Positions 1-64,000 of a stretch of 64,000 nt of DNA are shown here, one piece after another. The notes below the pieces were generated by a model. It did not search any database, was not told where the DNA came from, and saw only the letters and a program-made list of their open reading frames with translations. The stretch spans positions 124,001 through 188,000 of the forward strand of contig NAVB01000053.1 in the NCBI GenBank assembly GCA_002179805.1, in the 5' to 3' direction. This DNA comes from Acanthamoeba lenticulata. Its lineage: Eukaryota; Discosea; Longamoebia; Acanthamoebidae. Made by a program: the position numbers and the translations under genes. Numbering within the stretch: the first letter of the stretch is position 1; the number at the start of each line of letters is the position of its first letter.

Positions 1-31
1 CCTGCGCGCACAATCATTTGTGTTGGCTCGT

Positions 32-2789
32 TCACACATTCAAGCGCAGGTCGATAGCAAACACAAAAGCGCGTACAGCAAAAATGTGTGCGCCGCTCTG
101 GCCGCCCACAACGAAGTGGGTGCCTCCCCAGTCGAAGGCCATGTCCGACGAATAGGACGACGTCGAGCGGAGTGAAGGGGCCGAGAGTGGCTGTTGAGGC
201 TGTGACGCTGGCTCCTCAGAGTCGTAGATATGGATCTTTTGGCCGATGTTGTGGACACTCCACTCCGTAATGCGGTCGTCGGCGCCGCCCAGCGTGTAGA
301 GCGCTGTCTCATCGTGGCTGAATCGTACACACGACAGCGCTGCATCGTCGGCCTTCCATTGCATGATGGGTGCATAGTTGGTCGACATGTCGTACACCCG
401 CACGACGCCATCTCGACCAGCCGCCGCCAGCAGCGAACCGTTGTGGTTAAAATGTAGGCTGGCCACTGGCGCCTCGAGCCGCAGTTTACGCTTTTCGTCG
501 CGTACACGCATGAGCATTTCATTTCGTCTGGCCAAAGGGGGCAGCCGGGGTGAGCAGACGAACCTCAAGCTGAAGCGTTTTGAAGTTGTAGAGGTAAAGG
601 ACGCCATCGGCGTTGTCGCTGGAGACGGCGGCCGCGGCGAACATAGAGTCTGTCCGACCAGTCGGGTTGCACGCGATATCCACCAGCCTGACCAGTGCCC
701 CACCAACCGCGCGTCAACATGTGGTCCATGTACCGGTGATTGACGTGATTCCACCGCATACCGAGGGTAGTCTGAGTCGGTGGTGATCTCACCGATGGCA
801 ACATTGTTTGGATTCCATAACTTGACTCGACCATCCGCCGTGCCGCAGAAGAGCTGCATCCAAACCGAGCCGTAAGAACGAAAACGACATACAAAGAACG
901 AAAACGACACCATGAAAGTCACGCACCAGGCGGTCGGTCTTGGTCTCCCAGGCAAGAGAAAGGATCTCAGTGAAGCAGAAGATGGTGGCGTTCCTTGTGT
1001 CGTCACCTCCCTGTTGTGACTCCAGTGACCAGACCCTGGGTTGTGGCGCCAGGCCAAGCATCAAAACGACGCAAAGTGAGGAATTTGGGAGAAGATCTGC
1101 ATCGTACCTCAGCGTGCCGTCGGTCGAGGCCGACGCCACATAGTCGCCCGAGGAGGAGAAGCGGCAGCGCGAGATTGGCGCGCTGTGTCCCGTGAACACT
1201 TCCTGTGAAGACAAATGAAAATGCAATCAGGCGCAGCCTACAGCCACATGGTTCTGGGAGCAGGTCAAGTACCTGATGGATCACCTGCGGGACATGCCGT
1301 TGGGCCTTGGCTTTGCGGCCGATCACGGGGGCCCACGATTCCTCGCCCGTGTCCGGCGAATGAACAACTGCCGCGCTCGACATCTTTAGCTTTCGCGAGA
1401 TGGCGCCAGGGCAAATGGGGGAGGGCGCCACCTTCGATCGTCTCACGGTCCGTTGAACGGATGGCTGACTGGAGCGTCTCGTCGGCCCACCTCTTGCGGG
1501 CAGCGTTCAGCTTGGCTTCCTCATCGTTGAGCTTCTGCTTGGCCCGCTCGATGGAGTCTGACGAGACGTGCTTGAGCAGCATGGGCGTGACAGACACACT
1601 GTCGCGCACGCCCGCCTCGGATCCGCGTCCCTTCTGTTGCTGCAGGCACGAATCCCACCGCCGCGATCAGCAGTCGATCACACGCAGAAGTCGGTCGTGC
1701 GAGGCGGGAACAGGGACGCACGCGCAAAATGGTGGCGTTTGCCTCCTCGAGCTCCTTGGTCAGTCGCTGAACCTCGTTGTGCAAATATTCGATCTCGCTC
1801 TCCATTTGCTTTCGCTTTAGTCGCTCCAGGTTGAAGTTGAGCACGCGCGGCAGGGCTGCGTAGAGAAACAGAAGACGTTCCACAATGTCAAAACGACTGC
1901 TGGAGGGCACTGCCGAGAGACAAAGCGAGAGTGGTTCAAGGGGAAGGGGTTCTACCCATATTCTGGAAGATAGAGGAGAGGAAGTTGTGGAGCGACTGGG
2001 TGAAGACGTCAGACCACTGCTTCTGGAAGTAGGGCGCAAACACGTCATCGGACTCAGGATTCTTCACAAACGGCAACGCTACACGGAGGTAAGAGCAGGT
2101 GAGCTGGTTTGTATGACAGGAAGAAAGAGCGAGGCAGCATGTATGCGGGCGTTGTACCAAACCAGGCCTTCCACTCGGGATCTGTGTAGAGCTCATTGCC
2201 GTAGAGCGAGAAAAACTCCTTGGGGGGGGATGTGATGGGCTTTGAGCCGCAGGAGAAGAAGAAGAGGAAGAGGAGGAGCCACAGTACCGTGACCTTGTCA
2301 ATGCGCTGATTGGTGATGGCGTGGATGAGGTAGTATCGTCGTAATGACAGTCGCATCTTGCGCACGGCGGCAGCGAGTGATGGCTGCAACACAAACACAC
2401 AAACACATGAGTTTGTCGACAACGACGTGCTTGTTAAAAAGAAAAGGTAAGGAGGTGCACCTCAGACGGACGCACGAAGAAGCGGCTTTCGAGGTAGCTC
2501 CACAGCTCCTCGAGCTGCTCCGGCGCGTGGGCAAACACACACGACAGTAGTGCATCGACCACCTTAGATACCTGTCAAGCACACGTGAGCCGTTGAAATT
2601 GGACACAAGTGTGGCACCTTGCTCGTGCACTTAGAGCTGGCACTTGCCACGAACCTGAAAACCCCTGAGGCGGTCTGCTCGCTTGTCAGCATCAAACGCT
2701 GTGAGAGCCTTGGTGAAGCCGCGAAAGACCAGATACTCGCGCATGAGCTCGTCCACGTGCGGAATGGCATTTTGCACTGCAAACGCCAT
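32..2789 (-). CDS. WDR91: WDR91-like WD40 repeat protein (3' end uncertain)
   Basis: WDR91 is a Rab7 effector that limits endosomal PI3P during early-to-late endosome conversion. The start ATG at 2789 opens with MAFAVQNAIPHVDELMREYL, then VFRGFTKALTAFDADK, the LisH-like N-terminus typical of WDR91. The next exons give VSKVVDALLSCVFAHAPEQL, LRRYYLIHAITNQRIDKV, PKEFFSLYGNELYTDPEW and a block FAPYFQKQWSDVFTQSLHNF, all in the order seen in animal WDR91. A short coiled coil (about 1740-1840) precedes the WD40 propeller, which runs from HSAPISRCRFSSSGDYVASA (about 1170) to WGGTHFVVGGQSGAHIFAV (about 80-130). About nine introns are inferred. The last exon reads to a stop at 32-34, but a possible donor near 80 means the true end could lie outside the window. 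Family assignment is firm; the terminus is not. Confidence 0.85.
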
Positions 2790-3061
2790 TCTTGTCTTCC
2801 CAGTCACAGCACTTGCACAATCAATAAATGCAAGAGATCGGCGAGAGAAATGGGAGTGTATCTAACCTGAGGCAGATCTTAGGTGCCAGTTCTTGTATTC
2901 TCAACAAGGTCTTCCCACAACGTGGGTAGTCTAACCAGAAGACCGGCCAAGCCCGACGCTCTGGGCAGAAGAAATTATAGTGTAAAAAGCATTCATGTTT
3001 CTCAGCTTTTTTCCTTCCTACGGCTGTGTGCATCCGCTCATTGGCAAGCAAATAAACAAAT

Positions 3062-3180
3062 GGATACGGCCATACTGCGCAGAAAGCACCGCTTCCCATC
3101 CGAACAGCGAAGTTAAGCTGCGCCAGGCGGTGTTAGTACTGGGGTGGGCGACCACCCGGGAATCCACCGTGTCGTATCCT
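3062..3180 (+). rRNA. 5S ribosomal RNA
   Basis: The 119-nt segment begins GGATACGGCCATACTGCG and contains the eukaryotic 5S hallmarks: ATCCGAACAGCGAAGTTAAG and the 3' region TACTGGGGTGGGCGACC. The ends GGATACGGC and the 3' GTCGTATCC can pair as helix I, with one G-U or mismatch position. It matches the Acanthamoeba 5S rRNA I remember, apart from about one base near the 3' end. The internal control region (box A, intermediate element, box C) is complete, so transcription by RNA polymerase III is expected. It is a single isolated gene, not part of an array in this window. Confidence 0.97.
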
Positions 3181-3198
3181 TCTTTTTCTTCTTTTGCT
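3181..3198 (+). terminator. Pol III T-run after 5S
   Basis: A pyrimidine stretch with a run of five T (3183-3187) and a second run of four T directly follows the 5S 3' end. This is the usual RNA polymerase III stop signal. Confidence 0.75.
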
Positions 3199-3384
3199 CC
3201 CCTCCTCTTTGTTTTCTCGTGCCCTCGTCGCGCACCCTCTCGCTTCACACGCACACAATTGAAAGCGGTCCAAAAAAACAAAGATCTCTTTCTTTCTGGT
3301 GCGGAGTTGCAGACTCAAGAAGTTTTTTTGGCGGCAATAAGCAATTTTAAGTGAATTCAGACTTATGTCTTTTATTTTTGTCGG

Positions 3385-4571
3385 ATGAGTGCCCCTCCGC
3401 CTGCTGCGCTCGTCTTGTCCGCGGCCACAACGTGTGAGGGTTGTGGCCAGAGCGAAGTTGATCTAGAGCTGAAATTCAGAAGATGCAGTGCATGGTACGA
3501 TTTCTTAGTAATCATCCATTTTGTTGTGCTGCCGACCAACCGTGTTGCACAGTCACGCTACCTGGTATTGTGGCGAAGCCTGCCAAAAGAGAGCATGGTC
3601 CACACATCGGCTGCTTTGTGGCCGTCGCGGAACAGACGGAGCCTCTCCAGCTGTTCGTCGTGAGTCTGGCCTCTACTTTAGCTTCACCACCGGGGCGTAC
3701 GCACAGCCACGCGGCGTGGATGATGAAGGCGATGACCTCGAAGAGGGCGCGGAGTCAGAGGAACTCTCCGACAGCGAGGACGAGGATGACTACCGGGGCT
3801 ACACCCATGCCAGCCCTCTTCACCATGAGGAGGAAGACAGCTTAGGCCAGGGCTTTGCAAGGATGCACGTCGGTTCCCGCGGAGCAAGCGAGATGGGCGG
3901 TACACCGACGCCCATGGGCTCTGCTCCTCAGAGCGTCATCTCTGGACTAACACCAGACCGTCCACAGGCCGTCCATCACCTTGGCCAGGCATAGGCGGCT
4001 TGGGTGGACTTGGCGGCATGCGCGGCATGTTTGGTGTCCCTATGCCCCACAGCGAAGAGGACTTGGTGGAGCTTGCCATTCGCGCCTCTCTTAAAGAGGA
4101 AGAGGTACACCTGCTACCCCTCTTCTTGGCTAATGGTCATCTTCGTAGCTCATGTAGAGCGCGTACACAGGAAAGGGTCAAAAGGGAGGAAGAGAAGAAG
4201 GCAGCCGAAGAGGCGATCAAGAAGAAGGAGGATGAACTAAGGAAGTCACAAAGCGAGATGCAGGAGGTGCACAAGCTCCCTAATGTCACGGCTTCCCCGC
4301 AGAGCTACTCACCCTTATGTGCACCCTATAGTTCTACCGACGTAGCTTGGCCAAGAGCACGGACAGAGCGCGAGCCCTGCAAGAGGGCGAAGTGGAGGAA
4401 GAAGAGGCAAGCCCAGAAGCGGGCCGTGCTTACAAGCCGGATGTCGACGATGACGACCTTCTATATGAGGACGATGATGCAGGGGACTTTGATGAATTTG
4501 AAGAAGATGACAACGAAGAGGAAGAAGATGATGACGGTGGTGAAGAGGACGACGATGAAGCCGACGAGTAG
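3385..4571 (+). CDS. MYND zinc finger protein with ubiquitin-interacting motif and acidic tail
   Basis: Exon 1 starts with ATG at 3385 and carries the first MYND cysteines (CEGCG...RRCSAC). Splicing from GCATG/gtacga to cacag/TCACG restores CSACHATWYCGEACQKR followed by WSTHRLLC, a complete MYND-type Zn finger (paired Cys, then H and C). The middle is acidic and low in complexity. An inferred intron at about 3900-3968 joins to a Gly-rich stretch (GGLGGLGGMRGMFG). This is followed by EEDLVELAIRASLKEE, which fits the ubiquitin-interacting motif (acidic patch, L-x-x-A-I-x-x-S-L). A charged coiled coil (about 4180-4265) and an almost pure Asp/Glu tail end at the stop at 4571. MYND fingers bind proline-rich peptides and UIMs bind ubiquitin, so an adaptor role in ubiquitin signalling is inferred. 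I recognise no specific ortholog. Confidence 0.8.
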
Positions 4572-4732
4572 CGGCACCGCTTACGCCACGTCCGCCTGCC
4601 CACGGCCCGTGTTCGCGCCAAAATTTTCTGGCTTTTAGGTTGGCGACGTGGCGCGATCGAAAAATCTAAAATCCAATTCTGCGCGCGGATAAAACATAAT
4701 AGAACGATTTGGACGCAGCAGAACATTGCAAG

Positions 4733-7020
4733 ATGAGGCTGTTGAAAAAGCCGGCCACACCCATGGAGCGCTACAAAAAGTGGAGGTTGGAGGTGCAATG
4801 GTGGCGCGGGCTCGCCTGCATCGTGTGGGCCTTTCCACTGAGTTGGCTGGTCTTGTTGATGGCAGACCTTATCCTCACTTCCCTGCACTTCACAGGTATC
4901 TTCTGAAATGCTCCAAGTTGGCACAATTTCCATTTCTTTCCTATATCTGCTGGTCCTGACTAATTTTGCCTTGACAATGTGTGCGCTCAGATGCTCCTCG
5001 GCTGAGCATCCTTAGCCTCGGCGGCGTCGTAGCGACTGCCTGCTATTTTGGCCTCACTACCTTATTCCTCCAGAGCGCGAAGCTCACTGTGCAGGGTACG
5101 CCCTACTTCTGACTGTCCTTCTTCGGCCTTCACTCAACCAATCTATTGCTCCTCCACAGTGCTCGGCACCACGTCGGCGTGGCGTTATGTGAGCCTCCTG
5201 CGACCATCGCACATTACCTTTATCCTCACCTCCATGGCGGTCTGTCCGGCTTCAATGCTGGTGCTCAGCGCCCTTTACCCCAACCCGGGCTTTGCCTCCC
5301 TCGTCTCTCTTCGTCCGTTCGGGTACACATGCGAGACCCTCCTCTATTGAAATCCCAAGTGTCACTGACACGACAAAACTCCTGTACAGCGTGGCTGCTA
5401 GCGGGTGGGACGGTTGCCTCGGGCTTGTGGTTAGCGGCGTCATGCTCGGTGCGGTGTCTTCGCTGCAGTTCCTGGACAGGGGACGGTACAGGGCTCCTGT
5501 TGTTGCTGCTCGCCATGGCCCGGTTGTCTCAGCAAAACCTTTTCTCTCGCTCACATTTGGTGCTTGCGCGTGTGCATGCACAGACAAGTGCTGGCTTTCC
5601 CATCCTTGCAGCGGGGTCGCATCTTCCAGCTCAAGGCCCAAGCCCTCCCGCTGCTGGCCGAGAGCGCCCTGTTGAGTCTCCTTGCACCCCTCTGCTACGC
5701 GGGCCTCGCCGTGATCACCTTCTTCTCGTCGACCTCGCACCACACGCGCATGTCAGGCTCTGCTACGCCAACAGCAACAGTGACAACTCCTGCGCTTCCG
5801 CCCGTCTCGGTGCCCGTGCTGGCCCACATCTACGTCACTGCGCTGGTCGTGGTCTTCACTCAGCGCCTGGTCCTCAGCCTCATGAATATCGTCTTCACCC
5901 AGTGGCTCAGCTTTGAGGGCCGCGGCGGCGGCGTAGGCGCCGAGGGGGACGTCGTCATCCCAGCTCTCGAGGAGGAGATCAAGGTGAGCGCTACCGCGGG
6001 TGAGGAGTGGAAAGAGTACAAGGCCGGCGCGACGTCCCTCATGGGCGCGCTGGCCCTCATGGAGCTATCCGATATCGCACGCACTTCGCCCCGCCGCCGT
6101 GCCCGCATCTTTGCCGATCACACCGGTACGCACAGTGTCCTTGGCCAAGAGGCAGATTGGCAGACTCAAGGGTACTCAGCTTGACTCATGATACTCGTGA
6201 TCCCTTGTGGATTGCATACTGTTTAGGCAATGCGTGGGAGTCGGTCCTGCAGCACACGATCGCCCTCATCGACTCCATGACGCTGCGTTTGCTTACCGCT
6301 ACACGTGAGTCTCGTCTCAGCAGCTTCAGCCCCTCATTGCCGTTCATTCGCTGGTGGCGCTGACAAGGAGGCGGTGTAAACTCTGCAGGCGAAGTGAAGG
6401 ATGAGCAGAAGTACAGCAAGGCGGCGTCAGCCAAGCAGAATCTGCTGGCGTCGCTCAAGGCGTTGTGGAACTCGTTCTGCCGACGCTTCCTTCTCCGCTC
6501 GGCCGCACGCAAAACCGAAGCCCTGCTGGCCGACTACTCGCTCACCATCTGGAGTGTTCAGGGTACGTTTCATCTTTCAGATTCTCTTCTTCTTTTCGTC
6601 ATTCTCACTTTCATCATTGCCGCGCAGCGCTGGCCGGGATGGTGGCGGCCTCGCGCGACGAGGACCGCTACGGCGTCGTGCAGCGGAGCGACGGCGTGCG
6701 CCGCACGCTGCATTCGCTGGTCGCGCTGGATCTCGCGCTCGAGGCCTACTGCGCGCTGCCTCTGCCCTTGCCTCGCCCGCCCGTGAGCTCGTCCCTGTCT
6801 GGCACCCGGCCTCACCCGCACGCCATCGCCTCTGGTGCCTTGCCCTTTGTTTGACGTTTTGAATGATTATTTTTGTTAGTCTGACATGTAGATGCCAATC
6901 GCAGCGGTCAAGAGCGCCGTGTACCAAGTGGCGACGGCGTTCTACGACCACCTGAGCACGTTCAAGTTCCCGCCGGCCTACGCGCGCAAGCTCCAGTCCT
7001 ACGCTGACTTCCAGCAGTGA
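4733..7020 (+). CDS. NDC1: Transmembrane nucleoporin NDC1
   Basis: NDC1 anchors the nuclear pore complex in the pore membrane. Translation from ATG 4733 gives a short basic start and then several hydrophobic segments (WWRGLACIVWAFPLSWLVLL, SLGGVVATACYFGLTTLFL, FILTSMAVCPASMLVLSAL, LGLVVSGVMLGAVSSL, ESALLSLLAPLCYAGLAVI, LAHIYVTALVVVFTQRLVL), about six transmembrane helices as in the family. The soluble C-terminal half has the characteristic blocks ALALMELSDIARTSPRRRA, NAWESVLQHTIALIDSMTLR, ALAGMVAASRDEDRYGVVQ and a final SAVYQVATAFYDHL helix; these line up with human NDC1. About eight introns. An upstream TTG is in frame, but the first ATG is at 4733. The assignment is by C-terminal motif order and topology. 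Confidence 0.88.
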
Positions 7021-7057
7021 AACAGAAGAAATATGAAACAGTTTTGAAATTTTGTTT

Positions 7058-7342
7058 TTAAACGAAAAGAAAAGAGAAAAAAGGGAAGTGGAAGGGAAGC
7101 ACAGTTCTGTCTGCCGCCTCAACTTGTCCATCTGAATCTTGATCCAAACAGTCGTAGATGAAGCTGCATACGTCGCAGCGTGGTATTGGCTTTGTAAAGC
7201 CCGCGCGTTCCTCTGCACATAGAGATGACGAGCCACTCATCAGCAACGCCAATTCAATCAACGGCCCAATGGGGAGGTGCTGCATGAACCTTGGCCTTGC
7301 ACCTTCTTCCATAACTTCTCCTAATGAGAACGGCTGCGACAC
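7058..7342 (-). CDS. Possible small hypothetical protein with EF-hand-like loop
   Basis: A 94-codon open frame lies opposite the GOSR1 5' flank. It contains FTKPIPRCDVCSFIYDCL and then DQDSDGQVEAAD, which fits the spacing of an EF-hand calcium loop (D1, D3, D5, G6, V8, acidic 12). No second EF hand is visible and the C-terminus is simply hydrophobic. It could be a single exon of a gene that I cannot otherwise define, or chance coding in GC-rich DNA. Its start would face the GOSR1 start about 70 bases away. Confidence 0.25.
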   Translation of the reverse strand: MSQPFSLGEVMEEGARPRFMQHLPIGPLIELALLMSGSSSLCAEERAGFTKPIPRCDVCSFIYDCLDQDSDGQVEAADRTVLPFHFPFFSFLFV

Positions 7343-7410
7343 CTTATCTCGTCTTTACCTTCTCCCTATTGATGCACAGTGGCGAGGCCTCCACGAGGCA
7401 GCCGGCCGGG

Positions 7411-8530
7411 ATGGTCGGCTCGTACTCGCTTCGGCGCGACACACGCAAGATCGAGACACAAATCGAGACCAAACTCACAGAGCTGGAGGTTCGTCTTCGC
7501 CACCTTCACCTCCGCTCCCTCGGGGCGCGCTCAACCTTGTCGACTCTCTTCTGCAGCAATGGATCGCCGGCGGCCAGCGGATGCTCGACACTCAATCGCG
7601 AAGCGCGACAGAGCAGCAGTGGGACAGCCTCCTCTCCGCCGGCGACGCTCTCCTCAACGAGCTCGAGAGTCTCCTTGACCAGGTTCGAGGCCTCCCCTCC
7701 TTTTGGAGCCGTTAGCCTGCTGACGTCATGCGTTGGGTGGAATCACAGCTGGCCAACAAGATCAGCATCCACTCGGTGCTGACGAGCCAGGCCGACGGCT
7801 TCTACGAGCAGGAGGAGGTCAAGCAGCGCGAGAGCCGCCAGCAGTTCCTCCAGCAGGGCTTCAACAAGCTACGACACGCCGCCATGGACCTCAAGCAAAA
7901 GGCCACCCTCTGGTAGAATCATCACTTTTTACTCTTTCTTTCGTCGCGAGTGACAGCGCAAGTGTTGACACATGACCTCCATGTTTGCAGCAAGAAGGCG
8001 ATGATGCTCAAGGGTGGCCCCTCTGGCGGGCGCAACCAAACGGACGAGGCCACGAACCTGGAGCTGCTGGCCTCGGAGCACCTCACCCTTCAGACCGCCA
8101 CTCGCGCGCTCGACAGTCTTGTCCAGTACACACACACACCACACACGCACACATGCTGCCGTCTCGCCCTCAGAGCAAGCTGAAGGCATGTCTGAATCGG
8201 TGGGGTGTTGGGTTGGGACAGGCAAGCGGTCGAGACACGCGTGGTACTACAAGAACAAACGGTGTACCTGCAAGACACCAACACCAGAGTCGAGCAGATA
8301 GCGGGTACCTCTCTCTTCTCTCTCTCTCTCTCTCTTTTCTTTCTTGCTTGAAAGCAATAGAACAGGGGAGGAATGACTTTGGGAGCAATCGTGTAGGGGT
8401 GGTGCCGCGAGTCAACCAAGTGCTGTCGCGCATAAAGAACCGTAAGTGGCGCGATCTTGTCATTGTGGGTGGTTTCATCGCCATCTGCACATGCGCGCTC
8501 CTTCTCTACTATCTCTCCAGCCGTCGATGA
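7411..8530 (+). CDS. GOSR1: Golgi Qb-SNARE, GOSR1/GS28-like
   Basis: GOSR1 is a Golgi SNARE acting in ER-Golgi and intra-Golgi fusion. The proposed start gives MVGSYSLRRDTRKIETQI, similar to the N-terminal helix of GS28. Exon 2 (about 7557-7680) and exon 3 (LANKISIHSVLTSQADGFYE...) are helical. Exon 4 gives LELLASEHLTLQTATRALDS. The SNARE region is spread over short exons (LQEQTVYLQDTNTRVEQIA, then VNQVLSRIKNRKWRD). It ends with one transmembrane anchor, LVIVGGFIAICTCALLLYYL, and only SSRR after it. The pre-anchor stretch is closer to GOSR1 (RINLRKRRD type) than to membrin. An in-frame upstream codon at 7324 could extend the protein. Introns contain CA and CT microsatellites (about 8128-8150 and 8315-8335). 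Confidence 0.8.
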
Positions 8531-8907
8531 TCTTACGTCGATGGCGTCTGTAGATACCTTCGAAAATAAAAACAAAATAAAAATAAAAATAAAAATAATT
8601 ACAGTAAAGGTCGCAAAAAATTGTACAGCCCAGTAATACTCCGGAGGACCCTCAACGACCAAAGGGGGCTACGTCACCATGCGAGGCGTCCCCTGCCATG
8701 TCGAGAGTGACTCCAGCCTCGTTCTCAAGCAGAAACAGAGACAAGAACAGAGATTTTAACTGCTTCCGAAAAGGAAATCCAAAAAAACTACTCCGGCAGT
8801 TTGAAGAAGTATTTCAGCGGCCAACCAGTAGTTTTATTAAACGCTTGGCACACAAGTTTTTTCTTTGCACAAGCGGACACCACAACCGCCCTATTGCAGA
8901 ACCCACC
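8531..8907 (+). other. Intergenic, AT-rich with AAAAT tandem repeats
   Basis: This stretch starts with a short (AAAAT)n tract (about 8563-8598), likely the GOSR1 3' end with AATAAA-like signals. The following sequence is open in the Ran frame from 8698, but it has no conserved features, and the ATG at 8908 has the better context (cccaccATG). Confidence 0.5.
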
Positions 8908-10574
8908 ATGTCACTGTTTGGAAGTTTTACATTTGGCAGTTATGCTCCCACGGGCTCTGCAGACGAGGTGCACTTTCTTCCCCCCCCCCAACCCAAATGC
9001 CTTAGGACGTGGCTGCGAGGAGTAACACGAGGAGCTGATCATCAGTGGTCATGTTTGGTGGTCTCTAGGTGGTGCCGTGCCGGGCTGCCGACGTTGGGTG
9101 CGAGTTTACCGCACCGCGCGGGAGCGTATTGCAAGAACACGAAGACAAGTGCCCCGTGTGGCCCTTGCGCAACATCCTTCGGCGGCAGCAAGAGATGGTG
9201 CAACAGCTCTCACGCGAGGTCGAGGAGCTCAAGAAGGAAATCGCGACGCAGAAGAAACAAGACACAACCGGTCCTTCTTCCTTGGTCCGGTCCCCACCCG
9301 CTAGCGGGGACACAACCGGCACTTCTGCCTTTACGCATGAAAGCACCTTTGCCAGTATGTTTGGTTCGGTCTTCTCGTTCGGCGGCGCGAGCGCTGCCGC
9401 GAGTCAAGCGTCGGCTGAATCGACGGCTGCGCCCAACGTTGGGGTAACGCCGGAGAGTGCCCGCTCAGAGACCATCTGCCGTACGCTGACGCTGTTGCTC
9501 GCCTGGCGTGTTGATGATTGACACTCTCTGTTTTTTGGTCTTTAAGTGGGCCCGTTTAAGGTGTTGCTTGTTGGCGACGGCGCTACAGGCAAGACCACCT
9601 TCATGAAGCGTCACGTACGTGCTCGTCGTCTTCGTGTGAACAGCTTGAAAAGGCTTATGATCCTTGTCCTAGTCCTCTGGCGATTTTGAGACCAAGTACA
9701 TTGCCACAGTTGGCGTAGAGGTCAGGCCCATCTCGTTCAGCACCAACTATGGCACGGTCACCTTCAATGTACGCCTCTCGTGTCCCAACATCACGATAAG
9801 TGTGGTTTCGGGCGCCTGCATGTTTACATCGTGAGGCCACGACACCATTGCCAGATATGGGACGTCGCGGGGCAGGAGAAGTTCGGCGGCCTTCGTCAGG
9901 GCTACTAGTGCGTTGCGCCCGTTTCCATGATTACGCACCCGTGAATGCTTGCGCTGACCCCTGCCTTTTTCCTTGTATTCCTCTCTCTGCGGCGTGGGCT
10001 TCAGCGTTCATGCCGATGCTGCAGTGCTGTTCTTCGACACAACTTCCCGGCTTACGTACAAAAACGTCCCCAACTGGTACAAAGAGGTTGTGGCGGTCAA
10101 TCCCAGTTCGCCGGTGGTCATCGTACGCCACCGTCATTTGCCAGCTTTTTAAACAAACGCGTTGCCCATAATCATGCTAAGAGGCGGATCGCTCCAGGTC
10201 GGCAACAAGGTGGACGTGAAGGACCGCAAGGTAAAACCACAATGTATCACCTTCCCCCGTAGAAAAAACGTGCAGTACTACGACGTCTCTGCCAAGAGCA
10301 ACTACAACTTTGAGAAGCCGTTCCTTTACCTTGCCCGCGCGCTTACCAAGTACGGTCAAGCTCGAGAGTCTGCTGATGATAACCTGCCTTCTCACCATAA
10401 ACTTGCCCTTACTCTTTCTCTCACAGAAAGCCCGACCTCGTTTTCGTTAGTTCGCCCGCCCTGGCCCCGCCTGAGGTGACTCTTGACCCGCAGCTGCTCC
10501 AGCAGTACGAGGAGCTGTCTGTGGCTGCCCAGACCCCCTTTCCCGATGAGAGTGAGGATGTGTATGGTGAGTGA
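8908..10574 (+). CDS. RAN: Ran GTPase with N-terminal TRAF-type zinc finger, coiled coil and FG-like linker
   Basis: The C-terminal part is a nearly complete Ran GTPase spread over many exons. P-loop [84 protein letters not shown] and [19 protein letters not shown] are all Ran signatures. The catalytic Gln is kept. The C-terminus is acidic but not the usual DEDDDL (ends SEDVYGE). Upstream in the same gene model are [20 protein letters not shown], a finger-like C-x6-C...H-x3-C block (CRAADVGC...HEDKC), a coiled coil ([19 protein letters not shown]) and a linker with FGSVFSFGG. The zinc-finger exon joins the P-loop exon through a clean GT-AG intron (about 9482-9546), and no ATG precedes the Ran core. 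The extension is therefore real, or two genes have been merged by my model. Confidence 0.82.
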
Positions 10575-10645
10575 AGTTGCCTTGTTGTTTTCTACGCAGT
10601 TTTTTGCGATCTTGTGATTGCACCTGCATTTTCATCTCCATTTAT

Positions 10646-13600
10646 TTACGAGGGCAAACCGCACAGCTTACCACAGCCGCGACTTGAATTGGCGGCGATC
10701 ACGAAAAAGGCCATCATGAGCGCAGCCATCAGCAGCGTCGAGTAGAGAAGGATGGGTCCAAAACTGCCGCGACCGCTGCGCGTGCTGTCAACGAAGTCGG
10801 TGCCGCGACACTGCCGCACCTGGCGCGAGAGGTCGCACAACTGGCGGATGTCGCTCGCGAGCTTCTTCACTTCGTCCCCTTCCTCCTTGCGCTGCGCGGC
10901 TTGATGTCGTACCATTTGCTCATGGACCTCCAGTTGACGCACGCGCTGCTGCCACTCGTCCTCTCGTGGCTGAAACTCATCATCGTGCTTCTCCTTGTCG
11001 TAAGCTGTGGCGTCGGCGAGGGCGCGTCTCAGCTCGGCAATGGTGTCCTGCAGCTCATCCACTTGTTCGACGTCGCGCTTCCGCTCCTGTCGCTGCTTCT
11101 CGTGCAGGTCGTGAAGGACGCGCTCGTGCTCCGCCGCCAGTTCGCGCTCGCGCTGTTCGGCCTGCTCTTGGCACGCCCGCAGCGACTCCTCGATCTGCTC
11201 GCCCACCTTGCGCTGCAGCTCGGCCATTTTCTCGCCCTCGTCAGCCTGCTCGCCCTCGAGCTGCTTGACCCGTTCAGTCTCGTGCGCCAGCTGCTCCTTC
11301 AGCTGAGCCACCTCACGCTCGAGCTCCTCCCGCGCCTTTGTCGCCGCCTCCTCGACGGCAGCAGCCGCGCTCTTGGTCCGCTCCTCGGCTTGCTCGGCAC
11401 GCAGATGGGCCAGTTGCTGCTCGGCGCGCTGCTGCCCGTCCAACGTTGCCTGCAGCTTCTGATCTGCGTCGTCGGCTCTGTGCTGGAGGGCCTCGACTTG
11501 GCTCCGGAGCTCGTAGTTGGCTGCGGCAAGCTGCTTCTGCCGCTCTTGGGCTTCATCATCATCATCGTCATCCTTTCCCTCGCGTCCCTTGTTCTCCAAT
11601 GTGTCGAGCTGGCGCTGGAGATCGGCCTTCTCCTCCTCGAGGCGCTTGACACGGTTCTCGTGGTCCTGCTTGAGCTGCTGGGCGTGCTCTTCACGGGCCT
11701 TGCGCTCAGCGGCCAGCGCCTCGCGCACGGACTCAAGCTCGCGCTGAGCCTCTTGGCGCGCCTTTTGCTCGGCGGCAAGTGCCTCAGAGGTGGCGGTACG
11801 TTCGCGCTCGTGCTCGAGCTGCTCTTGGCGTTGAGTCTCGGCCCGCTGCTCCAGCCGAGCCTTGTCGTCGGCCCATTGGTCCAGGGCCGCGCGTTGCTCG
11901 GTCTCGAGCTGCTCAATGCGCGCGCGCAATGCGGCCTCCTTGTCGTCTCGCGTGCCAGCCTGCTCCAGTTGGCGGACCAGCTCGTCCCGTGCACGTTCGG
12001 CCGCTTGGCGCGCCTCCTTCTCGGCCTTGAGCTCCTCGGCCTGCGCTCGTGCCGCCTTCTCGGCCTCGTCGCTCTTCTCCTTGAGTTGCGTCCCGAGCCG
12101 AGCTTGTTCTTCAGCCCACTCGGCCTCTAGTCGCCCAATGTGCGCACGCAGCCTGCCCTCGGTCTCCTTGCCGGTCTGCTCAAGAGTTGCCAGTCGCTGG
12201 ACCAGCTCGTCTCGCGCGCGCTCGACCGCCTGGCGCGCCTCCTGCTCGGCCTGCAGGCCTGCAGCCTGGGCTCGCGCCGCCTCGAGCGCCTCTTGTGCCG
12301 TCTTTCGCTCGCGTTCGACCTCCTCGCGCTGCTTCTCGAGCTCGGCCTTTTCATCCGCCCACTGGGCTTGCTCGGCCTTGAGCCGCTCAAGCTGCGCGCG
12401 CACCTCTGCCCCGACCTCGTCCTTGCTGGCCTGCTCGGGCACGAGCGACTCAAGCCGCTGAACCAGCTCGTCTCGCGCACGTTCAGCCTCTAGACGCGCT
12501 TTCTGCTCGGCCTCGAGGCTCTCACTGGCTTGAGCTCGCGCGGCATCACGCTCACGCTCGGCCTCTTCCTTCTGCTTCTCCAGCTCCTCAACGCGCGCAC
12601 GCACCAGCTCTGTCTCGGCTTCCGCCTTGGCTTGCTGCTCGCGCTGGAGCGTCTCCAGTGTCTGGGCCAGCTCGTCTCGCACGCGCTCGGCCTCTTGGCG
12701 CGCCTCGCGTTCGGTCTTGAGGTCTGCAGCTTCTTCAGCTTGCGCCTCCTCTTGTTGTTCGCCCTCCTCGGCATGCACCTCGAGCTGCTTTTCCAGCTGG
12801 GCCTCATCGCTCTTCTCCTTGAGTTGCGCCTCGAGCTGGGCCTTTTCTGCTGCCCACTGGGCTTGCGCCGCCTCGAGCTCCCCGATGCGCGCTATCTGGG
12901 ACTCTGTTGCGGCTTCGACCTCCTCCATGCTGGCTTTCTTACGCTCGAACGCTTCCAGCCGCTGGGCCAGCTCAGCTTGATCGCGTTCAGCCTGAAGCTT
13001 ATCGGCACGAGCTTCAGCCGCCGTTTTCTCGGCTTCCTCGCACGCCTCTTGCGCCGCCTGAAGCGCGCGCTCGACCATGTCGGTCTTCTTGAGTTGCTCC
13101 TCGAGCCTCGTCTTGTCGTCCGTCCACTTGGCCTGCTCGGCCTCGAGCTGCTCGATGCGCAGCTTCGCCTCGGCCTCCTTGTCGGCCTGCTCGCGCTCGA
13201 GCCTCTCCACCTGCTGGGCCAGAGCTGCCCGTGCGGCTTCCAGATCGCTCGCTCGCTGGGCCTCCTCCTGGCGCCTTTTCTGCTCGACGGCCAGCTCCTC
13301 GCCCAGAACCTCGCACGCACGCTTGGCCTCTTCGGCCGCGTCCTGCTCGCGCTCGGCGTGGGCCTTGAGCCGCGCCTCGAGCTGGTGCTTCTCCTCTGCC
13401 CACTGGGCCTGCGCCGCCTCGCGCTGCTCGACGGACGCCTGCACCTCAGCGGCATTGGCCTCCTTGCCGGCTTGTTCCCGCTCTTGCAACTCGTGGACGA
13501 GCTGCTCCAGCTTGGCCTTGCCGGCCTCGACCTCGGTCAAGCGCTGGACCACCTCGTCGCGAGCCTTGCGCTCGGCAGTCAGTTCCTCCTGCACAAACAG

Positions 13601-13960
13601 CTTGTGTGCGAGCTCGGCGTCGGCTCGTGCCGCCTTTTCGGCCTCGAGCGCCTCTCGTGCGCGTTGGGCCTCGTCGGTCTGCTGCTCGAGGCGTTGGCGC
13701 AGCTCGTCTGCCTCGGCCTCGGCGCTTGCCTGCGCGTCGGCCTTGGCTGTTTCGAGTTGCTCGATTTGGGCGCGTAGCTCGGCCTCGGTCTCTGCGCGGG
13801 CCTGGGCGATGTCAGCCTTCTCGCGCTCGAGTGCCTGCACTCGCTGCTCCAGCTCCGATTTCTCGGTCTGCGCCGCTTCCTTGGCCGCCTGGGCCTCATC
13901 CCGCTCCGTCTCCAGGTCGTGCAGCCTGGCCTCGATGGCGTCATTGTCGTTGTCCTGAGT
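10646..13960 (-). repeat. Segmental duplication, tail block of copy A (partner 28880-32375, inverted)
   Basis: The coiled-coil and anchor part of copy A is nearly the same as copy C. Shared stretches include LAAERKAREEHAQQLKQD, RQLDTLENKGREGK, LRACQEQAEQRERELAAEH and KKLASDIRQLCDLSRQV. Indels are mostly in charged repeats. The partner lies on the opposite strand. Confidence 0.85.
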
Positions 13961-16900
13961 CGACGGCTGCTGCTGCTGCTCCGCAATCGCCTTGAGGCCC
14001 TCCACCTCGGCGATTCGCTGCTCCAGCGACTGCGCACCGCTTGAGTGAAAGCGAAAACGCTAAGACAAAGGTACAGGAAGGCGTACCTCGCCGAGCTGGG
14101 CCTCGCGCCTTCGGGCCTGCTCCTGGACCTCTTCGAGCTCGCGCCGGTGCTCTTCTTTGGCTCGCGCCAGCCCATCGGCCAACTCCTCACGCACGCGACG
14201 CACCTCGGCCGCCTCCCGTTCCTGTGCCTCAGCCCGCTCCTTCTCACGCTCGGCTGTCGCCCTCAGGATCTGCTCTTCGCGCTCGCGTTCTCGCTTGTCG
14301 CTCGCCGCGAGCTGCTCCTCGATGGCCTCCTTGGCCTGCCGCAGCTCCTCCACTTCGGCGTCGCGCTTTTGCTCGTGCTCGCGCAGTCGCTCCTCGAGAA
14401 GTTCCTGCTTCTCCTTGAGCGCGTCTTCCTTCTCCTTCTTGAACATCTCCTCGACCTGCTCCTTCCATCTCCGTGCCTCTTCCAGGTTATCGTTTCGTTC
14501 TTTCTCCTTCGCGCTTCGTTCTTCTTGCAGGGCAGCAGCCAGTCTTTCGCATTCGCGCTCCAGCGTCGCACGCCTTTCATCAATCTCTGCTGCCTCGCTT
14601 CGTTGCTCTTCTTCCTTAATCTGTCGCGCCACACCGTTCTGCTGTTGCTGCTCGAGCTTCTCGCGGAGGGACTCAAGCTGGCTCTGCTGCTCGGCCACCT
14701 GCCGCCTCAGCCGCGCCACCTCGTCCCGCTTCTCGGCCTCTTCCTGCGCTTGTCGCCGCTGGGCCTCGTCGCGCTGCTCGAGCTCCTCCACCACGGCGTG
14801 CAGGCGCCGGCTGGTGTCGGCCAGGCTCGGGCGCTCGCCGGGCCGCGCACGGCAGCACTGCTTGGCCAGCTCCACCAGCGCAGGCGGACCTGATCCAATA
14901 GTAATGGTGATGATGATGATGCCCGCGCGTGGTAACGATGACGACGAGGATGATGACGTCAGCCCAGCGCATGCTGACTTGGGGGGAGGGGGCGATGATT
15001 GGTGGTGGGGAGGGCGTACAGTCGGCAGGGATGACGATGGTCGGCTCCGAAGCTGGTGCCGCGCTGGGCTCGTTCTCCTCCGTCGGAGGGGAGACCTCGA
15101 TGACGGCAGCGAACTCGGCGGTCTCCTTGCGGGACGAAAAGGCGTCGAAGAAGAGCGACACGTACAGCTGGATGGCGCGCTCATCCGGATCGCCGCCCAG
15201 CAGGTCATTGGGTTCTATCAGGCGCGGCACACCGAGGTGTGTCTCGGCCAGCTCAAACACCAGCGGCAGCAGCTCCTCAGGCGGCTGTCGTTATGATCGT
15301 GAGCACATCACGAACAGCAATTGGCCAATAAAAATGCATGGAGGTCACACGAACCTTGTCCTTTACGGCCGCGAGATCGAGAAGTGTTGGGTCGAAGCGT
15401 GAAATGAGAGCCGCAAACGTTTGGCCGTCCCGGAATCCGTACTGTTGTTGTGGTGGGACCACCTCAAAGCCATCAGCACAGGAGGACGAGATCCAGGCCC
15501 GCTTTTGCGCGCCGACCAACGAATGGGCAGAGAAGTAGAAAGGGACGTGCCTTGAAGTCAGAGGGGACGACGCCCAAGACCTCAGTCTGCTCGCGCACCC
15601 ACCGCATGAGTCCCTCCTCCATCGATCCTCCACCTGCGGCCTCCGCTCCGCCCGGTGAGCATGTGCCACCACGGAAAAGAATTTGCGCACGGCGCGAAGA
15701 GGGGGGGGGAGGACCTTCAAGGGAGGCCAGGCGACGCATCTGGAGACCCTTGAAGAGGCTCCACACGAGGCCCAGGATGAGCTTGAGGTACCCGTTGTAG
15801 ATGTCCTCCGACCCGATCCCGACCAGCTTGATGTGCATGTCCTTTTGGATGAAGGCCAGCCCGATGCTCAGGTTCTCCAGCATCGTGATCTTGCTGTTGG
15901 GCTTTGCCGTCCATCGCCGCATCTTTTCGTGTTTGTGTCATTGCGTGTCAGGAAATGCACAAGCGCAATGGAAAAGCCGCTGGGGGGGGGTTACCTTGGT
16001 GGAGTTGACGATCTCGAGGAAGTGGTTGAGCAGGGTGCCGTCCTTGAGGTCATCCTGCAGGTTGTCGATCTTGAGCTCTCGTCGGCTCAGGTATCCGTTG
16101 AGCCACGCCGTGAACGCCTGACCCCGCCGCAAACGTGCGTCCACCGCAAACACGCCAAGAGCACCATGAGATCACGTTCCCTGCGTAGGCTCAAATGTGT
16201 GCAGTCGCGGTACCTTGATCTGGACCTGTTCCCAGTTGGACTCCTTGAGGGCGGCCTCCTTCTTCCTCTCTCTCAGCTCGTCTGACGAGAACAGCCCGCC
16301 GCGCCGCGCGTATGACCCCGATGACGACAGGTCGAGACCCGACGATGAGCGCGGGGACAAGTGTCCACCGCTGCCCCTGGGGGAGGTCGTGGAGGGCGTG
16401 GAGGGTGTGGCCACGCTCGAGGATGATGAACGCAACGCGTCCAGGCTTCCGCCGTTGCTGTTCCCGATGGACCGCGTGCGGGCGTGCCCGCGGCCCGGCG
16501 AAGGCACCGAAAGGCGGACGCCCGATGAGGATGAACCCAAATCGATCGACGGGATGGCTTGTGCTGAGGGAAAGGCCACGAGAGAGTCCGTCCCCGCACG
16601 GCAGCGCACAGGCGGCTTGCGGGTGATCAGCTCTGCGCATGTCAACAGAGTCATCCCATCCGCAAGAAGAAGAAGAAGAAGGACAGTGTAAGCTCGAGCG
16701 CGCAAAATGGCAAGACTGGGTGGCATTGTGCACCCACGAGAAGCAGGCCCAAGTCGGCGGTGAGTTGGCTGCTGGGATCCTCTCCGGCAGCGTCGCTTGT
16801 CGTCGTCGAGCATCGGAGGCCGACCAGCTGCATTCGCTGTTGTTGTTGTTGTTTGTCCTTCTTGTGCTTGTCGACCAGCACATGATGGGCGTCGACCACT

Positions 16901-17551
16901 GGCACCACCTTGTTCTTCTTGTCCGCGCGCTCATCATGCACCAGGAGTGTGGCCAAACTGGCCACGTCCTCGGCCACCTGAGCCCGTTCCTTCCATGACA
17001 TCTCGCTGGCCGCCATGCGCAGCTCCATCGACATGAGCCAAGCGCTCCGATCAGAGTCAAAGTGGACTTTAGGCGAGGGGGGCTTACCTAGTGGCATCTT
17101 GAAGCAGCTCTCGCAGCGGCACTTGGTGGCCCTCGGAGGAGCACTCGGCCACGGCCAACACCGCTTTCTTCGTGTCCTTTCCATCATCTCCATCGCCGCC
17201 ATTTGCGTCTTGCGTTACGAGAAAGCCGACAATGGAAGCCAGACGCTCGTCGCATCCCGTCACCGCCCTTGCGTTTTTGTTGTGAGAGTGTATGTGTTGA
17301 GCACGCATAGACAGTGAAAGAGAGGGAGAGGGGTGGAAGTACTGAAGGTGTGCAAGGAGGTCAGTGTCGTGACTTGCAGCACCGGTGTCAGACACGAAAG
17401 CGGGCCGGCCTCTGAAGCCTGCTCTCCGCACCTCTCTCCCCTTCCTCTCGGTTGCATCCAACTCCGAGCCGGCAGAAAAGGTGACGTCGTCCTGGGCAAG
17501 CCACACAGGCGCAGCGGGCACAAGGCCTCCTGCCGGAGCCGTGCTCTCCAT
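10646..17551 (-). CDS. Copy A: pseudokinase interrupted by tandem CH domains, giant coiled coil, C-terminal membrane anchor
   Basis: Start ATG 17551 (MESTAPAGGLVPAAPVWLAQ). The first exons read as a protein kinase fold: DERLASIVGFL, PLRELLQD, SWKERAQVAEDVASLATLL, HHVLVDKHKK and ADLGLLLVELITRKPP match kinase subdomains IV-IX. The HRD loop reads VPVVDAHH and DFG is absent, so catalysis is unlikely. A Ser-rich linker leads into CH1 (about 16119-15715; FTAWLNGYLSRRELKIDNL, LKDGTLLNHFLEIV) and CH2 (about 15640-15120; FRDGQTFAALISRFDPTLL, PDERAIQLYVSLFFDAF). At about 14890-14785 comes LVELAKQCCRARPGERPSL, the kinase subdomain XI that was missing. A Glu/Arg/Ala-rich coiled coil of about 1,300 residues follows. 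One transmembrane segment (ILLYSTLLMAALMMAFFVI, about 10690-10760) and a short tail ending GLPS close the protein. It probably links actin to a membrane. The head is about 95% alike in copy D and the tail about 90% in copy C. Confidence 0.8.
15350..17551 (-). repeat. Segmental duplication, head block of copy A (partner 32690-34830, inverted)
   Basis: Exons and introns of the pseudokinase and the CH1/CH2 region are conserved between copies A and D at nucleotide level. The similarity includes intron positions and much intron sequence, for example the intron before the first CH1 exon ending gcggcggggtcag. Confidence 0.88.
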
Positions 17552-17705
17552 CCTTACTACTTTTGTTTAAACTTTCGAGAGAGCGCAACCGACCTCTCGG
17601 TCGTCGCATTCTTCGCCTGTGGGGCGACCTTAATTTGCATTTCTCGATCATTTCGCTTTCGTTCTTTCAACGTCTTTATTTCTCTTTGGTCTCGCTTGAT
17701 GTATT

Positions 17706-18890
17706 CTAGAACTGCTTCGCGTCCAGCTGCTTCTTGGATTCGGTGTTGATAGCAGTGCCAACAATGGTCACAGGCACGTAGCAGCTGTTCATTACAGCTT
17801 GGCTCGACGAACCCATAATCGTCCTATTGCCGGACCCCCCCCCTCACGTTAGTTTCCGCCTTGGGTTTCGCCAGGCGGCAGAAGAAGGTGCATACCTGCG
17901 CATGCCGGACACGTTCTCCCTACGGCCGATCACCACCGACGTCGCTCCCTTCTTGTCGGCAAGCTGGACACACACACGAGTACGCCTCCTTCAGCATTTT
18001 TCACTCTCGGCGAGACTGGGGCAAGGGAGAGTGGACGTACCCTGCAAACTTCGTCACCAAAGCCAGAGGTGGAGGTATAGGAGAAGTGCTTGAACTTGCA
18101 GTCACGCCCCGCTCGCTTGCACAGGCTCTCGTAGTGATCCTCGATCTCGAGGAGGTCGGGCTTGTCGCTGTCCTTGATGCCACGGCCCATCCACGAGTGG
18201 ACGCCGTGCACCAGCAGCAACGTGTGGTCCTTGGGCAAGTTGCGCGCCGCATAGAGCATCGCTGCAAGCCAGAGAGATCGCAAGTTGTCAATAAGCACGT
18301 CAAACACTGGAGACGAAAGGAGGACACATGTCGAACGTACCTCGGTCAGCGCCAGCAGAGCCGTCAATGCAAATGATATCAGACTTGCCGCTGATCTTGT
18401 CCTTGATGTAGCTCTTTCTCTCCTTATAGCTCTCCATGGTCTTCTTGTCGGCCTTTTCCTTGCTGATCGGCCGGCGCCTGACGTCCTCGCGGTTGCCCCG
18501 TCGATCGTCGATGTCGTCCATCAGGTAGGGCCTATCCTCGGGGTCGACAGCCAGGTGCGGGTCCATGGCCTTGCCAATTCTCTTCTCATAGCGCCTGATG
18601 CCCTCGAAGCTGCCCCGTCGGTCATCGTAGTCGTTATCGTAGTCATCCATCAGGTAGGCACGGTCCTCAGGATCGACAGCCAGGTGGGGGTCCAGAGCCT
18701 CACCGATCTTCCTCTCGTAGCCGGCTCGGGACGACGACCTTTTCCTGTAGCTGCTCCGCTTGAAGTCCCTTGGCAAGTCGTCTCCCTCCTCAGTGAGGTC
18801 CATCGTCAAGTAGGGCCTATCCTCGGGGTCGACAGCCAGGCGCGGGTCCAGGGTGTCGCGCATATCTCTCCTCTGCGTCTTGTAGCTCAT
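17706..18890 (-). CDS. Universal stress protein (UspA-like) with three N-terminal repeats
   Basis: The N-terminal 115 residues contain three copies of a motif of the form LDPxLAVDPEDRxYL, about 40 residues apart (LDPRLAVDPEDRPYL, LDPHLAVDPEDRAYL, MDPHLAVDPEDRPYL), each followed by acidic and basic patches. A UspA fold follows: KSDIICIDGSAGADRAMLYA, KDHTLLLVHGVHSWMGRG, LADKKGATSVVIGRRE and the C-terminal nucleotide-binding strand GSSSQAVMNSCYVPVTIVG. The GSSSQ element fits the ATP-phosphate loop of ATP-binding Usps. Three introns, the last at about 17830-17900. Transcribed away from copy B across a 326-bp shared upstream region. The function of the repeats is unknown to me. Confidence 0.82.
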
Positions 18891-19216
18891 GGTTAGTGGT
18901 TCTTGAGTTGAAGTTGTGTTTTGACGATGTAGTGCTTGCCGCAGGCTTTTGACCTTGAACCGGGACCCATAGCTTCGTCGAGATTTCTATCGTGTGCTGT
19001 CTGGCCTTCACCAGCGAGCCATCAGGAACACGCCAGCTACGCAAGCCTTGGTGCAGCGCCTGTGGTGGACTGCAGAACAGAGGGAGCGGGTTTCTTAATG
19101 GCCCTGCTGACGTCACCTCATTTCTGCCGACACCACTTTTTTAGGGTTTTTCTATTTGGGCGCGAAACGGTGAGGCTCACTTGTTCAACTTGAGCGGGGA
19201 GGGTTCTCCGGAGGAG
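18891..19216. promoter_or_regulatory. Shared upstream region of the Usp and copy B genes
   Basis: The 326 bp lie between two divergent starts (18890 minus, 19217 plus). No conserved coding signal is visible. It must hold both promoters, but I could not name specific elements. Confidence 0.45.
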
Positions 19217-22200
19217 ATGGCAGGGTCCAGGAACGCGGAGCCAGCGTGGCTGCAGGAAGAGCTGAAGGTCACCTCAACAGGCAGAGAAGAGGTGCGACAC
19301 TCTTCCACTCTCCGCACGCACAGCTGTGGCGCTCACGTACTTCCAATAGATTGTGGGTAAAGGATTCTATGCCGGGTCTCCGGTCGACCTCCGAAGGTGG
19401 CAGCCAACCGAATGCACCCAAGAGAGACTTTCGGAGTGCATTCAAGCCCTCCGGTGCGTCAATTCCTTCGTGCTGCCGCTTTGCTGGCAGACTGCCAACC
19501 ACTATCTATGCAGGGCGGTGGAGCATAGAAACGTCGCGAATGTCCTCGGTGCTCACAAGTCCCAAACCAACAATGAGGTATGGTGGTGCTCTCGTCTTTC
19601 TTGTTCGTTTGCCTATTTACCGCAGTGGACAGGTTTTTGTTGTGATGCAACCGCTGGGTGCTCCGCTACACGACAGCATCCAAGATCACAAGAGGTACAC
19701 ACGACGGCGGTGAATTGGCTTTATCTTGAGTTAAACTCTTTTTGCTTCAGAAAGCTCGACTGGCGACGGCGGCTCAAAATTCTCAAGAAGGTTGGTGGTG
19801 CTGTGGCTTGTCTGCGAGATCAGCACATCAGCTTGTACGCTTCCCAGTGAGTAACGTAGATGGACGCGTGACTGATTGAACATCTGCAGTGAGGTCAATT
19901 CCAAACAGATTTATCTTTCTCCTTCGGGCAAAGTCAACTTTGCAGGTGCGTTGATGTTTCTGCTCCGTTCTTCTTTCTTTGTGCTGATTTGCACTGCAGG
20001 CTTCAAGTACCACATTCGGCAAGACACAAGCGAAGAGGAAGAAGTCCTTCAGCTCGGGGAGCTCATTGTCGGTAAGAAAGGCCTTTTCATCTCGCCCCGT
20101 TTCGTTCACGGCTGACTTCTTTGACTGCCAGAAATGATTACTCGAGATCTGCTTCCTCGTCGCCATGCAGAAAACGGATCGTTGCTTCCCTTTCCTTCAC
20201 ATTCCACTGCTCGTTTGAGTCCTGCTTTGAGGACCAAGGGATCATCAATCCGGCGCTCGTCTGGCTCCCAGATCTCGTCCCGCATGCCACTTGCCAATTT
20301 TCGTTCTCTCTCCACGTCCGCTGTGACCGTCTACTACACTTCAGAGGCAGTACAGATCCCTCCTCCTTCAACATCAGAGCGAAGGAATAGCGCATCAAGA
20401 GAGACAAGATGGGAGCGTATGCAAGTGAAGGTAGGAAATGCTTACTGTCAGTACTGTTTTTACCGCTTTGCTGAATCTCACCAATGCGTAGGCCTTCACT
20501 GCTTGGCTTAACAGTTATCTCAAGAAAAGAAATCTACGTATAAATGATCTTGAAGAAGATCTCAAGGTACCGAACTTGTGCTGTATCACCAACACCAAGT
20601 CACTAAGACGATCCACTTTGGCAGGATGGAACTCTGCTGAATCACTTCCTTGAAATTGTCTCAAAGAAGTCCTTGCCACCCTGGAACACAAAGCCACGAG
20701 TGTATGTCTTCTTTTCAAATGCCATTTCAATGTGATTCTAAGGGATGAAGCAGGAAGGTTCAGATGTTGGAGAATTTACATACTGGGATTAACTTCATCA
20801 ATAATGAATTAAATATCAAGTTGTCTGGAGTAGGGGCAGAAGGTACATTTTGATAAATAAAAACCCCTCCATTCCCGTACTCATATCACCTTGAACAGAC
20901 ATTTATGAAGGCAAGTATAAGTTGATATTGAGCATGATCTGGCATTTACTTCACAACTTACAGCTAAATAACTTGAACAAAGGTATGTGGTTTATTCTTA
21001 CATTTTGCTAAACAATGCTGATTGTGGATCACAGCATCTCGAAGAAGTGGGTCCTTGTCTGAAGGTATACTTGCATGGGTGAGCCGACAATCAGAGGCTT
21101 GGGGCATTGCTCCCACCGACTTTAAGGTACTTGACACTTCCTTTGAGAAGGAAGTGCACTTTACACTTACTGGACATCCCCAGCATTCCTTCCGTGATGG
21201 TACAGCCCTTGCAGCTATGATTCATGCCTATAACCCTGCCTTGATCAACATGGAGGAAGCAAAGAAGATGGTGCACTTCCTCGTTCAGTAGTAAAGCTTT
21301 TGAGATTGCATTCCTCACAAACATGTACAGCCGGCAGATGAATTGTGTGAGTTGGTCTTGACTTTGGCCGAGGAGCACCTCAATGTCCCCAAGGCACGCG
21401 CTGGCATTTCGTTGTTTTTTGTTTTTTTTTTTTTTCTTTAATCACGGTCCTTTAATATCTTTTTTGGCGCCAAAATCCTTGCTGCGTGTTGTGTTGTGTA
21501 GTTGCTCAGCGAGGCGGACCTACAAGAAGCAGACCCCGACGAGCGGGCAATCCAACTCTACGTTTCTCTCTTTGTGCACTCCCACACAATCGCATCGGTA
21601 CTCATCATGCATCAGTTGAGATTAAATCTCATCTGATTTACGGTGAAGACGATTAACCTTTGTGTTACAGGAGGAAGCAGAGGGAGCAACCAAGGGTTAC
21701 ACTTTGCGAATACCGCCCGACTGTACGTCTCTACCGCTTTTTTTCTCCTTTATTTACGAGCTCAAGGTTATCCGCAGGTCCATCACAACTTCTTGAGTTG
21801 GCCAAGCACTGCTGCCGCGCAGAACCGGAAGAGCGCCCATCTCTATCACAAGTTTTACGACAGCTGACGTCTATCGACGCCGAGCTGAAGAAGGTCGCCC
21901 GAGAGCAAGAGCGGGACGAAACATCGCCCAGACCATCGCCTCGCAAGGGAGAAGCGAACGGCAAACACCATACGAACGGGGACAAACACCACCCCAAGGA
22001 CAGCCAGAAGACAAAGAAGAAGAGCAAGATGACATCTTCCGGCGACATGACGGAGCAGCCCGCGGCGATGAAGGAGGCCCTCTCTGATGGCTACTCCCTC
22101 CTCACGGAGGTGAAGAACATGGCAGCTGGCGACGCCTCCGATATGATTGCCAAGTTGACGAAGCAGGTGAACGAGCTGCAAGCCGAAGTCGAGCGGCTCA

Positions 22201-25200
22201 CGAAGCTCGCGAGCGACAGCGAATGGGCCAAGAGCAACTTCGACACTGAAAAGCAGGAGCTGGATTTCGAAATCTCTAATCTCAAGGCCATCATCCAGCG
22301 GCTGCAGAAGGAGAAGGCTGAGCAGTCAACTACCAACCAGCTCCTTGTGGAGCAGACAGACCAACTTAAGCAGGAGGTCGAAGAAAGCGAGTTCAACGCA
22401 CGGAAGCTGCAAAAGCAGATCGACCAGCTGATAAAGGATGCTTCTGACAAAGACGAGGAGCTCGCCAGCATCAAGCGCCGCGCTCAGGAGCCTCCTGGCG
22501 AAGGCAAGCCGGCCAAACTTCAGGACGAGCCCGTGGTGGACCTGCGTGCCGAGGTTGACTGGGTCAAGCAGCAGCTGAAGGAGGTCACCGAGCAGCGTGA
22601 TGATGCCTTGCGACGGTACGACCAAGTCGAGGACCGGTCACGGACGCTCGAGGATCGACTCCGTGAGCTGGAACAGACGGTCGTCGATCGAGACGCGGAG
22701 CTGACCACGCTGAAGAAGACTTGCGAGGCAGGACGAGAGTCTGAGGAGGCGCTTCGCGGCGAGCTGGAGGCGCTACAATCGACCATGCAGGAGCAAGCTC
22801 AGCAGGCTGACGATCTCAAGACCCAGCTCGACCGGCAACGCGAGGCGAACGAGGCGGAAAAACTCCTTCACGAGCAAAGGACGGTTGCGCTGGAGACCCA
22901 GTTGGCCGAGGCCACCGCCGCTCAGTCTGCACTCCGCAGCCAGCTTGAGAAGCAAGAACTCGAGGAAGCCGCCCGGGCCGAGCAACTGGCCGACGCCGAA
23001 CGGAAGTTCCGAGAGGGGACGGTGGAGCAGATCCGTCACCTTCAAGCCGAGGGTGAGAGTGCACAGCAGGAGGTAGCAAGGCTCGAGCAGGAACTGGAGA
23101 CAACAACTCGGCAGTGCCATGACGTGACCGCACAGCTGACCGAGGCGCAGGCGCAGACCGTCGCCAAGGACGACGAGCTCGAGCAGCTCAAGCGTGAGAA
23201 GAGCCAGCTGAAGGAGGACCAGCGGCTTAAGGCGCTCGAGCAGCACGCGCAACTGCAGGCGGCCGAGGCCGAAAAGACCAAGCTGGGCGAACAGCTGGAG
23301 TCACTTCACAGCCAGCTCGCCGCGAAGCTCGCCGAGGAAGTAACGCTGCGGGACAGCCTGCAGGCCCGTATTGACCAACTGGTCGAGAGCGCGGGCGAAG
23401 CCGACCAGAAGGTGTCCGAGTTGACGGGCCAGCTTGATGACAAGTTTCGTGAGCGAGACGAGCTCGAAGCCGAACTCCGCGCGGTCAAGTCCCAGCGGGA
23501 AGGCGAAGTGGCTCGGTTCTCCGAGGAACAAAAAGAGCTTGCCACCGCAAACGACAAACTGGCGCAGCAGCTCGCGGACGAGCAGACCAAGGTGGCCGAA
23601 CTTGTCGGCCAGCTCGAGACGCTGAAGGGTCAGGAGGACGACTTGTTCAAGCAGGTTGAAGACGAGCGCAACAAGATGGCCGAGCTCGCGCGCAAGCTCG
23701 AGGAGGAGCGCAGCAAGGCAGTCACAGCTGAACAGCAGCGAGCACAGCTGGAGGCCGAGCTCAACCAGGCGCAGGCCCAGTGGGACGACGAAAGAGCCCA
23801 GTTGGTCGGAGCACGAGACGGCGCAGCGACCGACGCCGACAAGCGGGCCCAGGAGCTGCAGGCCCGTCTCGACAAAGCGCTCGAGCAGGTCGAGGCAGAG
23901 GCCAGCGCATGCCGGGCCCTGAAGGACTCGCTTGAGGCCAACAGCATGGAGCACGAGAACGTCACCAACGAGCTTCGTCGCCTTCAGGAGGAACGAAACG
24001 AGCTTGCCCAGCGCGTGCAGGCTGAGCTCGACGCGCGAGCCGAGCTCGAAGCCCAACTCAAGGAGCAGGATGCTGTTTTGGAGCGCGATGCGCTGGCGGC
24101 TAAGGACGAGCAGCGTCGCATCCACGCACAGCTCGAGGCGTGCGAGGCTGAGCTGGCCACGGAGAAGTCAGCTGCCCAGACCCTGCGCGATGAAGTGACA
24201 GACCTCAAGCGTAGAACGGAGGAGCAAGATGAGCTCCTCCAGGCCAGAGACGATCGGCTGGAAGCGCTCGCGGCCAAGGAGGCCCAGAGGAAAAAGGAAG
24301 CCGAAGAGCTGCGCCAATTGCTCCAAGACATGGGCCAGGACGAAGCGGCCATCAACAAGAAGTTCGAGGAGACGGAAACGCAACTGGCCGCCGAGAGAGC
24401 CACCGCCACATCTCTGCGCGCCGAGTTGGAGCAGCTCCAGCGCGAGAAGGAGAGCCAGCTTCAAACGCTGCAGGCCGAGGTGGAGGCTCGCAACGAGGAG
24501 CTTGAGACCTTGCGCGGCGACTTGGAGCACGAGAGCAAGAAGCACGAGGCCCAGAAACAACGAATTGCCGAGCTGAGCCAGTTGCTCAAGGGCATGGAGG
24601 AAGACGAAGCGGCCATCAACCAGAAGCTCGAGGAGACCGAAACGCAACTGACCGCCGAGAAAGCCACCGTCACGTCTCTGCGCGCCGAGTTGGACCAGCT
24701 CCAGCGCGAGACTGAAGAGCGCCTGGAAGCCGCCAAAACGCAACTCGAGGAAGCCGAGCAGCGCTTGACGACCCTCACAGCCGAACTGTCCAAGAAGGAC
24801 GCTGAGGTCCGCGAGGCCCACACGCAGCTCAGGCAGGCGGAGGAAGCTCGGATGCGGTTGGCCGAGGCGCTCGAGACGGCCCGCGCAGCAGCGGAGGGCG
24901 AGATCGACGCGCGCGTGGCGCAGCTCGAGAGCGCTGTCGACGCCGCGCGGGAGAGCGAGGCACAACTGCGGGCGCAGGCCGAAGCCGCCCAGCGCGAGGC
25001 TGAGCAGAAGCTGGAGAGCGCCGTGGCGGCCGGTGAGGCCCAGTTGGCCGCCGAGAAGGCCAGCCTCGAGGCCCTCCGCGCCGACGTCGAGCGACTCGAG
25101 CGCGAGAAGGAGGCGCTGGAGAAGGGCAAGCAAGAAGAGCTCCAGGCCTTGATTCAGGAGCTCCACAAGCAGACAGGGCTCAATCAGGCACGCGAAGCCA

Positions 25201-27167
25201 AGGAGGCCATGCGGCAGCGCGAGCTCGAGGAACTGCGTCAACTCCTCAAGGGCATGGGCGAAGACGAAGCGGCCATCAACCAGAGAATGGAGAACGCCGA
25301 GAAGCGCGTGGCGGCCCTCACGGCCGAGCTGGCTGAGAAAGAGGCCCAGGGCGCCCAGCAGCGGCAAGAGCTCGAGCAGCTGCGCCAGAAGCTCGCCGAT
25401 ATGGGGCAGGAGGCGGTCGCCGCCAACCAGAGGCTTGAGGAGGCCGAGCAGCGCGTGGCGGCCCTCACGGCCGACTTGGCTGAGAGGGAGGCCCAGGGCG
25501 CCCAGCAGCTCGAGGAACTGCGCCAGAAGCTCGGCGAAGTGGAGCAGGAAGCGACGGCCGCCAACCAGAGGATCGAGGAGGCCGAGAAGCGTGTGGCGGC
25601 CCTCACGGCCGACTTGGCTGAGAGGGAGGCTCAGGTCCGCGAGGCTCACGCCCGAGTCGAGGCACTCGAGGCGGCTCGTGTGGGCGAGATCGACATGCGC
25701 TTGGCTGAACTCCAGAGCGCTGTCGACGTCGCGCGGGAGCGCGAGGCGCAAATGCGGTCACAGGCCGAGGCTGACCAGCGCGAGGCCGAACAAAGGTTGA
25801 AGAGCGCCGTGGAGGCGGTCGAGACGCAGTTGGCCGCCGAGAGGGCTTCCCTTGAGGCTCTACGAGGCGAAGCTGGGGCGCGTGTGGCCGAGCTCGAGCG
25901 CATCAACAAGGAGCTACAGGCACGGATCCAAGAGCTCGAGGATGAGGCGACTCGCCGCAGCGAGGCTGCACATGCTGAGCTGCAGGCACTCGAGGCCCGA
26001 CAGCAGGCGGCCCTGAGCGAGCTCGAGGAAAGGATGCGAGCCGATTCGGAACGCAAGACCGCCGGCTTGCGCGAAGAATTCGAGCGGGAGTCCGCTGCGC
26101 TGGCGGCCGACGCGTCGGCGCGGGCAGCCGAGCGCGAAGCCGCGCATCAGAGGCAGAGCGCACAGGACCGGGAGGAGATCGAGCGGCTCCGGGCACAAGC
26201 CGAGCTCATGGCGGCCGGCCTTGCCCAGAGCGAAGAGGCTGTACGCGCGTTGGCGAACAAGGACAACGAGCTGCGGGCGCTCGAGGCCAGATACCGTGGC
26301 GAGACCGCCGAGCTGCAGCAGCAGGCGCGCGCGCAGCTCGAGGTTGAGCTCGGTCGCCTGCGAGCCGAGGCCGCCGCCGATTTGGAATCGCGCGTGGCCG
26401 AGCTCCAGAGCGCCCTCACCACCGCACAGGAGCAGCACAGCCGCGACACGGAAGAGCTGAGCCGTCGCGCCGACGAGGCCCTGGCGGCCGCACAGGCCCA
26501 GCTGGCCACGCAAGACGCTGCCCACCGTGAGGAACTGGCGAGCCTGCGGACGCGGGCCGAGAGCGCCGCTCACGCTGCCGAAGAGGCCCAGGCCGCGGTG
26601 GCCACCAAGGACAACGAGCTGCTGGTGCTCGACTCCCGCCATCGGGAGGAGGCCGCCGAGCTGCAGCAGGCCCTTGCACAAGCCGGCGCCGAGTTTGAGC
26701 GCTTCAAGGCCGAGGCCCAGCAGCGCCTTCGCCAGCAGCTCGCCGAGCGCGAGCAAGCCATGGAGGCCGAGCACCGCGAATGGGCGCAGCGACGAGCTTA
26801 TCTCGAGGCCACCATCGAGCGGCTCCAGCGCGCCCTGGACGCCGTGCCGACGCCGGCGCCAAGCGACAACGGCCAGGATGAGGAGGTGCTCGAGCAGCTG
26901 CGACGACGAGTGGAGGAGCTCGAGGCCGAGCTGGCGCGGCAACGACAAGCGGAGGAGGAGAGCGAGGCCAAACGGCTCGCGCTGGACCTGCGTCAGATGC
27001 AGTTCCTGTCGCGCCAGGCACAGCTGCAGCGCGCCGGCCAGGCGAGCACCGACGACAACCGAACCGTCTTGTTCCAGTGGCTGGCGGTGTTGGTGGCCGT
27101 GTTGGCCGTGGCCGTCTTCGCGGGACAGGCACACGACATTGTCCGACCACTGCTGGTGCCCACCTGA
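19217..27167 (+). CDS. Copy B: pseudokinase interrupted by tandem CH domains, giant coiled coil, KASH-like tail anchor
   Basis: Start ATG 19217 (MAGSRNAEPAWLQEELK). Small exons then give IVGKGFYAGS, HRNVANVLGAHKS, VFVVMQPLGAPLHDSIQDHK, LDWRRRLKILKKVGGAVACL and VLQLGELIVEMITRD, which follow kinase subdomains I to IX. The catalytic loop reads SHEVNSKQ in place of HRDLKxxN, and the DFG position reads AGF, so it is a pseudokinase. A Ser-rich linker leads to CH1 (20493-20985; FTAWLNSYLKKRNLRINDL, GTLLNHFLEIV) and CH2 (21034-21600; FRDGTALAAMIHAYNPALI). The kinase C-terminal element LLELAKHCCRAEPEERPSL (about 21785-21850) then resumes. A coiled coil of about 1,700 residues follows, with internal tandem units around LLKGMGEDEAAIN. 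One transmembrane helix (WLAVLVAVLAVAVFAG) and the tail QAHDIVRPLLVPT end the protein. The very end resembles plant KASH termini. The sequence is clearly diverged from A, C and D. Confidence 0.82.
24300..25600 (+). repeat. Internal tandem repeats in the copy B coiled coil
   Basis: Units containing ELRQLLxxMGxDEAAIN and LEEAEQRVAALTADLAERE recur (about 24310, 24580, 25235, 25390, 25510 and 25570). They point to expansion of the rod by tandem duplication. This is protein-level repetition within one long exon. Confidence 0.7.
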
Positions 27168-27376
27168 ACCAGGCCTGATAAATGTCCCTCAAACATTGAT
27201 GAGCAAGTCACTTTTTTCTGGTTTATTGGTTTTATCAATTCATCATCGGTGCCATTGTCATCATTGTGAGGCGAATGCGCACCAGAAGTATTGCTTCTCA
27301 GGGCTCCGTCAACAATGACGCGGAACCGCATCCAACTTCTTCTTAGGATGAAATGTTGAAGTTGGGCATCAGCCCA

Positions 27377-27931
27377 TTAGAAGAGAGAGCACTTCCCCTT
27401 TTTGTCCTCCTTCTTCATCACGGGCGGTGGGTTGAGCACCACGCGGATGGCTTCGTCAAACACGTTCTTGATCCCCAATTGCGTGCACGCCGAGCACTCG
27501 ATGTACTTGTAGGCGCCGATCTCCTTCGCCAGTCGGTCGCCCTGATTCGTTTGGATGGGCTGCATGCGCTTATCAGCGAGCCTCGCGATCGTGTCGTCGT
27601 CGTTGCGCAGGTCGACCTTGGTGCCAATCAAGACCTTGGGCAGTGGTGCATGATCTCGGCGTTCCACTTGTTGCGGGCGTTCTTGTAGGACGAGGGCGAG
27701 ACGACATAGACGCAGATGAGGAAGACGTCCGTTTGCGGGTAGGAGAGCGGCCGGAGGCGGTCGTAGTCGTCCTGGCCGGCCGTGTCCCACAGGCACAGGT
27801 TGATCGCCCGGTTGTCCACTATCACGTTGAAGCTGTAATTGCAATACTCAAAGGTTGGTGGTGTAGGAGATGAGGAGGCACGTCTTGCCCACGCCACCGT
27901 GGCCAACCACTACGCACTTAATCGCTTGCAT
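27377..27931 (-). pseudogene. Rac/Rho-family GTPase with two frame-breaking deletions
   Basis: The minus strand reads [20 protein letters not shown] then ISYTTN, a typical Rac start. The whole switch I region is then missing and the frame changes before [35 protein letters not shown] and the following core are normal. After EIMHHCP a few bases are missing and the frame changes again before [18 protein letters not shown]. The rest is intact and ends with a CAAX box, CSLF. Deletions cannot be explained by introns, because coding sequence is absent rather than interrupted. A damaged copy of a Rac gene is the simplest reading; two sequencing or assembly errors are the alternative. Confidence 0.75.
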
Positions 27932-28459
27932 ATTGTGGATGCGTTTGTTGTGCTTGACGGTTTGGCTTACGTCTTGTTCGCAACGTGCTTCCATCTTCGC
28001 TGCATTCAGCCGGGCACCTTGGCTTTTCTATTATTTAACTTTGCTTTGATTTCCTATTGGGTCAGCACTGATGAGGAAAACAACAAAATTCTATATTTAA
28101 GATAATAACAAGCCATTTCTTTTTTCTTTCTTAATTCATTTTATTCTTGTTTATCTTTATCCAGCTGGCGGCGTTGTCAGGGCAAGGCTGCTCGATCCTT
28201 TCTCAATTAACCTGGTAAGCTCCACCTATTTCTTCGGCATAATCTGCCAGCGAAGATCTTTCGCACGTTTTCGGTCACTTGCCCTTTCTTGGTTGTTCGT
28301 TCCTGAACCAGCTGGAATAGGGCTGCTTCTCCCATGCTCTTTCCACCGAACCCTTAAAACCGCATAAGTCACCACCATTTACCACGAAAGTTGTCCTGCA
28401 GAAGACGTAGCAGTCAACCGGCTTGAAGAAACAGACAGACAGACAACCTCGCCAGCAGC
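27932..28459. other. Intergenic, AT-rich
   Basis: About 530 bp between the Rac pseudogene and copy C. It is AT-rich, with no open frame of note and no RNA gene I can recognise. It should hold the copy C promoter. Confidence 0.5.
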
Positions 28460-31400
28460 ATGAATAATAAGGCGGCCTTCTTGTCCGAGCTCCAGATGAA
28501 GCTCGGCAAGCCGCAGCGCCGCGAGGCTTCCACCGGTACACCACCCGACGACAACAGCAGACGAGCATTTGGGGAAGGGGGTTTGCTCACACTTGCGGTT
28601 GGCAGCCGAGCCCACCTCGCAGCCCGAGGCCGAGACCGAGGCCCAGCCCGATGGTTCCCCCGACGCTGAGACGCAGTCCGAGCACACAACTTCGCCGCCT
28701 ACAACCACGACCAGCGGCGGGAGGCTCGTGGGACCGAACAAGGCGCGGTCGCAGGGACCCCTGCGGCGACGGCCCTCCACGATGCTGTCGATGCGGGCCG
28801 AAGTGGAGGATCTCAAGCAGCGCCTCGCCCAAGCCACTGCTTCGTCGCAGCAGCGCAAGCAGCAGCCGCAGGGCGGGCACGACAGCGACGAAGACGACAA
28901 CGACAACAACGAAAACGAGAAAGGCGCTGTCGAGGCCAGGCTGCAAGAGCTGCAGACTCAGCTGGTCGAGGCCCAGGCGGCCAAGGAGGCAGCGCAGGCC
29001 GAGAAATCGGAGCTGGCGCAGCGCGTGCTGGCGCTCGAGAAGGCCGCCCAAGCTGAGACCGAGCTACAGGCCCGCATCGCCGCGTTGGAAGCCGAGAAGG
29101 ATGCCTGGGAGCAGGAGAAGGAGCAGGACAAGATCCTCTACCTCGACGAGGCTCAGCGTCAGGCCGAGCGGGCGGCTCGAGATGCCCAAGCCAAGGCCGA
29201 GGAGCTCGAATCCATCCGTACGCAGCTCGACACCGAGCGCAATGCCCGCCAAGAGCAGGCTCAGCTGCTCGAGCGTGAGAAGGCCGATGCGGGGGCTGAG
29301 GACGAGCTGCGTGCCCGAATTGGGCAGCTCGAGGACGAACACCGCCAGGCCCGGGCCCAATGGGAACAAGAACTGGCCGCCCAGCGCACGGCCCACAGCG
29401 AGCTCGAGGCCGAGAAGAGCAAGTTCGACGAACGTTTAGAGTCACTCGAGCGCGAGGCGGCGGACGCGCGGACAAGCGCGGAGGCCGCGGCCGCCGAGCT
29501 GCAGCGCATCCAGCAGCAGGCTGACGAGGCACGAGCGGCGCTCGACGCCGAGAAGGCAGCGCGAGCTGCCGAGGGCAAGGCTCGCGACGAGCAGGCCCAG
29601 CAGCTGCGTGAGCTCGAGGCCGGCAAGGCCGAGCTGGAGCAGCGCGTCGAGGAGTTGCAGAAGCGCGAACCAGCTGCCGAGGCCGGTGCCGAGCTGCAGG
29701 CACGCATTGAGGAGCTCGAGGCCGCGCAGACCCAGTGGGCGGACGAAAAGGCCCAGCTCGAAGCGCAGCTCAAGGCACAGACCGAGCGCGAGCAGGACGC
29801 GGCCGCCACACAGAAGGCGCGCGAAGAGGACCTGGAGGCTGCGCGGGTGGCCCTGGCCCAGCAGGTGGAGAGGCTCGAGCGCGAGCAGGCCGACAAGGAG
29901 GCCGAGGCGAAGCTGCGCATCGAGCAACTCGAGGCCGAGCAGGCCAAATGGGCGGATGACAAGACGAGGCTCGAGGAGCAACTCAAGGAGAAGACCGACG
30001 AGGCCGAGCGCGAGCGTCAGGCGGCGCAACAGGCGCGCCAAGAGGCCGAAGAAGCAGTGCAAACTGCGGCTGAGGCCGATCAGGAGGCGCGCCGAGAGGC
30101 CGAGCGCGTGCGAGACGAGCTGGCCCAGAAATTGGAGGCGCTCCAGCGTGAGCAGGCCGGCACAGAGTCTCAGGTTTCGCGCATTGAGGAGCTCGAGGCG
30201 GCGCAAGCCCAGTGGGCAGCAGAAAAGGCCCAGCTTGAAAAGCAGCTCGAGGCTGAGCGCGAGCGCAAAGGGGAACAACAAGAGGAAGCTGAAGACCTCA
30301 AGACCGAACGCGAGGCGCGCCAAGAGGCCGAGCGCGTGCGAGACGAGCTGGCCCAGAAACTGGAGATGCTCCAGCGCGAGCAGCAGGGCAGCATCGAGGA
30401 GCTGGAGAAGCAGAAGGAAGAGGCCGAGCGTGAGCGTGATGCCGCGCGAGCTCACGCCGAAGACCTCAAGGCCGAGCAGGAGGCGCGTCAAGAGGCTGAA
30501 CGTGCGCGAGACGAGGCCGAGCGGGAGCGAGACGAGTTGGCCCAGCGGCTTGAAGCGCTTGAGCGCGAGGAGACCAGCAAGGAGGGCGAGCGGGCCAACA
30601 AGGAGGAGGCTGAGACAGAGCTGCAAGCGCAGATTGAGCAGCTCAAGGCCGAGCAAGCCCAGTGGGCGGATGAAAAGGCCGAGCTCGAGAAGCAGCGCGA
30701 GGAGGCCGAACGCGAGCGAAAGACGGCACAAGAGGCGCTCGAGGCGGCGCGAGCCCAGTCCTCAGGCCTGCAGGCCGAGCAGGAGGCGCGCCAAGCGGCT
30801 GAACGTTCGCGGGACGAGGCCGAGCGCGCGCGAGATGAGCTGGCTCGGAAGCTCGAGGCGTTCGAGGCCGAACAGGCCGGCACGGAGGCCGAGATGGAGC
30901 TGCGAGCGCGCATCGAGGAGCTCGAAGCTGAGCAGACCCAGTGGGCGAAAGAAAAAGCTCAGCTTGAGGCCGAGAAGGCAGCGGCCGAGCAGCTCAAGCT
31001 CGAGCAAGATGAGCTCGCCCAGCAACTCGAAATGCTCCAGCACGAGAAGGTCAGCGCGCGAGACGAGCAGGAGGCCGCGATTGCCTTGCGTGCGCGCATC
31101 GAGCAGCTCGAAGCTGAGCAGACCCAGTGGGCGGAGGAGAAGGCGCGGCTCGAGGAGGCTCAGCGGGCCGACGATGAAAACGAGGACACTCAACGCCAAG
31201 AGCGTTCTCAACTCGAGCAGGAACGCAACACCGCTGTCGAGGCGTTCGAGGCCGAGCAAAAGGCGCACCAAGAGGCCCAGCGCGAGCTCGAGTCTGTGCG
31301 CGAGACGTTGGCCGCTGAGCGCAAGGCTCGAGAAGAGCACGCCCAACAGCTCAAGCAGGACAACGAGAATCGTGTCAAGTGCCTCGAAGAGGAGAAGGCC

Positions 31401-32375
31401 GATCTCCAGCGCCAGCTCGACACATTGGAGAACAAGGGACGCGAGGGGAAGGGTGACGATGATGAAGCCCAAGAGCGGCAGAAGCAGCTTGCCGCAGCCA
31501 ACGACGAGCTCCGGGGTCAAGTCGAGGCCCTCCAGCACAGAGCCGACGACGCAGATCAGAAGCTGCACGCAGCGTTGGACGGGCAGCAGCGCGCCGAGCA
31601 GCAACTGGCCCATCTGCACGCCGAAGCCGAGGAGCGGACCAAGAGCGCGGCTGCTGCCATCGACGGCGAGGAGGAGGCGACAAAGGCGCGGGAGGAGCTC
31701 GAGCGTGAGGTGGCTCAGGTGAAGGAGCAGCTGGCGCACGAGACTGAACGGGTCAAGCAGCTCGAGGGCGAGCAGGCTGACGAGGGCGAGAAAGTGGCCG
31801 AGCTGCAGCGCAAGGTGGGCGAGCAGATCGAGGAGTCGCTGCGGGCGTGCCAAGAGCAGGCCGAACAGCGCGAGCGCGAGCTGGCGGCCGAGCACGAGCG
31901 CGTCCTTCACGACCTGCACGAGAAGCAGCGACAGGACGCCCAACAGGTTGATGGACTGCAGACCACGATCGAGCAGCTGCGGCGCGCCCTGGCCGACGCC
32001 ATCGGGAAGGCCAAGGTCACCGAGGACGACGAGCAGGCACTGGAGAATGAACGGCTGCAGCAGCGCGTGCGCCAACTGGAGGTCCAGCTGGCGCGCAAGA
32101 CTGAAGAGCTGCGACTACAACAGCCACAGCAGCGGAAGGAGAAGGGAGAAGACGAGGTGAAGAAGCTTGCGAGCGACATCCGCCAGCTGTGCGACCTCTC
32201 GCGCCAGGTTCAGCTGTTCCGCGCCACTGAAGTCGACGGCACGCGCAGCAGGCAAGGCGGCAGTTCCAACGTTGGACCCTTCCTGCTCTGGTCGGCGTTG
32301 CTGGTGGCCGTATTGGCGGTGGCTGTCCTCGTGTTCAACGCCGACTTTGTCAAATCTTGGGGTGTGCCCTCGTGA
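28460..32375 (+). CDS. Copy C: coiled-coil tail-anchored protein with capping-protein-interaction-like motif
   Basis: Exon 1 from ATG 28460 gives MNNKAAFLSELQMKLGKPQR, an amphipathic helix resembling WH2-like starts. A donor at TCCACCG/gtacacc joins in phase to ggttggcag/CCGAGCCC (about 28608). The next segment is acidic and Pro/Thr-rich. GRLVGPNKARSQGPLRRRPS follows (about 28725-28785); its order NK-x-R..G...RR-x-PS resembles the CPI motif of CapZIP/CARMIL-type capping protein regulators. The rest, about 1,170 residues, is a Glu/Ala/Arg coiled coil nearly the same as the copy A rod. It ends with a membrane helix (FLLWSALLVAVLAVAVLVF) and the tail SWGVPS. There is no pseudokinase and no CH domain. 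A membrane-anchored actin-end regulator is inferred. Confidence 0.75.
28880..32375 (+). repeat. Segmental duplication, tail block (partner 10646-13960)
   Basis: Inverted partner of the copy A rod and anchor. Homology begins around AEVEDLKQ / AEVEGLKA and runs to the stop codon; both genes end TGCCCTCGT followed by a purine-type stop. Confidence 0.85.
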
Positions 32376-32484
32376 CAACAACACGCATCCTTAAGTACCC
32401 AAAAAAGTGTGTTCATGAACGGAAAGTGGAGGAGAACGCTCTGCAGGTCAAAAGGAAGTAGAGAGAAGAAAAAGGAGGAGGAGG

Positions 32485-32567
32485 AGGATACGACACGGTG
32501 GATTCCCGGGTGGTCGCCCACCCCAGTACTAACACCGCCTGGCGCAGCTTAACTTCGCTGTTCGGAT
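32485..32567 (-). pseudogene. 5'-truncated 5S rRNA copy
   Basis: The minus strand matches positions 37-119 of the intact 5S gene at 3062-3180, from ATCCGAACAGCG to the 3' end GTCGTATCCT, apparently without mismatch. The first 36 nt are absent and replaced by unrelated sequence. A T-run follows the 3' end after a short CCT repeat. Box A, the intermediate element and box C lie in the part kept, but helix I cannot form. It lies between the end of copy C and the start of copy D. Confidence 0.92.
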
Positions 32568-32689
32568 CACGAGGCCTTGCCTTTCTTCGCAAGCCAAAAA
32601 TGCGGGAGCTCCGCAAGCAGGGAACGCGACGACCACGATCGCGCAGGGCGCACTCGAGAGGTTTCTCTAACAAAACAGCAATTGCAAAG

Positions 32690-34830
32690 ATGGAGAGCAC
32701 GGCTCCGGTAGGGGGTCTTGTGCCCGCGGTGCCTGTGTGGCTGGCCCAGGACGACGTCACCTTCTCTGCCGGCTCGGAGTTGAGTGCAAGTGAGTCGAGG
32801 GGGAGGATGAGGAGCGGGGTGGTGCGAAGAGCAAGCTTCAGAGGCCGGCCCGCTTTTGTGTCCGACACCGGTGCTGCAAGTCACGACACTGACCTCCTTG
32901 CACACCTCCAGTACTCCCACCTTCTCTATCTCGTTTTGTCCAATGCGTGCGCAACACTCTGTGTTAACAACGACGCAAGGGCGGTGTCGGGTCTCGACGA
33001 GCGTCTGGCTTCCATTGTCGGCTTCCTCATCACGCAAGACGCAAGCGGCGATGATGGAGAGGATACGAAGAAAGCGGTGTTGGCCGTGGCCGAGTGCTCC
33101 TCCGAGAGCCAAGTGCCGCTGCGAGAGCTGCTTCAAGATGCCACCAGGTGACCTCCCCACCACCAACCCACAAAGAAAGCTGTTGTTGTTGCCTTGATCG
33201 GAGCGCTTGGCTCATGTCGATGGAGCTGCGCATGGCGGCCAGCGAGGTGTCATGGAAGGAACGGGCTCAGGTGGCCGAGGACGTGGCCAGTTTGGCCACA
33301 TTCCTGGTGCACGATGAGCGCGCGGACAACAAGAACAAGGTGGTGCCAGTGGTCGACGCCCATCACGTGCTGGTCGACAAGCACAAGAAGGACAAACAAC
33401 AACAACAACAGCGAATGCAGCTGGTCGGCCTCCGATGCTCGACGACAAGCGACGCTGCCGAAGAGGATCCCACCAGCCAACTCACCGCCGACTTGGGCCT
33501 GCTTCTCGTGGGTCGACAACGCCACCCGATCTTGCCCCTTGCGTGTGCACTCGAGCTGACGCTGTTCACTTGTGCATGGCTCTGTTGACGTGTGCAGAGC
33601 TGATCACCCGCCAGCCGCCTGTGCGCTGCCGTGCGGGGACGGACTCTCTCGTGGCCTTTCCCTCAGCACAAGCCATCCCGTCGATCGATTTGGGCTCGGC
33701 TTCGTCGGGCGTCCGCCTCTCGGTGCCTTCGCCGGGCCGCGGGCACGCCCGCACGCGGTCCATCGGGAACAGCAACGGCGGAGGCCTGGACGCGTTGCGC
33801 TCCTCGTCGTCCGGCGTGTCACTGGCCACGTCATCTGGCAGCGGCGTGCACTTGTCCCCCCGCGGCAGCTCATCATCGTCGTCGGGTCTCGACCTGTCGT
33901 CATCGGGGTCATACGCGCGACGCGGCGGGCTGTTCTCGTCAGACGAGCTGAGAGAGAGAAAGAAGGAGGCCGCCCTCAAGGAGTCCAACTGGGAGCAGGT
34001 CCAAGTCAAGGTACCGCGACTGCATTGCCGAGGTTGCCCGGAGTCAAGTGGATTCCACTGACCCATCGTATGTGCGGCGGGGTCAGGCGTTCACGGCGTG
34101 GCTCAACGGATACCTGAGCCGACGAGAGCTCAAGATCGACAACCTGCAGGATGACCTCAAGGACGGCACCCTGCTCAACCACTTCCTCGAGATCGTCAAC
34201 TCCACCAAGGTGCGCTCCATTTCTCGGGCACACGGCAGCTTCTTCTTACACGAACCGAACTCCACACACACGACACAAACACGAAAAGATGCGGCGATGG
34301 ACGGCAAAGCCCAACAGCAAGATCACGATGCTGGAGAACCTGAGCATCGGGCTGGCCTTCATCCAAAAGGACATGCACATCAAGCTGGTCGGGATCGGGT
34401 CGGAGGACATCTACAACGGGTACCTCAAGCTCATCCTGGGCCTCGTGTGGAGCCTCTTCAAGGGTCTCCAGATGCGCCGCCTGGCCTCCCTTGAAGGTCC
34501 TCCCCCCCCTCTTCGTCTTGACTTTTTGGGGTTGACCAGCGCGCGCACTCACCCGAGCCATTGCTGCGCTTGACCGCAGGTGGAGGATCGATGGAGGAGG
34601 GGCTCATGCGGTGGGTGCGCGAGCAGACCGAGGTCTTGGGCGTCGTGCCATCTGACTTCAAGGCACGTCTCTCTACTTGACTGGCCAATGGAGCACTACT
34701 GAGGTCACTCACCTTCTCTAATGTGCACAATAACAACAGTACGGATTTCGGGACGGCCAAACGTTCGCGGCTCTCATTTCACGCTTCGACCCGACTCTCC
34801 TCGATCTCGCGGCCGTCAAGGACAAGGTTC
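32690..34830 (+). repeat. Segmental duplication, head block (partner 15350-17551)
   Basis: Inverted partner of the copy A head. Similarity covers exons and introns and stops inside the intron after the AAVKDK exon, where the glycosidase begins. Confidence 0.87.
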
Positions 34831-36133
34831 GCGCTCCCTCTTCATTTATTTTATTTTTAATCTTTTTAATCTTTTTGAGCTCACGGCGGCCCTTCGATGT
34901 CCAGTGCGCGCACCCGAACCAAGAGGACCACCTGAGCGCCGACGTGAGCGTGGCAGTGCGGCAGTACTACCGCGCCACGGGCGACCAGAAGTGGCTCGCC
35001 ACAAAGGGCTTGCCGCTGGTCATTAACATCGCCGAGTACTGGCTCAGCCGCGTCCAGTCCGAGCGCGGCCCCGACGGCCAGGTCCGTGGTTCCCCGCCTT
35101 GGCCATCGTCGTTGTTGTTGTCTCCTCAAAGTTCCGCGCTGATGGCCTGGCGGGGCTGCAACAGGTGGTCTACAGCGTCAATGAAGTGCAGCCGCCGAAC
35201 GAGTACGCGACGGGCGTCAACAACTCGGCGTTCACCAACGCGGCGGCCTCGGCCGCGCTCGAGTGGGCCGTCGCCGCGACCGACCTCCTCAACGTCTCGC
35301 TTCCCGCGCAGGTCCGCGCCGCCTACCTCGACGTGGCGCGCCACCTTAAGATCCCCTTCGACGTTGTCCAGCAGCGCCACCTCGGTATGTGGCCCACCTC
35401 TGCGGCCTTTGGCCTCTTGCCGTTAGCGGACGTGCTGACGTCATCCCGGGGGGACACGGCAGACTACGACGACGCGCCGTTCGGCGAGTCGCTGAAGCAG
35501 GCCGACGTGACGCTGATGGGCTATCCGCTGCAGTACGACATGCCGACGCACGTGCGGCTGAACGACCTGCTGTACGAGGTGGCCTACACTAACATCAACG
35601 GGCCGGCGATGACGCACGCGATCTTTGCGATTGCGTTCCTCGAGCTGGGCACCAACTACACGAGCCACGCCACGCAAGAGTTCCGGCAGAGCTACGGCCT
35701 CTACGTCAACGGGCCGTTCAAGGTGTGGCTCGAGTGCCCGCCGCCCGGGTGCATCGTGAGCACTAACGGCACCTCGCCCAACTCGTCCAACCACGACCTG
35801 CCCACCCACCCGGTTCCGCCCTGCCCCAACTTCATCACGGGCGCCGGCGGCTTCCTGCAGACCCTGCTCTACGGCTACCTCGGCCTGCGCTACGAGAGCG
35901 ACCACATGCGCCTTGACCCGACCCTGCCCCCGGAGACGACCTCGTTCGCCCTCCGCCGGCTCCAGTTCCAGGGCGCCGTGCTCGACGCCGTCTACAACGC
36001 CACCCACCTCCAGCTGGCCTCCCACGACCGGCCCATGCTCGCGCTCGACGCGGACGACCGCGCTCATCTCCTCGTCCCGGGCGCTCCGCCGCTGGCCCTG
36101 CCGATGGGCCTGACGCGGGTCTACGCCCGCTGA
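32690..36133 (+). CDS. Copy D: chimeric gene, pseudokinase + CH1 + partial CH2 joined to C-terminal half of a GH65 glycosidase
   Basis: The head repeats copy A: MESTAPVGGLVPAVPVWLAQ, DERLASIVGFL, SWKERAQVAEDVASLATFL, LGLLLVELITRQPP, then CH1 (FTAWLNGYLSRRELKIDNL) and the first part of CH2 (EEGLMRWVREQTEVLGVV, FRDGQTFAALISRFDPTLL). After AAVKDK an intron (about 34830-34911) begins as in copy A, but it ends before CAHPNQEDHLSADV, and the rest is GH65. QVVYSVNEVQPPNEYATGV, NNSAFTNAAASAALEWA, KQADVTLMGYPLQYDMP, GPAMTHAIFAIAFLELG, FKVWLE and FITGAGGFLQTLLYGYLGL match the ATHL1/acid trehalase type. The candidate general acid (Glu in PPNEY) is present, but the N-terminal half of the glycosidase, with the W-D-x-E motif, is missing, as are the last CH2 helices. 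Both exons meet in phase 0, so an in-frame fusion is possible. Confidence 0.75.
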
Positions 36134-36298
36134 AAATAACTTTTTTTTATGATTATGATAATCATCGGCCTATTTATTTGTTAATTCTTTATCTTATTTT
36201 TTTGTCCAACCAATAAAAATGAGTTTTAAATGATGAATTAAAACGCAAACAACAATTCCAGCTGACACAAGACGCAAGCGAGAGCTCGCGAAGAGGAG

Positions 36299-39200
36299 AT
36301 GGAGGAGAAGCCCGAAGCGGGCGCGGCAGAGCCGCAGCAAAAGGCGGAATCCGAGAGCACCGGGGAGCAGCAGGGCAAGCTGAGCCGCAAGCTGGCCCGC
36401 ATGGATTCAGCGCTGGCCGAGCTGCGGTCGCTGCACCGCCTGCACGCCGCCTGGGTCGAGGCTGGCTTCACCACCGGCAGCCCGACGACGGGACGAACTG
36501 CGTTAACGCAGAGCGCTGACGAAGGAGGAGGCGGAGGCTCAAAGATTAAGAGGAGCAACACCGAAGATGACGAGGGAGAAGATGAACAAAGCTGCACCTG
36601 GAAGTTTGCCCCCTCGCGCTCGAGCTGGGCAATGATGGGAGAGGACGACGAGGGGATGTTGTCGCCCTCCACCTCCTACCGCGGCACGAGCCCCATCGCG
36701 TCCGGCGCCTTGTCGCAGTCGATGGTACTCTGCGCCCGCAGCGGCGACGGGGCTGATGAGGAAGGCCTGGTGGAAGTCGAATTGGAGGACGAGGAGGACA
36801 GCACCGAGCCCGACCCAGAGGAGGAACTCCTGCAGGAGCGCGCGCACCACCGCTCGAACGAGCGACAGCAAGAGAGCGACAAGGCCAAGTCCGCCGAGTT
36901 GCTGACCGTGGTCGACCTCACATCGTCGGCCTCAGCCTCGGCCGGCGCGACGAGCCCGACGACACAGAAGCGGCGCGTTGGCCTGCTCCGCACCAAGTCC
37001 AAGTCGCTCATGGCGGGCGGCCCTCGTATCACGCTCTCCACCTCCTTCCGCTTGCCTCGACGCCAGGCACGACTTCCCCCCCTCCCCCTCTTTCTCAATC
37101 CGCAGTAGTGATGGCTGACACTGAGGAACTGCTGATGGCTGTCGTGCAGTCCAACAGCGTGCGGGACGAGTGGGCCGAGGGTGAAGTGCGCTCCGAGTCG
37201 CGCAAGGGCCAATACGACGGCACTTACGACAGCGAGGGCTGCAAGGTATGGATAGATCAATACCTCTCCCAAGGCCGGGCGACTTGTCTTTCTCATTTAT
37301 ATCTTTTGATGGGAGCAGGACGGGGCGGGCCGCCTCATCTATGGGGACGGCAGTCTCTACGAGGGCGAATGGGAAAAGGACCAGCGACACGGTTCGGGCC
37401 TCTCAACACCCCAAAAAAGTTGTGTGCCACGCACAACATGACCAGATGACGTGTGGGAGTAGGATATGGCACGATGACCTACGCGACCGGAGAGAAATAT
37501 CAAGGCCAGTGGGTGGAAGACAAGAAAGAGGGCACGGGGACCTTCACCTGGCGCCAGGGCCAGTACCTCTACTCGGGCCAGTGGAAGGACGGAAAGGCAC
37601 GTGGCCGCTTTCGCTATTCACTTTGTTTCATCGCTTTCGCTTTTTCGTCGTTTTCATTTTTACTCTTCGTTTTCGTCATCTGCTGCTCACGCCAGCGGCC
37701 TCATGACAGAGGTGCGGGAAGGCCAGCTTCCGGTTCGGCAACGGCCTGTGGTATTTTGAGGGCGAGTGGAAGGACGACGCGCCGTGCCCCGAGGGCCTCT
37801 TGCGCGGGCCCAACCTGTCCTACGTGGGCGAGGTCCTGGCCGTGGCCACCTCGGCTCGCGGCATGCGCCATGCGCCGTACACGCTGTATCAGCACGGCCA
37901 CGGCGTCGGCACCTACGCGCAGGGCGACCGCTACTTTGGTAACTGGAAGAAGGGCAAGGTGCGTCTCGCGCGTCTTCCCCCCCCCCCTCTTCTCTTTCTT
38001 CTGGGCGCTCACCACGACGCGTCGTCAACTCGCACATGTCCAGCGCGATGCGTTCGGGGTTTACATCGGCCGGCAGGGCGAGCGCTTCTTCGGCAACTGG
38101 CGCGACGATCAGGTTCAGATCCCAACGCCCCTATCGCTGCGCTCAGGGGATTGGCTGACTTGAGTGTATGGCGGAATGACAGCCGCGGGGCCTGGGCCTG
38201 TGGATTCACGCCGACAGCACGCAGTACCTGGGCGAGTTTGGTGCGTGTGGCCACAGGAGTCGAAAAAACGGCGGCTCGGAGGTCACCTCGGGGTTTCGTG
38301 CTGACCTGCGGCGTGCGCGCCTCACAGACAAGGGCAAGCCAAGCGGGAAAGGCCAGTTGCGGTTCGCCAACGGCGACGCTCTCGACGGCGTGCAGTGGAA
38401 CGGCGACCTCGTGCTCAAGGCCCTCTACACCCGTGCCGCAGCCAACGTGCGTCGTACCCTTTTCTTCTTTGGATCCGGCGTCGGCTCACCACAGTCGCCA
38501 ACGCACGCTCGTCGCAGGCCAAGGCCGCTGCGGCCAACCCCAAGTGGGTCCTCTTCGTGGGCGACACGCTCGAGCAATTCGCGCTGACGCAGGACGACCT
38601 GCCTCACCTCGAGTCGGCGCCCAGCCTCATGTACGCCGCCAAGTCCCCGCCCGCCTGCACGCACACCTGCCTGCCTCGCTGCACACGACCAACCGAAACC
38701 GCGCTCTCCACCACGGGCGCACGCGCGCAGGCACGGCGAGCACCCGCTGGAGCTGGTCATGGAGAAGTGGGTGGCGTTCTTCAAGTGGAGCTACGCGCCG
38801 CTGCCGGCCTACGAGTCCAAAGAGGTCGTGCGCCACCAGCTGCGCAGCGCGGTCGACGACGTCAACACGTTCATCGACTACCTGGTCCACGAGACCCGCT
38901 TCGGCGAGGCCTGCGCCCCCAACCGCGCCCTCCTCCGCCGGTTCGTGGGCCGCTACGTGCTCACCTACACCCACTCGACCATCTTCGCCATCTACCGACG
39001 CGTCGTGCGTGCCCCCACGTTCCCTTCTCGGCCGTATGGCCCGCTCGTCTCACACGCGTTTAACCTCGCCGTTGTCGACGACGATGTGGCCTTGACCGGT
39101 TGACTGCAGAACAAGAAGGTGGACGCGAGGCTGTCGGTCAAGATGAAGTCGCTGAGCCGCGCGACGACGCGCGACCTCGGGATCGCCGAGAACTACCAGC

Positions 39201-40288
39201 TGGCCCAGCAGGAGGACGCCTCGCGCCAGTCGCGTGGGCGCGCCTTCCTGGGCACGCACAAGTCGCTCGAGCAGACCAGTTCCGGGAGCAGCCGCCGGGC
39301 GGCAGCGATGGACGAGCGGCTCGCAAGCAGCCGGGTGCAGCCCAAGAAGACGCCCTACAAGGAGGCCATCAAGCTGCTGGCGGGCCTCCCCAGCATCCCG
39401 CCCTACGAGAAGGCCCAGCGCCTGCTCCAGGTCTCGCAGGCCGTCATCGACGCCGTGCGCAAGTACTGGCAGTTCCGGGCGCCCAACGCCGACATGGCCG
39501 CCATGATGGGCGCCGAGGAGAAGTTCCCCGTCTTCACCTACCTGGTCCTCAAGGCCGACATCCCCAACCTCTTCTCCGAGCTCCAGTACGTGTCCGACTT
39601 TATCCGCCAGCAGTCCTTTGGCCAGCCCGGCGCTGGTGGCAGCGGCGGCGGCGGGGACGACGGCGAGGGCTGCACCGAGGCCGAGGCCAAGTACCGCTTG
39701 GCCGAGCTCGAGGCGGCGGTCAACTACCTCCTCACGCTCGAGTGGTCCGTGCGCGACGCCAACGGCGTCCTCGTCCCGCGCGCGTGGCTCGAGCAGCGGC
39801 TGCGCGACTATGTGGGCGACCACGTTCACGACCCCAAGCACCGCATCCTCGCGCGGCTCGTCGTCGACGTGCTCATGCACATCAGCAATCACGTCGCCAC
39901 CGCGCCGCCAGACGACGCTCAGGTCACCGTCGACGACCGGCCGACGGTGGAGCTCATGTACCAGCACGCCCAGTGGACCGTCGACTTGCTCAAGGCGATG
40001 GGCCTCGACGTCGACCTGCCCCATGGCGACGACAACGAGGACGGCAGCGGTGCCTTGTCTGTTGCCGACGACCTCGGAGGCGCCCGAGCAGAAGACGTTG
40101 GGCAGGCGAGCATCGAAGCGGTAGGCGTTGTGAGTGGAGGCCGGCCAGCCAACCGTTCATTGACCAGCAGCAGCTCTCGCACGCCGAATTCCCCTCCAGC
40201 ACCAGCGTCGGTCATCATCACCTTGCGTCGGCGCCACTCAGGGGACACCTACCTCCGCTTCGCCGAGCTCCTTGTGCGGGCCACATGA
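36299..40288 (+). CDS. MORN-repeat/VPS9-domain protein (alsin-like Rab5 GEF)
   Basis: Start ATG 36299 (MEEKPEAGAAEPQQK). About 240 acidic/Ser-rich residues come first. About seven MORN repeats follow in short exons: GQYDGTYDSEG, GRLIYGDGSLYEGEW, YGTMTYATGEKYQGQWVED, GTFTWRQGQYLYSGQWKDG, GVGTYAQGDRYFGNWKKG, GVYIGRQGERFFGNWRDD and GQLRFANGDALDG. A helical part (about 38750-39350) leads into a VPS9 domain: EEKFPVFTYLVLKADIPNLF, SELQYVSDFI, then EAKYRLAELEAAVNYLLTLE. This MORN-to-VPS9 order is that of ALS2/ALS2CL, where VPS9 activates Rab5 on endosomes. No RCC1, DH or PH domain is visible. The stop is at 40286-40288 after a low-complexity tail. Confidence 0.82.
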
Positions 40289-40361
40289 ACGAGCACGGCC
40301 GTTGTAAAAATACAATAAAAAGAAAAAGAAAAAGAAGGAAATAAATAAACGAAGCAACACG

Positions 40362-41829
40362 ATGAGAGATGGACGAAGGAAGGCGAGCAGAACCACCACA
40401 CCCATGATGGGCGTAGTGCTTTGCTACCTTTTTGCGGTGATAGTGCTCTGGTTGCCGCAGGTGAAGGGGCAGATTGCAGAGGATCCCCAGTTCAACGTAT
40501 CGAAGATCGAAAGCTTCTTCAACTCGTCCGGCCGCCTCCCTACCGGTCAGCCACACACCAACAACTGGGCCGTTCTCGTACGCATGCATCTCTCCTCTTT
40601 CTTTCCTCTTTCCCTCTCTGCATCGCTCATCCGATGGGCAGGTCGAGACTTCCATCTTCTGGCACAACTACCGGCACGTAGCCAACGTGTTGAGCATCTA
40701 CCACACTGTGCGCCGCTTGGGCATTCCAGACAGTACGTGCTGCCACGCGCTCTTCTGATGCCTCTTTCCCCAGTCCTCATCTGGGCTGCAGGTCAGATCA
40801 TCTTGATGATCGCCGATGACATGGCGTGCAACACCCGCAACTCCAACCCTGGCACCATTTACAACAACCGGTACGTCGTCACCATCCTTGTTTGCATCTT
40901 CCTCCTCGCTACTCGGGGGACTAACGCGTGGCGAGCTTTCTGGGGCGTAGAAACCACAACCTCAACATGTACGGGTCGGAGATCGAAGTGGACTACCGCG
41001 GCTACGAGGTCTCGGTCGAGAACTTCATCCGGGTCCTCACGGGGCGACACCACGAGAGCGTGCCGCGCTCGAAGCGGCTGATGACCGACGAGCGGAGCAA
41101 CGTCCTCATCTACATGACCGGCCACGGCGGCGATGAATTCCTCAAGTTCCAGGACTTTGAGGAGATCTGCAGCCGCGACTTGGCCGACGCCTTCGAGCAG
41201 ATGTGGGAGAAGGGCCGCTACAACGAGATCATGTTCATGGTCGACACCTGCCAGGCCACCACCCTCTACAAGCACTTCCGCTCGCCCAACGTGCTCGCCG
41301 CCGGCAGCTCCTCGCGCGGCCAGAACTCGTACTCGGTCCGTCCCCCCCCCCGCCCTTCTCTTGTGGCCCAATGCACCACACACGCGCGGGGCGCTGAAGA
41401 GGACGACCGTGCAGCACCATACCGACTACAAGCTGGGCGTGGCGATGATCGACCGGTTCACCTACGCCACGCTCGAGTACTTTGAGCACAACAAGGTGGC
41501 CGAGGACTCCAAGAACAACCTCCGCGAGCTGGTACCAGATCGTCCCCCTGCATCACTGGCTGGTTCGTCTGATGGTGATGCTGATGCCGATGATGCACAG
41601 TTCAGCGACGAGAACTACCGGTACCTGGGCGCGCAGTCAAACTACAGGACGGACCTGTTCTCGCGGCCTCTCAACTCGGTACCGCCGCGTCGTCCTCGTC
41701 CTCTTGTCCTCTCCAAATCTCATCCATTGGGGGCTGGTCTGCGTGCTCGAGCAGGTGCTGCTGACGGACTTCTTCGGGTCGGTGCTGCCGGTGCAGACCA
41801 CCGCGCGAGGCTACCCGCTCGGCGCCTGA
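40362..41829 (+). CDS. PIGK: GPI transamidase catalytic subunit PIGK/GPI8
   Basis: PIGK is the caspase-like (C13) protease that transfers pre-assembled GPI anchors to proteins in the ER. The N-terminus has a signal peptide ([18 protein letters not shown]; a second in-frame Met is the better start for it). Signature blocks: [71 protein letters not shown] (catalytic His) and [18 protein letters not shown] (catalytic Cys). The C-terminal exons give [14 protein letters not shown] and end GYPLGA at 41829. At least six introns. No C-terminal membrane helix is visible, unlike animal PIGK but as in some protists. Confidence 0.93.
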
Positions 41830-41924
41830 TGTTGTCCCTCTCGAAGCAGCCACGAATAGAGGACTTGATCATACACACAAGTACCTATTGCGTTTATTTG
41901 GGGCTTGCAATAGTGCGATCCGGC

Positions 41925-46548
<4,624 letters not shown>

Positions 46549-46642
46549 ACCAGGGAACAATAAAACAACACATTTTTTGCCGAGTGTTTTTGCTTTTTAC
46601 TTTGTTTTTATTTGTTTTTTTACGGGCAACGTTGTGTCGTTG

Positions 46643-49600
46643 TTAGTTGGCGGCCTTCTCTTTGGCGGTCTCGCCCCCCTCCTTGTCGTCAAAGTCGTCG
46701 TCGACGCCCTCGTCCTCGACCTCGGTTTTGCCCTCGCCCAGGGCCTGGAGCAGCTTGACCACCTGCCGCTGGTTGCGGATAAAGTACTTGGCCTGCGAGT
46801 CCTGTCGGTTCACCACGCAGCTGAAGAAGCCGGCGCCTCGGTCCTTGTCGCCTGCGTTGCGAGAAAGCCCACATTTGAGCACGTGACGAACAAGATGAGG
46901 AAGAAGAGGAGCGAGAGTGGTGGAACATACCCTCGTCCTTGCCGACCTTGTCGGAGGAGCCCGTGCGCTGGAGGTGGTGCTGGATGGCGGCAAACATGTC
47001 CTCGTCGGTCTTGTCGTCGCCCATGCACAGCACAAAGTCGGCGTCGGGCTCGAGGCTCATGATCTTGCGCACGGTGGCGCCCTTGGACACGTTCTGGGGC
47101 CGGATCTCGATCACCTTCTTCCCGATGAGCACCTCTACGGGCAGCTTGGAGGCGATGTTCTGCAGGTGCACCACCAGCTCCTTGGCCTGGAACGACGCAA
47201 AGTCATTATCGGCGTTGCGGTAGTGCCACACGAGGTTCACCTCCTTGGTCTCGATCATCGACCCTGGCGTGCGCTGCAAAACACACATAAATAAAACCCG
47301 TCAGCCATTGGCGGCGGCCAGAAGCGCTCGAGCGCGGACAACGCGTACCTCGGTGTAGTCCTCGAGGATGGGGAGGACGATGTCCTTCCAGGTGAACTCC
47401 ATGCCGGAGAGGAGGTCCTCCCACTGGTCGGTCTGGTAGTGGCGGAAGAAGAGGCCGTGCTCGCACGAGAGGCCCACGGGCAGGTCGCCCATGACTTGCT
47501 CCAGGAACTCGCGGCCGCGGCCGCTGATGATGTAGACCTGGTTCCTCTTGTCCGCCGTGAGGTCCTTAAGCGCTTTAAGGAGGCGGGGCGAGGGCTTGGC
47601 GTCTTGCGGGTTCTTGACGATGGGCGTGAGCGTGCCGTCGTAGTCGAGCATGAAGAGGCGCTTCTTGGCCTTGGAGTAGGCCGCGCACACCTCGCTGAAC
47701 TTGATCTTGGGCACCGCCGTCGAGACCTCGATCTTCATCAGCTCCGACAGGAACGTCCGCGCCCACAGCAGCGCCGTGTTCCGCTTCACGTAGTTGTAGT
47801 TGTACTCGTGCTTGAGCTTCCTGCGCTCGCGAGAGGTCAATCAACTTGATGAGCCGCCACTCCACTTCTCGATGCTCGACAAGAACAGAAGAGGAGGAAG
47901 AAGAAAGAAGAGCAAGGACGCACTTGTCGGTCTCGTTCATGGCAAAGACCTCGGCGATGGTGGAGGCCACGCCGCGGATGTCCCACGGGTTGACGAGCAC
48001 GGCTCCGCCCAGGCTCTGCGCCGATCCGGCGAACTCGCTGAGGATGAGCGGCCCGTAGTTGCCCTTCTGGCACACCACGTACTCGTGGCACCTGGTCCAT
48101 GCGCCGCACCAGGTGAGCTTGGGCCAACACGAGGCCTTTAAGGGGGGGGGGGACGGCAGCAGTCTTACGTGAGGTTCATGCCGTCGCGGAGGGGCGTGAG
48201 GATGCCGGCGTCGGCGGCCATGTAGAGGGCGCAGATCTCGTCGAGCGAGAGGTTCTTGTTGTTGAGGTAGTGGATCGGCGTGAAGTCGGCCGTCGAATAA
48301 CGACCGTTGATCCGGCCCACCAGCCTGTAGCGCCGCTGCCGCGGTCAGAAAAGAAGAGGGCGGGAGGCTGGGGAAGAGGCCAGAAGTGCGCACTCGTTGA
48401 TCTGGGCGTGGAGCTCCTGGAGCTCGCCCTCGGAGGAGGCGGGCTGGCTCTTGCTGGTCTTGCGTTCCTCGCGGGGCGGGAGGCACACCTGGAACAGGAC
48501 GGCCTTGCCCTGCCACTCGGGGAAGCGGCCGAGGAAGTCCTCAAAGGCCAGCAGCTTCTGCGGGATGCCCTTGATGGTGTCGAGCCGGTCGCGGCCCATC
48601 AGGATCTTCTTGCCCTCGAACTGGACGTGACATGAGACGAGACGAGGTCAGCATGCGAGGACGACGGCGCGAGTCGACAAAAAGGCGGCAATAGGCCCGA
48701 AGCGGACGGGAAGACGAACCATCTTCTTGAGCTCCTCGACGCGCTTCTTGACGTGAGGCTGCTCCATGGTGTGCTCGAGGACGTCGGGGTCGATGCCGGC
48801 CGGGAAGATGTCGACCGCGACCATGTGTCCGTTCCACTCCACGCCCTGCTCCGCGATTTGGGGGGGGGGGCGAGAGAAAGAACGACACGGGTCAGCCTCA
48901 CCCTCAACAATGGGCGCCTGAGAGAGAGAGAGAGAGAGTTCGGACCTTGGGCTGCGAGTCCAGCGCGAGGACGCGAGTGCAGGCCGACAGGAAGTGTCGG
49001 CAGTCGTGGTAGGTCTGGAACCCGATCAGGTCTGCCGGACGGACGAGCAAAAACGCGGCACCGTGAGGCATGGTCCATGAGAGGGGCAAGCGGGGACTTT
49101 TGAGGAGGCTGATGGCGAACCCGAGGCGAGGATGCCCTGCAGGAGCTTGCCGCGCACGGGCAGGATGCGGTAGAGCTCCGACGTGGGGAACGGCGTGTGC
49201 AGGAAGAACCCGATCCGGTTCGTCACGCCGTGCTCGCGCAGCTCTGATGCGCGCACGAAAGACACAAAGAATTTGAGCTATGTCATCACGGCAAGGAGAG
49301 CGAGAGAGGGAGTGCGCACTCTCGGGCAGAGTCTTGAGGTGGTAGTCGTGGATCCACACGACCTCGTCGGACGCGCCGGTGACGGCCTTTGAGATGGCCT
49401 CGGCAAACTGTTCGTTGCAGCTCTTGTAGGCGTGCCAGAGCGTCGGGTCGAATTTGTTCGTGACGAGCTGCGAGTTGAGGAGCGGCCAGAGGACCGTCTT
49501 GCAGAAGGAGAGCCACTGCCGTCGGACCTTGTCCTCGAGGAAGATGACTACCGAGTTGAACTCCTCCCGGAGGCGCTTAGCCAGTGCGGCTCTGTCCTCG

Positions 49601-50001
49601 GGCGGTACATAGTCCAGCAGTGTGCCCACCCAGATGAACTCGAGGCCCTTGTCTGGTCAGTCAAGAAGGAGAACCACAGCGTGAGCTTCTAGCTAGTGGC
49701 AACGACAGACCACCACGCGAAAGACAGAGAAGGTACGCACTATCCTCTGCCAGAAGCCTGTAGGCCGACACGAGCGGCCCGAGGCTCGAGTTGGTGATCT
49801 TGTAGCCTTGAAGAGCAAGACAAAATAACTGCGAGTGAGACGAGCAAGAGCAGACTGTGCTTCGGCTCTTGGGGGTCCCCACGTACCCTCGTCAGTCTTT
49901 TCGAGGATGATTGGAAGGTGCTTCACGGCACAGAAGACACGCTTGGGCAGCTGCTTGTTGGCAGCGTTCAGCAAGTCGGCGGAGTGCGATTTGGATTGCA
50001 T
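46643..50001 (-). CDS. Trehalose-6-phosphate synthase/phosphatase, phosphatase domain intact, synthase start degenerate
   Basis: Two-domain TPS/TPP protein of about 830 residues from ATG 50001 (MQSKSHSADLLNAANKQ). The GT20 half has ASDEVVWIHDYHLKTLPE, GFFLHTPFPTSELYRILPV, LIGFQTYHDCRHFLSACTR, AVDIFPAGIDPD, GRDRLDTIKGIPQKLLAF and ILSEFAGSAQSLGG. However, the N-terminal glucose-6-phosphate/UDP loop, normally VSNRLPV...GGLV, reads CAVKHLPI...SLGPLV. The HAD phosphatase half is normal: RLFMLDYDGTLTPIVKNP (DxD nucleophile), YIISGRGREFL, LSCEHGLFFRHY and FVLCMGDDKTDEDMF. The expected activity is removal of phosphate from trehalose-6-phosphate, with a weak or absent synthase. Several introns; one carries an (AG)n run at 48917-48938. 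A second TPS lies at 61367. Confidence 0.92.
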
Positions 50002-50521
50002 TTTGCTTGTGCACCGGCCGTCAAGAGTGAATGAATGCAAAAGGGAGATCGAAGTAGAGTCGATCCTGTCTGTGTCTAGTTTTTTGGCACGTGCCTGTGG
50101 GAGTTTGATTTGAGGTTCCGTTCGAACGGGGAGTGCCCTTCAGTTGGTGTCTTCGCGTTGCTTGGCTTGCGCTTGTGGGGGAGAAAGAAACGTCTAGTGT
50201 CTGCGAGTGTGAGGAAGAGAACGACAACCAAGAACACGAAGACCAGCACGACCCCCACAGGCCAGAAACGGAGCAAACGGAGCGAAATACAAGTAGAACA
50301 AAGGCACGAAGCAAGAGAGACGACCCACGAGATGAGCAAAGCAATCGCTTGATTGCTATTCCAATCGCGCAACGTAGCGCTCGCTAGAGCATAGTTAAAA
50401 TGCCGCAAATCGTTCCCATCTGTTTGTGTAATGTGCAGCTTCGCCCGGCTCCATATGAATTTTCAAACATATGGGCTAATCTCCGAAGTGTTTGCGAAAC
50501 GTTTTGCAAAGCGTTATGCAA
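50002..50521. other. Intergenic between TPS/TPP and GatC
   Basis: About 520 bp. It must hold the TPS/TPP promoter (minus strand) and the GatC 3' end. It contains one 110-codon minus-strand open frame, described separately. Nothing else is recognisable. Confidence 0.45.
50076..50408 (-). CDS. Possible small membrane protein (weak)
   Basis: A 110-codon open frame from ATG 50408 with one or two hydrophobic stretches (WPVGVVLVFVFLVVVLFLTL) and a basic C-terminal part. No family is recognised. It overlaps the presumed TPS/TPP promoter and might be chance. Confidence 0.22.
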   Translation of the reverse strand: MRHFNYALASATLRDWNSNQAIALLISWVVSLASCLCSTCISLRLLRFWPVGVVLVFVFLVVVLFLTLADTRRFFLPHKRKPSNAKTPTEGHSPFERNLKSNSHRHVPKN

Positions 50522-51117
50522 TCAGCTGTCTGCGCCCTCACCCTCTGCGCCGCTTTGGCCCTTGACCTTCGGCACGATGAAGAAAGAGCCATCGCGGGCA
50601 GGCGCGTTCTTCATGAGGTCATCCACGATGTTGCCCTCGGTCACCTCGTCCTTACGCAGGCGCAGCTGTGCGTGTCGAGCGTCGAGTGGCGAAACGAGGG
50701 GCTCCACACCCTCGGTGTTCACCTGCGGACACCGATCCTCATCAGTACGGCGCATTGAGCCTCGTTGTGGCGAAGGGGTGAAGCGAGGCACCTCTTGAAT
50801 GATGTGCACGCAGGCAAGTATCTGGCCCACCTCGCGGCAGAGGGACTCTTGCTTTTCCGGCGCTATCTTGAGCTGTGCTCGCTTGGCCAGCTGATTCAGC
50901 GTCGCTGCGTCGATCTGCGTCTCAGCCGACGTAGGCTGGAAGAACTTCTCCACCGACCACGACGGCTCTCGTGGCATGGACTGCAACAGCCATAGCGCCA
51001 TATGCCGCGGGGGGAGAGACGTTCAAGGTTGCACGGTGCAAGCAAACCAAATCAAGATGTAAGTACCACTCCGGAGGCATAACCACGACGGAAGCCAATT
51101 TGGGCTGCCCTCCTCAT
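50522..51117 (-). CDS. GATC: Mitochondrial glutamyl-tRNA(Gln) amidotransferase subunit C
   Basis: GatC stabilises the GatCAB enzyme, which converts Glu-tRNA(Gln) to Gln-tRNA(Gln) in mitochondria. Exon 1 (51117-51067) gives MRRAAQIGFRRGYASGV, a good mitochondrial presequence. A gtactt...ttgcag intron joins in phase to SMPREPSWSVEKFFQPTS. The core follows the family: LNQLAKRAQLKIAPEKQESL, ILACVHIIQE, then after a second intron (about 50723-50788) VNTEGVEPLVSP, and finally LRKDEVTEGNIVDDLMKNAP and FFIVPKVK. If the second intron is not removed, its sequence also reads open, so an unspliced longer form cannot be excluded. Confidence 0.9.
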
Positions 51118-51199
51118 CTTGGCTCTGGCGGCTAAACAAGAAAACGTTTTGTCTCTTTTTCTTGGTTGCTTTTTTCATTTCCATCACACTTGAAGAGAG

Positions 51200-52487
51200 A
51201 TGCGGAGTGCAGCGCGGCGAGTGCGACCTCAGGGCAAAGGCTCTGTGGGCCAGTTGATGCCCTCTTGGCTTGTGTGCACACAGGCAACTCGTACGCTCTT
51301 TGGGTCATCCTCCCCCGGCGAGCGGGCACAGCAAACGCACCGCACACATAAGAGGCCAGTGGTTGCTGGCACTGTGTCCCCACGGCGGGGCGTGCCGCCA
51401 CATATCATTCCACCACCCTATGTCAGCGACCACACCAACCTGCCCTCCATGGCAGACCAGCCACAGCAAGCTGAAGTCAAGGATGCGCAGAGCGTCAGAA
51501 AGATGCGAGCCGCCGGCCAACTGGCCCGACGCGTCCTCGACCTGGCGGGCACCTTGGCACGACCAGGCAAGGACCGCCACAATGCCCACTTGTTGCATCG
51601 CTGCATTTATAACCTCATTATTGACAGCTCTCTGCGCACCACAGGGGTGACCACGGACGCCATAGACAAAGCCCTCCATGAGGCCATCATCCACGCGGGC
51701 GCCTATCCCTCGCCGCTCGGCTACAGCGGGTTCCCCAAGTCGGTGAGCACGTCGGTGAACGACGTCCTGATGCACGGCATCCCCGACGACCGACCACTGG
51801 AGGACGGCGACATTGTCAACGTCGACGTGACTGTCTACCTCGACGGCCACCACGGCGACTGCTCCCGCACGTTCCTTGTGGGCGACGTGGATCCGGACGC
51901 CCGCCGGCTCGTGCATGCCAGTGAGGACTGCTTGGCGCAGGTCATCCGCCAGCTGCGCCCGGGCCTAGACCTTCGCTTCGTCGGCGACTTTGTCGAGTAC
52001 GTCATCGCCTCTTCTCCTTCATTCGCTTCTTGAGCACGACTCACGGCTGGGGAACAGAGACTTTGCGCATCGAGCCGGGTTCGCGGTCCTGCCCGAGGCG
52101 GCGGGCCACGGAATCGGCCGCATCTTCCACGCCTACCCGCCCGTCCTCCATTTCCGCAACTCTCTGAGCCTGACGCTCAAGCCCGGGATGACCTTCACCG
52201 TCGGTTCGAGGCCTTCCCTTCCCGCCATTCTCGCCTCTCCTCGCGTGGTTGGCCTTAGCTTTCTCATACGGGCGCGTGTGGGCCGGGGAAACACCACAGA
52301 ACCGGTGTTTGTGGAACGGGATCCGCGGTTTCGCATGTGGGCCGACGGGTGGACGATGAGCACCGTCGATGGCGGGTGGAGCGCCCAGACCGAACACACG
52401 GTCCTCATCACCGACGCGGGCGCCGAGGTCCTCACCGCCGCTGTCTACGACGCTCCAATGGCTCGGCCGCGGGGCGGTCCGGCGTAA
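51200..52487 (+). CDS. Methionine aminopeptidase type I, organellar (METAP1D-like)
   Basis: Removes the N-terminal methionine of new proteins. The N-terminal 80 residues are basic and poor in acidic residues (MRSAARRVRPQGKGSVGQL), suggesting organelle targeting. The pita-bread fold shows the five metal ligands: Asp in IVNVDVTVYLDGHHG, Asp in GDCSRTFLVG, His in AAGHGIGRIFHAYPP, Glu in GMTFTVEPVF and Glu in WSAQTEHTVLIT. GYSGFPKSVSTSVNDVLMHG is the substrate-binding block typical of type I enzymes. Two introns, at about 51998-52057 and 52200-52295, are needed to join RFVGDFVE/NRDFAHRAGF and TFTV/EPVFVE. There is no C6H2 zinc finger, consistent with the MAP1D subgroup. Confidence 0.92.
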
Positions 52488-52565
52488 GCCCTTACGAAGA
52501 CTACATGAACAAAGAACAGACCAAGTGAAGAAGTTTCTCTCTTTTTTTTGTTTGGTTTCTGGAGG

Positions 52566-54100
52566 CTAACAGGCGGTGGAGGCCAGGGCGTACTTGGCCG
52601 TGGGCATATCGGCCACCCGGGACCAGGCGTTGGTGGCCGGGTCGTAGCGGTCGACGGCAGCAAAGGTGGTCTTGTCGTCGAAACCGCCGAGCGCGTAGAG
52701 ATACCCGCCCAGGGAGGCCGCGGCGAGGGCGTACTTGGCCGCCGGCAGCGGCGCCACGGAGGTCCAGGCGTTGGTGGCCGGGTCGTAGCACTCGACGGCG
52801 GCCTGGCAGGCCTCGCCGAAGCCGCCCAGCGCGTAGATGCGGCCGCCGACCACGGCGGCGGAGAGGTAGTAGCGGGCCGTGGGCATGTCGGGCACGACGC
52901 CCGAGTGCCAGGCGTCGGCCACCGGGTCGTAGACCTCGACCGAGGCCAGCGGCGCCGTGCCGCTGTGGCCGCCGATGGCGTAGATGCGGCCGTTGAGCAC
53001 GACCGCCGCGAGCGCGTAGCGGGGCGTGCTCAGCTCGGCCACGCGCTCCCACAGGTTGGTGCACGCGTCGAAGCGTTCGACGGAGCTCAGGTAGATGGCG
53101 TTGTTGTGGCCGCCGACGGCGTAGATGCGGCCCCCAAGGGCCACGCCGGCCAGCCCGTTGCGCACGGTCGACAGGCCCTCGAGGGCCTGCCAGCCGGCCA
53201 GGCTGGCCTCGCCCGCCTTGAAGAAGCCGACCGACGACGTGTCGGCGCTGAGGCCGCCCATCACAAACACGCGGCCCTGCAGCGCCACGGCCGCAGCCGA
53301 GTTGCGGGACGCGGGCAGGTTGCCCACGGTCGTCCAGTGGTTGCTCGCGGGGTCATAGCGCTCGACGACGCCCAGCGCCAAGGAGAGCTCGTCGTTGCGG
53401 CCGCCCACCACGTAGATGGCGGTGGGCTCGGGCTCGGCGGCTGCTGCGGGCACGAGGGCCAGGCTGGGCGAGGCCGAGAGGGCGTCGGGGTTGAAGGGAA
53501 TCTGGAAGTAGTCAAATTCCTTCTCGAGCCGGAGGAGGAGGGTTTGCTCTTCGGGGGCCACCCAGGAGGTCCCCTCGCGCAGAAAGTCGAGGACGTGCTC
53601 GAACAGCTCGCCGTTGCGGTCGATAAAGACTCGGCCCTCGTCGTCGGTGGCCAGCTCGTGCCGCCCGCTGAACATGCGCCCGAGAAGAGAGTCCTCGTAC
53701 CGGGTGAGGGTGGTTTTGGACGTGGTGTAGGTGCGGCCGCCCACGTTGAGCTTGATCAACGAGCCCCATTCCACGCGAAGCGTCTTCAACTGGCCCACCT
53801 CGCGCTCCAACCGCTCCCGTTCGGCGTCTAGTCGTGTGACCTCAGCCTCGAGTTGTCCTCGTTCGTGCTCGAACGTAGCTTGTAATTGTGCAAAGGCAGT
53901 CTGCAGGCGGGCAAGCGAGCCCTCTGCCAGCGGCGCGGATCGGTCTGAGACCCGTCGCCCAAGATGGAAGATTTCGGGAGGGGAGTTAAGAGGGAAGGAA
54001 GAGAAGGGCAGGTCAGAGCGAGAGAGTGAGATCGAGCGGACGCTACAAGTGTTTGGGGCTGGGGAGGGTGGAGGGCTGCACCTGCTTCGTTCTTTTGCAT
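52566..54100 (-). CDS. T1/BTB (KCTD-type) and kelch-repeat protein
   Basis: Start ATG 54100 (MQKNEA) joins through an intron to a short coiled coil (about 53950-53800; FEHERGQLEAEVTRLDAERE). A potassium-channel-tetramerisation type BTB follows: LIKLNVGGRTYTTSKTTLT, RNGELFEHVLDFLREG. Six kelch blades fill the rest, each with the GG dyad and a Tyr/Trp pair, for example IYAVGGHNNAIYLSSVERFD, IYAIGGHSGTAPLASVEVYD and IYALGGFGEACQAAVECYD. BTB-kelch proteins are usually cullin-3 substrate adaptors; with a T1-type BTB this role is only inferred. Ends MPTAKYALASTAC at 52566. Confidence 0.9.
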
Positions 54101-54200
54101 CGAGCTTGTCTGAAGAACGAAGCGGAGCAACGGTCTTGTGTTTTTGAACTACAAATTTTTAATATTTAATTCCGTCTTCTCCGGAGTCGCATACTGCGGT

Positions 54201-55606
54201 TCACGGCTGCGCCAACGCCGCGATCTGTTGCAACTTGGCTCGCAGACGGTCGTTATCAGCCTTGAGCAAAGTAACGGCTTTCCTCAATTGCTCCTTCTCT
54301 ACGTCTGGTTGATCGCTTGTCGATGGCGTGCTGTTGGTGTGGAGAGTTGGGGCTGTGCTGCTTGCGATGCCGATCTTTTCCAAGATCCGGCTGGTGTCCA
54401 TGTTACGTGTCAACCCGCGAGCTCGGCGCAAGACCTCCGCGCCTTTTAGGTTACGTCAGATACCTACACAGCGAAAGAGGACATGCCAATATACGTACCT
54501 TGGGAAGCGCTGTCAATCGTCTTCTTTCTTCTGGTTTGCTCTTCGCTGAGCTTTGCAGGGATTTCGAGTTTTGTACTCTTCCTGGTGCTGGGGTCTTGAG
54601 CTGCAGTTGAAGGAGAAGAGAACAAATGAAAATGAGAAGCATCATGGAGGCAGCCTCGAGGAAAATTGGATACCAAGTCGAAGAGCCTGCTGGATGAGGC
54701 TGATGAGTCTTTGAACATGTTTTACAAGAGCATCTGTCTCCCCTTGGGTAGCCGCTGATCTGACAGCGTTGATAAGGCCAGGCGCCACGCTTGCTATCTC
54801 ACTTCCCACCAAGAGTAGCTCCCTGCACACGAAAGAGTCAAAACCTCTCGCACCACCTTAATATCGACGACGTACGACGCTGTGTTGGGATCGCTTCCAT
54901 CGAACTTGGCTGCTTGAGCTTGAAGCAGTTTCACCAAGTGCACGGACTTAGCAGCGAACCGGCGCAAGTAGTCTGGAGCATGTTTGTTAGTGATTTCCAC
55001 TTCATCCCTTCTGAGAGGTATCTTGCCGTTCAGGTCGTTAGGCGAATGAAGAGCAGTCATCACGAGTTCCCTCGCCGCCTGGAGGAACGCCGGTATGTCA
55101 AGTAAAGCCCCTTCCCCACCCTCTCCGAACATAGGACGGGCTTGTACAGTTGCACATTCAGTGGTGGCCTCATTTAGGCACTTTTGGTCATGGTCTTCGT
55201 CGATCTCCACGAGCCCTGAAGTGAGTTCCCCGATCGTGCGCAACGCGGCCGTGGCCCGGTCCTTCGTAAGTGCATAGTCAACAACGCCTTGCTCGACTTG
55301 GCTCATGACCTCCTGCACCAGCGCGCACACTTGAGTTGAAGTCACAACGATGTTGGGAAAGGAAGAAGTTGCCTGCAGGATGCCTTGTTGTTGCCTCAAC
55401 TTGCGTGCGTAGTCGAATATGCCATCGCGCATAGTGGGTTCAGAGTGCGAGGTGGCAACCTCTTCTGCTGACTCAATCAAGATGGTGGTTGCGGACACAA
55501 AGCCCTCCAGTACGGGCACCACATCAGCTCCCCATATGTTTGAGTGAACCGCCAGCGAGTCCAGTCCAAGTTGAAGCGACTGCAACGTGAAGGCTGAGAC
55601 CGCCAT
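54201..55606 (-). CDS. Unrecognised all-helical protein
   Basis: The start ATG 55606 opens an exon of about 250 residues (MAVSAFTLQSLQLGLDSLAV...), rich in Ala, Leu, Val and Glu and predicted entirely helical. Later exons give ELLLVGSEIASVAPGLINAV, KHVQRLISLIQQALRLGIQF and a linker rich in Ser/Thr. A C-terminal leucine-zipper-like helix (LRKAVTLLKADNDRLRAKL) ends at a stop at 54201. Four or more introns. The bundle-like character recalls talin/vinculin-type or BAR-like helical proteins, but I see no diagnostic motif and do not assign a family. Confidence 0.7.
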
Positions 55607-56064
55607 GGCTGTTGTGAAGAGGGTGAAAAAAAAAAGGAAAAAATAAAAACATTTGGTTGTTGGTTGTACTGCAACCCTGCTTTTGGGGCCCTCTTTCTTG
55701 GCACCACTTTCCTTTTTCTTTTTTTGTTGAGTTTTCTGCGGTCCCCGCGAAGCTTAACGATAAGCCCGTCGACGTCAATCCCCTCTGTTGGGCCACCCAC
55801 CATTCCTCTGTGCTCGCTCAACGGCCACAACACCGCAGTGAGACGACTTCGTACGCAGAAATGTGGGCTGTCATGTCGAAGGGAATACTCGGGTTGTTGT
55901 AGTTTATGTTGCGTTGTGTACAGAAAGCCCACCGGACACCAATCCAATCTGGGTAGCCTGCAATTCACTACGGAGCACGTGATGGTGCTTGAGGAAGGGG
56001 GAGGAAGGGGGTGCAGAGGGCTCTTGATGGACGAAGGAGGGCGCGCGCGTCAAAAAGGGCTCAT
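55607..56064. other. Intergenic, pyrimidine-rich
   Basis: About 460 bp between the helical protein start and the ABCG stop (both minus). It starts with an A-rich tract. No credible coding region or RNA gene is seen. Confidence 0.45.
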
Positions 56065-58732
56065 TTAGCCCTTCACCCAGCGCAGGCCGACAAAAGCAAG
56101 GATTCGGTAGAAGATGATCATGCCGATGAGCACCAGCGCGCAGCCCCAGATCGTGATGTAGTCAAACTCCTGCGCTTTGATAACTTGCTCGCCCGAGGTA
56201 AGCGGGCACGTGCCGTTAACGAGCTCTTTGGGATCGCAGTAAAGTGTGAGTCCTGTCGTGCACACCAATAACAAAACGCATGAGCAACACAGGCAACGCC
56301 TTGGCGCACGTAGAGAGACTCGGGGTACCGTTAAGCTCGTTGAGGGCAATGCCCGTGTACGAGTATTTGACGAAGCTGAGTGCGTCGAGCCACGAGAAGT
56401 AGGCAGGCAGGTTCACAGGTGGCAAGAAGAAGCCTCCGAACAGACGGCAAATCTGCAAAATAGATTAAAAAACGAGAGTCAGCCCGACTGCTTGGGGAGG
56501 GGGGGGGATGTGAAGGCGCGCACCTCAAGGATGAGCGGCAGGATGGTGATGGAGAGTGTAACGGTTCGGCAGAACGTGGAGATCATCAGGGCTAGCGACG
56601 TCGCCGTGAGCGAGCACAACTCCATGAAGCACACAAAGATGAAGAACTTGCCAGCATCGGCCTGTGTACAAAAGGGGAAAAGTGAATCATTACTACGAGA
56701 ACGGGGAAGCAAAGGAGCGGAGGCAGAACATACCTGTAAACCAACGAGGAAGTAGACGATGCACGAGAACAAAAGGGGGAAGACCATCTGCACGATCATC
56801 TCTGCTCCCATTTTGGCGATGTAGTAGGCTGAAACGTAGTATGCACCGGACGCTCGTTCTCTCAGCACAATCAATCGTTCTGAAGGGACTGTGTGTGACA
56901 GCAAAACACAATCAGAAGAGCCGCTAAAATGCAGAGAAGAGCGCATAAGCGGCGGCACGTACAAGAGTTGATCAGGATCAGGGCGCTGAATACACCCTGG
57001 TTGATGCAAATGAAGAAGAGCACGGGCAGCCTCTTCTTCTGGCCGGCTTGGTTGGTGCCGATATCGAGGAACACGGTGCCGATGAGGACGCCAAAGAGGA
57101 TAGTCTGCGCGAGCTGCGCGAGCAGGATCGTCCTCGCGCGCAGGACGTTCTGCATGGCCCGCAGGAAGAGATACCACACCTGCGCAAACCACGAGGGCCG
57201 CGAGGGCATCCTGTCCTTATCTTTCCTCTTCTTTTTCTTTCCGACAGGAGCCTCGATGTGGGGCGGCTGATAGAGATGCCGAATCTTGTCTGCGTTCTCA
57301 TCGGCTTCGCGGATCTCCTCAGCAGTGAATCGCGCCGGGCTGATCACGTCCACTGCGCAGCGATATACCAATAAAGTGAGCCTCTCTCAATCAGAAGAAG
57401 CCAACACAAGAGTGGTGCACCGTACAGACGTGATCGGCCGGGTTAGTGTGAACCGGGCAAGGAAACCCTGCCTCGGCGTAGTGGTTAAGGACTTCATCAG
57501 CCGGACCGTGGTAGACGATCTTGCCGCTCTTGAGGATCATCAGGTCATCGAACAAGTTGAAGATCTGCGTGGCGGGCTGGAAGAGGCCACAACAAGCAGC
57601 AGTCAGCGAGTGTTAAGCACACGCCTACACATCGTTTCTATGAACAAGATGCGCACCTGATGGATGGTGCACACAACGGTGCAATTCTCAGTGTGGGCGA
57701 GATCCCTCAGGATGCGGCAGAGGGTGAGAGCCGTGACGCCGTCAAGACCAGAGGTGGGCTCGTCCAGGAACAGGAGCCGAGGCTTCATGAGGAGTTCCAT
57801 GGCGACGCAAAGACGCTTGCGCTCTCCACCAGAAATACCCTTCTTCAAAGCGCTGCCGACGGGTGTGTTCTTGCAGTGTTCCAGGCCGAGTTTGATGATC
57901 ACTTCGTCCACTCGCTTGAGCTTCTCCTCTCGGGTCAGCTTGGACGGGAGACGCAGGAAAGCAGTGTATCGCAGCGTCTCCTTCACGGTAAGGTCGGGGA
58001 ACAGCAGGTCGTCCTTGTGTCATAATGGGGAATGGGTGACAAGGTGTGTAAGCAACGGTCGAGCTTAAACACAACATAACACAACACAAATAAGGGCTCA
58101 AGGGGCGGTGGGTACCTGCATGACATATCCCGACACTTTCTTCAAGAATGAACGGTTGTACCTCTGGCCGTCGACCATCTGGTCGCCATGGCCCTTGGCC
58201 TTGGCCAACCGGAGAGCAAGCATGTTCATCAAACTTGTCTGCACTCAGGCAAACACAAATAGTAATGAGCCATGGCGTTGAAAAAAAATATTTTTGTAGA
58301 AGATAACCAGGTGTTGAAAAGAAGCGTAGATGAAGTGCAAATTTAGGCAGCGAGGAGACAAGAGGGAAAAGGAAGAGCGTGCAGTACCTTGCCAGCGCCG
58401 CTAGGTCCCATGATAGCAAGGAAGCGCCCCTTTACACGGCCGCAGGCCTCAGACAGCAGTATTTTCTTGCCATCGGGCGACACTACTTGGAGATCCTTCC
58501 ACGAGAGCTCCGCAGCGTCGTTATCGTCATCATCATCGTCATCATCTTCTTCATCGACCTCGTCTTCAGTGGCCGATGTGTTTCCCTGTTTGACGTGAAG
58601 CGCCTTGGTGCTTTTCATCGAGCTCTCATCGATGTCTGACCCCTCAATCGAGGAACCTCCTCCCGTTCTAGCACCGTCCATGTCGGCCAGCTCCACATCG
58701 GAGGGGGAGCGGTCGTCGTCTGTTGAATTCAT
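56065..58732 (-). CDS. ABCG-family half-transporter
   Basis: ATP-driven exporter of the White/ABCG type (nucleotide-binding domain first, then six membrane helices). From ATG 58732 a 75-residue acidic/Ser-rich start leads to Walker A MGPSGAGKTSLMNMLA (split by an intron at the GK/TS junction). The Q-loop region gives VMQDDLLFPDLTVKETLRY, the signature SGGERKRLCVAMELLMKPR, Walker B LLFLDEPTSGLDG and the H-loop CTIHQP. Membrane helices include ILLAQLAQTILFGVLIGTVF, MVFPLLFSCIVYFLVGL, ATSLALMISTFCRTVTLSI and ALVLIGMIIFYRILAFVGL. The ABCG extracellular loop before the last helix contains Cys residues (YCDPKELVNGTCP). Around nine introns. The substrate is unknown. Confidence 0.94.
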
Positions 58733-59292
58733 CGGTAGTCGAGGGCGCCGGCAGCGTCGTGTGTCTCGTGCGGTGGGGTAGTAACCTACAAAAACAGGGC
58801 CGGGGGTCGTTTAGGCTGCGGGGCTAGGTTGGCTGTCCGGCTCCGCGTTGGTGAAGAGGTGGTCGAAAGTAGTAGCCTGTGGTGCCGATTGGGGTAAAAA
58901 GGAATGGGTGGGCCCAGCCGTAGGAGTTTGCCCAGAGTCTTAGGCTCTGTGTGCGTAAGGCGATGGTTGGCGCGGGCAACGGGAGAAATTTCTAAGCACG
59001 TACTTTACGAACTGTGCGTGTGCAGTCTGCGGTCTCGTGGGAGATACTCGCCTCGCGACAAAGAGGCCCTTTGTCTGAACCAGAATAGATAGGACTTGGG
59101 GCTTGGGAGCAACTTCTCTTACCGCACGAGTTGCAAGACGAGAACTGTAGCAGAAGCTTTTGCGTCACAACGCGATGATCAGGAAGTAGTTGCAGCGGAG
59201 CTTGCACGGCCGTAGCTCACGAATGGAAAAGGTCGACACGATACCTGACGTGATGGAGAAAAAAAAGAAAAACAAAACAGAAAAAAAGAAAC
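58733..59292. other. Intergenic between ABCG and ADAT3 starts
   Basis: About 560 bp between divergent genes; probably two promoters and the ABCG 5' untranslated exon. No open frame with recognisable similarity and no RNA gene seen. Confidence 0.45.
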
Positions 59293-60718
59293 ATGGACGC
59301 ACCGCCGCGCAAGAAGAGATGTGTGGCATCGGTGTCTGAAACTGAAAATGCGGGGCTGGGAAAGGAGTGCACTATCTTTGAAGTGCTCAGTGACGAGGAG
59401 CTGCGCCCCTTCACGCCACGTACGTGCTGCCAAACTGCAGCGACTCCGGCCTTGTTGCGGGCAACTAACGACTTTGGCCAGGCACGGTTGTAGTTTCCGA
59501 TATGGCCCCGAAGCGAGCAAACGCGCTCTTGCAGTACTGCTGCCTCTATGTTTCGGCAGCCATCTGCAAGCACGTTATCTGACACCGTCCGTGGCGCCCA
59601 CAGGACACTCAACAAACTCTTACCTCTGCCTGTGCATGCCAAACACCTCAAGCGAGTCCGCCGGCTCAACGATGCTGCCACAGAAGAAGGTATTAGAATT
59701 ATGGCTTCATGTCGGCGACTTGATTCTCTCCTCTGATCATGGAATAGGCTACGTGCTGCAAGTGTTGTTGTGTGCCTCGGACGAAGTGCACAAGCTCAGT
59801 GAACCACCGCTCGCTGAAGCGCTGGTCAGCTTTACGCTTGCCCCTAAAACGGTCGAGGTGTCTGCTTTTGCGCCGCTCACCGATGCACAGTACACCGAGT
59901 GGAATACGATATGGCCCATCGCTGCCCGACCGCCTGCTAGGTGTGTGCTCTTATGGCCTGGCATTATGCTGCAAGGCCGCTAATGGCTCTTATCTCTGCG
60001 CTTGGACAGGGAAATCCCAGCCCCATCGGCTTGGCCGGCCAAGGTATTAACTGATGCGGCGGGATTCATGCAGGCGGCGCTCGAGCAGGCCCTCGAAGCA
60101 AAGAACAAAGGAGAGGTATGCAGACCCATTCGCACGCAAAACCGCTTTTAGTTTCTTATATAGCCTCTTGTGGTAGCGCCCGATTGGCGCGGTCGTGGTC
60201 AACCCCACCACAAGCCAAATCGTCGCTCGTGCCCATGATTGCTGTACGTATCGCCGCCTGTTGTCGTTTCTGCGTCTTATTTCTTCCTTCGTGTTGCCCT
60301 TGTCAGCCAGCACCGACCCACTCGGCCATGCTGCCATGATGTGCATTCACGAGGTGGCCGCCAGGGACATGCGTGACAACCCCTCCACGAGGGGCAATTA
60401 CCTGTGCACCGGTTATCACCTCTACATCACCCGAGAGCCTTGCATCATGTACACTCCCGCGGCTCCCAACCAATACGCGCCGTCAAGCTTATTCCAAGCT
60501 GGGACAGGTGTGCCATGGCCGTCTTGCATTCGCGATTCGCCAAGGTGTTTTACGCCCTGCCCAATCCAGCGATGGGCGGGCTTGGCAGTCGGGCCAAGCT
60601 GCATACCAACCCTTCGCTCAACCACCATTTCCAGGCCTACGTCGGGCCCCTCACGGCCGAGTGCGGCCAGCAACTCGAGGCAGCGGACTGTGTACCATCG
60701 CCCTCGGACCAAACGTAG
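59293..60718 (+). CDS. ADAT3: tRNA adenosine deaminase non-catalytic subunit ADAT3/Tad3
   Basis: ADAT3 pairs with ADAT2 to deaminate A34 to inosine in tRNA anticodons. The N-terminus (MDAPPRKKRCVASVSETENA) is basic. The middle has LPLPVHAKHLKRVRRLND and PLTDAQYTEWNTIWP, both typical of Tad3. The deaminase domain shows PIGAVVVNPTTSQIVARAHD, then GHAAMMCIHEVAA, where the catalytic H-x-E is H-A-A, and YLCTGYHLYITREPCIM, which splices in phase to CAMAVLHSRFAKVFYALP to make the PCxxC zinc motif. The ending MGGLGSRAKLHTNPSLNHHF matches Tad3. Lack of the proton-shuttling Glu is normal for this subunit. About six introns. Confidence 0.92.
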
Positions 60719-61366
60719 GCCGAGCGATGGCCGCATTCCATTCATAACTGGAGAGAATTCATCCGAAACAATCGACAATTCTGTGGTCAAACTGGACAAG
60801 AATGGCGTCTCGCTGCCCGTGGACGGGAGAGAGCGTTGGTGTTGTGGGCAACTACCTCACGCGCCCTTGGAAGAAGACGATCCTTGCGCGCCTGCCTTTA
60901 CTTGCTTTCTTCCTGCTCTCGCTCGTGAGGCTACCGGCCTGTAAGGACCTGGCCGAAAGCTTCGCTGTCAGTCGTTGTTTGCGGTGGCCACGCGTGTGAC
61001 CGGGTCCAACTAGTACTCATTCATTCACCAGCCGACGTTGTTAGCACTCGCACACCGGTACGGTGCATCGTTTGGTCTGGTCGAGACACTCAGGTATCTG
61101 CCCCTTTCCCTGCTTTGTTTAAATCCTTTTCTTTTATTTCATTTTGATTTATTGGAAGAGCAGACCAAGTGTGGGCTGAAGTCATAAGAGCCATCAGATG
61201 CCAACACGTTCTGCTTCAGCGCTCTGACTTTGGATTGTGGTTAATTGTGAGCAGAATCGCCACACAACACTTGCCAGTCGATCAATAGTGAGCTCAATAT
61301 TGATATTGATTCTTCTTTTTGAATTGAATACGAACCGGCCACCTGAACGAAAAGATCTTTTGAATC
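60719..61366. other. Intergenic before the second TPS gene
   Basis: About 650 bp. It becomes AT-rich near 61100-61360, consistent with a promoter region. Short open frames here show no conserved features. Confidence 0.5.
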
Positions 61367-64000
61367 ATGTCAACGAGCACAGAGCATGACCAAATGTGCA
61401 CGCCCAGCCCGGTCCTGCCATCCTCAGATCCACTGAGCCAGCTGCAACGGCTGGTCATTGTCAGCAACCGCCTGCCAGTGACCTGCGTCAAGCAGAAAGG
61501 GGGCGGCTGGACCTTCAACAAGAGCTCGGGCGGTCTCGTGACAGCGCTTTCCGGCATCAAGAACACCTCCCGCTTTGTGTGGATTGGCTGGCCTGGCGTC
61601 TACGTCGATGACGAAGACGAGCGTCGCGAGATGGAACGCAAACTGTTCGAAGAGTACTCGTGCATTCCCGTGTGGATGAACTTTGAGCTCATGGAAGACT
61701 TCTACAATGGTTCTTTCCACCTTCTCTCTTCCCCCTCCCCCTTGTTAACATCAAGTACCCATGGCTGATGGTTCATGTGCTGCTTTAGGCTTCTCGAATG
61801 GGGTGCTGTGGCCGCTATTCCACTACACCGACACGGCCAAGTTCAACGCCGACCTGTACGAGGCCTACGTGCGGGCCAACCAGCTCTTCGCGCAGGCAGT
61901 CACCGCCATCTGGCAAGAGGGCGACATGATCTGGATTCACGAGTGCGTCATCCTTCCTCCTCCCTCCCTTTGCTTTCCTCCCGTATTCTTTGCTCTCGAG
62001 AGCTCATCTCGAGGGTTCAATGCGGACGACAACTGCAGCTATCACTTGATGTTGATGCCGCTCATGATTCGCCAGCATATTCCGACCGTCCACATGGGTA
62101 CCCACCCCGCATTGCCTCGCCCCGTTCTTCTCTACATGATTTGCTTACATGCGGGCGCTCGCAAGGCTTCTTCCTGCACATCCCCTTCCCGTCGAGCGAG
62201 GTCTACAAGATTCTTCCGTGCCGGGCGCAGTTGCTTGAGGGCGTGCTGTCGTGCGACCTCGTCGGGTTTCACACGTGGGACTATTCGGAGCACTTCCTCA
62301 AGACCTGCGCCCGCATTCTCGGCGCCGAGACCCAGTTCCAGGCCGTCATCCACAAGAACCGCCGCGTGCCTGGTCTGCCTCTGCTTCTTTATCTCCTTCC
62401 TCCTTGCTTTGTGGTCAATCTGAACTCACATGGACATGCCGGTGATGGCGGTGGATCCACTGCAGTGCGCGTGTTCCCAGTGGGCATCGATGTGGCCGAG
62501 TTCGAGCGCACGCTCATAACGACGCCGGTCAAGGAGCGCGTTAACGAGCTGTCTCAGCGGTTCCAAGGCAAGAAGGTCATCCTCGGCGTCGACCGGCTGG
62601 ACTACATCAAAGTATTCTATACCCCTCCACCCGGTCCAGCTGTGCTTGTTAAGGTGGGCGCTCACGTCATCATCGCGCAGGGGCTCCCGCACAAGCTCGA
62701 GGGCTTTGAGCTGTTCCTGTCCAAGTACCCACAATGGCGGCAGAAGGTTGTGCTCATCCAGGTGGCCGTCCCCAGCCGCGAGGACGTGCCTGAGTACCAG
62801 AAGCTCAAGAAAGGTGCGTTTCTTTTTCTTTTTCTTTTTCTTCTTTTCCCTCCAGGCAAGGTCTTCTCTTGAGCTGATGACGGTCGTCCTGCCTCTGCAT
62901 GCAGTGGTCGACCAGATGGTGGGGCGGATCAACATGGAGTACGGCTCGCTGGAGCACCAGCCCATCCACTACCTCTACCACTCGGTCAACTTCACCGAGC
63001 TGTGCGCCCTCTACACCCTCGGTGCGCCTGTCCACCCGTCCCTTGTGTGGGCCGTGAGAGCATCGGCTGACAAGTACAAAACAACGCACCATCCTACGTG
63101 CAGCGGACGCCGTGCTTATCACGTCCCTGCGCGACGGCATGAACCTCGTGGCCGAGGAGTACGTCGTGTGCCAGAAGGAGCGCAAGGGCGCCCTCATCAT
63201 CTCCGAGTTTGCTGGCGTACGTGTGATCGTCGCTTCTGTCTTATTTTGGTATTTCTTTTTTACTATTATTATTATTTCATCTATTTATTTTTATATGTTC
63301 GCTCTTGTGGCCTATGACCTCACGCTTCCCGAAACAACAGGCTGCCCAGTCGCTGAGCGGGAGCATCCTCATCAACCCATGGAATCCGAGGGACGTGGCC
63401 ACGGGCATCAACAAGGCGCTCTCGCTCAGCCACTCAGGTTCTTCTTGCTGCCCTCTTGTTCTTCCTCTTTCTTCGGCTGACGACTTTTTTGGGGGCAAAC
63501 TAGACCGGGCGGAGCGGCACAACACCCTGTATAGATTTGTGTCGAAACACACGTCCGCCTTCTGGGGCACGAGCTTCATCGAATCGCTGGCGAGCGAGAC
63601 GATGTCTGTACAAATGCTGCTCGAGAAGTCGGTGCCTATTTATCAAGTCCTCAAGCGCTACACCCACAGCAAGACGCGCCTCCTCGTCTTCCAGTCCGAT
63701 GGCGTTCTCGTACTCGTCTTCCATTTCGCTTGAATTTATTTATTTATTTGTTGTTTTTTTCTTTCAAGTTCAGCATTGTACTGTTTTATTCATTAATATT
63801 TATATTATGTTGCGCTGGAGCAGAACCTTCACGCGCAGTCGAAGCCGTCGAGCGGGGTGCTGGGCCTGCTGAAGAAGCTGAGCGACAACCCGCGTAACAT
63901 CGTGGTCGTCATCAGCGGCAACACGCGGGAGACCATGGAAGACCACTTTGGCGGGCTCGACGTCGCCCTTCTCGCCGAGCACGGTTTCTACTACCGGCCC
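61367..64000 (+). CDS. Trehalose-6-phosphate synthase, synthase domain intact, phosphatase domain degenerate (cut by window end)
   Basis: Start ATG 61367. The GT20 domain is complete and canonical: [140 protein letters not shown] and [19 protein letters not shown]. It should make trehalose-6-phosphate from UDP-glucose and glucose-6-phosphate. The following HAD-like part reads [11 protein letters not shown] where phosphatases have LDYDGTL; the nucleophile Asp is replaced by Gln, so phosphatase activity is not expected. About ten introns. The C-terminal end, after [11 protein letters not shown], is outside the window. Confidence 0.93.

Follow-up and report, generated by a model that had tools for sequence, protein, structure and literature searches.

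Nesprins carry a CH1-CH2 pair, and interaptin combines a CH pair with a coiled coil. ILK is a TKL-type pseudokinase. Extra sequence inside a kinase fold is found in the kinase insert of PDGFR and in the CMGC insert. A kinase fold rarely has an entire domain nested in it, and we know of no kinase insert that is a complete actin-binding domain.

Interaptin of Dictyostelium (abpD) is described, in passages of a 2025 review, as a spectrin-superfamily protein that binds actin, resides at the outer nuclear membrane and has a short C-terminus; according to the same passages it seems not to bind Sun1, its role is doubted and Dictyostelium encodes no readily identifiable KASH protein (PMC11816917). KASH proteins are defined in an excerpt of PMC4019843 by a single C-terminal transmembrane helix, a short tail of 9-35 aa and a penultimate Pro. 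Plant KASH proteins, as excerpted from PMC4019843 and PMC13200780, have a short luminal tail with an X-VPT end and need the last four residues for SUN binding. For ILK, excerpts of PMC3014569 and PMC6203859 report that the pseudoactive site binds the CH2 domain of parvin; a Lys replaces the DFG Gly (PMC3014569), as in copy B described below, and WH2 motifs, not the parvin CH domains, are reported to give the IPP complex its grip on actin (PMC6203859).

We analysed a window of 64,000 nucleotides, the whole stretch from position 124001 to 188000 of contig C50 of Acanthamoeba lenticulata, together with the genome it belongs to (48.5 Mb, 1825 contigs). In keeping with this origin, the genome encodes a profilin matching PDB 1acf, Acanthamoeba profilin I, at 91% and 85% identity. 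Paired loci on separate contigs (C50/C507, C90/C556, C493/C494) are read as alleles or haplotypes. The window contains three related copies, A, B and C, of which copy B has the following parts:

19217..27167, + strand: copy B gene, 18 exons and 2310 aa, an in-phase exon chain with a single terminal stop
19350..20160, + strand: pseudokinase N-part, N-lobe to helix F (residues 26-186), with PF07714 on residues 46-128, a LIMK1 match and the profile alignment
20161..20409, + strand: Ser/Pro-rich linker, helix F/G to CH1 (residues 187-269), placed by sequence and without a Pfam match
20410..21597, + strand: inserted CH1-CH2, a predicted actin-binding domain (residues 270-497), with PDB matches and PF00307 found twice in the head by Pfam at 3e-36
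21671..21866, + strand: pseudokinase C-part, end of helix G, helices H-I and the subdomain XI Arg in EERPSL (residues 498-544), matching PF07714 positions 214-258 (1.5e-6 alone)
21912..27010, + strand: long coiled-coil-like stalk in the last exon, heptad-rich as judged by eye
27066..27122, + strand: lone C-terminal transmembrane helix (residues 2278-2296), top 19-residue hydropathy 2.66
27123..27164, + strand: short KASH-like tail GQAHDIVRPLLVPT, ending LLVPT (X-VPT motif), with an identical 14-residue tail in the C507 allele

The reading frame is kept across all 18 exons, and 16 of the 17 introns are GT-AG, the remaining one (after 21393) being GC-AG. The preliminary description had ended the gene at 21880, but its last exon continues to 27167 and encodes the coiled coil, the transmembrane helix and the short tail. 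Across the 2310 aa, hydropathy windows above 1.6 occur at the C-terminal helix only. The allele (B') on contig C507 is intact, 98.5% identical in exons 1-17 and 94.7% in introns, with coding indels of 72, 3 and 3 bases, the 72-base one lying in frame in the coiled coil. Contig C507 carries the second haplotype of the A-B-C cluster, with exons less diverged than introns. Divergent from copy B, a universal stress protein-like gene lies at 17750-18890 on the - strand (PF00582, 1.5e-10), and its N-terminal part contains, by eye, repeated LDPHLAVDPEDRPYLMDD-type units.

The other members of the cluster are laid out as follows:

10646..17551, - strand: copy A gene, 11 exons and 2023 aa, with the same nested plan and a tail ending CGLPS
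16609..17551, - strand: copy A pseudokinase N-part, strongly diverged, with introns common to B and D
15132..16234, - strand: copy A CH1-CH2, PF00307 at 1.7e-32 in a 10-exon model
14801..15049, - strand: copy A pseudokinase C-part, PF07714 at 0.0085 alone in the 10-exon model, below the cut-off; profile match 95.7%
10649..10753, - strand: copy A transmembrane helix and tail ...GCGKLCGLPS, hydropathy 2.43
28460..32375, + strand: headless relative of 1281 aa, with a coiled coil, a transmembrane helix and the tail ADFVKSWGVPS
32690..34826, + strand: copy C, 5' part only, 8 exons encoding a kinase N-part, a linker, CH1 and part of CH2

The 10-exon model from which the Pfam scores of copy A come kept a 75-base intron as coding. 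This segment was rejected as coding sequence, the C507 allele giving 7 stops, and it differs by 2 bases in length in that allele; with the 11-exon model the allele, which covers 6 of the 11 exons, stays open. Copy C ends within CH2 and is followed by a T-rich stretch and a glycosyl hydrolase 65-like frame at 34827-36133 (+ strand, PF03632 at 5e-9), so that its break is either a real rearrangement or an assembly join. Contig C1012 begins with the 3' part of an A/C-like gene. The coiled coil of the headless relative is 60.5% identical to that of copy A over 1163 columns, and its N-terminal 149 residues have no Pfam match at E 0.01. Farther along the + strand, MORN repeats and a VPS9 domain at about 37110-40290 (PF02493 at 3.3e-13, PF02204 at 1.2e-10) probably form one Rab GEF gene, and a peptidase C13 gene at about 40400-42500 (PF01650, 1.8e-22) is presumably the GPI-anchor transamidase catalytic subunit.

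A fourth copy, D, was located via a tail match in the genome search, on contigs C90 and C556. It has 8 exons in phase and 1398 residues, and each of the 8, searched individually by BLAST, has a counterpart of the same length on C556 with 96-100% identity. A kinase-like domain (PF07714, 2.9e-10) is followed by a coiled coil, a hydrophobic helix and the tail RQSEFVRAWWVPT. Pfam reported no CH family in the copy D head, which in that search began at an earlier start codon than the final gene model.

The order of parts in A and B fits the nesprin/interaptin plan of an N-terminal CH pair, a long stalk and a C-terminal anchor, but the CH pair is nested in a pseudokinase, and the protein searches described below found no ortholog that would tie the copies to these families. 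Like A, B and D, nesprins have a long stalk, a C-terminal helix and a short tail with a penultimate Pro, luminal in nesprins and predicted to be so in the amoeba copies, but nesprins end in PPPX where the amoeba copies end in [VL]P[ST]; unlike nesprins, copy B has its CH pair within a pseudokinase and no Pfam spectrin repeat in the head, the part searched. Interaptin is amoebozoan, as are copies A and B, and binds actin, as they are predicted to do, and the review passages on it mention no kinase-like part and give it no clear KASH end, whereas B and D end in VPT. The plant KASH proteins WIP and SINE share with B and D the X-VPT end and the short tail, predicted to be luminal in the amoeba, but in the excerpts they are described with no mention of CH domains or a pseudokinase, unlike copy B.

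The peptides quoted in the preliminary description lie in the + strand exons of 19217-21880 in the order it gave. Its central proposal was a CH pair nested in the helix G region of a kinase-like C-lobe, with the helix H/I segment following both CH domains. We find that the C-part indeed follows the CH pair and matches PF07714 in order. Pfam matches PK_Tyr_Ser-Thr to two stretches of the 557 aa head of copy B, at 3.7e-11 overall. Alone, the N-part gives 1.4e-4 and falls just below the family cut-off; joined to the C-part without the CH pair, it scores 5.2e-12. In a phmmer search of the PDB, both kinase parts align in order to LIMK1, and the best 60 of the 357 distinct sequences at E<=0.1 are kinases.

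For a profile comparison, the kinase-like parts of A, B, B', C (N-part only) and D, with the CH pair cut out, were aligned by hhalign to 30 kinases from the same genome. The whole family scored 98.4% over 205 columns (E 7.5e-15), B with its allele 97.6% and D alone 96.8%. Taken separately, the family N-part scored 92.4% and the family C-part 96.7%, and those of B 65.8% (weak when alone) and 95.7%. The N-part of A and C alone reached just 3.4%, and A and C joined reached 95.7%, aligned over the last 87 columns only. Controls stayed low: 0.3% for the reversed alignment, 0.1-0.3% for 10 of 10 column shuffles and 0.4% for the CH pair. A four-row CH-removed profile (A, B, B' and D) matched 471 distinct PDB sequences at E<=1e-3, the best 60 of them all kinases. 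For its top two matches, the Nod-factor receptor 5 kinase domain (7e-13) and CSK, a single unbroken alignment spans the N-lobe through helix I, while for several others (LIMK, FAK) the alignment is confined to the C-end. The two lobes are thus recovered in order in B and D, and in copy A alone via the C-part only, and the finding of no kinase match for either part, on which the proposal could have failed, did not materialize. The closest sequence matches, the kinase domains of LIMK1/LIMK2, CSK and NFR5, are uninterrupted, unlike copy B; LIMK and CSK are active kinases.

In the genome at large, at least 155 PK_Tyr_Ser-Thr matches were reported with 146 of 1358 first-look candidates scored; the matches listed are above the cut-off and many lie in long open frames. 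They represent a large TKL-like kinase expansion, doubled in part by haplotypes.

The inserted CH pair of copy B has 5nl7 as its best PDB match (7.9e-39), and residues 1-223 of 226 align to alpha-actinins at about 1e-38. Both the type-1 and the type-2 domain are present at full length and in tandem, and the pair is a predicted actin-binding domain of the alpha-actinin type. It is positioned between the end of helix F and the helix G-H loop of the kinase fold.

Copy D is the strongest sequence evidence for the nested reading. Its 7 head introns match, in order and phase, 7 of the 8 kinase-part introns of copy B. Four of them fall in one column in D and B: before the hinge strand (phase 0), before the DFG site (phase 1), in helix F (V|E..ITR, phase 1) and in the G-H loop (P.D|CP, phase 1). 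The intron before helix E (phase 2) lies one codon before K-L-[DS]-W in both genes, split by a gap forced by copy A, and those at the Gly-loop (phase 0) and helix C (phase 2) are off by 1 and 3 columns in length-variable stretches. Copy A shares four introns, with helix C in the column of D, helix E in that of B and the last two in the columns of both. These last two flank the CH insert in A and B and occupy a single column in A, B and D. Sequence flanking the insert was also compared with D by shuffling. The pre-CH sequence of A was equalled in 1 of 1000 shuffles and its post-CH sequence, which includes helices H-I, in 0 of 1000, and the aligned flanks leave about 8 residues as the insertion site. 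The pre-insert flank of B aligns significantly to A (equalled in 1 of 1000 shuffles) but not to D (229 of 1000). Together, the intron and flank comparisons place the insert at helix G.

The nested architecture is real, with good support at the sequence level from the collinear parts, the profile positions and copy D. We infer that the uninterrupted form is the older one, because it is an ordinary kinase fold; alternatively, copy D may have lost the CH insert that A and B retain. The preliminary description knew of no family with this architecture, a claim that survived limited searches of literature and proteins. Among open-licence papers, the titles and abstract beginnings describe no CH pair inside a kinase and no Acanthamoeba KASH protein. 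A search for orthologs outside this genome, over up to near 8000 candidates of lengths other than about 975-1126 aa, matched 40 proteins (5, 21 and 14); all have CH domains but 0 of 40 have a kinase domain (PF00069 or PF07714), so that no ortholog with the nested plan is among them, and 0 of 40 are named Acanthamoeba.

The host domain has lost the residues expected of an enzyme. Aligned to kinases, copy B has SHE at HRD, as first described, and Gln at the catalytic Asn; DFG had been read as AGF, but the alignment gives GFK (A-D-F-G to A-G-F-K). The exons before the CH pair had been taken for kinase subdomains I-IX, of which a kinase-like N-lobe to helix F stands, and about 21 activation-segment columns, APE included, are missing. 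Copies A and D have Gly in the DFG-Asp column and a short span from there to helix F, and copy D has VAVH at the expected VAIK. A pseudokinase is recognized by loss of the HRD Asp and the DFG Asp together with either the VAIK Lys or the catalytic Asn, and such losses occur here. An active TKL kinase is ruled out by the lost HRD, DFG and APE/activation-segment motifs. With their catalytic motifs lost, A, B and D are all expected to be without kinase activity, in agreement with the earlier suggestion of a scaffold rather than an enzyme.

At the other end of the proteins, near the C-terminus, A, B and D contain a single strongly hydrophobic stretch each (hydropathy 2.43-2.70, with the last 40 residues scored for D). 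The best 19-mer is followed by 16 residues in A, 14 in B and 13 in D, ending in LPS, VPT and VPT, respectively, so that all three have the single helix, short tail and penultimate Pro of KASH proteins. The tail ends of B (HDIVRPLLVPT), D (SEFVRAWWVPT) and the headless gene (ADFVKSWGVPS) are alike, and a genome search with the D and B tails found only D or B, the headless gene and their alleles, the matches from B or D to the headless gene being weak (E 0.01-0.1). The genome also encodes a SUN domain (PF07738), with 4 exon matches in total and best scores of 47.3 bits on C494 and 46.7 on C493. Short motifs and shared ancestry make the KASH reading suggestive, not proof, and we infer that the tail would bind SUN at the nuclear envelope.

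We therefore propose, with a probability of roughly 60%, that A and B (and the broken copy C) are nesprin/interaptin-like, tail-anchored actin linkers whose CH pair is nested in a TKL-type pseudokinase and which are bound by SUN at the nuclear envelope. Their most likely role would be that of a noncatalytic nuclear-envelope actin linker, the location and SUN binding being those suggested by the tail. The pseudokinase would fold as one body without phosphorylating and could serve as a rigid holder, with the actin-binding domain held out on the substrate-facing side. The coiled coil would form a stalk that gives oligomers and reach. The outer nuclear membrane/ER would hold the C-terminal helix, and the short [VL]P[ST] tail would reach into the lumen, bound there by the amoeba SUN protein. 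Such a linker would work as nesprins do, with actin outside, SUN inside and force passing between actin and the nucleus, and the dead kinase would act as a scaffold and possibly as a regulatory clamp.

Golgins have a coiled coil and a C-terminal anchor. This plan counts for an alternative in which the nested head is real but the anchor is not KASH, the protein being a golgin-like or general ER/Golgi tail-anchored tether at another membrane. The doubtful KASH function of interaptin in the review passages (PMC11816917) points the same way, as does the tail of copy A, which ends in LPS rather than VPT. Against these stand the alike ends of B, D and the headless gene, weak as the matches are, and the SUN domain encoded in the genome, and we regard a tether of this kind as possible but rather unlikely.

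How the kinase-like parts have been maintained bears on whether they do any work. Pfam found no kinase in the copy A N-part alone, which is assigned by shared introns and the family profile. Between A and C, dN/dS is 0.36 in the kinase N-part (20 synonymous and 24 nonsynonymous changes), 0.18 in the linker and 0 in the CH part, where 0 of 11 changes are nonsynonymous. Between B and B', it is 0.10 in the CH part and 0.06 in the linker, and the kinase parts show 1 synonymous and 3 nonsynonymous changes, too few to judge selection. On C507, which covers 6 of 11 A exons and 5 of 8 C exons, the alleles of these two copies contain no stop, and wherever an exon differs in length it does so by 3 bases. 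The kinase N-part is thus less constrained than the CH part, yet kept open. One could suppose that the kinase-like parts are inert relics of old exon-shuffling and that the CH domains and the coiled coil do all the work, as the hardly recognizable N-part of copy A and the contrast of 0.36 with 0 in the CH part would suggest. We consider this quite improbable: the N-part value is still below 1 over 44 changes, exonic length differences between alleles are multiples of 3 or, in D, absent, ELAKxCCRAxxxERPSL is the most conserved stretch across A, B and D, and D retains a kinase-like domain without any CH pair.

A gene-model or assembly artefact that wrongly joined the exons of neighbouring kinase and CH genes has a negligible probability: copy C, also within the window, indeed passes into an unrelated gene, but the order is the same in A, B and B' and, as far as the contigs reach, in A' and C', phases fit at every join, and exon mis-joining is ruled out by these alleles and by copy D, whose contiguous kinase parts and shared plan of 7 introns argue strongly against it and against the 5' exons belonging to another gene, an outcome the preliminary description had named as decisive.

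A more specific version of the linker can be imagined from ILK. The CH pair might fold back on the pseudoactive face of its own pseudokinase, from which much of the activation segment that would otherwise cover that face is absent, and latch actin binding. Tension on the coiled coil and on the tail held by SUN would open the latch, making a force-gated actin clutch at the amoeba nuclear envelope and an independently arisen, one-chain counterpart of ILK-parvin. We hold this to be improbable. ILK and parvin are two proteins in animals, whereas copy B is a single chain with the CH pair inserted at helix G; ILK has N-terminal ankyrin repeats and the copy B head has no Pfam ankyrin match, so that copy B does not qualify as an ILK. 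Neither the best 60 of the 357 nor the best 60 of the 471 PDB matches include ILK, and the CH pair of copy B is closest to alpha-actinin, unlike that of ILK-parvin. Given these differences and the WH2-based actin grip, the ILK precedent is an analogy only. If the latch were true, the CH-less copy D would represent a clutchless version of this linker.

Taken together, a sister gene with an uninterrupted fold and the same intron plan makes the insertion open to dating, modelling and direct testing. With their single anchors and short proline-containing tails, A, B and D are concrete KASH candidates in Amoebozoa, and the plant-like VPT ends of B and D would bear on the age of the SUN-binding code.
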